DNA of 41,908 bases from positions 1 to 41,908 of the forward strand of contig JAHDVP010000044.1 of NCBI GenBank assembly GCA_023384575.1, written 5' to 3'. Position 1 is the first letter of the stretch, and every line of letters starts with the position of its first letter. Both the position numbers and the translations under genes were made by a program. This stretch comes from Acidobacteriota bacterium. GTDB taxonomy: Bacteria > Acidobacteriota > Vicinamibacteria > Vicinamibacterales > JAFNAJ01. A model generated the notes under the pieces. That model was not told where the DNA came from. It was given only the letters and a program-made list of their open reading frames with translations, and did not search any database. Below are positions 1-41,908 of the stretch, piece after piece.

Positions 1-50
1 GTGCGGAAGAGAGGACTCGAACCTCCACGGGGTTGCCCCCACTAGCTCCT
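1..50 (-). repeat. attL: attL: 50-bp direct repeat, 3' half of a tRNA-Leu gene
   Basis: Exact copy of 41859-41908. On the minus strand it reads as the 3' half of a class II tRNA: end of the anticodon arm, a variable arm with a gggg/cccc stem and gcaa loop, a T-arm with loop ttcgagt, and an acceptor strand cttccgc that would pair with the gcggaag typical of tRNA-Leu. The bases beyond position 50 do not rebuild an anticodon stem, so this copy is only the displaced 3' fragment. Together with the adjacent integrase it fits tRNA-targeted integration. Confidence 0.85.
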
Positions 51-85
51 GAGGCGAATCGGTCCGGCGACCCAGGGTGTGGTGT

Positions 86-101
86 GTCAAGCACTTACGG
101 G
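86..101. repeat. Inverted repeat flanking the att core, left arm
   Basis: The 16-mer gtcaagcacttacggg matches the reverse complement of 41836-41851 at 14 of 16 positions. The two copies flank the att core in inverted orientation, 35 bp to one side and 7 bp to the other. They are possibly binding sites for integrase, excisionase or a host bending protein; this is inference from symmetry. Confidence 0.4.
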
Positions 102-173
102 GAGGGGACCACGCGGAGACATTCTCAAGGTTCGCCAAATTTCCTCAGCATTCTTCATCCTTCCCGATCCTTC

Positions 174-197
174 TCGCAACACTTTTCGCAACACCCC
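174..197 (+). repeat. Integrase arm-like direct repeat, left copy
   Basis: A 24-bp block identical to 41778-41801 in the same orientation. Inside it the octamer cgcaacac occurs twice, separated by tttt (12-bp period). In the circularised phage the two blocks flank the att core on opposite sides, which is where arm-type integrase binding sites lie in tyrosine-integrase phages. The role is inferred from position and repetition. Confidence 0.6.
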
Positions 198-209
198 CCC
201 ATTTCCCTC

Positions 210-238
210 TTGACAACATACGCGCTAGCGCGTATGTT
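210..238 (+). promoter_or_regulatory. Sigma-70-type promoter for the RHH operon
   Basis: TTGACA at 210-215, a 17-bp spacer, then TATGTT at 233-238. The predicted start is near 245, giving a leader of about 70 nt to the ATG at 318. A 26-bp palindrome fills the spacer, so the promoter is probably repressed by a dimeric protein binding there. Confidence 0.7.
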
Positions 239-239
239 G
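214..239. promoter_or_regulatory. Perfect 26-bp palindromic operator
   Basis: The half-site caacatacgcgct is followed directly by its exact reverse complement. It starts inside the -35 box and covers the spacer and -10. A bound protein would block RNA polymerase. The ribbon-helix-helix protein encoded at 575-823 in the same transcript is the obvious candidate for autorepression; the repressor-like protein at 3723-4289 is the alternative. Confidence 0.7.
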
Positions 240-317
240 CCTCTGTCAGTGAGCGAGCCCAGTGCTGGCTGGCAGGCATCACGCCACCCGGGGCCATGCG
301 CCCCACGGAGAGAGCCG

Positions 318-575
318 ATGCAGATCGACATCACCCGCCTCATCGACGAGGAAGTCAGCACCTGGCACGTGGCCCCGGAAGACCAGGGCCAGATCATCGA
401 AGTCGCCTACGCGGTGGCCGGCGAGTCCGAGTTGCTGGTGATGCGCGAGACGGACCGGAGCGACGGCGCGGTCACGTACCACGTCGCGGATCTCGCCGAC
501 GTCGTCGGGCGGTTGGACCTGATCAATGAGGCGCCGCGGGTCCGCGAGGGCGCCTGGCGTCGTGTGGACGGCTGA
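318..575 (+). CDS. Hypothetical protein, first gene of the RHH operon
   Basis: An 85-aa acidic protein with no recognised family. I chose the ATG at 318 because a ggag-type ribosome binding site lies about 9 nt upstream and the start falls 70 nt after the promoter at 210-238; the frame stays open further upstream across the promoter and operator, which cannot be coding. Its stop codon overlaps the ATG of the next gene (tgATG), so the two are translationally coupled. By position it could be a partner of the RHH regulator, such as the second component of a toxin-antitoxin-like or co-repressor pair, but nothing in the sequence shows this. Confidence 0.7.
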   Translation: MQIDITRLIDEEVSTWHVAPEDQGQIIEVAYAVAGESELLVMRETDRSDGAVTYHVADLADVVGRLDLINEAPRVREGAWRRVDG

Positions 576-823
576 TGCCCTCCTACATGCTGCGGCAGAT
601 CCCGGACGCGCTCTGGACGCGCGTCCGGGCGTACGCCACCGCCACCGATCAGCCACTGCGCGCGGCCGTGATGGCTCTGCTCACGGCGGCGCTCGATGGC
701 CGAGCGGCCCGGGCCGCCGGCGGCAAGACGGTCGCCGCCGCGCGGACGGCCGCCCAACGACAGGCGGCGGCCCGGCACGCCGTTACGACCAGGTGGGCCG
801 CGCAGAAGCCTGCCGCGGACTGA
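575..823 (+). CDS. Ribbon-helix-helix (Arc/CopG-like) DNA-binding protein
   Basis: An 82-aa basic protein. The N-terminus (MPSYMLRQIPDALWTRVRAY, then a second helix ending MALLTAAL) has the pattern of a ribbon-helix-helix fold: a short strand, then helix A beginning IPDALW, a turn, and helix B. The Ala/Arg/Gln-rich tail from about residue 45 is low complexity. RHH proteins bind short palindromes as dimers of dimers, and the promoter of this operon carries a perfect 26-bp palindrome, so autoregulation is likely. It overlaps the upstream gene by one base and converges with the integrase gene, leaving only 6 bp between stops. Possible roles are control of integration or a lysogenic accessory function. 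Confidence 0.65.
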   Translation: MPSYMLRQIPDALWTRVRAYATATDQPLRAAVMALLTAALDGRAARAAGGKTVAAARTAAQRQAAARHAVTTRWAAQKPAAD

Positions 824-829
824 GGCCTC

Positions 830-1990
830 TCACGCGCCTGGCTTCTTCACCCGCACGGCGCGGATCTGGGTCTGCGTCACGAGGTCGCGGATCGCCACGA
901 TCTTCGCGAGGCGCTCGTGCGTCCCACGCTGATGCACCGGCCGGAGGTGCGTGTAGCGCTGCGTCGTCCCGATGTCGGCATGCCCGAGCGCCTCGGCCCG
1001 CGCCTTCTCCGGCTCCCCGAGCTCGGCGAGCCAGGTCGCGACCGAATGCCGCAAGGTGTGGAAGGTGACGCCGACCGCCCGGCCGTACGTGAGGCCCGCG
1101 GCCTCCGCGGCGCCGCGCACGCCGTCCCGGATCGACCGGACCGGCCGGCCGCGGTAGGTGATGACCCACGGGCTGCGGCGCGCCCGGCGCCGGGCGTCCT
1201 CGAGGATCTCGCGGAGCTGATCGGAGATCGGGACGACCTGGGGCCGGCCCGTGCGGCCGGCGGTCTTGTGCTCGGCGACGGTCAGCCACTCGAGCCGCGG
1301 GTCGACGTGCGTGTCCCAGCGCAGCCGGAGGATGCTCGCGTACCGCAGCTTCGGGGCGAGCGCCGCGATCGCCACGGCCAGCCGCACGTGATAGCTGGCG
1401 TGGCTGACCCAGCGGCGGAGCTCCTCCACGGTGACGGTGACGTCCCGCGGCACGACGCGCTCCTGCGGCACGTCGCGGAAGGGGTTGACGGTGATGCCGG
1501 TGACGGCCCGGTACTGCGGGAGCAGCGCCGTCCGGTAGAGCCCGCGCATCGCCGAGCGGTAGTGGTTGCGCGTCTGCGCGGCGCCGCCACGCCCCGCCAT
1601 CCACGTCTCGAAGTACGCGATCCACATCGGGTCGCGAATCGGGTCGGCCAGGCGCAGGTCGTGGTACGGCGCGTGCGGCTCGCGCGTCGCCGGATCGGCC
1701 GGCGCTGCGCCCCAGAACCGGAGGACCACGGCGAGCGCGGCCTCGAGTGCCTCGGGCCGGCTGAGCCGGGGCGTCACCTGCCGGAAGTGGACTTCGGCCC
1801 ACTCGCTGAACCGCGGGCTCATCGCGTCCGGCGGGAGGAGGCCGGCCGCCTGGAGGCGCAGGGTGCGCCGCCGATCGGCCTCGACGGCCGCGGCCGCCTC
1901 CCGGGTCGTCAGGCCCGTGGAGCCGGCGTGACGCACCCCGCGGTAGGTGAAGTTGTAGTAGTAGACGCCGCCCCGTTTGTAGACGCTCAC
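830..1990 (-). CDS. int: Tyrosine recombinase / phage integrase
   Basis: A 386-aa integrase of the lambda/XerD family that would recombine attP with the tRNA-Leu site. The N-terminal part (YKRGGVYYYNFTYRGVRH) resembles the arm-binding domain of phage integrases. A SAM-like core-binding domain follows, then the catalytic domain with Arg in the LRYASILRLRW helix, Lys in EHKTAG, His311 and Arg314 in FHTLRH, His337 in LGHADIG and nucleophile Tyr346 in RYTHL. All catalytic residues are present. GTG at 1990 is preferred because GGAG lies 5 nt upstream; the frame extends 12 codons further. It is transcribed toward attL and is the first gene of the leftward lysogeny block. Confidence 0.93.
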   Translation of the reverse strand: MSVYKRGGVYYYNFTYRGVRHAGSTGLTTREAAAAVEADRRRTLRLQAAGLLPPDAMSPRFSEWAEVHFRQVTPRLSRPEALEAALAVVLRFWGAAPADPATREPHAPYHDLRLADPIRDPMWIAYFETWMAGRGGAAQTRNHYRSAMRGLYRTALLPQYRAVTGITVNPFRDVPQERVVPRDVTVTVEELRRWVSHASYHVRLAVAIAALAPKLRYASILRLRWDTHVDPRLEWLTVAEHKTAGRTGRPQVVPISDQLREILEDARRRARRSPWVITYRGRPVRSIRDGVRGAAEAAGLTYGRAVGVTFHTLRHSVATWLAELGEPEKARAEALGHADIGTTQRYTHLRPVHQRGTHERLAKIVAIRDLVTQTQIRAVRVKKPGA

Positions 1991-2114
1991 GATTGCTCCA
2001 GCCCTCCTGGGCCCGAGATAGCGCACCGGCGTGGCCGGCGTCTACCCGATTCTCCGCCATCATGGGGCCACGCCGCTGGGGCCGGTCCAGTGGCGTGGCC
2101 CGCTCACCGAGCCG

Positions 2115-2204
2115 CTAGCTGACGTGAATCGGCGTCTTGCGGCCGTTGATCGTCCGGATGACGATCGGGCGGCCGCACGCGCACTTCGACGACGTGCACA
2201 CCAT
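2115..2204 (-). CDS. 29-aa Cys-rich mini-protein
   Basis: A 29-aa protein, MVCTSSKCACG then RPIVIRTINGRKTPIHVS. The Cys cluster followed by CGRPIVIRT.NGRKTPI resembles short phage zinc-finger-like proteins with a CxxCGxPI...T..G+..P core, but here only one Cys cluster (CxxxxCxC) is present, so it is either a minimal member or metal binding needs a partner. Support for a real gene: an AGGAGGT Shine-Dalgarno with 6-nt spacing to the ATG. That Shine-Dalgarno is itself in a perfect hairpin (2211-2230). It lies upstream of the integrase on the same strand. The function is unknown. Confidence 0.55.
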   Translation of the reverse strand: MVCTSSKCACGRPIVIRTINGRKTPIHVS

Positions 2205-2210
2205 GGGTGC

Positions 2211-2230
2211 ACCTCCTGTGGAAAGGAGGT
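2211..2230 (-). promoter_or_regulatory. Hairpin that sequesters the Shine-Dalgarno of the 29-aa gene
   Basis: On the minus strand acctcct is followed by a 6-nt loop (ttccac) and aggaggt, a perfect 7-bp stem. The 3' arm is exactly the AGGAGGT used by the gene at 2204. In RNA the ribosome binding site would be closed unless the upstream arm is held elsewhere, which suggests translational control. Seen directly; the regulatory role is inference. Confidence 0.5.
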
Positions 2231-2255
2231 CAGCCGTCCCTTGGGCGGGAAACTC

Positions 2256-2284
2256 TTGACGGGAGCGTTGGTACCGACTAACGT
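2256..2284 (+). promoter_or_regulatory. Orphan rightward promoter 1
   Basis: TTGACG at 2256-2261, a 17-bp spacer, then TAACGT at 2279-2284. The -10 is identical to that of the leaderless promoter at 4275-4303. No rightward gene follows for 2 kb; the next element is the strong hairpin at 2367-2405. It therefore appears to drive a short non-coding transcript, or a leader against the leftward genes. Confidence 0.45.
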
Positions 2285-2290
2285 CTGGGG

Positions 2291-2405
2291 TTGCGCTGGC
2301 TTCCCCCGTCAGTCGGTGGTTTCGCCCACATCTCTGAGCGGTCCCACTGGCCGGACGGTAAGGCCCGAGAGGCAGGTGCCCGTTGACGCGGGCACCTGTT
2401 CTCTC
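2291..2405 (+). ncRNA. Candidate small RNA 1 ending in a long hairpin
   Basis: The predicted transcript runs from about 2291 (7 nt after the -10) to the hairpin at 2367-2405 and lacks a credible reading frame. Its end would be the extended stem described separately. Its location between integrase and repressor is where short immunity RNAs are known in some phages (P4 CI RNA is the precedent), but there is no sequence evidence for that function here. Confidence 0.35.
2367..2405. terminator. Strong hairpin, possible bidirectional terminator
   Basis: Perfect 10-bp stem caggtgcccg / cgggcacctg (2373-2382 and 2389-2398) with 6-nt loop ttgacg, extended past a small internal loop by gagag / ctctc (2367-2371 and 2401-2405). 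There is no long T-tract on either strand, so it could be a GC-type terminator or a structured RNA domain. It would end the transcript from the promoter at 2256. Confidence 0.5.
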
Positions 2406-2555
2406 ACCCCGTCGCACCACCCTTCACGGTACCCACCACCAGCCTGCACGCGGCCGCAGGTCCAGGAGCTGACACCAATCCAGGCGCGACGTCCGTCACG
2501 CTCGGTCGATCAAGCGCGTGCTGAAGAGGGGGGCGAACGTGAGGTAAGGAAGCTG

Positions 2556-2584
2556 TTGACCGTACTGGCTGGGGCGTTTACACT
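2556..2584 (+). promoter_or_regulatory. Orphan rightward promoter 2
   Basis: TTGACC at 2556-2561, exactly 17 bp, then TACACT at 2579-2584; the best-looking promoter in this stretch. It points into two adjacent hairpins and then into the 3' end of a leftward gene. No reading frame with a ribosome binding site follows, so the product is most likely a small RNA of about 65 nt. Confidence 0.55.
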
Positions 2585-2590
2585 CTGGGT

Positions 2591-2656
2591 GTAGTTCGCC
2601 AGCTGGTCCGAATCACCAGCTCAGGCCCGCCTGAGTACCAGCTCAGGTGGGCCGTC
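2591..2656 (+). ncRNA. Candidate small RNA 2: two consecutive hairpins
   Basis: From the predicted start near 2591 the RNA would fold into hairpin A (agctggt 2601-2607, loop ccgaatc, accagct 2615-2621) and, after 2 nt, hairpin B (2624-2635 with 2642-2653: 12 bp including one G-U, 6-nt loop taccag). Hairpin B is followed by gtctta, a weak terminator tail. The motif ctcagg/cctgag recurs and allows alternative pairings, as in switching RNAs. No coding potential is seen. Confidence 0.45.
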
Positions 2657-2715
2657 TTACGTACGAGGCGCCGGGGAGCGACGCGGTCGTTCGTCCCGCC
2701 AACCAGCAGGGCTGG

Positions 2716-3039
2716 TCACCGAGTTGCGGCAGTATAGCACGCCGTCACCCGGTTCTGGAGACGACATTCGCCTCGATTTCGCCTGTGGATTGACGAGAGG
2801 GCAGGCCCCGCGGCCGCAGCCGAGGGGAGATCCATTGGCGGCCGTAGCATGAAGTCCCACGCCCGGGCGAACACGTACGGAATCACGACCGTGGCGCACG
2901 CCATAGCGCCCGCGGCCGCCTGCTGCGGCGCCGATTCCGCCATCGCCATCTGCACGAGGAATCCGAGACCTGCGAGGCCCGCCACGACGAGCGTGAGGCC
3001 CCACAGTAGACGACTCACCGCACGGCTCAGAGGCGACAT
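2716..3039 (-). CDS. Small integral membrane protein
   Basis: A 107-aa protein with a hydrophobic segment at about residues 10-35 (LLWGLTLVVAGLAGLGFLVQ) and a second at about 45-65 (AAAGAMACATVVIPYVFARA), so probably two membrane passes. The ESAPQQAAAGAMACATVVIPY stretch resembles small bacterial and phage inner-membrane proteins with an 'APQQAA.AA.A.A.VVIPY.'-type motif. The ATG at 3039 has gaggag 8 nt upstream. It sits between the zinc-ribbon membrane gene and the integrase, in lysogenic orientation; a superinfection-exclusion or moron role is possible but unproven. Confidence 0.65.
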   Translation of the reverse strand: MSPLSRAVSRLLWGLTLVVAGLAGLGFLVQMAMAESAPQQAAAGAMACATVVIPYVFARAWDFMLRPPMDLPSAAAAGPALSSIHRRNRGECRLQNRVTACYTAATR

Positions 3040-3079
3040 CGACGGCTCCTCTCTCCGAGTCTTTCCGTTACTGTTCAGC

Positions 3080-3146
3080 CGATCGCCGCGTCCTAGATCT
3101 CCTCCGCGCAGAACGGGAAAATCTTCATCCGCAGCCTCCGAGGTCA
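3080..3146 (-). pseudogene. Decayed duplicate of the 5' end of the zinc-ribbon gene
   Basis: This 67-bp block matches 3616-3682 at about 60 of 67 positions, including the ribosome binding site and start of the intact zinc-ribbon gene. On the minus strand it begins ATG at 3128 and reads MKIFPFCAEEI, then a TAG stop at 3093-3095 where the intact gene has CAA (Gln). The first zinc-ligand Cys is also lost (Thr-Cys changed to Ile-Phe). It is the relic of a tandem duplication whose remainder has gone. Confidence 0.7.
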
Positions 3147-3148
3147 GC

Positions 3149-3664
3149 CTATTCAACCCGGAGCCCACGTGTCTCGGTCCACTGGGCCAGGCGCTTCCCG
3201 CTCTGGTAGTCGTGGATGTCGACCCATTCGACGGACGCCCCCTTGAGGCGCATGTAGCGCGCGAGCATCGATCCACGCCACGCCTTCTGCTCGACATCAA
3301 TGAGCGACCACTGCCAGAGATCGACGTAGGCCCGACTCCGTTCTGGTTCGAGCCGCTTCACGAACCCTTGAGACACGAAGAGGTCGATCGCGATCTCGAC
3401 CGCCTGGCGTTGCTCGGCGGAGTAAGGATCACGATCTCCTGGGTCAGGGGATGATGATGTGCTGCAGGCTCTCAGGCCGAAGAAGAGACCCCAGCCCACG
3501 GCAAGGAGGATGACCAGGAGGCATCCTCGATGAAGACCAGTTTTCGTCGGCGGGGCTTCCTGGCGCACGGTTGGCGGCGTCTGCGCGGACAGGTCGCGGC
3601 CGCAGTGCTTACACACGATCGCCGCGTCTTGGATCTCCTCCGCACAGAACGGGCAGGTCTTCAT
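3149..3664 (-). CDS. Zinc-ribbon membrane protein
   Basis: A 171-aa protein. The N-terminus MKTCPFCAEEIQDAAIVCKH and the following CGRDL form a CxxC...CxxC zinc ribbon of the short cytoplasmic type. After a Pro-rich linker there is one membrane segment (about residues 45-65, GCLLVILLAVGWGLFFGLRA), then a soluble C-terminal domain of about 100 residues placed outside the membrane. The architecture recurs in bacterial and prophage membrane proteins of unknown role. A GGAGG site precedes the ATG. The gene lies between the repressor and the small membrane protein, all leftward, so lysogenic expression is likely. The function is not recognised. Confidence 0.7.
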   Translation of the reverse strand: MKTCPFCAEEIQDAAIVCKHCGRDLSAQTPPTVRQEAPPTKTGLHRGCLLVILLAVGWGLFFGLRACSTSSSPDPGDRDPYSAEQRQAVEIAIDLFVSQGFVKRLEPERSRAYVDLWQWSLIDVEQKAWRGSMLARYMRLKGASVEWVDIHDYQSGKRLAQWTETRGLRVE

Positions 3665-3682
3665 CCGCAGCCTCCGAAGTCA
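3616..3682 (-). repeat. Direct repeat, intact copy (5' end of zinc-ribbon gene)
   Basis: Partner of 3080-3146, in the same orientation and about 536 bp away. It covers the ribosome binding site and first 16 codons of the zinc-ribbon gene. The spacing equals one copy of that gene plus flank, as expected from a tandem duplication followed by loss. Confidence 0.65.
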
Positions 3683-3722
3683 TCGTCGACGTCCGTCGCC
3701 GGGGGCGGGACGAAGGGAATGA

Positions 3723-4289
3723 TCAGCGCTCGACAACCTTCCTTGGTTCGGACCGGACACCGCCCGCGGCTGGGGAGAGCGCGGGCTCGAGAGGGTCCGA
3801 TGCGACTGACTCGCGGGCCTCAGCATAGATCGAGGCGACCGCCTTCAGCATCCGTTCCTGGGTGATAGGGCCAACCCGCCGCACCATCGCCGCAATAGCG
3901 GCGGGCACATCAGAGGGCTCGTTCATGAGCGCGTCCTCCTCTGGTGACGACGGAATAGGTATCACGTCGTTCGGGACAGGGTAGGTCACGCCCTCGTCGA
4001 AATAGTCCTCTGGTGCATGTAGCCAGCGAGCCGCTCGTCGCCGCTGGTCCTGTTCCCATCGTCCGTGGCCGTACTTGAGTAACTTGTTCGCCCAGTTCCT
4101 CTTACGGCCGCAAACCTCGGCAAACTGCGGAGGTTTCACCTTACGGAGACGTAGGGCTTCACGGAGGCGCTCGAGAACATCCTCACTCACCCGCACGAAG
4201 ACCGGTATACCCCGATAGGTGTTGCAGTTAGTAATAATTTCCGTTGATTCGCGCAATCCGTCTCCAAAAACCTCTTGACACGTATTCAA
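3723..4289 (-). CDS. HTH repressor-like protein (CI-type candidate)
   Basis: Up to 188 aa. Residues around 35-100 (VSEDVLERLREALRLRK, QFAEVCGRKRNWANKLL, then RRRAARWLHAPEDYF) look like an Xre/CI-like helix-turn-helix: four to five helices with the recognition helix near NWANKLLKYG. The C-terminal part is acidic, then helical (AAIAAMVRRVG, ERMLKAVASIYAEAR). It diverges from the HTH gene at 4310, the arrangement of a lysogeny switch. The start is uncertain: 4289 is TTG with no good ribosome binding site, the first 30 residues look non-coding and A/T-rich, and GTG at 4196 (157 aa) is a better biological candidate. No LexA-like autocleavage domain is seen. Confidence 0.65.
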   Translation of the reverse strand: MNTCQEVFGDGLRESTEIITNCNTYRGIPVFVRVSEDVLERLREALRLRKVKPPQFAEVCGRKRNWANKLLKYGHGRWEQDQRRRAARWLHAPEDYFDEGVTYPVPNDVIPIPSSPEEDALMNEPSDVPAAIAAMVRRVGPITQERMLKAVASIYAEARESVASDPLEPALSPAAGGVRSEPRKVVER

Positions 4290-4303
4290 TGAAGACGTAA
4301 CGT
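4275..4303 (+). promoter_or_regulatory. Rightward early promoter, probably giving a leaderless mRNA
   Basis: TTGACA at 4275-4280, a 17-bp spacer, TAACGT at 4298-4303. The expected start of transcription is 4310-4311, which is the ATG of the downstream gene. There is no Shine-Dalgarno before that ATG. An inverted repeat (4301-4318) overlaps the -10 and start site, so the promoter is likely under repressor control, as the PR-like promoter of the lysogeny switch. Confidence 0.6.
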
Positions 4304-4318
4304 CTCCGTATGGAGACG
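4301..4318. promoter_or_regulatory. Operator candidate: inverted repeat over the early promoter
   Basis: cgtctcc (4301-4307), spacer gtat, ggagacg (4312-4318): perfect 7-bp arms spanning the end of the -10, the start of transcription and the first codons of the gene at 4310. Another cgtctcc lies at 4259-4265 and a ggagacg at 4145-4151, possibly additional sites. The divergent HTH protein is the likely ligand. Confidence 0.55.
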
Positions 4319-4522
4319 AAAACTCTCCCGGAAAGCCTGACGCTGTCGAGTCGCGAGTTTGCCCAACTCGCTGGCGTCAGTGAAGCGACGTTCTACGAAC
4401 TTCGTCGGCGCGGCGTCATTCCAGAGAGCCTGTTATCCCCTATTCCACGCCGCTGGTCACGACCTCGAGTTGAACAGTGGCTTGCGATGGGCGCGCTCGG
4501 CTCAGCCACAGTGGAGGCGTGA
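4310..4522 (+). CDS. HTH DNA-binding protein, excisionase/MerR-like
   Basis: A 70-aa protein with a winged-helix HTH of the helix_turn_helix_17 / excisionase type: SREFAQLAGVSEATFYELRR, then a wing, SPIPRRWSRPRVEQWL. It is the first gene of the rightward early operon and diverges from the repressor candidate, so it is either a Cro-like antagonist or the excisionase for the integrase. Its ATG coincides with the predicted transcription start and there is no ribosome binding site, so it is probably translated from a leaderless message. Its TGA overlaps the next ATG. Confidence 0.75.
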   Translation: METKTLPESLTLSSREFAQLAGVSEATFYELRRRGVIPESLLSPIPRRWSRPRVEQWLAMGALGSATVEA

Positions 4523-4716
4523 TGACGCGTCGAGAGGCTCTTCGCCTGGAGGCGCTCGGCCCGATCTCCCGGTGCCTGACCCAGGCGCTCCTGCACCCGG
4601 GCACCTTCGTGCCCCTCCCGCCCACCCCGAGCGTACGGGTGATGGCTCAGCTGGCGCCACCCGACGCTCCCGCCCCGGCCCGGGACGAAGACCCGGGCGA
4701 AGGAGGCCGCTCGTGA
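4522..4716 (+). CDS. Hypothetical small protein
   Basis: A 64-aa protein with no recognised family. It begins MTRREALRLEALGPISRCLT, a short helical stretch, and ends in a Pro/Asp/Glu-rich tail that looks disordered. The ATG overlaps the stop of the upstream HTH gene (ATGA), and the frame ends within the start region of the CII-like gene, giving a tightly coupled early operon. The real coding status rests mainly on these overlaps. Confidence 0.5.
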   Translation: MTRREALRLEALGPISRCLTQALLHPGTFVPLPPTPSVRVMAQLAPPDAPAPARDEDPGEGGRS

Positions 4717-5240
4717 CGAATGGTCGCAAGACGTGTCGATCGGGCCAGGCCTGCGAGCCGCGCAGCCTGGGCGAGGCCATCTACTGCGCGACGTTCCACT
4801 CGGAGGCCGAGGCGCGCACGGTGGCCGAGCGGATGGGCGTCCGCTACAGCTACCTCGCCGATGCCGCCAACCCGGATCGCGACGGGCAGCAGTTCCAGGC
4901 CCGGCTGCTCGTGCCGCTGATGCACGCGACCGGCAACCTGGCGCCGCTCGCCTGGCTCGCGCGCGCGATGGGCGGCGTCTTCGTTCGCACGCCGGACGTC
5001 ACCGTCGAGCACGACGACGTGCGCCGCGCGTTCCTCGAAGCGACCCGGGAGATCGGAGAGGACGCCGGCGACATCGAGCGCGCCCTGGCCGATGGGGTCA
5101 TCACGGGCGAGGAGGCGCGCCAGCTCGAGGTGCAGATCGACGAGACGATCGCCGAGCTCGTCAGCCTCAAGGCCACCATCCGGAAGAAGGCGGGCGTCCC
5201 CCCGCTGCAGGCCGTCGTCGGCGGGGACCGGCGCCGATGA
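4713..5240 (+). CDS. Phage regulatory protein CII / CP76-like
   Basis: A 175-aa protein. EARTVAERMGVRYSYLADAANPDRD, quoted here only by its key residues AERMG, SYL and ANP, followed by LLVPLMHATGNLAPLAWLAR and GGVFVRTP, has the layout of the CP76/CII family of phage regulators. A C-terminal acidic helical region with a possible coiled coil (IDETIAELVSLKATIRKK) may oligomerise. The start is GTG at 4713, with AGGAGG at 4701-4706 and 6-nt spacing. Its place right after the early HTH gene fits a lysis/lysogeny decision activator. Its TGA overlaps the next ATG. Confidence 0.7.
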   Translation: MTNGRKTCRSGQACEPRSLGEAIYCATFHSEAEARTVAERMGVRYSYLADAANPDRDGQQFQARLLVPLMHATGNLAPLAWLARAMGGVFVRTPDVTVEHDDVRRAFLEATREIGEDAGDIERALADGVITGEEARQLEVQIDETIAELVSLKATIRKKAGVPPLQAVVGGDRRR

Positions 5241-5515
5241 CCCGGATTGAGATGCACACGTTGGAGGCGGAGTTGTTCACGGTCGTGTCCTGGCGGCTCC
5301 GTCTTGGGCCCGGCGAGGTCCCGACACGCCAGGAGACCGCGCATGCGGCGATCGTGTTCGCCTCGGCGCTGGCCCGGTTGCTCTCGAGGCTCCCACCCGC
5401 CGTGGCCTCGGAGATTCGCGCCCACCTGGTCATCACCGAGGGGACACTTCGCGTACTTGACGACGACGTCCTGGAGAGCCTCGCGGTGATGGGGCCGTCC
5501 CGTGGGGTGGTATGA
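5237..5515 (+). CDS. Hypothetical protein in the early operon
   Basis: A 92-aa protein. It is mostly helical by composition (LEAELFTVVSWRLRLG, AAIVFASALARLLSRLPP, EIRAHLVITEGTLRVL) and has no recognised domain. The start ATG overlaps the upstream TGA (ATGA), and its own stop overlaps the ATG of the next HTH gene, so it is translated as part of the same early message. Start and end are well fixed by these overlaps; the function is unknown. Confidence 0.7.
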   Translation: MTRIEMHTLEAELFTVVSWRLRLGPGEVPTRQETAHAAIVFASALARLLSRLPPAVASEIRAHLVITEGTLRVLDDDVLESLAVMGPSRGVV

Positions 5516-5793
5516 GCCGGCTGCTCACGCTCCAGGAGGCGGCGACGGCCACGGGCCTGCCGTACAGCGTGCTCTGGGCGGCGGCGCGCCGTGGCGACCT
5601 GCCGTCCGTGCGGTTCAGCGTCCGCGGCCGGTATCGCGTCGCGCCGCGCGACCTGACCGCGTGGCTCGAGGCGCACCGCCAGGGCCAGGCCACCGTCCGG
5701 GTCGCGCTGCCGGCGCCGCCGCGCCCGGCGCCGGCGATGTCCGCGGCGCTCGAGGCCTTGATGCCGCCGCCCGCTGAGCGGCGGTTTCACTGA
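5512..5793 (+). CDS. HTH_17 / excisionase-like DNA-binding protein
   Basis: A 93-aa protein. LLTLQEAATATGLPYSVLWA followed by RRGDLPSVRFSVRGRYRVAP and DLTAWLEAH is the standard helix_turn_helix_17 pattern: helix-turn-helix, wing, then a trailing helix. The Pro/Ala-rich tail from about residue 65 is probably disordered. It is one of three such proteins in the phage (also 4310-4522 and 15830-16030). Either this one or the first could be the excisionase. Start ATG overlaps the upstream stop. Confidence 0.8.
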   Translation: MSRLLTLQEAATATGLPYSVLWAAARRGDLPSVRFSVRGRYRVAPRDLTAWLEAHRQGQATVRVALPAPPRPAPAMSAALEALMPPPAERRFH

Positions 5794-5798
5794 CGGTC

Positions 5799-6071
5799 AT
5801 GAGCGACGCGGATCTCGAGTTCGCCCGGCGCCTCGTGCTGCTCTTTGTCGTCGTGCCGTTGATCGTCGCCATCAAGGTCTACGTCCTCCGCGAGCTCCTG
5901 GGGAGCCTCGCGGACGAACAGGAGGGGAGTCATGGAGATCGTCGTCTGGTTGCTCGCCGCCGGCGTGATCCTGCTGGCGCTGGCCGTGCTGCTGCGCAGC
6001 TCGCACCGCCGGCAGACGGACTGGCAGCGGATCGTCCGGCAGCGCACGGCCTACGCGAAGGCGCAGCGTGA
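5799..6071 (+). CDS. Putative small membrane protein
   Basis: The first 45 residues (MSDADLEFARR, then LVLLFVVVPLIVAIKVYVL as a membrane segment, then RELLGSLADEQEG) look like a real one-pass protein. After about residue 46 the frame overlaps the better supported gene at 5932 by 140 bp and turns Arg/Ala/Gly-rich, like a read-through of another gene's frame. No clear ribosome binding site precedes the ATG. Either the protein is genuinely longer with a disordered tail, or a frame change has removed its natural stop. Confidence 0.45.
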   Translation: MSDADLEFARRLVLLFVVVPLIVAIKVYVLRELLGSLADEQEGSHGDRRLVARRRRDPAGAGRAAAQLAPPADGLAADRPAAHGLREGAA

Positions 6072-6102
6072 GCTGCGGGTGCGGCGGGGAGGGCGCGCGT
6101 GA
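5932..6102 (+). CDS. Small single-pass membrane protein
   Basis: A 56-aa protein. Residues 2-22 (EIVVWLLAAGVILLALAVLL) form a clear membrane segment, followed by a basic, helical cytoplasmic tail (RQTDWQRIVRQRTAYAKAQR). GGAGG at 5921-5925 is well spaced from the ATG, which supports this short gene more strongly than its size would. It is in the early operon between the second HTH gene and the frameshifted gene. Function unknown. Confidence 0.6.
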   Translation: MEIVVWLLAAGVILLALAVLLRSSHRRQTDWQRIVRQRTAYAKAQRELRVRRGGRA

Positions 6103-6400
6103 GCCGCGAGCTCCTCGTCCGCGATCGGGCGCGCCAGATGCGTGTGGCGTGGGCCGCGGAGCTCGCGGCGCCGCCGAAGCGCCTCGAGGACCTGCCTGAG
6201 GTGACCCGCGCGACGGCCAGATCCTGCGTCAGGCCTGGGAACCGCTCCAGCGCTTCGAGACGCTCCAAGGCGCCACGGTCTTCGCGCACATGGCGGCGCG
6301 CCGATTCGCCCCACAGCGCGTGCGGGTCACCCACCGCGGCGTCGACCTTCAGATCGCGCCACCGGAGGCGTCCACGGAGGCCGCGTCATGCCACGACTGA
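6099..6400 (+). pseudogene. Hypothetical gene with an apparent frameshift
   Basis: From GTG at 6099 the frame reads MSRELLVRDRARQMRVAWAA and on to LEDLPEVTR, then becomes Arg/Ser-rich. Another frame carries on sensibly from the same point: DGQILRQAWEPLQRFETLQG, then ATVFAHMAARRFAP and RVRVTHRGVDLQIAPP, ending at 6400. That second half has no start codon of its own and a TGA just upstream. Removing one CG unit from the cgcgcg tract at 6207-6212 joins the two halves in one frame of about 100 aa. It is therefore either a dinucleotide-slippage mutation, a sequencing error or, less likely, programmed frameshifting. Confidence 0.6.
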
Positions 6401-6663
6401 GGCTGGAGGGATCCCCGTGCGTGGAACGGGTCTTCGTCGACGACACCGAGATCCCCGCGGTGTCCCGCGTGGCGATCGAGGTGCTGCCAGACACGGCGCC
6501 GGTGGCGACCGTGGACGTCCTCGCGCTCGACGGGGTCGAGTTCTCCGTGGGTGTCGACGTGGTCGTGCGCGTCCTGCCCCCACCGGGGCATGAAGTCCGC
6601 GCCACGCCGACCGCCGAGGGGTGGACGTACCGGGTCCACCAGATCGAGAGCCGCGCGTCATGA
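6388..6663 (+). CDS. Hypothetical phage protein
   Basis: A 91-aa acidic protein rich in beta-strand residues (ERVFVDDTEIPAVSRVAIEV, then APVATVDVLALDGVEFSV), consistent with a small beta-sandwich. The ERVFVD...EIPAVSRV pattern resembles small hypothetical proteins common in siphophages, but no function is attached. The ATG overlaps the previous gene, and the C-terminal codons (HQIESRAS) together with the start of the next gene form one copy of a 32-bp direct repeat. Confidence 0.65.
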   Translation: MPRLRLEGSPCVERVFVDDTEIPAVSRVAIEVLPDTAPVATVDVLALDGVEFSVGVDVVVRVLPPPGHEVRATPTAEGWTYRVHQIESRAS

Positions 6664-6667
6664 GCGG
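6636..6667 (+). repeat. 32-bp direct repeat, first copy
   Basis: Matches 6863-6894 at 31 of 32 positions. It spans the last codons of the gene at 6388 and the start of the gene at 6660. The two copies lie 227 bp apart and bracket exactly one gene. Confidence 0.75.
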
Positions 6668-6890
6668 CCGCTATTTCAGCCGACGACACTACCAGCTGGT
6701 CAGCCCCACGGCGGACACCGCGGCGGTGATCTCAGCCAGGCGGAGCTGGCACGAAGCTGGTCGACGTGGGAGGGCCGACTGTGAGGCGCGCTATCCCGTC
6801 ATCACCGCCGACAACGCCCTTGAGGCCATCACCTACCAAGCGGAGCGGATCGCGTTTCACTACCACCAGATCGAGAGCTGCGCGTCATGA
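6660..6890 (+). CDS. Hypothetical small protein between direct repeats
   Basis: A 76-aa protein. RRHYQLVSPTADTAAVISAR and ALEAITYQAERIAFHYHQIE suggest an N-terminal strand-rich part and a C-terminal helix. It is not recognised. Its last eight residues (HQIESCAS) copy the end of the preceding protein (HQIESRAS), because each gene junction carries the same 32-bp sequence. The gene therefore looks like a cassette that entered, or can leave, by recombination between the two repeats. Start ATG overlaps the upstream TGA. Confidence 0.6.
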   Translation: MSGRYFSRRHYQLVSPTADTAAVISARRSWHEAGRRGRADCEARYPVITADNALEAITYQAERIAFHYHQIESCAS

Positions 6891-6894
6891 GCGG
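6863..6894 (+). repeat. 32-bp direct repeat, second copy
   Basis: Second copy of the repeat at 6636-6667 with a single C to T change. It spans the end of the gene at 6660 and the start of the HD-domain gene at 6887, so recombination between copies would remove the intervening gene and keep both neighbours intact. Confidence 0.75.
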
Positions 6895-7552
6895 GCCAGT
6901 CATCCGCACCCACTCCGGCCGTGACGTGCCCCTGATGACGTTCGGGCCCGAGCACGTCGCGCTCGAGGACATCGCGCACGCCCTGGCGCACCAGTGCCGC
7001 TGGGGCGGCCACACGTGGCGGTTCTACTCGATCGCCGAGCACTGCCTGCTCGTCGCGGCGCTCGTGCCACCGGCGCACCGCGCCTACGCCCTGCTACACG
7101 ACGCCAGCGAGGCGTATCTCGGGGACGTCGTGGCGCCGCTGAAGCGCTCGTCGGCGCTGGCGGGCTATCGGGAGATCGAGGCGCGCGTGCAGGCGGCGAT
7201 CTACCGCGCCGTCGGCCTGGACCCTGACGCCGTGCCGGAGACGGTGCACGCCGCCGACCTCGTCGCGCTGCAGATCGAGGGGCGGGCGCTCTTCAACCCG
7301 GCGATCGACCGCATGTGGCTCGGGCCGCCCTGGCGACTCTCGGCCGCGTATCGGACGCTCGCCGTCGAGGCGGTGCCGTTCGTCCTGCCCGCGGTCCGCT
7401 CGACCGCGTCCGTGAAGGCGGCCTGGCTCGCGGCCGTGCGGCAGCACCTCGCACTGCCGGTGGGTGATCCGCCCAGCAGGGACCTGGAGGGGTCGGCAGG
7501 GCGGCCGACGCGGCAGCGGGCGACGGTCAACGACCAGGGCCGATGGCAGTGA
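6887..7552 (+). CDS. YfbR-like HD-domain nucleotidase
   Basis: A 221-aa protein of the HD phosphohydrolase superfamily, close to YfbR-type 5'-deoxynucleotidases. The metal ligands are visible: His in WRFYSIAEHCLLVA, the HD pair in YALLHDASEAYLGD, and a later Asp in VHAADLVALQIEGRAL. The N-terminal TFGPEHVALEDIAHALAHQC is typical of phage members, which often carry MTFGP..v...DIAhaLs. It would hydrolyse deoxynucleoside monophosphates, adjusting nucleotide pools during replication. The last 30 residues are low complexity. It precedes the replication gene in the same operon. Confidence 0.85.
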   Translation: MSGPVIRTHSGRDVPLMTFGPEHVALEDIAHALAHQCRWGGHTWRFYSIAEHCLLVAALVPPAHRAYALLHDASEAYLGDVVAPLKRSSALAGYREIEARVQAAIYRAVGLDPDAVPETVHAADLVALQIEGRALFNPAIDRMWLGPPWRLSAAYRTLAVEAVPFVLPAVRSTASVKAAWLAAVRQHLALPVGDPPSRDLEGSAGRPTRQRATVNDQGRWQ

Positions 7553-7562
7553 CGAGGACGTC

Positions 7563-8507
7563 ATGTTGCTGAACGACGGGGTGCGCGCGCACCCCAAGAT
7601 TCTCCGGGCGGGTCCAGAGGCGGCCTGGCTCTGGGTAGCGTCGATCGACTACTGCCGCGAGCAACTCACCGACGGGGTGATTCCCTTCGAGGCCTTGGCG
7701 ACGCTGGCCGCGTTCCGCGCGAAGCCTCGCGCGCTGGCCCAGCGGCTGGTCGATGTCGGGCTCTTCGAGCCTGTCGAGGGCGGCTACCGGATTCATGACT
7801 TCCTGGCGCACAACGACTCAGCGGATGTCGTGCGGGAGAAACGGAGACAGGCGGCGAGACGGAAGGCGGACTGGCGCGCCAGAGTCCACGCGACGTCACC
7901 AGAGAGTCCTGAAGCGGTCTCGGTGTCGTCCAGCGCTAGTCCCGACGATGTCCCAGTGGGACAAGAGCGAGACAGTTGTGTGACTCGCGCGCAGGCGTAC
8001 CCGCGCGTTGGCGTTGGTACTGGTACTGGTACTCCTGAGAGTACGGGAGATCTGAGTACCTCCGACGCGCGCGCGAGAGACGTCGCGTCGGAGGCGGGGA
8101 CCGTGCTCTCGCCGGAACGGCGGCTCTGGCACCTCTACCGGGCGACGGCGACGGCGGTCGGCTGTCAACTGCCCCTGGAGCCGAGCCCCAAGGATTTCGA
8201 GCACCTGGCGGTTCTCAGCCGGTCCTACGCGCTCGATCGCCTGCAGCCGGCCCTGCAGTGTTGGTGGGCCTCGCCGCACATCCCACGGCGCTACCTGGGG
8301 CAGTTCCGGGCCGACGTGGCCGACGTCCTCACGCACCTGGCCTCCGAGTCCTCGGCCGCCTTCCGGGCCCCAGACGCGCGGCGCACGGCGGCTGAGCCCT
8401 CGCCGCGGAGTGGGCCGTGGCGTGAGCGCTGCCCGCATGTCCCGCCGTGCTCGACACCGACGCAGTGCGCGCTCCAGAGCGCGCGGGAAACGCGAGGGGT
8501 GGCATGA
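7563..8507 (+). CDS. Phage replication-initiation-like protein
   Basis: A 314-aa protein. The first 110 residues (LRAGPEAAWLWVASIDYCRE, PFEALATLAAFRAKPRALAQ, LVDVGLFEPVEGGYRIHDFL) have the winged-helix layout of phage replisome organisers and DnaD/primosomal N-terminal domains, followed by a basic helix (EKRRQAARRKADWRAR). A linker contains GVGTGTGT encoded by a short ggtact tandem repeat. The C-terminal 130 residues (RRLWHLYRATATAVGC, PSPKDFEHLAVLSRSYALDR) resemble the helical part of such proteins. Start ATG at 7563 has gagg upstream. It probably melts the origin or loads the host helicase; the exact family is not certain. Confidence 0.6.
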   Translation: MLLNDGVRAHPKILRAGPEAAWLWVASIDYCREQLTDGVIPFEALATLAAFRAKPRALAQRLVDVGLFEPVEGGYRIHDFLAHNDSADVVREKRRQAARRKADWRARVHATSPESPEAVSVSSSASPDDVPVGQERDSCVTRAQAYPRVGVGTGTGTPESTGDLSTSDARARDVASEAGTVLSPERRLWHLYRATATAVGCQLPLEPSPKDFEHLAVLSRSYALDRLQPALQCWWASPHIPRRYLGQFRADVADVLTHLASESSAAFRAPDARRTAAEPSPRSGPWRERCPHVPPCSTPTQCALQSARETRGVA

Positions 8508-8726
8508 CGACAGACGCACCCGGGGTCGACCTCGAGTTCTACGAGACGCCGCGGACGTTCACGCGGTACCTGTTCAGCGAGATGCGGGCGCTCGGTCACG
8601 CGATCGCGGGCATCGCCTGTGAGCCGACGGCCGGCGCCGGCGCGATCCTGGACGGCTCCGCTTCGCTGGGTATGACGCCACCGTGGTCGGTCGATCGCTG
8701 GATCTGCAATGACCTCGATCCGCGAC
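8504..8726 (+). pseudogene. Truncated DNA methyltransferase, N-terminal fragment
   Basis: The first about 74 residues (LEFYETPRTFTRYLFSEM, then CEPTAGAGAILDGS and DRWICNDLDP) match the start of phage N6-adenine methylases: the FY.TP opening, motif I (E-P-x-x-G-x-G) and the acidic NDLDP strand. The catalytic NPPF/DPPY motif is absent. Right after NDLDPR the frame turns Arg/Gly/Pro-rich because a different gene (8709-9122) occupies another frame. This frame stays open to 9709 by chance or as the scar of a deletion. An enzyme lacking the catalytic half should be inactive. Confidence 0.5.
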
Positions 8727-9122
8727 CCGCCCGCGCCCGACTGGCCCGCGTGGCTCCACTGCCAGGACGCCCGCGTCGTTGCGGCCGGGGTGGACTGGCT
8801 CTGTGCCTATACCGGCCCGTTCGAGCCGTACCGCGATCCCCTGATCCGTCACCGGCCGATGTGCGATCCGTTCACGGTCGGTTCTGGGTGTCGGGTGCCG
8901 ACCGGCACGCGCCCGGCGATCCTCTGGACGCACACCGCCTACCGGACGGCGGAAGGCGTCGAGGTCCGCGTCGTCGGCCAGGTCTACACCCGCACGGCCG
9001 AGATCGTCTACATCGTCTGGTGGTGGGTGCCGCGCCAGCTCGGGCAGTACGGGGTCTGGCCGCGGTCGGCCGGGCCGGAACCGCTGTGCGCGGGCGCCGG
9101 GGCCGTCGCGGGGTGTCGGTGA
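8709..9122 (+). CDS. Hypothetical protein
   Basis: A 137-aa protein, not recognised. The body (PAPDWPAWLHCQDARVVAAG, VDWLCAYTGPFEPY, TRPAILWTHTAYRTAEG, VGQVYTRTAEIVYIVWWWVP) has natural composition, many aromatics and beta-strand patterning. It replaces the missing part of the truncated methylase, and its ATG overlaps the NDLDP codons, so the deletion or replacement junction is at about 8709-8730. The last 20 residues are Gly/Ala-rich. Its stop overlaps the ATG of the HNH gene. Confidence 0.6.
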   Translation: MTSIRDPPAPDWPAWLHCQDARVVAAGVDWLCAYTGPFEPYRDPLIRHRPMCDPFTVGSGCRVPTGTRPAILWTHTAYRTAEGVEVRVVGQVYTRTAEIVYIVWWWVPRQLGQYGVWPRSAGPEPLCAGAGAVAGCR

Positions 9123-9709
9123 TGGGCGCGACGAGCATCGAGTGGACCGACCGCAGCGGCAGAGCAGTTGGAGTGATCAAGACAGCTGCCAAGAAGGCAG
9201 GCGTCACAGTTGAAGGCTACATCAGTCGTCGAACTTCTGGTGAGAAGTGGTGTGTCGGCTGCAAGACATGGCATCAGGTTGAGAGGTTTGGACGCGACAC
9301 CAGTCGGCACGACGGGCTGAGTGCGTCCTGTCTTGAGAGTCGACGGCGCTCCTATAGGCGGACGTACCGTCCGATTCCAATTGAGCAGCATCGCCCGCGC
9401 GGCACGCAACCACATTGCGCTCGTGACGGCGACAAAAGGCAGGCTCGGCATCGGGTCAATCGAGAAGTGAGGCGCGGACTTCGCCCACCTCCGAATTCAC
9501 TGCCTTGCGTCGATTGCGGGCACGCTTGGGACCCGACTTCGAAGCGCCACGAATACGACCACTATCTCGGCTATGCGTCCGTTCACCACGGAGACGTGCA
9601 GCCGGTCTGTACGAGTTGTCATACCGCACGAGAGATTGCGAGGGGACAGTGGGGAAGACGACGATCGAATGGACTCGTGGAGACGATGGTTCACCCGGAC
9701 ACACAGTGA
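9122..9709 (+). CDS. Zinc-ribbon and HNH-like protein with captured N-terminus
   Basis: A 195-aa protein in three parts. Residues 1-10 (MGATSIEWTD) copy the start typical of DUF5131 proteins such as the next gene. Residues around 30-75 form a zinc ribbon (EKWCVGCKTWHQVERFGRD, DGLSASC). The C-terminal part (LPCVDCGHAWDPTSKRHEYD, VQPVCTSCHTARE) has the CxxC...H...CxxC..H arrangement of HNH-type nucleases. Base composition is visibly lower in G+C than in neighbours, which suggests recent transfer. It overlaps the DUF5131 gene by 61 bp. It may be a mobile endonuclease gene inserted at the head of that gene; nuclease activity is unproven. Confidence 0.65.
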   Translation: MGATSIEWTDRSGRAVGVIKTAAKKAGVTVEGYISRRTSGEKWCVGCKTWHQVERFGRDTSRHDGLSASCLESRRRSYRRTYRPIPIEQHRPRGTQPHCARDGDKRQARHRVNREVRRGLRPPPNSLPCVDCGHAWDPTSKRHEYDHYLGYASVHHGDVQPVCTSCHTAREIARGQWGRRRSNGLVETMVHPDTQ

Positions 9710-10752
9710 ACCCCATCCGGGCTCGGCTCAACGACGCGATTGGACACTACTGCGAGAAGGTGTCGGCCGGCTGTGTGAACTGCTACGCCTCGCGGATGCA
9801 GCCGCGGTTCGGGATGCCGCCGTTTCAGCAACAACGCCGCCTGGACGTCGAGCCGTTCTTCGACGCCACGCGCCTCGATGAGGTGCTGCGCCGGAAGAAG
9901 CCGACGCGCTGGTTCTGGTGCGACATGACGGACCTGTTCGGCGCATGGGTGCCTGACGCCTGGATCGACCAGTGCTTCGCCGTGATGGCGTTGACGCCGC
10001 AGCACACGCATCAACTTCTGACAAAGCGGCCCGAGCGCATGCGGGAGTACGTCAACTCATGGTCTGGGCTGTCTGGTCAGCAGCGGTCACTGCGGCTACG
10101 CGATGTGATGTATCGCGGCCACCCAGCAGAAGCCCTAATCCAGCGTTCGGCGCCAGCCCATGTCGGTGACCTCGCGTGGCCACTGCCGAACGTCTGGGCG
10201 GGCGTCTCCTGTGAGGACCAGCCGACGGCCGACGCGCGTATTCCGATCCTGCTCCAGACGCCGGCTGCGGTGCGGTTCGTGAGCGCTGAGCCGTTGCTTG
10301 GGCCAATAACCCTGAATCCGTGGCTGCTGTCTGAGCACGGTCGACGGCTGATTGGTGCGCAACCTGGCCTCGACTGGCTGATCGTCGGCGGTGAAAGCGG
10401 GCTAAAGGCGCGACCCTGCGACGTCGCGTGGATTCGGCGCATCGTCGAGCAGTGCCGCGCGGCTGGTGTGCCGGCGTTCGTGAAGCAGCTCGGCTCCAAT
10501 GTCCGCGATCGAAACGATGCGGGCTGGGATGCGACCAGTCATGTATGGGCTGATGGTGCCGACGCTGGGCACCCAGTCGAGGCTCATGCGTGGCCTGACC
10601 ACATTCGCGGTGTTGCGCACAACCCGAACGGCTGGCGCGAAGAGTACCAAGGCGCACCAGTGCGCGTGTTGCTCCACGATCGCAAGGGTGGCGACTTTTC
10701 GGAGTGGCCGGCCGACCTGCGCGTGCGCGAGTTCCCCACGGAGGCACGGTGA
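9649..10752 (+). CDS. DUF5131 / phage Gp37-Gp68-like protein
   Basis: A 367-aa protein. It opens VGKTTIEWTRGDD and carries the Cys cluster GHYCEKVSAGCVNCYASRM, then WFWCDMTDLFGAWVPDAWID, THQLLTKRPERM, PNVWAGVSCEDQ, VSAEPLLGPI and DWLIVGGESGLKARPCDVAW, the conserved series of the phage Gp37/Gp68 (DUF5131) family. The conserved cysteines may bind an iron-sulfur cluster, but the biochemical role of the family is not established. GTG at 9649 is preferred because the family start motif begins there. Codons before it belong to the HNH gene. Its stop overlaps the start of the cytosine methyltransferase (GTGA). Confidence 0.85.
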   Translation: MGKTTIEWTRGDDGSPGHTVNPIRARLNDAIGHYCEKVSAGCVNCYASRMQPRFGMPPFQQQRRLDVEPFFDATRLDEVLRRKKPTRWFWCDMTDLFGAWVPDAWIDQCFAVMALTPQHTHQLLTKRPERMREYVNSWSGLSGQQRSLRLRDVMYRGHPAEALIQRSAPAHVGDLAWPLPNVWAGVSCEDQPTADARIPILLQTPAAVRFVSAEPLLGPITLNPWLLSEHGRRLIGAQPGLDWLIVGGESGLKARPCDVAWIRRIVEQCRAAGVPAFVKQLGSNVRDRNDAGWDATSHVWADGADAGHPVEAHAWPDHIRGVAHNPNGWREEYQGAPVRVLLHDRKGGDFSEWPADLRVREFPTEAR

Positions 10753-12122
10753 TCCACGCGGCTGACCTCTTCGCCGGCGCCGGCGGCGCTTCCACCGGGC
10801 TGCACCTGGCCGCCACGCAGCTCGGTGTCGATCTGAACCTCGTCGCGATCAACCACTGGCCCGCGGCAGTGCGAACCCACGCGGCGAACCATCCGAACGC
10901 GCTCCACCTCTGTCAGACGGTGGAATCCGTCGACCCGCGCGAGGTCGTGCCGGGCGGGCGCCTGCATCTCCTCCTGGCGGGTCCGGAGTGCGTCCACCAC
11001 TCGCGGGCCCGCGGCGGCCGGCCGGTCAACGATCAGTCTCGGGCCTCCGCCTGGCATCTCTTGCGCTGGCTCGAGCTGCTCACGGTCGATCGCGTGCTCA
11101 TCGAGAACGTCGTCGAGTTCGAGGAGTGGGCGCCGATCGGGTCGAACGGACGCCCGTTGAAGTCACGCAAGGGTGAGACGTTCCGGACTTACCTTCAAGC
11201 CATCAGGTCTCTGAACTATCGCGTCGAGGCCATGGTCCTGAACGCTGCCGATTATGGCGAAGCGACGACGCGGCGCCGACTCTTCATCCAGGCCGCGCGA
11301 GGGCGCCGGGCGATCACGTGGCCGGAGCCGACACACAGCAAGCGCGGCGGGCACACGTTGCTGCGGCGCACGCAGCCCTGGCGCCCCGCTCGAGAGGTGA
11401 TTGATTGGGCACTGCCGAGTCAGTCGATCTTCGGCCGCGCACGCCCCTTGTCGCCGAACACGCTCAAGCGGATCAAGGCCGGCTTGCGGCGCTTTGGCGG
11501 CGCGCCCTTCGTGCTCGGACAACAAGGCGGCGGGGCGCCGCGGTCCACGAACGACCCCTTGCCGACGGTGACGACGGACGGCGCGATCTCCTGCGTCGAG
11601 CCGTTCTTGTTGCCGAATCAGGGCAACGTCGTGCGCTCCATCGATCGACCGATGCCCACAATCACAGCTGAAGGCGGACGAAGCATTGGACTCGTCGAAC
11701 CGTTCGTCGTCCAGATCACGCATGGCGGCCGCGAGCACGAGCTCGGTAAGCCGTTGCCTACGATCACGGGGGGCTCGCGAGGCGACCTTGCGCTCGTTGA
11801 GCCGTTCACGATGCCGTACTACTCGAACGGGGGGCAGCTCGCGCGGCCGGTGTCGCAACCGGTCGGCACCATCACCACACGGGACCGGTTCGCGCTCGTC
11901 ATTTCTGATGGCGTCGACATCCGCTTCCGGATGCTGCAACCCCACGAGCTCGCGGCGGCGATGGGGTTCCCGGCCGGCTACCAGTTTCTCGGCACGAAGA
12001 CCGAGACCATCCGGATGATCGGGAACGCGTGGAGCTGCCGGGTCGCACAGGCGCTCTGTGCATGTCTCCTGCGAGATCACGCGCGAGTGGGCAGGACCCG
12101 TCGTGAGGAGGCCATCGCGTGA
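10749..12122 (+). CDS. DNA cytosine-5 methyltransferase
   Basis: A 457-aa enzyme that would methylate cytosine in DNA. Motif I is DLFAGAGGASTGL. Motif IV, normally PPC, appears as GPECVHHSRARGG, the Pro-Glu-Cys variant seen in a phage subfamily; Cys is kept. Motif VI is LIENVVEF, motif VIII EATTRRRLFIQA, and motif X ends MIGNAWSCRVAQAL. Between VIII and IX lies a target-recognition region built from repeats of P-L/M-P-T-I/V-T ... VEPF (about 35 residues each). Start GTG at 10749 has ggagg upstream and overlaps the preceding stop. Its role is likely to protect phage DNA from host restriction. Confidence 0.9.
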   Translation: MIHAADLFAGAGGASTGLHLAATQLGVDLNLVAINHWPAAVRTHAANHPNALHLCQTVESVDPREVVPGGRLHLLLAGPECVHHSRARGGRPVNDQSRASAWHLLRWLELLTVDRVLIENVVEFEEWAPIGSNGRPLKSRKGETFRTYLQAIRSLNYRVEAMVLNAADYGEATTRRRLFIQAARGRRAITWPEPTHSKRGGHTLLRRTQPWRPAREVIDWALPSQSIFGRARPLSPNTLKRIKAGLRRFGGAPFVLGQQGGGAPRSTNDPLPTVTTDGAISCVEPFLLPNQGNVVRSIDRPMPTITAEGGRSIGLVEPFVVQITHGGREHELGKPLPTITGGSRGDLALVEPFTMPYYSNGGQLARPVSQPVGTITTRDRFALVISDGVDIRFRMLQPHELAAAMGFPAGYQFLGTKTETIRMIGNAWSCRVAQALCACLLRDHARVGRTRREEAIA

Positions 12123-12709
12123 CGCGCGCCAGGCGCCTCGGCGTCACGGGGCGACCCGACCCGAGACGGCTCGAGCGGCAACTCGCGGCCGCCCTCGCGC
12201 TGGCCGGGCTCCCCGCGCCGGTGCCGCAGTTCCGGTTCGCGCCCCCGCGCCAGTGGAAAGCCGACTTCGCCTGGCCAGAGGCCCGGCTGCTCGTCGAGGT
12301 CGACGGCGGCGTCTTCATCAAGGGTCGGCACACGCGCGGCGCCGGCTACACCAAGGACTGCGAGAAGCTTAATGCCGCCGTGCTCGCCGGCTGGCGCGTG
12401 CTGCGGCTGACGCCGCCAGACCTCCGATCGGGGCGGGGGGTGGCGTGGATCGCCCAGGCCCTTGCGGTTGGGCCAACCCCACAGACAACCCCCGCCGGAT
12501 CACCGGGTGCCCCCCAGGACGATCCCCCCGTGAAGCCCCCCAGGACCGCCCGGTCGACCGCCAGTGCGCCCCCCGGGCTGGCCTCCCCTGACGGGCCCAG
12601 CACGGCCCGCGCGAGCGACGATCAGGTCAGCCTGACGCGCGACGTCGTGCGGTCGGCGTGCGCGGCGGGACTCCGAGTCCGTGCGTCTCGACGGGGTGGG
12701 GTCAGGTGA
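12119..12709 (+). CDS. Vsr-like / DUF559-type PD-(D/E)xK nuclease
   Basis: A 196-aa protein. The N-terminal 110 residues carry PVPQFRFAPPRQWKADFAW, ARLLVEVDGGVF, RHTRGAGYTKDCEKLNA and GWRVLRLTP, the pattern of Vsr-fold nucleases used by many phages: Asp of KADFAW, Glu and Asp of VEVDGG, and the RHTRG..Y..D..K.N helix. From about residue 115 the protein is Pro/Ser/Thr-rich and probably disordered. It directly follows the cytosine methyltransferase and starts inside its stop codon, which recalls the dcm-vsr pair that repairs T:G mismatches after 5-methylcytosine deamination; a packaging or recombination nuclease is the alternative. Confidence 0.7.
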   Translation: MTRARRLGVTGRPDPRRLERQLAAALALAGLPAPVPQFRFAPPRQWKADFAWPEARLLVEVDGGVFIKGRHTRGAGYTKDCEKLNAAVLAGWRVLRLTPPDLRSGRGVAWIAQALAVGPTPQTTPAGSPGAPQDDPPVKPPRTARSTASAPPGLASPDGPSTARASDDQVSLTRDVVRSACAAGLRVRASRRGGVR

Positions 12710-13182
12710 TGGGTGCCTCTCCACGCGCCGTGTCCGCGTCAGCAGACGCGCGTCGCGCGGGCGCGGGTCGGATCGACTCCCCCATGGCGATGCGACGACC
12801 AACAACCTGCCTTCGGTCCTCTGAGGTGACGGCCCACACGCCGCACCTCGTCACGCGCCTGGCCTCAGCCATGAGGCACGCGACCGAAGCATGCACGCGG
12901 TTCGCCGCGACGTACCAACGGCTGAACACCGCGGCCCAAGCCAGCAATGGCCGCCCTGGGCATCCTGCATCGCGTCAACGCGCCGGGGTCCCTGGCGTTG
13001 TCGATTCGACAGCGGGTGAACGGACGGCCCTCACCGCCCTGGAGCTGATCCGGGACGACAACCTTCGAGCTATCGAGCTCGTCGCGACGCAACACGCGAG
13101 CCCGCGCGGCGCGACCACGTGCGTGCGGCTCGAGCTCCTCGAGGAGGTGGACGGTGCCCCAACTCCCCCCGAAGGGGTGTAG
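12709..13182 (+). CDS. Hypothetical protein before the packaging genes
   Basis: A 157-aa protein with no recognised domain. The first 50 residues are Ala/Arg/Ser-rich; the central part (TRLASAMRHATEACTRFAAT) and the end (ALTALELIRDDNLRAIELVA) look helical. The ATG overlaps the upstream TGA, and a second possible start (GTG) lies 3 nt earlier. It ends inside the next gene's first codons. Its position between a nuclease and the HNH/terminase genes suggests a late transcription or packaging accessory, but composition alone makes the N-terminal half doubtful. Confidence 0.5.
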   Translation: MGASPRAVSASADARRAGAGRIDSPMAMRRPTTCLRSSEVTAHTPHLVTRLASAMRHATEACTRFAATYQRLNTAAQASNGRPGHPASRQRAGVPGVVDSTAGERTALTALELIRDDNLRAIELVATQHASPRGATTCVRLELLEEVDGAPTPPEGV

Positions 13183-13624
13183 CCGGCCGGGGTGCCGGGA
13201 GGTGGCCCGCGCCCGCGGGCTGTGTGCCGGGCACCTGCGCGCGTGGGATCGCACGCGGGGCACGGCGACCGAGCGGCTCTACGACTGGCGCTGGGCCCGC
13301 GCGTCGAAGGCCTTCCTCGCCGCGCACCCGTGGTGCGCCCGCTGCGACCGCGCGGGGCAGCTGCGCCGCGCGACCATGACCGACCATATCGTCCCGCACA
13401 AGGGCGATCCCGTGCGGTTCTGGGACGAGACGAACTGGCAACCGCTCTGCGGCCGCTGCAATCGGCAGAAGGCCGTCGAGCACGAGGGCGGGTTCGGCCG
13501 GCCGCGGACCGACGCCGCGACCCGACCGGGGGGGATCAAATCGCTGGCGGGCCGGGTCGCCCAAACCACGCCGGTCCACCGCGCGCGCGACCGCAAATTC
13601 AACTCTCGAAGGGAGATCGACTGA
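13154..13624 (+). CDS. HNH endonuclease of the packaging module
   Basis: A 156-aa protein. An N-terminal zinc site (GCSRPGCREVARARGLCAGH) is followed by an HNH domain: PWCARCDRAGQ, MTDHIVPHKGDPVRFWDETN, WQPLCGRCNRQKAVEHEG. The catalytic DH.V, the Asn of the central helix and the CxxC...CxxC zinc knuckle are all present. HNH proteins encoded beside the terminase are known to work with it in cohesive-end packaging of HK97-like phages. GTG at 13154 has gaggagg upstream. It lies immediately before the small terminase gene. Confidence 0.88.
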   Translation: MPQLPPKGCSRPGCREVARARGLCAGHLRAWDRTRGTATERLYDWRWARASKAFLAAHPWCARCDRAGQLRRATMTDHIVPHKGDPVRFWDETNWQPLCGRCNRQKAVEHEGGFGRPRTDAATRPGGIKSLAGRVAQTTPVHRARDRKFNSRREID

Positions 13625-13627
13625 CAC

Positions 13628-14128
13628 ATGGCTGGACGACGACCCAAACCGGCCGCCGAGAAGCGGCGCGCCGGCAACCCAGGGAAGCGGCGTATCCCAG
13701 ACGACGAGCCCGTCCCCGTACCCGGGACGCCGAAGCGCCCCGCGTTCCTCACCGGGGAGGCCCGGCGCGAGTGGGATCGCTTGGTGATGATCCTCGAGGG
13801 CGAGCACCGCTTGTCCCTGTCCGAAGCGCCGGCGCTCGAGAAGCTCTGCGTCGCGCACGCGCGCTGGATGCGCCTACGCGCCGTGTGCGACGACCCACGG
13901 ACGAAGCTCACGGTGAAGACCGAGCTCGGCGAGAAGCCGAACCCGATCTTTCAGATGGAGCGGCTCGCGTCAGAGCAGTGTCGAAAGCTCTATAACGATT
14001 TCGGCTTGACGCCTGGCACGCGGGCCCGGGTGCGTACGGGGCACAAACCGACGGACCCCACCGCGGCCAAGGAGGCGAAGTTCTTCTCGCGCCCGGCGCT
14101 GGTGAAGGGGAACCGTCCGCGTGGGTAG
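13628..14128 (+). CDS. terS: Terminase small subunit, P27 family
   Basis: A 166-aa protein. It opens MAGRRPKPAAEKRRAGNPGK and continues with RRIPDDEPVPVPGTPKRPAF, TGEARREWDRLV, SEAPALEKLCVAHARWM and PNPIFQMERLASEQCRKLYN, the classic P27-type small terminase layout: basic N-terminus, then helices with the conserved E-W-D-R and N-P-x..x-E...Q motifs. It recognises phage DNA and loads the large subunit. It overlaps the large-subunit gene by 8 bp. Confidence 0.9.
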   Translation: MAGRRPKPAAEKRRAGNPGKRRIPDDEPVPVPGTPKRPAFLTGEARREWDRLVMILEGEHRLSLSEAPALEKLCVAHARWMRLRAVCDDPRTKLTVKTELGEKPNPIFQMERLASEQCRKLYNDFGLTPGTRARVRTGHKPTDPTAAKEAKFFSRPALVKGNRPRG

Positions 14129-15818
14129 AGTCGTCTCGAACGCGGCCGTGCGTCGTCGGTGGCCTGGGGTCACGATTCCCATGGACGATCGCGGGCCGTA
14201 CTACTTCGACGCGGCCGCGGCCGACCTCGCGTGCGAGTTCTTTCCAAGTTGTCTCACGCACCATAAGGGCCAGGACTGGGCGGGGCGTCCCTTCGATCTG
14301 CTGCCCTGGCAACGAGAGCTCCTGGTACGCCCGCTGATCGGGTGGAAACGCCGAAGTGATGGCCGGCGGCGCTTCAGGAAGGTGCTGCTCTTCGTCTGCA
14401 AGAAGCAGGGCAAGACCGAGCTTGTAGCCGGCCTGGCCAACTACTTCCTTTTCGTCGACGGCGAGCCGGGCGCCGAGATCGTCGTCGCGGCCGCCGACCG
14501 CTCGCAGGCGACCACGCTCTTTGATGAGACGAAGGCGATGGTCGAAGACGACCAGGTCCTGCGGGCAAAGGCTGACATCTTCCGCCGCTCGATCGTCTAT
14601 CGGGATCTCCGCTCGGTGCTGCAGGTCATCTCCGCGGAAGCTCGCACGAAGCATGGCCCGAACCTGCAAGTGGTCATCGTCGACGAGCTCCACGCGCAGC
14701 CCGACCGGCTGCTCGTCGAGACCCTGGAGAAGGGCGTCGCCGCCCGGCGCGAACCGGTGATCCTTTACCTGACGACGGCGGGCGAGAACATCGAGAGCAT
14801 CTGCTACGAAGAGTATGAGTACGCGAAGAAGCTGATCGCCGGGATCATCACCGACGACAGCTACCTCCCCATCGTCTTCGAGGCCTCGCCAGAGGACGAC
14901 TGGCGGTTGCCGGCGACCTGGCGCAAGGCGGCGCCGAGCCTCGGTGTGACCGTCTCCGAGGAGTACTACGCCGGCGAGGTCGTGAAGGCGCAGAACGAGC
15001 CGCGAAAACTGGCGACCTTCCTCCGACTCCACCTGAACATCTGGACCGCCCAGCATGTCATCTGGATCCAGGACGAGACGTGGACCGCGTGCACGGCGAC
15101 CGTTCCGACCGAGAACCCGACGGGTGAGGTGGCGACGCTGGGCCTCGACCTGTCGACGAAGTACGACCTCACCGCCTGCGTGGTCACCCTGCGGCATGAG
15201 GATCCGGACGCCGCAGCCGAGGAGGAGGAGGACGGTGAACCAACCGACGGGGCGGAGTCGGCGCCGCTGCGCTTGAACTTCTCTCTCTCCGTCATCCCGT
15301 ACTTCTGGCTGCCGGAGGACACGCTCGAGCAGCGGTGTCGCGACGATCGGATCCAGTACGACGTGTGGCGGGACCTGGGCCTGCTGCGCGTGACGCCCGG
15401 CAACGCCGTCGACTTCGACGTCATCCTGCGAGACATCCTCGAAGAGATCGTGCCGACCTTCCACGTCCGAGAGGGCGGGTTCGATCCCTGGAGCGCCACG
15501 CAGATGGCGATCCAGCTGAAGGCGGCGGGGCTGCCGATGTTCGAAGTGCCGCAGACGTACAAGCACCTCAACGAGCCGGCGAAGCTCCTCGAGGCCTTGG
15601 TGATGTCGCGACGGCTGCGCCACGACGGCCACCGCGTGCTGCGCTGGTGCGTGAGCAACACGGCGGTGAAGCAGGATGCGAACGGCAACATCCGGCCGGT
15701 GAAGGTGTCGCGGACCCAGCGCGCCGACGGCACGTTCGCGTTGATCACCAGCCTGGCGCGGCTGATGGTGCAGGTCGAGGCCCCGGAGCCCGCCTTCGAT
15801 GGGCTCTGGGTCGTGTGA
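14121..15818 (+). CDS. terL: Terminase large subunit
   Basis: A 565-aa packaging ATPase and nuclease. The ATPase domain has an adenine-binding motif (FDLLPWQRELLV), a Walker A variant in FVCKKQGKTELVAGLANYFL, Walker B LQVVIVDELHAQ, and the coupling motif LYLTTAGENIES. The RNase H-like nuclease domain starts at LGLDLSTKYDLTACVV (first catalytic Asp), with later acidic residues in EGGFDPWSATQM. An acidic insert (AAEEEEDGEPTDGAE) sits between two nuclease strands. Length is usual for the Terminase_1 type paired with P27 small subunits. Start GTG at 14121 overlaps terS. Confidence 0.95.
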   Translation: MGRVVSNAAVRRRWPGVTIPMDDRGPYYFDAAAADLACEFFPSCLTHHKGQDWAGRPFDLLPWQRELLVRPLIGWKRRSDGRRRFRKVLLFVCKKQGKTELVAGLANYFLFVDGEPGAEIVVAAADRSQATTLFDETKAMVEDDQVLRAKADIFRRSIVYRDLRSVLQVISAEARTKHGPNLQVVIVDELHAQPDRLLVETLEKGVAARREPVILYLTTAGENIESICYEEYEYAKKLIAGIITDDSYLPIVFEASPEDDWRLPATWRKAAPSLGVTVSEEYYAGEVVKAQNEPRKLATFLRLHLNIWTAQHVIWIQDETWTACTATVPTENPTGEVATLGLDLSTKYDLTACVVTLRHEDPDAAAEEEEDGEPTDGAESAPLRLNFSLSVIPYFWLPEDTLEQRCRDDRIQYDVWRDLGLLRVTPGNAVDFDVILRDILEEIVPTFHVREGGFDPWSATQMAIQLKAAGLPMFEVPQTYKHLNEPAKLLEALVMSRRLRHDGHRVLRWCVSNTAVKQDANGNIRPVKVSRTQRADGTFALITSLARLMVQVEAPEPAFDGLWVV

Positions 15819-15829
15819 TCGGAGTCGAC

Positions 15830-16030
15830 ATGGCAGAGCAGACTCGCGAGTCGAAACTGGTGGTCCGGACCTTCACGATCCGGAAGTATGCCGCGCTGCA
15901 TCAGGTCGCGCCCTCGACGGTGCGCCGGTGGATCGCGAAAGGTGCCGTCGTCGTCCGCCGGACCCCTGGCGGGCAGATTCGCATCATCGAACGCGTCGAC
16001 GAGACCCTGCTCATTCGTGCTCACTTGTGA
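15830..16030 (+). CDS. MerR/excisionase-like HTH protein in the head operon
   Basis: A 66-aa protein with one helix_turn_helix_17 domain: FTIRKYAALHQVAPSTVRRW, then the wing IAKGAVVVRRTPGGQIRI. GGAG precedes the ATG at 15830. It is odd to find a DNA-binding regulator between terL and portal; it may regulate late genes or act in packaging. The sequence after it contains several close copies of tgctcatt (about 16009-16044), of unknown meaning. Confidence 0.75.
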   Translation: MAEQTRESKLVVRTFTIRKYAALHQVAPSTVRRWIAKGAVVVRRTPGGQIRIIERVDETLLIRAHL

Positions 16031-16036
16031 TCATTC

Positions 16037-16348
16037 ATGCTCATTCTTTCACCTACCCTCTTGTGGGCCGTCGGGCTGGCTGTTCTCATCGGGCTGAGCG
16101 GGTGGATTTGGTGGCTTCGTCGGCCGCCGATGCTCACCCGCCGCGTCATCCTGCAGTTGGATGGCGACCAGGCGCTCAGCGGGGTGCTCTGGCGCGTGCA
16201 CGGCGACTGGTTCGTGCTCCGCGACGCCCTGCTCCTGCAGCCCGATGGGGCGCGGGTCCCGATGGACGGGGAGCTCGTCGTGCACCGCCGCAGCGTGGTG
16301 TTCGCGCAGGTCCCGGATGGTGGTCAGCAGCTACGGCAGCCTGGTTAG
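16037..16348 (+). CDS. Membrane-anchored protein upstream of portal
   Basis: A 103-aa protein with an N-terminal membrane segment (residues 3-27, ILSPTLLWAVGLAVLIGLSG then WIWWL), then a small beta-rich domain (VILQLDGDQALSGVLWRVHG, DWFVLRDALLLQPDG). Similar proteins with one membrane anchor and this RG-V-W....DW..L..A..L-like pattern are found between terminase and portal genes in siphophages; their role is unknown. Its 3' end overlaps the portal start by about 30 bp. Confidence 0.75.
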   Translation: MLILSPTLLWAVGLAVLIGLSGWIWWLRRPPMLTRRVILQLDGDQALSGVLWRVHGDWFVLRDALLLQPDGARVPMDGELVVHRRSVVFAQVPDGGQQLRQPG

Positions 16349-17573
16349 CCCGTCGCGGCCGCGGATGGCCGCGCCGCTGTCGTCGTCGATCACCCTCTTC
16401 AACAGCCTCCGTCTCTCCTACGAAACGCTGTACCGCACCCAGCCGGAGGTGCGGAAGTGCGTCGACTTCCTCGGGCGGAACATCGCGCAGCTCGGGCTGC
16501 ACTGGTTCCACCGGGATACAGACACCGCGCGGACGCGACTGACGGACCATCCCGCGGCGCTGGTGATGCGGCGCCCGAACCCTGGCACGACCCCGTTCCG
16601 CCTCATCGAGAGCACGATTCAGGACCTCGGGGTGTACTTCAATGCCATCTGGCTGAAGGTCCGGACGCGCCCGGGCCTTGGCCTCGTGCGCCTGCCGCCT
16701 CGGGAGGTCCAGATCGAGGGCGGGCTGTTTCCCACGGCGTACGTCTGGAACGCGCCCCACCGGCGCTTCGAGTTCCCGCCGAGCGAGATCATCCACTTCT
16801 CCGGCTACGACCCGCTCAACGAGTTCCAGGGCCTCTCACCGCTCGAGACGCTACGACGCGTCCTGGCCGAGGAGCTCGCGGCGCGCGAGCACATGGAGTA
16901 CTTCTGGCGCAACGGCGCGCGCGTGCACGGGGTCATCGAACAGGCGGCCCCGACGCTCCCCGGCCGCGCGGGCCTCACGCCGCAGCAGAAGCAGCTCTTC
17001 GCGGAACACTGGCGCGAGAACTTCACCGGCGGGGCGAACGCGGGCAAGACCGCGGTCCTCGATCCCGGGATGACGTTCAAGGCCGTCACGTTGCGCGCGC
17101 GCGACGCCGAGCTGATGCCCGCACGCCGCCTCACGCGGGAAGAGGTCGCCTCGGCGTACCACATTCCGCTGCCCATGGTCGGCATTCTCGACCATGCCAC
17201 GTTCAGCAACGTGAAGGAGCAGCACAAGCACCTGTATCAGGACTGCCTCGGTCCGTGGCTCGTGATGGTGGAGCAGGAGCTCGAGCGGCAGCTGCTCCCG
17301 GAGTTCGAGGGCCCCGACACGATCGACCAGGTCTACTGCGAATTCAACATCACCGAGAAGCTCAAGGGGTCGTTCGAAGAGCAGGCCTCGGCCATCACCG
17401 CTCTGGTCGGCCGTCCCGTGATGACGGCCAACGAGGGCCGAGCGCGGCTCAACCTGTCGCGGCACGACGACCCGTCGCTGGACCAGGTCGCCCCGCCGCA
17501 CAACGCCAGCGCGCGGGCGCAGGAGGCGTCCACGGCCGCTGACCCCAGCGAGGAAGGACGGCGTGATGCCTGA
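16317..17573 (+). CDS. Portal protein, HK97 family
   Basis: A 418-aa protein. The N-terminal VRKCVDFLGRNIAQLGLHWF, the stem region LTDHPAALVMRRPNPG and the wing motifs (YFNAIWLKVRT, FPPSEIIHFSGYDPLNEFQG, AREHMEYFWRNGARV) follow the HK97 portal pattern, as do LTREEVASAYHIPLPMVGIL and the C-terminal TANEGRARLNLSRHDDP. Twelve copies form the DNA entry ring of the capsid. The start is uncertain between ATG 16317 and GTG 16320, with no strong ribosome binding site; translation may be coupled to the upstream gene. Confidence 0.92.
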   Translation: MVVSSYGSLVSPSRPRMAAPLSSSITLFNSLRLSYETLYRTQPEVRKCVDFLGRNIAQLGLHWFHRDTDTARTRLTDHPAALVMRRPNPGTTPFRLIESTIQDLGVYFNAIWLKVRTRPGLGLVRLPPREVQIEGGLFPTAYVWNAPHRRFEFPPSEIIHFSGYDPLNEFQGLSPLETLRRVLAEELAAREHMEYFWRNGARVHGVIEQAAPTLPGRAGLTPQQKQLFAEHWRENFTGGANAGKTAVLDPGMTFKAVTLRARDAELMPARRLTREEVASAYHIPLPMVGILDHATFSNVKEQHKHLYQDCLGPWLVMVEQELERQLLPEFEGPDTIDQVYCEFNITEKLKGSFEEQASAITALVGRPVMTANEGRARLNLSRHDDPSLDQVAPPHNASARAQEASTAADPSEEGRRDA

Positions 17574-18495
17574 CGCGATACTGGCCCGCATCCGGGCCTG
17601 GGTCCGGGAGTACCCGTGGGCGATGCTGCCCGCGGCCTACGAGGTCATGGTCGATGTCCTGGCCCGCCGCGCGGCCGGGGCGCGCCTGACGGCGGAGGAG
17701 ATCGCCGCGCGCACGGCCGACGGGCCCGGGCGTGGCGAGCTGCAGGTCCGCGATGGGGTCGCCATCCTGCCGGTCTACGGCGTCCTGGCGCCGCGGCTCA
17801 ACCTGGTCGAGGAGATCAGCGGCGGCACGAGCACCGGCGCGCTGACGGGCCAGCTCCGGCAGGCGCTCGCCGAGCCCAGCATCCACGCCATCGTGCTCGA
17901 CGTCGACTCCCCAGGCGGATCGGTCTTCGGCATCGACGAGCTCGCGACCGAGATCCACGGCGCGCGGGGCCAGAAGCCGATCGTCGCGGTCGCGCGCCAC
18001 CAGGCGGCGAGTGCCGCGTACTGGCTCGCAAGCCAGGCGGACGAGGTCGTCGTCTCGCCCAGCGGCATGGTCGGCTCAATCGGCGTCTTCGTCGAGCACT
18101 GGGACGAGAGCGCGATGGATGCTGAGCTCGGGCTCAAGGTCACGCTCGTCTCCGCCGGCAAGTACAAGACCGAAGCCAACCCCTACGAGCCGTTGAACGA
18201 CGAGGCGCGGGCCGCGCTCCAGGCGACCGTCGACGGCTACTACGCCCTATTCACCCGCGCGGTGGCCCGCGGCCGCGGTGTGCCCGTGGACGCCGTGCGA
18301 TCGGGCTTCGGCGAGGGCCGCATGGTGATGGCCCAGGCGGCCCTCAAGGCGCAGATGGTGGACCGCGTCGAGACGCTCGACGCGACGATCCGGCGGATGG
18401 CCCGCCCGGCCGGCGGCGGCCGCGGCGGCTCCAAGGCGGCCGATGAGGCCTTCACCTGGCGGGCGCGCGCCGCGCTCGCCCAGCTGCGGGCCTGA
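17566..18495 (+). CDS. Prohead protease, S49 (SppA-like)
   Basis: A 309-aa protein that should cleave the capsid delta domain during maturation. VRDGVAILPVYGVLAPRLNL, AIVLDVDSPGGSVFGIDELA, GQKPIVAVARHQAASAAYWL and MVGSIGVFVEHWDES follow the SppA fold; the catalytic Ser is in the AASAAYW helix and Lys in SAGKYKTEANPYEPL. The order portal - S49 protease - capsid is the standard one. ATG at 17566 is better spaced from aggaagga than the GTG at 17563. It has no signal peptide, as expected for a head protease. Confidence 0.92.
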   Translation: MPDAILARIRAWVREYPWAMLPAAYEVMVDVLARRAAGARLTAEEIAARTADGPGRGELQVRDGVAILPVYGVLAPRLNLVEEISGGTSTGALTGQLRQALAEPSIHAIVLDVDSPGGSVFGIDELATEIHGARGQKPIVAVARHQAASAAYWLASQADEVVVSPSGMVGSIGVFVEHWDESAMDAELGLKVTLVSAGKYKTEANPYEPLNDEARAALQATVDGYYALFTRAVARGRGVPVDAVRSGFGEGRMVMAQAALKAQMVDRVETLDATIRRMARPAGGGRGGSKAADEAFTWRARAALAQLRA

Positions 18496-18527
18496 GCGTC
18501 CCGCGCGTTCTTCACAGGAGACCACTC

Positions 18528-19772
18528 ATGGCACGAATCAAGACGCTGCGCGATCGGCTGACCGACGCCACCGCGGCCGCCGAGCAGTACATCACCACGA
18601 TCACGCGGGCCGCGGAGGCTGACGACCGCGAGCTCACGGCGGAGGAGCGGGAGACCGCTCAGGAGAGGCTCGACGCGGCCAAGGCGATCCACGATCAGAT
18701 CGCCGCCGCCGAGGGCGACGCGAAGCTCGTCGAGCAGCTCAAGGCGTTCAACGAGGCGGCGGGCACGCGCACGACGTCGCCCGCCGACGCGTCTCCGGCG
18801 CACGGCAAGCGGCCGAAGTCGCTTGGCCACCAGTTCGTCGAGAGCGCGGCGTACGACTTCATCCGGCAGGGCAAGCACCACGGCCGCACCGGGTGGAGCA
18901 CGGGCGCCGTCGAGCTCCAGGCGGCGACGCTCACGAGCGACCCGGCGTCGGGCGGCGATCTCATCCTCCCCGACTATCAGGCGGGGATCCTGCCGCTGCT
19001 CTTCCGGCGGCTGACGATCGCGGACCTCTTCGCGCCGGGCACGACCGACAGCAACCTCATCGCCTACATGGTGGAGCAGACCTTCACCAACGCGGCGGCG
19101 ACGGTCGCCGAGGGCGCGGAGAAGCCCGAGTCGACGCTCATCTTCGACCAGCGGACCGACGCGGTGAAGAAGATCGCGCACTGGCTGCCGGTGACCGACG
19201 AGATGCTCGAGGACGTGTCGCAGATCCGCAGCTTCATCGACGCCCGCCTGCGGCTGGGCCTCGATCTGACCGAGGAGGACCAACTCCTGAACGGCTCGGG
19301 CCTCACGAGCAACATCGAGGGGGTGCTGAACCGCGACGGCCTGCAGACGGCGCTCCCGCGCGGCACCGACACGAACGCCGACGTGATCTTCAAGCAGATC
19401 ATGGCGGTCTACCTGAACGCGTTCCTGATGCCGGACGCGATCGTGCTGAACCCCGTGAACTGGCAGACGATCGTGCTCGCCAAGAACGCGGCCGGCGACT
19501 ACTACGCCGGCGGGCCCTTCCAGATGCCGCCCGTGCCGCGGCTCTGGGGCCTGCCCGTCGTGCCGACCCCGGCGATCGACACGGGCGATGGCCTGGTCGG
19601 GGCCTTCCGCGCCGGGGGGCAGGTGTTCCGCCGCAGCGGCGTGACGGTCGAGGCGTCCAACAGCCACGCCGACTTCTTCATCAAGAACCTGACGGCGATT
19701 CGCGCCGAGAAGCGCCTGGCGCTCGCCATCTACCGGCCGGGCGCCTTCGGCGCGGTCGAGGACCTCAACTGA
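18528..19772 (+). CDS. Major capsid protein, HK97 fold
   Basis: A 414-aa protein. Residues 1 to about 90 are a charged coiled-coil delta (scaffold) domain (TLRDRLTDATAAAEQYITTI, EERETAQERLDAAKAIHDQI). The HK97 capsid domain then follows with DLILPDYQAGILPLLFRR, FAPGTTDSNLIAYMVEQ, KPESTLIFDQRTDAVKKIAH, LPVTDEMLEDVSQIRSFID, GLTSNIEGVLN, DAIVLNPVNWQTIV and RRSGVTVEASNSHADFFIKN. Cleavage by the upstream protease is expected shortly before the Thr-rich stretch near residue 115. AGGAGA precedes the ATG. Confidence 0.95.
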   Translation: MARIKTLRDRLTDATAAAEQYITTITRAAEADDRELTAEERETAQERLDAAKAIHDQIAAAEGDAKLVEQLKAFNEAAGTRTTSPADASPAHGKRPKSLGHQFVESAAYDFIRQGKHHGRTGWSTGAVELQAATLTSDPASGGDLILPDYQAGILPLLFRRLTIADLFAPGTTDSNLIAYMVEQTFTNAAATVAEGAEKPESTLIFDQRTDAVKKIAHWLPVTDEMLEDVSQIRSFIDARLRLGLDLTEEDQLLNGSGLTSNIEGVLNRDGLQTALPRGTDTNADVIFKQIMAVYLNAFLMPDAIVLNPVNWQTIVLAKNAAGDYYAGGPFQMPPVPRLWGLPVVPTPAIDTGDGLVGAFRAGGQVFRRSGVTVEASNSHADFFIKNLTAIRAEKRLALAIYRPGAFGAVEDLN

Positions 19773-19811
19773 CGGCGGCGCCCGGAGAGCCCCGCAGGAA
19801 AGGAGCAGGCG

Positions 19812-20177
19812 ATGGCGCGCTACGTCGCAGACCGGAACCAGATGGTGCGGGGGGAGGACGTCGTCCTCCTCCCCGCCGCCGCACGCACCCAGAACGCGGC
19901 CGGGGCCGCCGTGCCGAGCGACGAGTTCAGCACCGCGGTGCTCGAGCTCGACGTCACCGCCCGATCGGGCACGAACCCGACCCTCGACGTGGCGATCGAA
20001 ACCCGCTTCAGCGGGTTCTCGACCTGGGTCGAGGTCGACACGTTCGCGCAGGCGACCAACGTCGGCGCCCAGCGGAAGGTCGTGAGCGGGCTCGCGGATG
20101 AGGTCCGCGCCGTCGGCGAGATTGGGGGCACCGGCACGCCGACGTTCACCTACGGAGTGCGCGGCCACCTGAAGTAA
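19812..20177 (+). CDS. Virion-associated protein, possible head decoration
   Basis: A 121-aa, beta-rich protein (EFSTAVLELDVTARSGTNPT, LDVAIETRFSGFSTWVEVD, DEVRAVGEIGGTGTPTFTY). This pattern, with L-d-V-t...ptLdv.ietr..g...W.....f.q, recurs in small proteins coded just after the major capsid protein in siphophages. AAGGAG precedes the ATG. The role could be capsid decoration or a head fiber; assignment rests on position. Confidence 0.65.
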   Translation: MARYVADRNQMVRGEDVVLLPAAARTQNAAGAAVPSDEFSTAVLELDVTARSGTNPTLDVAIETRFSGFSTWVEVDTFAQATNVGAQRKVVSGLADEVRAVGEIGGTGTPTFTYGVRGHLK

Positions 20178-20209
20178 CCGCCGCCGGCCCGCGCGGGCCA
20201 GGAGACGTG

Positions 20210-20470
20210 ATGGGCATCAAGGTCACGAAACGCACGCCCGACGGCACCACGACCACGTCGTCCGTCGGGACCATCCCCGCGGTGCCGCAGTTCCCCGAAC
20301 GGGATCGGCGGCGCCGGCGCGCCGCGAGCGAACGCGGCGTCACGGTCTACGTGTCGGGCCGCGGGGCGGTGCTGCAGCCGTTCCCGACTGACGAGGCGCG
20401 GGTCGTGCCGCCGCCCGCGCCGGTCGCGGCGCCCCCGGGGCCCGCGACCAAGTCGGGGAAGAAGCGATAA
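20210..20470 (+). CDS. Hypothetical protein in the head module
   Basis: An 86-aa, basic, Pro-rich protein. VTKRTPDGTTTTSSVGTIPA, a run of Arg residues (ERDRRRRRAASERG) and a Pro/Ala tail ending in KSGKKR suggest a disordered polypeptide. AGGAGA precedes; GTG at 20207 is an alternative start. It is not recognised. It lies between the decoration candidate and the connector, so it may be a minor head component. Confidence 0.6.
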   Translation: MGIKVTKRTPDGTTTTSSVGTIPAVPQFPERDRRRRRAASERGVTVYVSGRGAVLQPFPTDEARVVPPPAPVAAPPGPATKSGKKR

Positions 20471-20479
20471 GGCGGCGCG

Positions 20480-21073
20480 ATGGGCCTGCGTCGCCTCCTC
20501 GGCCCCACGGACGAGCCGGTGTCGGTCGACGAGCTGCTCCGCGCCTGTCGGGTCGACGACGAGGCCCGGCTCAGCGAGATCCAGGCGCTGGGCGTGGCGG
20601 CGCGCGAGACCGTCGAGCGGCTGACGCAGCGATCGCTGTTGCGGCAAACCTGGCGGCTGACCCTGGACACGTGGCCTAGCTGGCGCGGTGCGATCGCGTT
20701 GCCGTACGGCCCGGTGCACGAGGTCCTCGCGGTCACCTGGTTCGACGTGGCCGGTGTGGGCACGACGCTCGACGCGGACGCCGTCGTGCTCGACGCGGAC
20801 GCGAAGCCGGCCCGGCTCTGGCCGGCGCCCTGGACGACCTGGCCGGTCGCGGAGACGCGGCCGCATGTCGGCGTGCGGATCGACTACGCGACCGGGGTTG
20901 AGGATCCCGCGGCCGTGCCCGCGACCCTCACCCAGGCCCTCACGCTGCTGACGGTGCACTGGTTCCGCAACCCGGAGGCGATCGTCGTGGGCACGTCGGT
21001 GATCGAGGTCCCGTACCACATCCAGCTGCTCCTGCAGCTCGAGACGGAGGATCCGGGGGTGGTCGCGCTGTGA
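20480..21073 (+). CDS. Head-tail connector, gp6-like
   Basis: A 197-aa protein. VSVDELLRACRVDDEARLSE, GVAARETVERLTQRSLLRQT and WRLTLDTWPSWRGAIALPYG, then VGVRIDYATGVEDPAAVPAT and LTLLTVHWFRNPEAIV, give the helical gp6-like (HK97 gp6 / SPP1 gp15) connector layout, including the typical Q-T-W-R.-tLd.wP strand. It forms the ring under the portal. The next gene starts inside its stop codon. Confidence 0.88.
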   Translation: MGLRRLLGPTDEPVSVDELLRACRVDDEARLSEIQALGVAARETVERLTQRSLLRQTWRLTLDTWPSWRGAIALPYGPVHEVLAVTWFDVAGVGTTLDADAVVLDADAKPARLWPAPWTTWPVAETRPHVGVRIDYATGVEDPAAVPATLTQALTLLTVHWFRNPEAIVVGTSVIEVPYHIQLLLQLETEDPGVVAL

Positions 21074-21438
21074 GACTCGCGGAGATGCCCCGGCTCGGCG
21101 ACCTGACCGAGCGCGTCGCGCTCGCGCGCTTCGTGCCCGACCCGGACGGCAAGGGCGGCCAGGTGGATACTCCGGTGCCACTCAGCCCCCCCATGGTGTG
21201 GGCGGACGTGCAGGACAGCCACGGCCCGGTCGCGCTCCGGTTGCTCGGCCCGCAGCTCCAGGCGCTCGCCTCGCATGTCGTGGTGCTGCCGTATCACCGC
21301 GAGCTCGCGGCCCTGCCCCTCGTGCAGGTGCTGCAGGTGCGGGTCACCTGGGGCAGCCGCGTGCTGCAGGTCGTCGGCCGCGGCCTCCGTCGCCGGCAGG
21401 ATGCGCTCGTGCTCGCCTGCACGGAGACGACGCCGTGA
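21070..21438 (+). CDS. Head closure protein (SPP1 gp16-like)
   Basis: A 122-aa protein. GDLTERVALARFVPDPDGKG opens the protein in the way of phage head-tail joining proteins (GxLr.rv.l...), then PPMVWADVQD, ALASHVVVLPYHREL and VTWGSRVLQVVGRGLRR (the r.v.w....y.i.gi... strand). Usual length for the family. GTG start overlaps the connector gene; its stop overlaps the next GTG. Confidence 0.8.
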   Translation: MRLAEMPRLGDLTERVALARFVPDPDGKGGQVDTPVPLSPPMVWADVQDSHGPVALRLLGPQLQALASHVVVLPYHRELAALPLVQVLQVRVTWGSRVLQVVGRGLRRRQDALVLACTETTP

Positions 21439-21854
21439 TCGCCCGCTCCGTGATGCCCGTCGCCGTGCCGGCCGCGCGGGAGCTCCTGCTCGCGGCCCCG
21501 GCACTGGTGACGCGCCTCGGCGGCCCCAAGGTCTACACGTATGTGCCGGAGGAGGCGGTCGCGCCGTGGATCGCCGTCCTGGGCGGCCAGGAACGGCCCT
21601 GGGAGCAGTTCAAGACCCGCGGGCGGCAGGGCGACCTGCTCGTGACGACCGTCTCGACCTATCGGGGCACGACCGAGGTCGATGAGATCACCGACCTCGT
21701 CATGCAGGCGCTCGACGACCAGGGGCTCACCCTCGAGGGCTTCGAGGGCGCGCGTCTCGACTGGATGGGCAACCGCGAGCCACCCCCGCCGCAGGAGTGG
21801 GGCAGTCAGTTGTGGTTCACCCGGACCGCGGTGTTCCGGGTCCTGGCGAAGTAG
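21435..21854 (+). CDS. Tail terminator-like protein
   Basis: A 139-aa protein. ARELLLAAPALVTRLGGPKV, YTYVPEEAVAPWIAVLGG, RQGDLLVTTVSTYRGTTEVD and EITDLVMQALDDQGLTLEGF, then GSQLWFTRTAVFRV, show the alternating helix and strand order of DUF3168/gpU-type tail completion proteins, which cap the tail and join it to the head. Start GTG at 21435 overlaps the previous stop. The position between head closure and tail tube agrees. Confidence 0.75.
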   Translation: MIARSVMPVAVPAARELLLAAPALVTRLGGPKVYTYVPEEAVAPWIAVLGGQERPWEQFKTRGRQGDLLVTTVSTYRGTTEVDEITDLVMQALDDQGLTLEGFEGARLDWMGNREPPPPQEWGSQLWFTRTAVFRVLAK

Positions 21855-21862
21855 AGGACACC

Positions 21863-22288
21863 ATGAGCGACTTCATCACCGGCAAGAACGCGCACCTGCG
21901 GCTCGACAACGCGGCGGGCACCCCCACCGACATCTCGAGCTACATCACGTCACTCACGCCCACGTCGAACACGGAAGAGTTCGGGGTGAAGGTCTGGAAG
22001 GCCGAACGGGTCGCCAAGGTCGCGGGCTTCAAGGAAGAGGACTGGGAGATCAAGGGGCCCTGGACGCCCGAGGCGGACACGTTCTGGCGCGGGATCGCCG
22101 GTGAGGACGAGGGCAAGGGCATCAACTACGAGTTCGGGCCGGATGGCGACGCCGCCGGGAAGACCAAGTTCACCGGCACCGCCAACGCGACGCACTACGA
22201 GATCGACGAGACGAGCGCGGAAGGCGTCGTCAACTACACCGCGCGGCTGTCGATCCTCACGAAGGTGGTCGGCACGTTCAGCGCGTGA
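21863..22288 (+). CDS. Major tail tube protein
   Basis: A 141-aa protein. SDFITGKNAHLRLDNAAGTP, SSYITSLTPTSNTEEFGVK, DWEIKGPWTPEADTFWRG and the C-terminal GVVNYTARLSILTKVVGTF follow the small siphovirus tail-tube pattern (g..a.l.ldn...t..disSYits......). It would polymerise around the tape measure. The spacing to the next gene, the tail chaperone, is 29 bp with GGAGG. Confidence 0.82.
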   Translation: MSDFITGKNAHLRLDNAAGTPTDISSYITSLTPTSNTEEFGVKVWKAERVAKVAGFKEEDWEIKGPWTPEADTFWRGIAGEDEGKGINYEFGPDGDAAGKTKFTGTANATHYEIDETSAEGVVNYTARLSILTKVVGTFSA

Positions 22289-22317
22289 TCGGCGGCCGCG
22301 CTCAACGGAGGAGGGGT

Positions 22318-22710
22318 ATGGCGACACGGTACACCGAGGTCGTGATCGATAAGCCGCGTCGGCTGCGGTACACGATCGCGACCCTGCAGGAGCTCGAGCG
22401 CGATCTCGGCTGCGGGCTCAAGAAGCTGTTCGAACGCGACCAGGAGATCACCACGCTCGTCAAGTTGATCTACTACGGCGCGAAGTGGGACGACCCCCGA
22501 CTCACGGAGACCGCCGTGACGGGGCTCCTGCAGAACTACATCGACGCCGACGGCGACGCCAGCGCCTTGTATGCCCAGGCGGTGGCGGCCGTGCTCCAGT
22601 CGGGGGTGTTCGGTCGCGAGATCGCCGCCGGGGCCCGGGAGGTCCTGGCGCCGGTGGACCCTCCGCCGCCGGCCGCGCCGGGCGCCTCGAGCGATTCGCC
22701 GACTGGGTAG
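22318..22710 (+). CDS. Tail assembly chaperone, G-type
   Basis: A 130-aa helical protein (LRYTIATLQELERDLGCGLK, TLVKLIYYGAKWDDPRLTET, NYIDADGDASALYAQAVAAV) with a Pro/Ala-rich tail. It lies exactly where lambda G-like chaperones are found, between tail tube and tape measure. The frame -1 to its last 30 codons continues into a typical T-domain, so a GT fusion by -1 frameshifting is expected. ATG at 22318 has gaggagggg upstream. Confidence 0.82.
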   Translation: MATRYTEVVIDKPRRLRYTIATLQELERDLGCGLKKLFERDQEITTLVKLIYYGAKWDDPRLTETAVTGLLQNYIDADGDASALYAQAVAAVLQSGVFGREIAAGAREVLAPVDPPPPAAPGASSDSPTG

Positions 22711-22970
22711 CCGACGCGGAGCCGCTGGCGCTCGGGGAGCTCGGGCTCCTGCCGTGGGAGTTCGACGCGTTGACGCCGGCGGAGTTCGAGCTCCGGCGGC
22801 GCGGCTACGAGCGGCACACCCGGGTGCGGCTCTATCACCACGCGGTGGCGGCGGCCTGGGCCTTGATGCCGTGGATGAAACGCCCGAAGCAGGCCCATGA
22901 GCTGCTCGGGTGGCCAAAGGACTGGTGGCAGCGGGCATGGCGGACGTCGAGTTCACGACCGCCTCGCTGA
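22672..22970 (+). CDS. Tail assembly chaperone, T-domain (reached by -1 frameshift)
   Basis: In the -1 frame relative to G, RLERFADWVADAEPLALGEL, GLLPWEFDALTPAEFELRRR and HHAVAAAWALMPWMKRPKQA form a compact helical domain; the PWEFDALTPAEFELRRRGY segment is typical of T-type (GT) chaperone C-termini. No start codon with a ribosome binding site exists for it, so it is most likely made as a GT fusion. The shift must occur before the G stop at 22710; no canonical XXXYYYZ heptamer is visible in the last 30 codons. The start coordinate given is approximate. Confidence 0.65.
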
Positions 22971-23329
22971 TGGCGGCGCTCAGCCGCGTCGGGGAGGAGA
23001 TCACGGTGGAGATCGTCCCGCTCGTGGCGCAGGCCGCCGCGACGCATGAGGCGACCGTGCGCGCACGCTATCCGGTCGGGCCCACCGGTCACCTCCAGCG
23101 GTGGATCACCCGGTATCAGCGGCATCGCCTCTCGTGGGGCGTGCGAGCGCACGCGCCGCACGTGCACCTCTTCGAACAGGGCACGGACGCACGCTACACG
23201 AGCACGTCCCGGGCGCATCGCGGCCGGATGCCCGCGGCCGGGCCCATCTTCGTCACGTCGGCCGTCGCCGCGCGAGCGGCGATGCTCCGCGCCGCGCAGT
23301 CGGTGCTCGAGCGCCACCGCGAGGTGTAA
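22937..23329 (+). CDS. HK97 gp10-like protein
   Basis: A 130-aa protein. EFTTASLMAALSRVGEEITV, TVRARYPVGPTGHLQRWITR, HAPHVHLFEQGTDARYTST and FVTSAVAARAAMLRAAQSVL are the order of motifs in gp10-type tail completion proteins, especially the yp.G......H..lfE.Gt..R....g. stretch. Its usual place is between head closure and tail terminator; here it lies between the tail chaperone and the tape measure. It overlaps the T-domain by 34 bp. Confidence 0.75.
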   Translation: MADVEFTTASLMAALSRVGEEITVEIVPLVAQAAATHEATVRARYPVGPTGHLQRWITRYQRHRLSWGVRAHAPHVHLFEQGTDARYTSTSRAHRGRMPAAGPIFVTSAVAARAAMLRAAQSVLERHREV

Positions 23330-23332
23330 CCC

Positions 23333-26300
23333 GTGGCGAACGTCTCCACCTTCACCGCGAACTTCGAGCCCTTCGACCGGGCGCTCAAAGCCGCCGAGCC
23401 TCGGCTCAATGCCTTCGAGCAGACGACCAAGCGTGTCAAGGCGTCGCTGCAGCGCATGGTCTCGGACGTCGACGGGACCAAGGTCGTCAGCCAGGCCAGG
23501 ACGATGGCGGCGGCGGTCGACCAGGTGGGCGGGGCGTCGAAGCTGACGAACGCGGAACTGGCGCGCATGCGGCCGACGGTGGAAGAAGCGGTCGCCAAAC
23601 TCAAGCGGTTGGGACAGGAGGTCCCGCCGGAGATCGCGAAGCTGAACACGGCGATCCAGCGCAGTCGCGTGGATCTGGAGAAATTGGGGAGTCTCGCTGG
23701 ATCCGCGGGAAAGGCGCTGACGGTGGGGCTGACGCTACCCATCGTGGGGGCGGGCACGGCCGCCATCAAGATGGCCACCGACTTCAACCGGTCGATGGCC
23801 AACGTGGCCAGCCTGATTCCCGGGAACACCGCGCGCGTTTTAGAGCTCAAGCGCTCCGTGCAGGACCTGGCGATCGAGACCGGGAAGAGCACCGACGATC
23901 TCTCGGCCGGCCTGTACACCGTCATTTCGGCGTTCGGTGACTCGGCCGACTCCGCGCGGGTCCTTGAGATCAACGCCAAGGCCGCGGCCGCGGGGCTCGC
24001 CACCACGACCGACGCCATCACCCTGACGAGCGCCGTCACGAAAGGCTACGGCGACACCTCCGCCGAGGCCGTCGCGCAGGTATCAGACCTCGCGTTCGCC
24101 GCCGTGCGCCTCGGGCAGACGACGTTCCCAGAATTGGCGCAGGCGATCGGCCGCGTCGTGCCGCTGTCGGCCGAGCTCACGGTCTCGCAGCAAGAGCTCT
24201 TCGGGGTGATGGCCACGGCCACGGGCGTGACCGGGCGGGCCTCTGAGGTCAGCACCCAACTGCGCGGCGTGCTGCAATCGCTGCTGGCGCCGACGGCCGA
24301 CATGGCGAAGCTGTATCAGGCGTTGGGCGTCGAGTCCGGCCGGGCCCTGCTCGAGCAGCGCGGCCTGCAAGGCGCGATCGAGGCGATCGTCGACACGGCC
24401 CGGCAGTCCGACCTCCCCCTGCAGAAGTTCATCTCGTCGATCGAGGGCCAAACGCTGGCGCTGGCGTTGGCGGGACCACAGGCCGACACCTTCACCGCGA
24501 AGCTCGCGCAGATGAGGGGCTCGGCCGGTGAGACGAATCGCGCCTTCCGGGAGCAGACGGAAGGGGTCAACGCGGCCGGGTTCCAGTGGGACCAGTTTCA
24601 ACAGCGCGTCGCGGTCGCGGCACAGCGCCTGGGGGACCGACTGGTCCCCGCGGCGACGAAGGTGCTCGAGACGTTGACCCCGATCGGGCGTAAAGCGCTG
24701 GAGCTGATCGATCGCTTCGGCGAACTTCCGGCGCCGATCCAGAAGACCGCCACCGTCGCGGTCGCCGCGTTCGCGGCCGGTGGACCCTTACTCCTCGCGC
24801 TCAGCGGCACGATCACCGCGGTCCACACGCTGAAGAACGCGATTACCGCGCTCTACTCCGTGCAGGTGCTCGGCGGACTCTCCAGCTTGGCGTCTCGCAT
24901 CCTGGCGGTGAAATCAGCGGCCCTCCTGGTCTCTGGGGCGGGTCTGGTTGCCGGGTCTGGGGCATTGCTGGCGGGCGCCATCGCCTACCGCGCCACGCCC
25001 GCGGCGCCGCCGCCGGCTGCGGCCTACGACTTCGCGCGCGAGAGCCAAGGACAGCGACCGACGAACATTGGGGGCGCGCGCGGGCTGATCGCGCTCGACC
25101 TGCAGGCGCTCCAGACGCTCGCGCGGGAGTACCAGACGGTTGGCCGAACCGCCGGCGTGGAGCTCGGGAAGGCCGAGCGCGCGACGCGCCAGCTGCTGGT
25201 GGCGACGCGCCAGGTGGTGACCGCGTGGACCGTGCCAATCGCCGCGCGCCCCGACACGATCGGCCATCTGCTCTTCGGTCGCGATCTGGGCAGCCTCAAC
25301 GCGCGCTTCGAGAAGTTGTTTGCGCAGCCGTCGGTGACCCAAGGCGACCTTGTGGGGCCCGCGGTCCGTGAGAGCGTCTGGCGGTCGCTGTTCGGGTCGC
25401 CGCAGCAGATGGGCGCCGCGCTGTCGTCCACCGTGCTGCAGGCCGTCACGGGTGGCGGGAACGTCAGCCGGGCGCTCGGCGCCGGCTTGGGCGGCCAACT
25501 CGCGTCCGGGGTTGCGCAGTCGCTGACGCGGGAAGGGGGCAAGCTCGCCGGCACCGCCCTCGGAGGAGCCCTTGGCGCCGCGCTGCCCGTGGTGGGGAGC
25601 CTCGCCGGCGCCGCAATCGGCGGCCTCGTCAACAAGTTCTTTGGCCCGTCGAAAGGGGCGATCGCCGGGAAGCAAGCCGACGCCGACATCAAGGCGCTCC
25701 AGGATCGACTGCTGCAGACGTACGGATCGATCGACAACATCCGGAAGATCGGCGGTGCCGCGGGGGCCGCGCTCGCGGACGCCTGGGGCAGCAAGAACGT
25801 GCAGGGACTCGCGCACTTCCAGCGCCTGCTCGCGAACTTCGAGGGCACGCTCGCGGCCGTCCGGACGGACATCGAGGCCCTGGCGCGGACGAGTGCGGCC
25901 GGCGAGCTCGTGAGCCCCGAGCTGCTGCAGCGCCTGCTCGGTCAGCAGGACAACGCCGACGTGCAGGCGGCGCTGGCGGCCTTCCAGGGGAGCCAGCGGG
26001 ACGCGGGCGTTGCGGGCCTGGGGGGCTTCGTGGCGGCGCGGGCCGAGCTCGGGGATCTCGCTGACACCGTCCTCCCGCTGACGGAGCGATCGGCCCTGGC
26101 CGCCGGCGCGGCGCTGGCCGCGTTCTTCGAGGAGTTCGACTCGCCGGTCGCGGCGCTCCAGGCCATGGGCCCGTCGCTCGCGAGCTGGCAGGCGCAGCTG
26201 GACGGCGCCGGCCTCTCCGGCGGCGCCGCGTTCGCGCACATCAGCGCGATGGCCTCGCTGGCCACCGACGAGATCGGCGGGCCGGTCACCAGCGCGGTGC

Positions 26301-26986
26301 TCGGCCTCGGCCAGGGCATGACGTCGCTGCACAACCTGGGGCTGCTCAATCAGGACACCTACGGTGGGCTGACGGAGCTGATGGGGACAGGCTTCTCGAG
26401 CCTCACCGACAAGGGGTTTGATGTCCACCAGATCATGACCCTCTGGCGGAAGCCGCTCCAAACCGCGTGGGAGCTGCAGCAGGACTTCGGGTTCGAAACG
26501 GACGAAACGACGCAGTCGCTCATCGACCAGGCCGAGTCCTCTGGCCTCATTGGCGATAAGTTCCGGCCGGCTGCGGATCGCATGGCGGCGGGCATTGACA
26601 AACTGGTGGCGCGGCTCGACGAGTTCTTGTCGCGCCTTACTGGCGGCGTCACTGAGGAGGCCCAGACCGCCGCCGGCGTCCTGGTCGACACGTTCACCAA
26701 CATGCGGATGCCGACCGTCCGCGTGCCGGTGATCTTCGACGTGGACGACTCTCCGGGATCAGGTGGCGCCGTGGTGCACGTGCCGGGCGCGGCGCGCGGC
26801 GGCATCGTGGCCCGGCCGACGCTGCTCGTGGCCGGCGAGGCCGGGGCCGAGGCGATCATCCCGCTCGATCAGCTCAGGTCCGTCGTCGGCGCGGGTGCTG
26901 GCGACGTGTACTTGGACAGCGAGAAGGTGGGGCGGGTGATCTGGCGCGAGGGCGCGACGCGGTTCGGGGCCGCGGGAGCCTGGTGA
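23333..26986 (+). CDS. Tape measure protein
   Basis: A 1217-aa tail length ruler. An N-terminal coiled coil (ARTMAAAVDQVGGASKLTNA and onward) leads to a TP901-type phage-tail domain: GLTLPIVGAGTAAIKMATDF, NRSMANVASLIPGNT, GKSTDDLSAGLYTVISAFGD, TTTDAITLTSAVTKGYGDTS and the FSTQLRG-like SEVSTQLRGVLQSLL. Hydrophobic stretches follow (TATVAVAAFAAGGPLLLALS; LLVSGAGLVAGSGALLAGAI). The C-terminus has ARGGIVARPTLLVAGEAGAE, the usual G.p.lv.G.aG.E ending. At about 0.15 nm per residue the tail would be roughly 180 nm. GTG start. Confidence 0.93.
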   Translation: MANVSTFTANFEPFDRALKAAEPRLNAFEQTTKRVKASLQRMVSDVDGTKVVSQARTMAAAVDQVGGASKLTNAELARMRPTVEEAVAKLKRLGQEVPPEIAKLNTAIQRSRVDLEKLGSLAGSAGKALTVGLTLPIVGAGTAAIKMATDFNRSMANVASLIPGNTARVLELKRSVQDLAIETGKSTDDLSAGLYTVISAFGDSADSARVLEINAKAAAAGLATTTDAITLTSAVTKGYGDTSAEAVAQVSDLAFAAVRLGQTTFPELAQAIGRVVPLSAELTVSQQELFGVMATATGVTGRASEVSTQLRGVLQSLLAPTADMAKLYQALGVESGRALLEQRGLQGAIEAIVDTARQSDLPLQKFISSIEGQTLALALAGPQADTFTAKLAQMRGSAGETNRAFREQTEGVNAAGFQWDQFQQRVAVAAQRLGDRLVPAATKVLETLTPIGRKALELIDRFGELPAPIQKTATVAVAAFAAGGPLLLALSGTITAVHTLKNAITALYSVQVLGGLSSLASRILAVKSAALLVSGAGLVAGSGALLAGAIAYRATPAAPPPAAAYDFARESQGQRPTNIGGARGLIALDLQALQTLAREYQTVGRTAGVELGKAERATRQLLVATRQVVTAWTVPIAARPDTIGHLLFGRDLGSLNARFEKLFAQPSVTQGDLVGPAVRESVWRSLFGSPQQMGAALSSTVLQAVTGGGNVSRALGAGLGGQLASGVAQSLTREGGKLAGTALGGALGAALPVVGSLAGAAIGGLVNKFFGPSKGAIAGKQADADIKALQDRLLQTYGSIDNIRKIGGAAGAALADAWGSKNVQGLAHFQRLLANFEGTLAAVRTDIEALARTSAAGELVSPELLQRLLGQQDNADVQAALAAFQGSQRDAGVAGLGGFVAARAELGDLADTVLPLTERSALAAGAALAAFFEEFDSPVAALQAMGPSLASWQAQLDGAGLSGGAAFAHISAMASLATDEIGGPVTSAVLGLGQGMTSLHNLGLLNQDTYGGLTELMGTGFSSLTDKGFDVHQIMTLWRKPLQTAWELQQDFGFETDETTQSLIDQAESSGLIGDKFRPAADRMAAGIDKLVARLDEFLSRLTGGVTEEAQTAAGVLVDTFTNMRMPTVRVPVIFDVDDSPGSGGAVVHVPGAARGGIVARPTLLVAGEAGAEAIIPLDQLRSVVGAGAGDVYLDSEKVGRVIWREGATRFGAAGAW

Positions 26987-28719
26987 TGGCGCGCACGCTC
27001 CTGATCGCCGGCGCTGACTGGACCGACGAGCTCGAGGCCGGCCGTCTGTCGTTCGAGGGGGCCCTTGGGGCGATCGGCCTGATGACGTTGCGGCTGATCG
27101 ACCTGACCGCGACGAAGCGGCCCGCGGTGCTCAACGAGGTCCTCTGGAGCGACGACAGCACCCCGCTGTGGCGTGGCGCCATCCAGTCGCTTGAGGAGAC
27201 GAACACCGGGTTCGACGACGGCGAGAAGGGCGGCCGTGGGTGGATCCTGAAGGCGGCTGACCTGGAGGAGATTCCCCGGCGCGAACCCGTCAACACGACC
27301 TATCCCGAGGGGCAGACGCTGAAGCAGGTCGTCACCGACCTGGCGACGTTACTGGGCGGCTACGACATCACGGTGGATACGGGCATGGCGGACGGCCCAA
27401 CCTTGCCGGCGCTCAGCTTCGCGTTCATCTCACTGGCCGAGGCCTTCGAGCAGCTCGCCGTCCTCTCCGGCTGGACGTTCACGATCGGCCCCGACCGGGT
27501 GCTGCGCGGCGCGATTCCGGGCAGCGCCGCGTTTCCGCACACCATCACCAGCGACCACGTAGACCTCGAGACCGTCCGACGGATCGACCAGCGCGGCGCC
27601 TATCAAAACCTCGTGCACCTGCTCTACGGGCCCGAGGGTGAGTGGCGCGACCAGACAGAGGTGTTCGCCGGCGACGGCAGCACGCGCAACTGGACGCTCG
27701 CCTACGTCGGCGGGGCGATGCCGGGCACGGTGACCATTCTCCTCAACGGCGATCCCGACGATCTGGTCATCAAGCCGCTCGGCGTGTACGGCGACGGGAC
27801 CGCCTGGCAGTACCGGGCGAGTGACCACACGCTGCACCAGGCGGAGACCGAGCTGGTGCTCGGCGCGACCGACCTCGTGCAGATCACGTACAGCGTGCCG
27901 TACCCGCAGCACGTCGTGGCGGCGGACTGGGACGAGGTCGCCCTCGTCGGGCGCTACGGCATGCCCGTGGAGTCCGCGCCGACGATTACCGATCGGACCA
28001 CGGCCGCGGCGTACGCGGTGGGGCTCGTGCGGCGGCGGGTCAAGGCCCGCTCGCCCCGCGCCCGCCTGACCGTGTGGTCGCTGGGCTGGGCGCGCGGCCA
28101 GACGGGCCCGATCGACATCCCGGAGCGGGGCTTGTCGGGTACCTGGCTCATTGAACGCGTCCGCACGGAGTACGTCGGCGCCGACGCGCATCCCATCCGC
28201 ACAACCCTCGAGGTGGTGAGCAGCGATGAGGCCCTCGGCGACTGGCAGACCTTCTGGGTGGCGCGCCTGGCGCCAGGGGGCGGCCGGGCGATGAGCGGCG
28301 GCGGGGTCATCAGCGGCGGCAGCGCGGGCGTGGCCAGCGGCCGCCACTACATTGACCTGGGGGGCTCGCGGCTCGTCAGCCTCGGCACGGACCTGCCGGC
28401 GCAGGTGCCGCTTTCCGAGGGGCGGGAGGTCACGCTCTATGAGGATGACTTCCCGGACGGGATCGCGCGGGTCGTGGCGGCGGTCGCGACTCGGCACGCC
28501 GCGACGAGCGTCACGCCGGTGCTCACCTACTGGACGGGATCCGCGTGGGCGACGGCGGCCGGCAGCGGCGCGCCGGGTGTGGGCAGTCCGTCGACGTCGA
28601 CCACGTTCGGATCTCCACAGACCTTCCTCGCGCGCGTGCAGCACGGGAAGCGCCATCGACTCGAGCTCCTGCGCTCGAACACGACGCACGAGGCGTACGG
28701 GATGGGGTACATCGAATGA
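26986..28719 (+). CDS. Tail hub / baseplate-like protein
   Basis: A 577-aa protein directly after the tape measure. The N-terminal half (EVLWSDDSTPLWRGAIQSLE, FDDGEKGGRGWILKAADL, LKQVVTDLATLLGGYDITVD, EAFEQLAVLSGWTFTIGPDR) is the pattern of tail hub or Tal-type proteins, in which a hub barrel is followed by a small domain with W.i.....l. Middle: Gly-rich linker (AMSGGGVISGGSAG). C-terminal domain: beta-rich. ATG at 26986 overlaps the tape-measure stop; GTG at 26983 is the alternative. Its stop overlaps the next gene. Confidence 0.75.
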   Translation: MARTLLIAGADWTDELEAGRLSFEGALGAIGLMTLRLIDLTATKRPAVLNEVLWSDDSTPLWRGAIQSLEETNTGFDDGEKGGRGWILKAADLEEIPRREPVNTTYPEGQTLKQVVTDLATLLGGYDITVDTGMADGPTLPALSFAFISLAEAFEQLAVLSGWTFTIGPDRVLRGAIPGSAAFPHTITSDHVDLETVRRIDQRGAYQNLVHLLYGPEGEWRDQTEVFAGDGSTRNWTLAYVGGAMPGTVTILLNGDPDDLVIKPLGVYGDGTAWQYRASDHTLHQAETELVLGATDLVQITYSVPYPQHVVAADWDEVALVGRYGMPVESAPTITDRTTAAAYAVGLVRRRVKARSPRARLTVWSLGWARGQTGPIDIPERGLSGTWLIERVRTEYVGADAHPIRTTLEVVSSDEALGDWQTFWVARLAPGGGRAMSGGGVISGGSAGVASGRHYIDLGGSRLVSLGTDLPAQVPLSEGREVTLYEDDFPDGIARVVAAVATRHAATSVTPVLTYWTGSAWATAAGSGAPGVGSPSTSTTFGSPQTFLARVQHGKRHRLELLRSNTTHEAYGMGYIE

Positions 28720-31202
28720 CCGTCAGGCGCGGGCTTCCGATCACGATCATCAGTCTCCTCCTGAGCGCGCCCGCCTGGGCGCAGGGGGGCAGCGGGCAGA
28801 CGCTGGAGATCGGGCGGCTCCGGCTGCTGGCGCCGCCCGCGAAGACGAGCGAGACGGCGTGCTTGTGGCGCGATGCGTCGACGGGCGACGTCGTCGTCGG
28901 CCCGTGCGGCACGGTGACGAGCGTCGGCCTGTCGATGCCAGCGATCTTCACGGTCTCGGGGTCACCCATCGAGACGAGTGGCACGCTGACGGCGAGCCTG
29001 GCCACGCAGACCGGCTGGTCCGTCTGGCGGGTGCCGGATGGCTCGACGGCGGCGCCGGCGTTCGGCGCGCTCGCGAAGGGCCATCTGCCGAGCGTGACGG
29101 CGTACCGCGACGACAGCATCATCCCCACGACGGGCTACGCGCACAGCATCGGCGCAGTGGCGACCAAGTATCTGTCGGGTCACTTCGCCGAGCTGGAAGT
29201 CGGCACGCTGGTGGCGGTGGAGCGGGCCGCGACGGTGGGCGGGCGCTGGCTCGTCGGGCCAACGACGACGCTCATCGCGGATCTCACCGACAGTGCGACC
29301 AGCATCGACGTCAAGCACAACAACCTCAAGAGCGGTGACCGCGTGCAGATGGAGTCGGCCGGCCAGTACGAGATGGTGGCCATCACGTCGGCGCCGACGA
29401 CGATCACCGGCGGGTTCCGCTACTCAGTGACGCGCAATCTGGACGGCACCGGGGCGAACGCCTGGGTGGCGGGCGATGCGGTGTTCGCCGGGGCCGCGCA
29501 AGCCGGGGAAGGGTTCGTGAGCGCGTTTGCCGACCGCTCGGCGCTCGCGCAAGGCTACGCTGGGCACGTCGTCGGCCGCCTCCCCAGGCACTACTGGCGC
29601 TTCACGTCGTCGGGCACCGTCGCCACGCCGACCGTGGGCGCCCTCACGTTGCCGCTGACGGCACGAGGACTCTGGGGAAGTGGCTGGGCGACGGGGGACG
29701 AGGGCGGGTCGCTCTACCGGGACAGCACGGTGTCCAGCGACGTCGCCGCGACGCAGACGGGCATCAACGCCACGCTGGACGGGACGCGGTCGATCACTGT
29801 GGCGTTCTTTCTCGCGAAAGGCGGGGGCTCGGCGATTCCGACGGCCGCGACCATCGTCCGCACGGGGGCCACGTCGGACGCGACCGCCGGCTGGCGCGTC
29901 GACAGCGACTTCACCGCGAACACCTCACTGCGCCTGACCGTCGGGAACGGGAGCAGCCGACAAAGCCTTCTGGCGTCCAGTGCGCTCGCGAACGACGGCG
30001 CCTGGCGTCACTACGTGGCGGTGATTGACCGTGAGGCCGGCGCGCTGCGGCTCTACGTCAACGGGGCCCTCGCGACCAGCGCGACCCTGACGCTCACGGG
30101 TGACTTCACGTCGACGGGCAATGTGCTGGACGTGCTGTCGATGGACCAGACGAACCTCGATGAGCTGACGATCTGGCACCGGGCGCTGTCGGCGGCCGAT
30201 GTGGCCGCGCTCTACGCGGCGCGGCTCTCGGTGTTGTCGACGACGGCCGCAGGGCCGACGCTGGAAGGCCTGGTCCGCACGGGCAGCGATCCGGGCGCGG
30301 TGGGGACCCGGTGGGTGGTCGGGAACCTGCTGGGCCGCTGCGGCTACACGGCGACGACCTATGGCTTCGTCGCCGGCGACTGCGACGCCACCTGGGTGTC
30401 AGTCGACGCGACGCACGGGTTCCGCGTGATGTCTGGCGCCGCAGAGCGGCTGACGGCCGACACGAGTGGGACTCTGTCGCTCACGGGCGATCTGGTCATG
30501 GGCACCGCTGGCGTGTTCCGCAGCGGCGCGACGGCCTTCGGCACGGGCACCGGCCTCTGGATGGACCACAACGCGGGCACGCCACGCTTCCGCGTCGGCA
30601 ATCCGAGTGGCAACAACCTCGAGTGGAATGGCACGAATCTCTGGATTCGCGCGGGGAACTTCACCGTCGACACCAACGGCATTCAGATCGAAGCGTCCGG
30701 GGGGTCGATGGCGGGGCGGTCCTACAGCTTCTCGAACGTCGGGTCGGGGTCCTCGGTGCAGTTCGGCACGCTCACGAGTCTCGGGACGCGGATCACGACG
30801 ATCGAATCCTTGATCGGGTCAACCGGGGCGACCAGCTTCGATCTCAAGGCGGGCGAGGCCAGCGGGACGCAGACGCGGATCGCGATCGGCACGAACAGCA
30901 GCAGTGTCGGGTTCGTGGAGATCCACCCCGCGGGCACCGGGGCCACCGTGGCCATTCGCAATGGCGCTCTGGTCCCCTATACCACCGACGTCGAAGAGTT
31001 GGGATCGACGTCGCGGAAGTGGGGCAAGGTCTTCATGGCCCAACGCACCACGTCGGATGCGTTGGGCCCGGTCGTCTCGAACAACGGCGAATTGCTGGTG
31101 AAGTCGAACGGCCTGAACACGACGACGACCTGCGCGGGCGCACAGCGGGTGTCGGCGGTCACCACGCAGTACGGCATCGTGACGGCCATCACGTGCAGCT
31201 AG
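28716..31202 (+). CDS. Fiber-like protein with signal peptide and LamG domain
   Basis: An 828-aa protein. Residues 1-22 form a clear signal peptide (MTVRRGLPITIISLLLSAPA, then WA), with Gln at +1. Next comes a beta-rich fiber region (SIGAVATKYLSGHFAELEVG), then a LamG/concanavalin-like domain at about 290-500 (NATLDGTRSITVAFFLAKGG; NDGAWRHYVAVIDREAGALR; NLDELTIWHRALSAADVAAL). A tail-fiber end follows (NGIQIEASGGSMAGRS, and EELGSTSRKWGKVFMA). Position after the hub says tail fiber; the signal peptide says export. It overlaps the hub gene (ATGA). Confidence 0.7.
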   Translation: MTVRRGLPITIISLLLSAPAWAQGGSGQTLEIGRLRLLAPPAKTSETACLWRDASTGDVVVGPCGTVTSVGLSMPAIFTVSGSPIETSGTLTASLATQTGWSVWRVPDGSTAAPAFGALAKGHLPSVTAYRDDSIIPTTGYAHSIGAVATKYLSGHFAELEVGTLVAVERAATVGGRWLVGPTTTLIADLTDSATSIDVKHNNLKSGDRVQMESAGQYEMVAITSAPTTITGGFRYSVTRNLDGTGANAWVAGDAVFAGAAQAGEGFVSAFADRSALAQGYAGHVVGRLPRHYWRFTSSGTVATPTVGALTLPLTARGLWGSGWATGDEGGSLYRDSTVSSDVAATQTGINATLDGTRSITVAFFLAKGGGSAIPTAATIVRTGATSDATAGWRVDSDFTANTSLRLTVGNGSSRQSLLASSALANDGAWRHYVAVIDREAGALRLYVNGALATSATLTLTGDFTSTGNVLDVLSMDQTNLDELTIWHRALSAADVAALYAARLSVLSTTAAGPTLEGLVRTGSDPGAVGTRWVVGNLLGRCGYTATTYGFVAGDCDATWVSVDATHGFRVMSGAAERLTADTSGTLSLTGDLVMGTAGVFRSGATAFGTGTGLWMDHNAGTPRFRVGNPSGNNLEWNGTNLWIRAGNFTVDTNGIQIEASGGSMAGRSYSFSNVGSGSSVQFGTLTSLGTRITTIESLIGSTGATSFDLKAGEASGTQTRIAIGTNSSSVGFVEIHPAGTGATVAIRNGALVPYTTDVEELGSTSRKWGKVFMAQRTTSDALGPVVSNNGELLVKSNGLNTTTTCAGAQRVSAVTTQYGIVTAITCS

Positions 31203-31210
31203 GAGGATCG

Positions 31211-31675
31211 ATGGAGAGACGGCGACGCGACAGGCTAGCGGCTGTGGTCCTTGTGGGGGTCCTCGCGCTCGGCGCCATCGGACAGGCGCAGACGATCCGT
31301 CTGCCGCCGTGCGCGGCCAACGAGCAGACCTCGCACGCGTACGCGGAAGTCTTGAGCGGGCAGCCTGGTACGGCCACCTACATTCGCGTGTTCAATCCGT
31401 TCGGCGCGGCGCAGGACGTGGTGGTGCGCACCTGGCACGCGGCGACGGGCGAGCAGCGCTGGACGCAGGTGGCGGTACCGCCGCTGCGGAGCGTCGTGGT
31501 GCCCGTCTGGTCGCTGTGGGCCGGGGAAGTCATCGTGTCGGTGCAGGTGATCTGGCCGGTCGGTTTCGGCGGCGCGACGACGGTCTCGCAGTGGACGAAC
31601 GCGCACACCGCGGCGACCGATAAAGTGCCGACGGTCATCTGTCGCGCCTACGGGCCGATGGGGGCCAGCTCATGA
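31211..31675 (+). CDS. Exported beta-rich protein
   Basis: A 154-aa protein. Signal peptide MERRRRDRLAAVVLVGVLAL GAIGQA (residues 1-26), cleaved before Gln. The mature part (GTATYIRVFNPFGAAQDVVV, then RSVVVPVWSLWAGEVIVSVQ) looks like a single beta-sandwich. It has two Cys that could form a disulfide outside the cytoplasm (PPCAAN and VICRAY). AGGAGG is well placed before the ATG. It overlaps the next gene by 4 bp. The family is not recognised. Confidence 0.7.
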   Translation: MERRRRDRLAAVVLVGVLALGAIGQAQTIRLPPCAANEQTSHAYAEVLSGQPGTATYIRVFNPFGAAQDVVVRTWHAATGEQRWTQVAVPPLRSVVVPVWSLWAGEVIVSVQVIWPVGFGGATTVSQWTNAHTAATDKVPTVICRAYGPMGASS

Positions 31676-32061
31676 TCTGGTGGCGGGCGGCGGTGGCAAC
31701 TGGGAGCCTCGTCTGCTGGCTGGCGGGCGGCGCGCCCCTCCTCGCGCAGCCCGTGCCCACGACGCCGGCAGTCCCTACCGAGGCGCCGTCGCCCGCCCCG
31801 GATCTCCCGAGCGACGAGGTGCTCGTGTTGCGCGCCGAGCTGCTGCGCCGCGAGGCCACGATGCTCGACCTCCGCCGGCAGCTCGCGCTCGAGCGCGCGG
31901 GACTCGGCCAGGCGGCCGACCAGGCGCTCGCCGAGCAGGCCGACCAGCTCGAACGGCTGTTTCGCGCCGTGCGGCAGCCGCCCGCGGGTGCGGTGTGGGA
32001 CTGGCAGACGTTGACGTTCCGGGACCCGGCCCGGGGCGACCCGCCGGAGGGGCGGGACTGA
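31672..32061 (+). CDS. Exported coiled-coil protein
   Basis: A 129-aa protein. Residues 1-25 form a signal peptide ending PLLA before Gln26. A Pro/Thr-rich linker (PTTPAVPTEAPSPAPDLPSD) is followed by a helix with heptad pattern (VLVLRAELLRREATMLDLRR, then QLALERAGLGQAADQALAEQ), probably a coiled coil. The end holds VWDWQTLTFRDP. A coiled coil anchored in or exported through the inner membrane near the lysis genes recalls spanins, but there is no partner lipoprotein and this is only a suggestion. Confidence 0.6.
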   Translation: MIWWRAAVATGSLVCWLAGGAPLLAQPVPTTPAVPTEAPSPAPDLPSDEVLVLRAELLRREATMLDLRRQLALERAGLGQAADQALAEQADQLERLFRAVRQPPAGAVWDWQTLTFRDPARGDPPEGRD

Positions 32062-32067
32062 GACCGG

Positions 32068-32133
32068 CTCCTCCCCTGGGCGCGGCCTGATCAGCCACGC
32101 GACGACGCCTCGAGGCCCGAGGCGGGGGAGGAG
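32068..32133 (+). other. Long stem-loop in the gap before the zinc-ribbon mini-gene
   Basis: Outer arms ctcctcccc (32068-32076) and ggggaggag (32125-32133) are perfect complements. An inner hairpin cgcctcg / cgaggcg (32106-32112 and 32118-32124, loop aggcc) stacks directly on the 3' arm. With the next hairpin (32152-32193) it makes the whole 137-bp gap structured; the gap may serve as terminator for the upstream genes or as a regulatory leader. Confidence 0.45.
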
Positions 32134-32151
32134 ACAGGGGCCGGCGGGCAG

Positions 32152-32193
32152 AGGCCTCCCGCTTTGCGTGGCGACACGCGAGTGTGGAGGCCT
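32152..32193 (+). promoter_or_regulatory. Hairpin that sequesters the Shine-Dalgarno of the zinc-ribbon mini-gene
   Basis: aggcctcc (32152-32159) pairs perfectly with ggaggcct (32186-32193). The 3' arm contains GGAGG, the ribosome binding site of the ATG at 32199. Inside is a second hairpin gcgtg-gcga-cacgc with a GNRA-type loop. The arrangement would keep the site closed until the stem is opened. Confidence 0.5.
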
Positions 32194-32198
32194 TTGTC

Positions 32199-32393
32199 AT
32201 GTCGGCGGCGGCGGAACCAGTGCCAGGGGACACCGGCGCGCGCTGCGAGCAGTGCGGGAACGAGGATCCGCGGTTGATCGACGACGTGCCGGACCTCCGA
32301 CGGCGCTACTGCGACGTCTGCGGGGCCTGGTGGAGCGACACACGATGGCCGAGCCAGATGACCGGCGCGGAGATACGGCGGGACGACGCATGA
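32199..32393 (+). CDS. Zinc-ribbon mini-protein
   Basis: A 64-aa protein with two CxxC pairs (ARCEQCGNEDPRLIDDVPD and RRYCDVCGAWWSD), a compact zinc ribbon. The start is ATG 32199, 8 nt after GGAGG; a longer in-frame GTG form at 32184 would overlap that site. Short zinc ribbons of this kind can be nucleic-acid or protein adaptors. Its translation start is enclosed by a hairpin. The stop overlaps the start of the next gene. Confidence 0.65.
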   Translation: MSAAAEPVPGDTGARCEQCGNEDPRLIDDVPDLRRRYCDVCGAWWSDTRWPSQMTGAEIRRDDA

Positions 32394-32815
32394 GCGACAC
32401 GCTGAGTGCTGACGAGATCAGGCGCCTCATCGACGCCCCGGTGCAGCGCGCGGACGAGGACCGTCAGGAGTGGCGGGCTCGCCTCGAGGCGCTGCGCGCG
32501 GACGTGCAGACGCTGACCCGGAGCGTCGACGGCGTGGGCGGGAAGCTGGACGGCGTCAGTCAGCGCCTCGAGCGGCTCAACCTGAAGCTCGACGATCACG
32601 GCAAGGCGATCGCCGACCACGAGACGCGGGTCACTGTGCTGCAGACGCAGGTCGAGCCGCTGCTGGGGCTTCCGAGCGCCGTGCGGGAGCAGCGGAAGTC
32701 GCTGGAATCTCTGGAGCGCACGGTGGGCCTGCTCGTCTCCGGCGCCCGGTGGGCGGTGCTCTTCGTGCTGTCGGCCGTCGGCCTCGCCGTGTTGCGGCAG
32801 GTGCTCGTGCAATGA
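32390..32815 (+). CDS. XhlA-like coiled-coil membrane protein (lysis accessory or holin)
   Basis: A 141-aa protein. A long coiled coil (EEIRRL-like DEIRRLIDAPVQRADEDRQE, EALRADVQTLTRSVDGVGGK, DGVSQRLERLNLKLDDHGKA) is followed by a C-terminal membrane segment (ARWAVLFVLSAVGLAVLRQV). This is the architecture of XhlA-type proteins, membrane-bound lysis partners of holins. It is directly followed by the endolysin, whose ATG overlaps its TGA, which strongly supports a lysis role. Whether it is the holin itself is open. Confidence 0.7.
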   Translation: MSDTLSADEIRRLIDAPVQRADEDRQEWRARLEALRADVQTLTRSVDGVGGKLDGVSQRLERLNLKLDDHGKAIADHETRVTVLQTQVEPLLGLPSAVREQRKSLESLERTVGLLVSGARWAVLFVLSAVGLAVLRQVLVQ

Positions 32816-33243
32816 GCGCCGGACCCTCGCGCCACCTCTCGTGGGCCGAGCTCGCGTGCCAGGACGCCGCACGGACCCCGTATCCGCTCGCGTGGCGGAC
32901 GACCCGCGCGGTGGTGCTGGCGCAGGAGTTCGAGGTCATCCGCGACCGCTGCGGGAACCATCCGCTGCGGATCGGCTCCGCGTACCGCACCCCGGAGCAC
33001 AACCGCCGGGTGGGCGGGAGTCGGGCGAGTCAGCACGTCGAAGGCCGCGCGCTCGACCTGTACCCGCCGCGCGGGTGGGACCTGGACCGGTTCTTCGCCG
33101 TCGTGCTGGCGTGGGCGCGGGACGAGCGCTCGGCCATCCACGGGGTCGCACGCTACCCGTGGGGCGTGCACATCGACATTCGCCCGGGCCCGCGGCTGGT
33201 GCGCTGGGAAGGAACGCGCGCGTGGGCAGAACGCAAGACGTGA
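32812..33243 (+). CDS. Endolysin, peptidase M15 type
   Basis: A 143-aa protein. HLSWAELACQD opens the domain; RIGSAYRTPEHNRRVGGSRA, SQHVEGRALDLYPP and the final YPWGVHIDIRPG contain the zinc ligands of the M15A family (His and Asp of SQH..G.A.DL, His of G.H.D). It would cut the peptide cross-links of peptidoglycan. No signal peptide, so it needs a holin. Length fits a single-domain endolysin. Confidence 0.9.
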   Translation: MSAGPSRHLSWAELACQDAARTPYPLAWRTTRAVVLAQEFEVIRDRCGNHPLRIGSAYRTPEHNRRVGGSRASQHVEGRALDLYPPRGWDLDRFFAVVLAWARDERSAIHGVARYPWGVHIDIRPGPRLVRWEGTRAWAERKT

Positions 33244-33590
33244 CGGGTGCGTGGGAAGACCCTGCGGATCGGGCGATGCGCCTGCTGGATGCGGCGTTGA
33301 CGCTCGTCGACGCGGCCGAGCGGGCGCGGGCGGTCGCGGAAGGGGAGCGAGAGGTGTGGCGCCAGGCGCACGACGCGCTGGTCGCCCAGGTCAGCCGGCG
33401 GCGGATCGCCGGGACCGAACGGCAACAACGGCAGTGGACGCCCGAGCGACGGGCGCGCCAGAGCGCGGCCATCCGGCGCGCCTGGCAGGAGGGGCGATAT
33501 GCGAGTGACGCGAATGGTGGCCCTGGTGATGGGTCTGCTGGTCCTGACGGCCAGCGGCACCTGGGCGCAGACCTCTGTGACGGGCAGTGA
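33222..33590 (+). CDS. Hypothetical protein after the endolysin
   Basis: A 122-aa protein. The body is helical (ADRAMRLLDAALTLVDAAER, VWRQAHDALVAQVSRRRIAG) and ends with RQWTPERRARQSAAIRRAWQ, a basic helix reminiscent of the short NUMOD-like or AP2-linked motif s.e.r...s.a.r..W. It overlaps the endolysin and, by 92 bp, the next exported protein; such an overlap is unusual and the last 30 residues may not be natural. GTG at 33240 is another possible start. Confidence 0.5.
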   Translation: MGRTQDVTGAWEDPADRAMRLLDAALTLVDAAERARAVAEGEREVWRQAHDALVAQVSRRRIAGTERQQRQWTPERRARQSAAIRRAWQEGRYASDANGGPGDGSAGPDGQRHLGADLCDGQ

Positions 33591-33888
33591 GCGGCTGGGA
33601 TGGGACCAGGCGGCGAGCGACGTCGGCGTGCTCGGGTGGCTCGTGTCGATCGATGGCGGGCCCGGCGTGGCGCTCGCGGACGTGACCTGCGAGGCCGCGG
33701 GGCCTGGCGCCTATACCTGCGCCGCCGCGTTCCCCGCGTTGACGCCTGGCGTGCACGAGCTGCGCGTGGCGGCCTACGAGGACGTCGGCGCGACGCGCTT
33801 GCAGTCGGAATGGTCGGTGCCGCTCGCGGTGCGGCTCGTGGTCGTGCCGGCGGTCCCGACGGCGCTCCGGGTCGTGCCGGGGACCTGA
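33499..33888 (+). CDS. Exported Ig/FN3-like protein 1
   Basis: A 129-aa protein. Signal peptide residues 1-23 (MRVTRMVALVMGLLVLTASG then TWA), Gln at +1. The mature part is one beta-sandwich: GWLVSIDGGPGVALADVTCE, TPGVHELRVAAYEDVGATRL and SEWSVPLAVRLVVVPAVPTA, the strand order of FN3-like domains (y.l.vDG..., C, ...pG.H.l.V.A....g...wS.p). Two Cys (VTCEAA, AYTCAA) may pair. It shares this layout with 37917-38300 and the N-terminus of 38307-40331. Confidence 0.65.
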   Translation: MRVTRMVALVMGLLVLTASGTWAQTSVTGSERLGWDQAASDVGVLGWLVSIDGGPGVALADVTCEAAGPGAYTCAAAFPALTPGVHELRVAAYEDVGATRLQSEWSVPLAVRLVVVPAVPTALRVVPGT

Positions 33889-33952
33889 GCGCGCTCCGGG
33901 CGGTGCTCGAGCCGGAGGTGCGCTGGATGCTCACGGCGCACGGGAGCTACTG

Positions 33953-34192
33953 ATGGCGATGCTGGACGACGTCCGGACCCGGGTGATTCGCGAGGCGCAC
34001 GTGCACGCGACGCGGCTGGCGGCGTGTCCGCGCCCGCACGACTTCGTCGATTTGCCAGGCCGGCAGGATGGCCTCCAGTGGGCCCGGTGCCGGCACTGCC
34101 TGGGTGAGGTGAACGCGGTCCACGCCGAGTGGTATCGCCGAGGCGTGCGCGACGCGGAGCGCGCCGCGCTGAGGCAGAAGGTGACGTCGTGA
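33953..34192 (+). CDS. Hypothetical Cys/His-containing small protein
   Basis: A 79-aa protein. RLAACPRPHDF and WARCRHCLGEVNAVHAEWY place three Cys and several His in a possible zinc site; flanking regions are helical (DDVRTRVIREAHVHATRL; YRRGVRDAERAALRQK). Not recognised. The 64-bp gap before it holds nothing convincing beyond a short tail frame. The GTG of the following large gene overlaps its stop. Confidence 0.6.
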   Translation: MAMLDDVRTRVIREAHVHATRLAACPRPHDFVDLPGRQDGLQWARCRHCLGEVNAVHAEWYRRGVRDAERAALRQKVTS

Positions 34193-37173
34193 GCGACTAC
34201 TGGTTCCCTTCGGTTGACGGGTCCGGCCGCGTGGCGGCCGGCGCGGGCCGCGTGGTGCTGCGCCAGCCGGACGGCACCGAGCAAGTCTGGTCGGACGTCC
34301 ATCGGCCATGCTTTGTGCTGCGCGGTGCGTTGAGCCTGGTCGCGAATGGCACCGGGAGCCGACCGGCGGGGGTCTATCAGTGCGCGCCAGATGGCACGGT
34401 GGCGCCGTTCCAAACGTCGGCCGGGCCGGTCTGGGGCGCGAACGACCTCGCGGTGGGGGACGGCTGGGTGGCCTCGGCGAATGCCGGCCAGCGCGCCATC
34501 ATGGTCTGGCCCTCCGGCGCCATCATCGACGACGCCGGCTCGCCCTCGATCTGGGGCTCGTCGCTCGTCTGCATCAAGCATCCGTGGGACGAGCGTCGGC
34601 ACCTCGCCCTGAACCCTACGGCCCGTGGCGAGGCCGACCGGCCGTACCTGCGGCTGGCCGAGGGCGACGTCCGCATGCCACGGCTCGTCGAGGACCTCGT
34701 CGCGTGGTGCGTCGGCACGACGCCGTGGTTCCGTTGGCCGTCCGGCACGCTCGGGCCCGTCCCACTGGGACGCGACGAGTTCTGGCCGGTGCCCGTCTAC
34801 ATTGGCGGGCGCCCGTACCTCCTGACGCACGACCACTACCAGCACCTGATGTTGCGGGAACCAGGCAGGACCGTCGGGCACCTCGTGCACCGTGGCGTGA
34901 CCGACTACCCGGCGATCGCGCGCGTCGGCGACCGGGACTCCGACGAGGTGCATGTCGCGTGGAGCGCGGAGGGCGTGCTTGGCGAGTGGCGCGGGCGGGT
35001 GCGCGACCTGCCGCTCGTCGACCTGACGGACCTGCGCGAGCTCGACCCGGCGCGGCGGTTCCCACCCCGCACGCTCGTCGACGTCCCGGACACCATCGAC
35101 GTCTTCGGTGCGCTCTGCGGGCGTGAGCGCTGGACGCGCGGGCCGGAGTTCGAGGCGGGCGGCACGGGCCACGTGATGCAGGGCGACCAAGGCGCTGGTC
35201 ACGGCACGTTCGCCACGGTCACCAAGGGGCGCCACGACCCCGAACAGCGGGAGGTCTGGGTCGAGGGCGCACACGGCGTCGGCCTGGCGTTCGACCGCAG
35301 CAATGAGATCGACGGCGGGTATCGGCTCGTCAACCCCGGCACGGACGACACCGCCGTGCTCTACCCGTCCCAGATGAGGGCGGGCGACGAGCGCCGGACG
35401 CCCGTCGAGGTGCTGCGGGTTCGTGACGGCCACCGGGCGCGCTACACGTTCCTCGGCCGGTGCCTCCAGGTGGGCCGCGACGAGGCGGGCCACCTGCACG
35501 GCGTGTTCAGCTACGAGTTCGACTCCGAGGGCGGGTGGCGCGAGCTGTTCTTCGGCCACGAGCGCGCGGGCCGCTGGGAATGGCGCGCGATCCGGAAGCG
35601 CACGGGCGAAGTGACCGACGTGTGGACGGGTCTCGTCGAGCGCGCGCCGGTCGCCATCGCGCCCGTGCCGGCGGCCTACCAGCGGCCCCCGGTCGCGCTC
35701 CCGCCTGGTCCGCCAGACCCACCGGTCACACTGACCGTCGGTCGCGCGGACTACCCCCGTGAGATCACGCCGGCGGGATTCGACGTGATGTTCGAGGATG
35801 GCGCCGGCCGGCTCCGGGCCGAGTGGTCGGTGCGCGATGGCCAGCGGTCGGTCTTCGCGCTGACGCTCGACGGGCAGCGCGCGACGCGCACGGTCGCGCA
35901 CCCGACAGTGATCGGCGTTGCGCCTCCGGGTACCCCGCCCGCGGCCGGGGGGCCCGCCTACGGGCCCTGGGTCCTCGAACGGCCGAGCGAGTACACGCGG
36001 CTGCGCGAGGCCGTCGAGGCGAAATGGTCACTCAGCGACCAGGCGACCAGAGACGAGAAGCTGGCGCACGCCATCAAGCGGCGGTTCGAGGCGCACGAGC
36101 TGGCGAAGATCCTCGACGAGATCGCGCGGGAGGGCGAGGAGTCTCCGCCGGATGTGGAGCCCCCACCTGTCGACCCGCCGCCTCCGCCGTCTGGCGACGT
36201 CTGGTGGACCCGCCAGGACATCATCGACTGGCGTGGCGGCATTGCCTTCGACGAGGAGCTGTTCAGCCCGTTCTACCTGTCCTGGGACGCCGAGCGGCGC
36301 CGGCGCTTCCGCGCGCGCTGCAAGGCGCTGGGGGCGACGCACGTCATCGTCATGCTCTCGGGCGAGTACCGGGGGCGGTTCCCCTGGTTCAGCCTCTGGG
36401 GCCGCGCGCAGACCAGCCGGGTGCTCGACCTGCTCGGCGAGCTGCTTGCCGATCGCCTGATGCCGGTGCTCTGGGCGGCGAACGGAGAGAGCTTCACGGC
36501 AGGGGCGCGGCGGATCGACGCGACCGACCGCGCGGCCGGGACGCCGCTGAACGTGTTCCTGGTGGGCGCCGGCGACATGTTCGCGCGGCGGGTCGGGCAG
36601 CCGCTCGAGGCGATGTGGGACGAGAGCCTACCGCCGCTCGCGCCGGTCCTCGGCGCCGCCATGCCGGCGCCGGAGATGAACGACATCTGGACACCCGAGG
36701 AGCAGCACCATCGCACGGTCCTCCTGCGTCGGCTGCTGCCGTCGACCTATCTCCTCGTCCACTTCACGCGCGCCCGGTCGCACGGCGACCACAATCGCGG
36801 GACGGGGCCAGTGGGGCAGCCCCCGCCGGAGTGGAACCCGGTGCCCGACGACAACAACCCCGGGTTGTTGCGGGTGAGGCTGCCCGACTACTGGCGGGCG
36901 ACCCCGGTCGAGGGCCTGTACTACAACGCCCCGTACCACCACCTCGAGGACCTCGCGGCGTTCACCGACGACCTGGGCGACGTGAGCGTCAGGGTGAACG
37001 GCCGCGTGCCCGTGCCGGGCAAGACGGCACCCTACCCCGGCATGGGTCGTGATGTCATCTACGGCGAAGGCCCCGCGGAGTGGGTGCTACAGGGCCACTG
37101 GACGTGGCAGGACGGCCAACGGCTGCGCGAGGCGGCCCTCTCAGTGCCCGGTATCACGGGCTGGGGAGACTGA
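34189..37173 (+). CDS. Large two-part protein: propeller-like N-terminus, TIM-barrel-like C-terminus
   Basis: A 994-aa protein. The N-terminal about 500 residues contain repeated short strands of the SGR/PDGT/W type (SVDGSGRVAAGAGRVVLRQP; PVWGANDLAVGDGWVASANA; TRGPEFEAGGTGHVMQG), suggesting a beta-propeller. A Pro-rich linker (PPDVEPPPVDPPPPPSG) near residue 660 leads to a domain with alternating strands and helices (ARCKALGATHVIVMLSGEYR, GELLADRLMPVLWAANGESF, LLRRLLPSTYLLVHFTRARS, EGLYYNAPYHHLEDLAAF), like a glycosidase-type barrel. Proteins of this kind act as receptor-binding or capsule-degrading tail spikes. No signal peptide. GTG start overlaps the previous gene. Confidence 0.6.
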   Translation: MSDYWFPSVDGSGRVAAGAGRVVLRQPDGTEQVWSDVHRPCFVLRGALSLVANGTGSRPAGVYQCAPDGTVAPFQTSAGPVWGANDLAVGDGWVASANAGQRAIMVWPSGAIIDDAGSPSIWGSSLVCIKHPWDERRHLALNPTARGEADRPYLRLAEGDVRMPRLVEDLVAWCVGTTPWFRWPSGTLGPVPLGRDEFWPVPVYIGGRPYLLTHDHYQHLMLREPGRTVGHLVHRGVTDYPAIARVGDRDSDEVHVAWSAEGVLGEWRGRVRDLPLVDLTDLRELDPARRFPPRTLVDVPDTIDVFGALCGRERWTRGPEFEAGGTGHVMQGDQGAGHGTFATVTKGRHDPEQREVWVEGAHGVGLAFDRSNEIDGGYRLVNPGTDDTAVLYPSQMRAGDERRTPVEVLRVRDGHRARYTFLGRCLQVGRDEAGHLHGVFSYEFDSEGGWRELFFGHERAGRWEWRAIRKRTGEVTDVWTGLVERAPVAIAPVPAAYQRPPVALPPGPPDPPVTLTVGRADYPREITPAGFDVMFEDGAGRLRAEWSVRDGQRSVFALTLDGQRATRTVAHPTVIGVAPPGTPPAAGGPAYGPWVLERPSEYTRLREAVEAKWSLSDQATRDEKLAHAIKRRFEAHELAKILDEIAREGEESPPDVEPPPVDPPPPPSGDVWWTRQDIIDWRGGIAFDEELFSPFYLSWDAERRRRFRARCKALGATHVIVMLSGEYRGRFPWFSLWGRAQTSRVLDLLGELLADRLMPVLWAANGESFTAGARRIDATDRAAGTPLNVFLVGAGDMFARRVGQPLEAMWDESLPPLAPVLGAAMPAPEMNDIWTPEEQHHRTVLLRRLLPSTYLLVHFTRARSHGDHNRGTGPVGQPPPEWNPVPDDNNPGLLRVRLPDYWRATPVEGLYYNAPYHHLEDLAAFTDDLGDVSVRVNGRVPVPGKTAPYPGMGRDVIYGEGPAEWVLQGHWTWQDGQRLREAALSVPGITGWGD

Positions 37174-37175
37174 CG

Positions 37176-37514
37176 ATGCCGGATGATCTCTACTCGGCGC
37201 TCGACCCCGGCATTCGAGACATCGTGCGCCTCCTCCATGGCGCCGGTTTCGTCACCACGGACTCTGGGGATGGCGTCACGAAACCGCCAGATGAGCGCAC
37301 GTTCGACGTGCCGCATGTCGTGTGCCGCGTCGACGATCATCAGCGGCTCATCAAGGAAGCGTTTCGTCTCTGGCGCACGCTTCCGGTCGGCTGGCGCGTC
37401 GAAGCGAACTTCTGCCCACACGATCGCGTGGCGCTGCTCGTGGCGGAGTATCTACCAGGCGGGGAAGCGAGGACTGACGATGCACCACCTGAAGCCACCG
37501 ACACCGTTTGCTGA
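37176..37514 (+). CDS. Hypothetical phage protein
   Basis: A 112-aa protein. SALDPGIRDIVRLLHGAGFV, TTDSGDG and VEANFCPHDRVALLVAEYLP have a mixed alpha/beta character; the G-F-x-T-x-D-S-GDG pattern with a later D...A.L recurs in small phage proteins of unknown role. It starts 3 bp after the previous stop and partly overlaps the next short gene. Not further assignable. Confidence 0.65.
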   Translation: MPDDLYSALDPGIRDIVRLLHGAGFVTTDSGDGVTKPPDERTFDVPHVVCRVDDHQRLIKEAFRLWRTLPVGWRVEANFCPHDRVALLVAEYLPGGEARTDDAPPEATDTVC

Positions 37515-37668
37515 CGCGCTCGCGCTGCAAACCGTCGAGGCGTTCGTCGAGCGCGTCACCGCGCGCGTGGAGACGATGCGCGAGTCGTTCGCCTACGCGC
37601 TGCGCGCCGAGCTCACCGCCTGGCGCGAGGCCGTGCCGGAGGAAGCGAAGGAGGCCCCATGCGACTGA
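37480..37668 (+). CDS. Hypothetical helical small protein
   Basis: A 62-aa protein, mainly one or two amphipathic helices (ALALQTVEAFVERVTARVET, MRESFAYALRAELTAWREAV). gagg precedes the ATG by 7 nt. It overlaps the ends of both neighbouring genes, consistent with a packed operon. A coiled-coil interaction role is possible; unknown. Confidence 0.6.
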   Translation: MHHLKPPTPFADALALQTVEAFVERVTARVETMRESFAYALRAELTAWREAVPEEAKEAPCD

Positions 37669-37898
37669 CGCGGGACAGCTCCGAGGTCTGGGCGATTGCG
37701 GCCGGCGTCGCGCTGTTTGGGTATCTGGCCTGGGCCGAGGCGCCGCCGTGGGAGTGGACGTACCCGCAGTGGGTGCAGTTTGGATCGGCGGTCTTCGCCT
37801 GGCTCTCCGGCCGGGCGGCCAACTCGTTCCGGTTCCTCGAGCCGCCCAGGGCGCCTCGACCGACCACGTCGCCGGCAGGCGACCCAGGACGCGGCTGA
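37659..37898 (+). CDS. Small membrane protein, holin candidate
   Basis: A 79-aa protein with two hydrophobic segments: WAIAAGVALFGYLAWA (about residues 11-26) and QWVQFGSAVFAWLSGRAANS (about 37-56), separated by the PPWEWTYP turn. The two-pass small protein with a W-E-W-x-Y-x-Q-W motif is found in siphophages near lysis or fiber genes and is sometimes called a holin. It is 4.4 kb from the endolysin, so the holin role is less certain than for the XhlA-like protein. Confidence 0.55.
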   Translation: MRLTRDSSEVWAIAAGVALFGYLAWAEAPPWEWTYPQWVQFGSAVFAWLSGRAANSFRFLEPPRAPRPTTSPAGDPGRG

Positions 37899-37916
37899 CG
37901 CCGCACAGGAGTAGAC

Positions 37917-38300
37917 ATGCGACGACGAGTGCTCTGCCTCTTCCTCTTGCTGGCGATTGCGGGGCCGGTGGCCGCGCAGGAGACGCCGATCCCGCCGCCG
38001 ACCGGCCCGGTGGTGTTCTGCGGCGAGCAGATCGCGCCGACGGCGGACACGTATGCGCTGATGTTCGACGGCGGGGCGCCGGAGGCGCTGACGATGGACG
38101 CGGCGGTGGAGCCGGCGTGTCCGGTGGGGACCACGCATTCCTTCCGCGTGCCGGCGGCGCGGTTCACGGTGGGCCAGCACACGCTTGCGGTCCGTGCGAC
38201 GAACGCGTACGGCACGACGGACGGGCCAATCTACACCGTGACGGTGGGGATTGCGCCTGGACCGTTTTCGATCACGGCGGTCATTCCGCCGGGGGCGTAG
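37917..38300 (+). CDS. Exported Ig/FN3-like protein 2
   Basis: A 127-aa protein. Signal peptide residues 1-20 (MRRRVLCLFLLLAIAGPVAA), Gln at +1. A Pro-rich start is followed by one beta-sandwich: TYALMFDGGAPEALTMDAAV, ACPVGTTHSFRVPAARFTVG, HTLAVRATNAYGTTDGPIYT, an FN3-type layout (y.l..DGg......, C, ...l..G.Htl.VrA.N.yG...gp). Two Cys may form a disulfide. It resembles 33499-33888 in size, export signal and strand motifs. Confidence 0.65.
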   Translation: MRRRVLCLFLLLAIAGPVAAQETPIPPPTGPVVFCGEQIAPTADTYALMFDGGAPEALTMDAAVEPACPVGTTHSFRVPAARFTVGQHTLAVRATNAYGTTDGPIYTVTVGIAPGPFSITAVIPPGA

Positions 38301-38306
38301 GGGTGC

Positions 38307-40331
38307 ATGCGTCGGCTGATCGTCGCCGGGTGGCTGGCGCTGGCGTCGGCGGGGGGGGTGTCGGCGCAGACGCCGCGCCCGGTCACGGTCCTGTGGGATC
38401 TCGACGCCTCGCACGAGGGCGTGACGACGTGGGAGATCGACGCGGACGGGGTGACGGTCGCCTGCACGGACGTGGCGGTCGTCGGCGAGGCGCGTCAGTG
38501 TGGGGCGGCGCTGCTGCCTGGGACGTACGAGGCGTTCCGGCTGCGCGGGGTGGCGGCGTCGTGCGGCGATCCGGTGGTCGCGCCGTGTCCGGGGGGCTGG
38601 TCGGCGCCGATAGCGGTGACGGTGCCGTCGGCCGACGCGCCGGGCACCTTCATCATTCGCGCGGCGCGGGCGCCGCCGCCTGAGGAGCCGAGCATGCTGC
38701 TGCTGTACGTGAACTTCGAGGCGGGGCCACCAGGCGGAAGCACGTATACCCTGGGCGCGACGGAGCATTCGGCCGGGTCAGATGCCCTCGAATTGCAGTT
38801 CACGTTTGGCGGCGCGATCAACGCCACGGGGGCGACGGTCGGCAGCTACGGCGTCCAGACCAGTGGATTCAACTGCGGCGTGCGATTGCCCGCATCGAGC
38901 GGGGACGTCTGGCCACGTGATGCGGGCCGCGTCGGCTGGTGGGTGACGTTCGACGGCAGTAATGATGTGGCGCTGTTCACGTCGGTCGACTCCTCCGTAC
39001 ACGTGGAAGTCCGGAGCAACGGGAATCTCCGTCTGTTCTGGGGTGGGTCGTTTCTACTCGCGACGGGCGATTACAGCTCATTCATTCCGACGGATCGCAC
39101 GCCGGTCTTCATTGAGCTCAAGTGGGACCGGACGAACAACCTTCGCGCGTTGCGCTTTTCGACGGACGGCGCGGCCGGCACCTGGCGCGAGAATACCGAC
39201 TCATGGACGCAACCGGCCCACGCGACGTACGTCAGGTGGGCCGGTGAGTACGGCGCGGCGTACTTCGACAATTTGATGATCTCGGACGACCCCGATGAAG
39301 ACCTCTACGCGCTGCGGAACCTCACGGATTACGCAGACTACGGGGGTGGCGGCGGCGGCCAGACCTACAACGAGGCGCTGTCGCTCGCGGCGGCCGCAGA
39401 CCTGGCCCCCAGCGGCTCGCTGGTGATGAGTGCGACGCAAGCGCTGTCCGCCTCGGCGGCGCTGGCCCCGTCGGCCGCGCTCGTCATCGGCGCCACCGTC
39501 GCGCTCGCCGCCGACGCCGCGATCACGACGCCCTCGCAGGCGGCGCTCGCCGGCACGCTCACCCTGCCCGCGGCGGCGGCCCTCACGCCGACGAGCACCG
39601 CCGCCCTCGTGGCGACGCTCGCCCTCCAGGGTGCGGGCGGGCTGGGGGTCACCTCGCAGGCCACGTTGGGCGCCGCGCTGGCCCTGCCCGCCGAGGCTGG
39701 GCTTGGCGTCACCTCGCAAGCCACGCTGGGCGCCTCGCTGGCTCTGCCTGCGGCGGCGGGGCTCGGCGTCGTCTCCCAGGCGACGGTCGACGCCGCGCTG
39801 GCGCTCGTCGCCTCGGGCACGCTGACGCCGGCCGGTGCCGTCGTCGCGCAGGCCGTGCTCGCGCTCGGCCTCGAAGCGGGCTACGTCACCAGCGCGCAGA
39901 TCGTCGGGGCGCCCGAGACGCACCACGAGACGCTGGCGCTCGCCGCCGCGGCGGGCCTCGAGCTCCAGGCCACGGGCCTTCTCGGCGCCGTGCAGGCGTT
40001 TGCCGCGGCCGCAGGGCTGACCCAGGACGGCGCGACCGTCATCGGGCGCGCCCTCGCCCTGGCCGTCGAAGCCGACCTCACGACGGCCGCGCAGGGCGTG
40101 CTGCGGCCGACGCTGGCGCTTCCCGTCGACGCCACACTCACGAGCCAAGCGCAGGCGCAGCTCGTCGCCCTGCTGACGCTCTCGGCGGCGGCCGTGCTCG
40201 CCCAGGCGGCGCAGCTCCAGGGCGTCATCACGTACGACGTCCTCAAGGTCGCGGCGGAGACCCTGCGCGCCGCGGCCGTGACCCACGAGACCCTGCGCGC
40301 CGCGCGGGCGCTCGACGAGACCCTTCACTGA
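38307..40331 (+). CDS. Exported fiber-like protein with Ig-like domain and 20-residue repeats
   Basis: A 674-aa protein. Signal peptide 1-20 (MRRLIVAGWLALASAGGVSA), Gln at +1. About 25-125: FN3-like domain related to the two other exported Ig-like proteins (TTWEIDADGVTVACTDVAVV; GWSAPIAVTVPSADAPGTFI). About 130-345: LamG/jelly-roll-like domain (SGDVWPRDAGRVGWWVTFDG; RTPVFIELKWDRTNNLRALR; YGAAYFDNLMISDDPDED). After GGGGGG, residues about 350-640 are roughly a dozen 20-residue repeats of the type xL..sSqA.L.A.LaLpaaA. The end repeats ETLRAAA. Possible roles: adhesive stalk of the tail or a secreted surface fiber. Confidence 0.65.
   Translation: MRRLIVAGWLALASAGGVSAQTPRPVTVLWDLDASHEGVTTWEIDADGVTVACTDVAVVGEARQCGAALLPGTYEAFRLRGVAASCGDPVVAPCPGGWSAPIAVTVPSADAPGTFIIRAARAPPPEEPSMLLLYVNFEAGPPGGSTYTLGATEHSAGSDALELQFTFGGAINATGATVGSYGVQTSGFNCGVRLPASSGDVWPRDAGRVGWWVTFDGSNDVALFTSVDSSVHVEVRSNGNLRLFWGGSFLLATGDYSSFIPTDRTPVFIELKWDRTNNLRALRFSTDGAAGTWRENTDSWTQPAHATYVRWAGEYGAAYFDNLMISDDPDEDLYALRNLTDYADYGGGGGGQTYNEALSLAAAADLAPSGSLVMSATQALSASAALAPSAALVIGATVALAADAAITTPSQAALAGTLTLPAAAALTPTSTAALVATLALQGAGGLGVTSQATLGAALALPAEAGLGVTSQATLGASLALPAAAGLGVVSQATVDAALALVASGTLTPAGAVVAQAVLALGLEAGYVTSAQIVGAPETHHETLALAAAAGLELQATGLLGAVQAFAAAAGLTQDGATVIGRALALAVEADLTTAAQGVLRPTLALPVDATLTSQAQAQLVALLTLSAAAVLAQAAQLQGVITYDVLKVAAETLRAAAVTHETLRAARALDETLH
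39366..40220 (+). repeat. 60-bp coding tandem repeats (20-residue units)
   Basis: About a dozen units of 60 bp, one with 63 and one with about 75. The best conserved neighbours are at 39639-39820, encoding GLGVTSQATLGAALALPAEA, GLGVTSQATLGASLALPAAA and GLGVVSQATVDAALALVAS. Leu, Ala and the small residues keep a fixed register, as in a solenoid of short strands. Outer copies have drifted, so the array is old at its edges and recently amplified in the middle. Confidence 0.8.
40257..40304 (+). repeat. 18-bp direct repeat at the 3' end of the repeat protein
   Basis: gagaccctgcgcgccgcg occurs at 40257-40274 and again at 40287-40304, encoding two ETLRAA units 10 codons apart. A third ETL ends the protein. 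The spacing differs from the 60-bp array, so this is a separate small duplication. Confidence 0.6.
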
Positions 40332-40347
40332 CCCAAGGAGCCAGACC

Positions 40348-40866
40348 ATGGACCGATCCGAACAGCAGCTTCTGCAGGCCCGTGCCGAGACCAAGTACGT
40401 CATGGAGTGCTTCGGCGCCGATGGTGCGCTGAAGTGGCGCGAGGAGTTCCCGAACCTCGTCGTCACGGAGGGCCGGAACGCCCTGCTCAACGGCACGTTC
40501 GATGCGCCGGCCGGATCCGTGGCGTGGTATGTCGGCCTCGTCACCGACGGCGGCAGCAACAGCTACGCCGCCGGCGACACGCTCGCGTCGCACGCCGGGT
40601 GGGCCGAGGCGACCGGCTACACCGGCAACCGCAAGGTCTGGACGAAGAACGGCAGCGCCAGCGCCGGCAGCATGAGCAACTCATCGTCGCCGGCGTCCTT
40701 CGCGATCACCGCGAACGCGAGCATCGCCGGCGCGTTCCTGGCGAGCGCCGAGACCGGCACCGTCGGCACGCTCTACGGCGTCGGGGCGTTCACGGCCGGC
40801 ACGCGCGCGGTGCAGAACGGTGACACCTTGAACGTCACCGTCACGCCGAGCGTCACGGCCAGCTGA
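40348..40866 (+). CDS. Virion-associated protein, tail region
   Basis: A 172-aa protein. ETKYVMECFGADGALKWREE, NLVVTEGRNALLNGTFDA and WYVGLVTDGGSNSYAAGDTL, then SHAGWAEATGYTGNRKVW and AFTAGTRAVQNGDTLNVTVT, match a frequent phage pattern in which a short tail-associated beta protein has G..l.....f......w.vGLi.......A.DT..sH.GW.E. AAGGAG precedes the ATG by 8 nt. It probably belongs to the virion, but the exact role is unknown. It follows the repeat protein by 17 bp. Confidence 0.7.
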   Translation: MDRSEQQLLQARAETKYVMECFGADGALKWREEFPNLVVTEGRNALLNGTFDAPAGSVAWYVGLVTDGGSNSYAAGDTLASHAGWAEATGYTGNRKVWTKNGSASAGSMSNSSSPASFAITANASIAGAFLASAETGTVGTLYGVGAFTAGTRAVQNGDTLNVTVTPSVTAS

Positions 40867-40880
40867 CGGCGAGACGAGCC

Positions 40881-40908
40881 GGCACGGGACGGAGGGCCGT
40901 CCCGTGCC
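40881..40908. terminator. Perfect 12-bp hairpin, possible terminator
   Basis: ggcacgggacgg (40881-40892), loop aggg, ccgtcccgtgcc (40897-40908). There is no T-tract, so intrinsic termination is uncertain. It sits in the only notable gap (64 bp) of the late operon's end, between two virion-type genes, and may set the level of the last gene or stabilise the upstream mRNA. Confidence 0.5.
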
Positions 40909-40930
40909 CACGCCCGGGGAGAGGTGTGGT

Positions 40931-41317
40931 ATGTCGACGCTCTTCGATCGCGTCCGGATCAACGAAGGGTCGAGCGCGCAGTACGCGTGCACCTTCACCG
41001 ACCAGGCCGGTGTGGCCATCACCTCAGGGGCGATCTCGGCGATCCGCTGCACGCTCCGCGACGATCGCACCGGCCAGATCGTCAACGGTCGCGACGCGCA
41101 ACCCGTCCTGAATGCCAACGGCGGCGTCTTGGCGTCTGACGGCGCGTTCGCGCTGACGCTGGGCCCTGCCGACACGGCCCTCGTCTCCGAGACGCCCACG
41201 CGGACGCCCCATCTGCGGCGGCTCACGTTCGAGGTGACGTTCGACGCGGGCGTCATCACGCACGAGGTGCGCTTCTACCTCCGGCCGCTCGGCGACATTC
41301 CGATGACCGAGCCGTGA
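40931..41317 (+). CDS. Hypothetical virion-type protein, last rightward gene
   Basis: A 128-aa, beta-rich protein (RINEGSSAQYACTFTDQAGV, ITSGAISAIRCTLRDDRTGQ, HLRRLTFEVTFDAGVITHEV). The f.Dq.G..i....i....tL.d..tg..in.r..q.vlN.n.g....dG...l.L.p.D phrase is common in phage structural proteins of unknown role that resemble an Ig-like fold. gagg precedes ATG 41318-proximal start at 40931. It ends the late transcription unit and converges with the DUF3892 gene. Confidence 0.7.
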   Translation: MSTLFDRVRINEGSSAQYACTFTDQAGVAITSGAISAIRCTLRDDRTGQIVNGRDAQPVLNANGGVLASDGAFALTLGPADTALVSETPTRTPHLRRLTFEVTFDAGVITHEVRFYLRPLGDIPMTEP

Positions 41318-41350
41318 GGCCCGAACGTCACCTGCCCGAGGCTCGGCCCC

Positions 41351-41638
41351 CTATGGGCATTCAGGGAGACTCAGCAGGTTGTTCGGCTCGTCGCCATCAG
41401 CTTCAGTCTTGAGGTACTTGTTGTTGAAGCGACTGACGGCGACGATCACCCACACGGAGTCCAGAGGCGGTCTGGCGACGTAGAATCGCCACCTTCCCGA
41501 CTCAATCCCGGCGATGGCCTCTGGCTGAGGGATCTTCCAGCGCGTGCCATCGGAATTCACGCCGCCAATGTGCGTGATGCGCTCGTACGGGTTCCTGCGG
41601 TCATCCTTGTTGATGCACTTGACCTGAAGAGTACTCAC
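41351..41638 (-). CDS. DUF3892 protein
   Basis: A 95-aa protein. [40 protein letters not shown] and [17 protein letters not shown] follow the DUF3892 family: i.ci.kdd...p.eri..iGG......W.i...eAi..Ie.g...fyV. The function of the family is unknown. GTG at 41638 has GGAGGTGA upstream. It is leftward beside attR, lower in G+C than the late genes, and probably an accessory gene expressed in the lysogen. Confidence 0.8.
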
Positions 41639-41777
41639 TGGTCACCTCCGTGAGCGGGCGGGGGCAGGACACGTCGCTCGGCCAGGGCGAGGCCGCGCTC
41701 TATAGGGAGATGCGCGAAACGGCGGATGAAGCTGCAGCGGCTGGGTGCGGCGTCAGGACCGTGGTCCCCGGAACGCG

Positions 41778-41801
41778 TCGCAACACTTTTCGCAACACCC
41801 C
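41778..41801 (+). repeat. Integrase arm-like direct repeat, right copy
   Basis: Exact 24-bp match to 174-197, again with two cgcaacac octamers 12 bp apart. A third partial copy (cgcaacag) follows at about 41814. The block ends 57 bp before the att core. Best read as the other attP arm. Confidence 0.6.
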
Positions 41802-41835
41802 ACTAGATGAAAGTCGCAACAGGGCGCGAGGCGTG

Positions 41836-41851
41836 CCCGTAAGTCGTTGAC
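41836..41851. repeat. Inverted repeat flanking the att core, right arm
   Basis: The sequence cccgtaagtcgttgac is the inverted partner of 86-101 with two mismatches, 7 bp before the attR core. It lies just past the CCA end of the tRNA-Leu, so it could in principle be host-derived, but its match to the left arm argues that it belongs to attP. Confidence 0.4.
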
Positions 41852-41858
41852 AGGCTTG

Positions 41859-41908
41859 GTGCGGAAGAGAGGACTCGAACCTCCACGGGGTTGCCCCCAC
41901 TAGCTCCT
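41859..41908 (-). repeat. attR: attR: 50-bp direct repeat, 3' half of tRNA-Leu
   Basis: Identical to 1-50. Here the minus strand also encodes the terminal CCA (complement at 41857-41859). The 5' half of the tRNA would lie beyond the window, so this should be the junction at which the phage-borne 3' half restores an intact tRNA-Leu. If the sequence is instead a circular phage genome, the repeat is the single attP core read twice. Confidence 0.85.

Follow-up and report, generated by a model that had tools for sequence, protein, structure and literature searches.

Predicted signal peptides on a tail fibre and five other proteins of a temperate phage from an Acidobacteriota genome

Gene map of the phage contig

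The stretch of DNA analysed here (the window) is 41,908 bp long and constitutes the whole of contig C44 (G000:C44) from a 5.9-Mb genome. Its sequence is that of a complete temperate siphophage of the HK97-like type (41.9 kb), with genes in the usual order (terminase, portal, protease, HK97-like head protein, connectors, major tail protein, and tape measure). Its terminal 50 bp are repeated (1..50 identical to 41859-41908), and the same 50 bases lie inside an intact host tRNA-Leu(CAG) gene on contig C3 (G000:C3:51813-51862). The integrase (830-1990) and this repeat shared with tRNA-Leu suggest a temperate phage in excised or circularised form, and the attachment site ties the phage to its host. 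Genes are designated by their start positions; the features used below are as follows.

1..50, no strand: att-like direct repeat; same sequence at 41859-41908 and within the host tRNA-Leu(CAG) gene
830..1990, minus: integrase (phrog_1, 9e-43)
14181..15818, plus: terminase large subunit (phrog_9, 4e-147)
18528..19772, plus: HK97-like major head protein (phrog_10, 2e-73)
23333..26986, plus: tape measure protein (phrog_991, 4e-51)
26983..28719, plus: tail-tip protein, 5' of the fibre (blastp homologues)
28716..31202, plus: probable tail fibre, predicted cleavable signal (residues 1-22, AWA/QG), LamG domain (sequence, Pfam, ATGA overlap with the 26983 gene)
31211..31675, plus: small signal-bearing protein, GQA/QT, two Cys in the mature chain (sequence, scorer)
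31672..32061, plus: small signal-bearing protein, probably a coiled-coil partner, LLA/QP, C-terminal WDWQTLTF motif (homologues)
32330..32815, plus: hemolysin/holin-like protein, C-terminal hydrophobic segment (phrog_1193, 4e-4; sequence)
32812..33243, plus: M15 peptidase endolysin (PF08291, 1e-16; phrog_894, 8e-19)
33499..33888, plus: signal-bearing beta-sandwich, possibly FN3/Ig-like, TWA/QT, Cys 41/51 (sequence, fold model)
34189..37173, plus: large protein without a signal, 994 aa, no family match (family searches)
37917..38300, plus: small signal-bearing beta-domain protein, VAA/QE, Cys 15/48 (sequence, scorer)
38307..40331, plus: fibre-like, signal-bearing protein, VSA/QT (sequence, scorer)
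40348..40866, plus: phage protein without a signal (phrog_8123, 7e-20)
41859..41908, no strand: second copy of the att-like repeat (identity to 1..50)

The 28716 gene is located at the canonical fibre locus, after the tape measure and tail-tip genes, and its ATG overlaps the stop codon of tail-tip gene 26983 in a 4-bp ATGA. Together with 31211 and 31672 it is linked to this late tail gene through overlapping ends or a gap of 8 bp, immediately 5' of the lysis genes. A LamG domain (Pfam Laminin_G_3, 2e-13) bears out, for 28716, the fibre/LamG architecture that an earlier note on this DNA had attributed to two of six secreted proteins. Fibre characters in the 28716 family comprise shaft homology to other fibres, a Peptidase_S74 domain in the G094 homologue, and LamG in the window's own protein; a fibre would also be expected to lack a Sec signal and to assemble in the cytoplasm, whereas the window fibre and homologues carry a signal. 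On sequence grounds, 28716 is probably a phage tail fibre and 31672 its small, probably coiled-coil, partner. Because 31672 adjoins the lysis genes, it was also considered as a spanin; this was rejected given that homologues show a cleavable site and the G197 copy is without any N-terminal hydrophobic segment.

Further downstream, 38307 combines a 33499-like N-terminal domain, a beta-rich centre, and a long Ala-rich repeat shaft; the structure model of its N-terminal half was unusable (pLDDT 38). Fold searching of the 33499 domain returned a beta-sandwich with weak Ig/FN3 matches only. Ig-like folds, invoked in the earlier note, are plausible for the three small beta-domains but weakly matched (pLDDT 65, best Foldseek E 0.05). 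Relatives of 38307 were absent from 193 genomes of the class, and no homologues of 33499, 37917, or 38307 were found in the searched data, which gives no indication that these proteins work with the fibre; they may be further exported binders.

Signal peptides and the residue after the predicted cleavage site

The six open reading frames singled out by the earlier note (starting at 28716, 31211, 31672, 33499, 37917, and 38307) are all present as described, and the sites it listed (AWA/QG, GQA/QT, LLA/QP, TWA/QT, VAA/QE, VSA/QT) occur literally in the sequence. Signals were evaluated using a home-made scorer that looks for a basic n-region, an uncharged hydrophobic core of 8-16 residues, and permitted -3/-1 residues, and that ignores the +1 residue except for excluding Pro. 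By these measures the six fit Sec/signal peptidase I (SPase I) criteria (basic n-region, hydrophobic core, and AxA-type site), scoring 14.3, 15.9, 10.4, 14.9, 17.0, and 13.7, respectively, while none of the 40 other window proteins scored ≥ 10. All six signal genes fall among the last 14 of the 46 window genes (p = 3e-4). Shuffled N-termini reached 10.5 in 5.0% of trials for the six and 1.7% for the others, and did so with an xAQ motif in 0.7 and 0.15%, respectively; on the strength of these shuffles, chance signals were rejected. The weakest candidate, 31672 (score 10.4, Leu at -3), has signal-bearing homologues with sites TVA/QAP and LSA/QVS. No lipobox was flagged in any of the six. Left to itself, the scorer would cut some of them a few residues nearer the N-terminus (APA/WAQ, ASA/GGVSAQ), so the precise cleavage position is predicted. 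The six look genuinely exported, as had been claimed: their export as Sec/SPase I substrates is well supported by sequence, and they would be cleaved on export.

In order to evaluate the residue at +1, 118 proteins with a signal but neither a lipobox nor another TM segment were sampled from 1.16 Mb of host DNA. Gln was the commonest +1 residue in this sample, at 15% using naive site choice and 21% using EM, against a background of 4%, and a loose xA|Q motif was present in 39 of the 118 proteins (33%) versus 6% in a control segment. Under the host rates, Gln at +1 in six of six has a probability of 1e-3 to 1e-5, although the six are not all independent, as 33499, 37917, and the N-terminus of 38307 look like related domains. 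Two fibre homologues carry Glu or Asp at +1, which indicates stricter conservation of the signal than of the Gln. In Bacteroidetes, where the Q-rule was described, +1 Gln exceeds 48% in 332 of 334 species, with a mean of 71% (PMC5837995). The host resembles that system in that Gln is over-represented as the first residue following SPase I cleavage; it differs in frequency (~21-33% vs > 48%), and a plant-type glutaminyl cyclase (PF05096) was not found in host genome G000. Type IX (Por) secretion C-terminal domains were likewise not found in the host. The Q-like rule suggested earlier for this host thus holds as a +1 Gln bias (~21% vs 4%), and not as a Q-rule of Bacteroidetes strength (> 48%).

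Fibre homologues and the N-terminal cysteine pair

Direct protein relatives of 28716, 26983, 33499, and 38307 were few or absent among cultured phages and in single-protein contig scans, and shared-module alignments were needed. Fibre homologues from soil viral contigs, like those from genomes of the class to which the host belongs, keep the signal, a check that the earlier note had proposed. Within the class, signal-bearing fibres were recovered from G147 (AWA/QPS), G094 (AAA/QSI, at a contig edge), G090 (LSA/E), and G079 (ARA/D), and among viral contigs from L155, L157, L189, L191, L196, L200, and L203. A C-terminal Peptidase_S74 domain is present in the G094 fibre, which also has hits among the phrog tail-fibre families. 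Scanning the viral contigs with the shaft domain returned 25 loci, of which the closest (L155/L156 and L157) have a signal and +1 Gln and the others have no signal; marginal scores at L158 and L162 were judged not to be signals.

The signal is absent from most distant relatives and from G197, a phage whose head protein is ~53% identical to the window's (L035). At the same locus G197 encodes an 804-aa fibre without a signal, homologous over the shaft (40% identity over 164 aa to the window's fibre and 42% over 368 aa to that of G147). Homologues of tail-tip protein 26983 were located by blastp directly 5' of the fibre gene in G218, L191, L196, L203, G197, and G202. The tail-tip/fibre overlap (ATGA or the same 4 bases) is present in the window, L155, L191, and L196, which places the signal at the true N-terminus of the fibre gene; a mis-called fibre start was ruled out by this coupling in four phages. 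Homologues of 31672 follow the fibre gene in G094, G220, G218, and G197. Fibre and partner both have a signal and Gln in G094 and G220, both have a signal in G218 (where the partner's cleavage site is less clear), and both are without one in G197. The pattern in which the two signals occur or are missing together comes from five phages, only one of which lacks them.

An N-terminal hairpin module was searched for in the viral contigs using a three-row query alignment, one row of which was a generic cysteine-free form of the module, included only to widen the pattern. Among the at least 80 loci returned, a Cys pair brackets the hairpin in L189, L191, L192, L196, L200, and L203, all six of which combine a signal with +1 Gln. 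With duplicates removed, a signal was present in five of five loci with the pair versus 5 of 57 without it (Fisher, p = 4e-5). The window's own hairpin is divergent, yet it retains two paired Cys at positions 27 and 42 of the mature chain, the other mature-chain pairs of 28716 being 520/534 and 784/805. Six Cys occur in the window's virion proteins (portal to tail tip, 16317-28719) versus 17 in the six signal proteins, mostly as pairs. An overall Cys enrichment of signal-bearing homologues was rejected, as their density is no different from that of non-signal homologues (p = 0.28) and only the hairpin pair tracks the signal. In annotated cultured phages the hairpin module belongs to tail fibres or to minor tail proteins, and neither signal nor Cys pair was found in those examined.

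Candidate explanations and comparison with known systems

Particle assembly in tailed phages is taught as purely cytoplasmic. The signals, cleavage sites, gene coupling, agreement with the partner in having or lacking a signal, and hairpin pair make export the best reading of the fibre. We lean, tentatively, towards a course of events in which 28716 and 31672 would be expressed late, at the same time as the tail and lysis genes, and their products would pass into the periplasm and be trimmed to an N-terminal Gln. Folding there would be oxidative, with the Cys pair stapling the N-terminal hairpin in several fibres, while fibreless virions would assemble in the cytoplasm; the fibres would then dock on the tail tip once lysis mixes the compartments. 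The signals, synteny, conservation, joint signal presence or absence, and the tie between Cys pair and signal are observed, and from these we infer cleavage, disulfides, late timing, and docking at lysis. Docking is favoured because signal-less fibres swap in at one locus with homologous tail-tip neighbours, and no precedent for it was found. A whole class of tailed phages that finishes its virions outside the cytoplasm, by mounting Sec-exported, disulfide-stapled fibres on fibreless particles at lysis, is a possibility we hold with more reserve.

The exported fibres might instead never join virions and be free receptor-binding proteins, released at lysis or leaking from the envelope, a reading that fits nearly as well as docking at lysis and that we rate somewhat below it. 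It shares the sequence support for export, fibre and FN3-like domains are plausible binders, and 34189 and 40348, as other candidate virion adhesins without a signal, could serve on the particle, so that the exported fibre need not be there. Yet the fibre occupies the virion fibre locus, where a signal-less homologue replaces it in G197, and in G218 no large fibre-like gene was noticed besides the signal-bearing one. Free fibres, akin to the decoys raised in the earlier note, would occupy receptors on debris and neighbouring cells, by which progeny would be kept off spent cells or competing phages excluded.

Lysogenic conversion, in which the prophage would express the secreted proteins and dress or shield the host surface, was the suggestion of the earlier note and now appears improbable. 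The phage is temperate (integrase and att repeat), and the secreted Q-rule proteins of Porphyromonas gingivalis phages have been proposed to alter the envelope of their host (PMC10367356). The late, coupled position of the genes speaks against it, as 28716-31675 is translationally coupled to late tail gene 26983, 5' of the lysis genes; no forward promoter-like site was found in the region by a sigma-70 scan, which is of low value for this host. It is still less probable that the N-terminal hydrophobic segments are uncleaved virion parts, such as a membrane-inserting fibre anchor, or arose by chance. Such a segment could serve membrane contact, and the 31672 score is weak; against this, even N-termini that have diverged strongly share permitted -3/-1 residues followed by Gln, signal and Cys pair go together, and shuffled N-termini reach such scores far more rarely.

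A signal-bearing fibre at the canonical locus would mean either that the virion is partly completed in the periplasm or upon lysis, or that a fibre gene has turned into one for a secreted binder. In both cases, prediction and expression of soil-phage receptor-binding proteins would have to take oxidising folding and a mature N-terminus into account, and natural pairs of fibres with and without a signal make the question testable.

T5 Llp and phi80-type Cor are small envelope superinfection-exclusion lipoproteins of phages. The proteins described here are likewise phage-encoded and exported and could block receptors, but the six have no lipobox and two of them are large and fibre-like. Peptidase_S74 or GSPEG-type hairpin modules also occur in the fibres or minor tail proteins of other tailed phages (e.g., Gordonia phage Sour gp22 and Klebsiella phage Eowyn 37_2). 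These share the same modules; unlike the fibres here, the annotated hairpin/S74 fibres examined are without a signal and bracketing Cys pair, and are presumed to assemble in the cytoplasm. In the open-access literature, no exported tail fibres (canonical locus, conserved signal, signal-linked Cys pair) were found. Secreted Q-rule proteins in tailed phages are already on record: tailed temperate phages of P. gingivalis (proposed family Nixviridae) carry five secreted Q-rule genes of unknown function (PMC10367356). Those phages and the present one are alike in encoding several proteins with an SPase I signal and Gln at +1; here, in contrast, the tail-fibre gene itself is among the carriers and the host is not a Bacteroidete.

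Terminal repeat and probable attachment site

The first 50 bp of the window are repeated exactly at its end (1-50 and 41859-41908) and correspond to part of a host tRNA-Leu(CAG) gene (G000:C3:51813-51862). Since the tRNA-Leu(CAG) gene on host contig C3 is intact, the assembly seems to contain the phage in circular form as well as an empty or rejoined site.

Gene content of the window

The window includes the following pair of neighbouring genes:
9706-12122: phrog_2045 protein (unknown function), followed directly by a DNA methyltransferase (phrog_116)

Two late intervals left uncalled by the gene caller (33243-33499 and 37173-37668) contain plausible small genes, with candidate frames beginning near 33240, 37173, and 37483, and the late gene run is therefore probably unbroken. 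The 994-aa product of 34189-37173 lacks a predicted signal, and no family match was found for it. Its C-terminal part weakly resembles a protein of another element, G202 (35% over 68 aa), and the product could be a virion adhesin or hydrolase.

Signal-bearing proteins in related elements

An element in a genome of the host's class (G079:C85; L153/L181) carries terminase-like genes and two adjoining signal-bearing genes; the second of the two codes for a fibre homologue whose +1 residue is Asp. An additional signal-bearing protein (AAA/QT) was observed at the end of a viral contig (G218:C1, 41614-42090), and in L196 the gene at 6499-6891, which follows the signal-bearing fibre, also has a signal (APA/QE).

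Fibre proteins of four loci (L247, IMGVR_UViG_3300049215_000015; L214; L218; and L237) have a signal and Gln at +1 but lack the Cys pair that brackets the N-terminal hairpin of other fibres. Because these fibres lack the pair and their contigs range from 31 to 63% GC, the signal-bearing fibre class probably has more than one origin, one of them possibly in Bacteroidetes phages.
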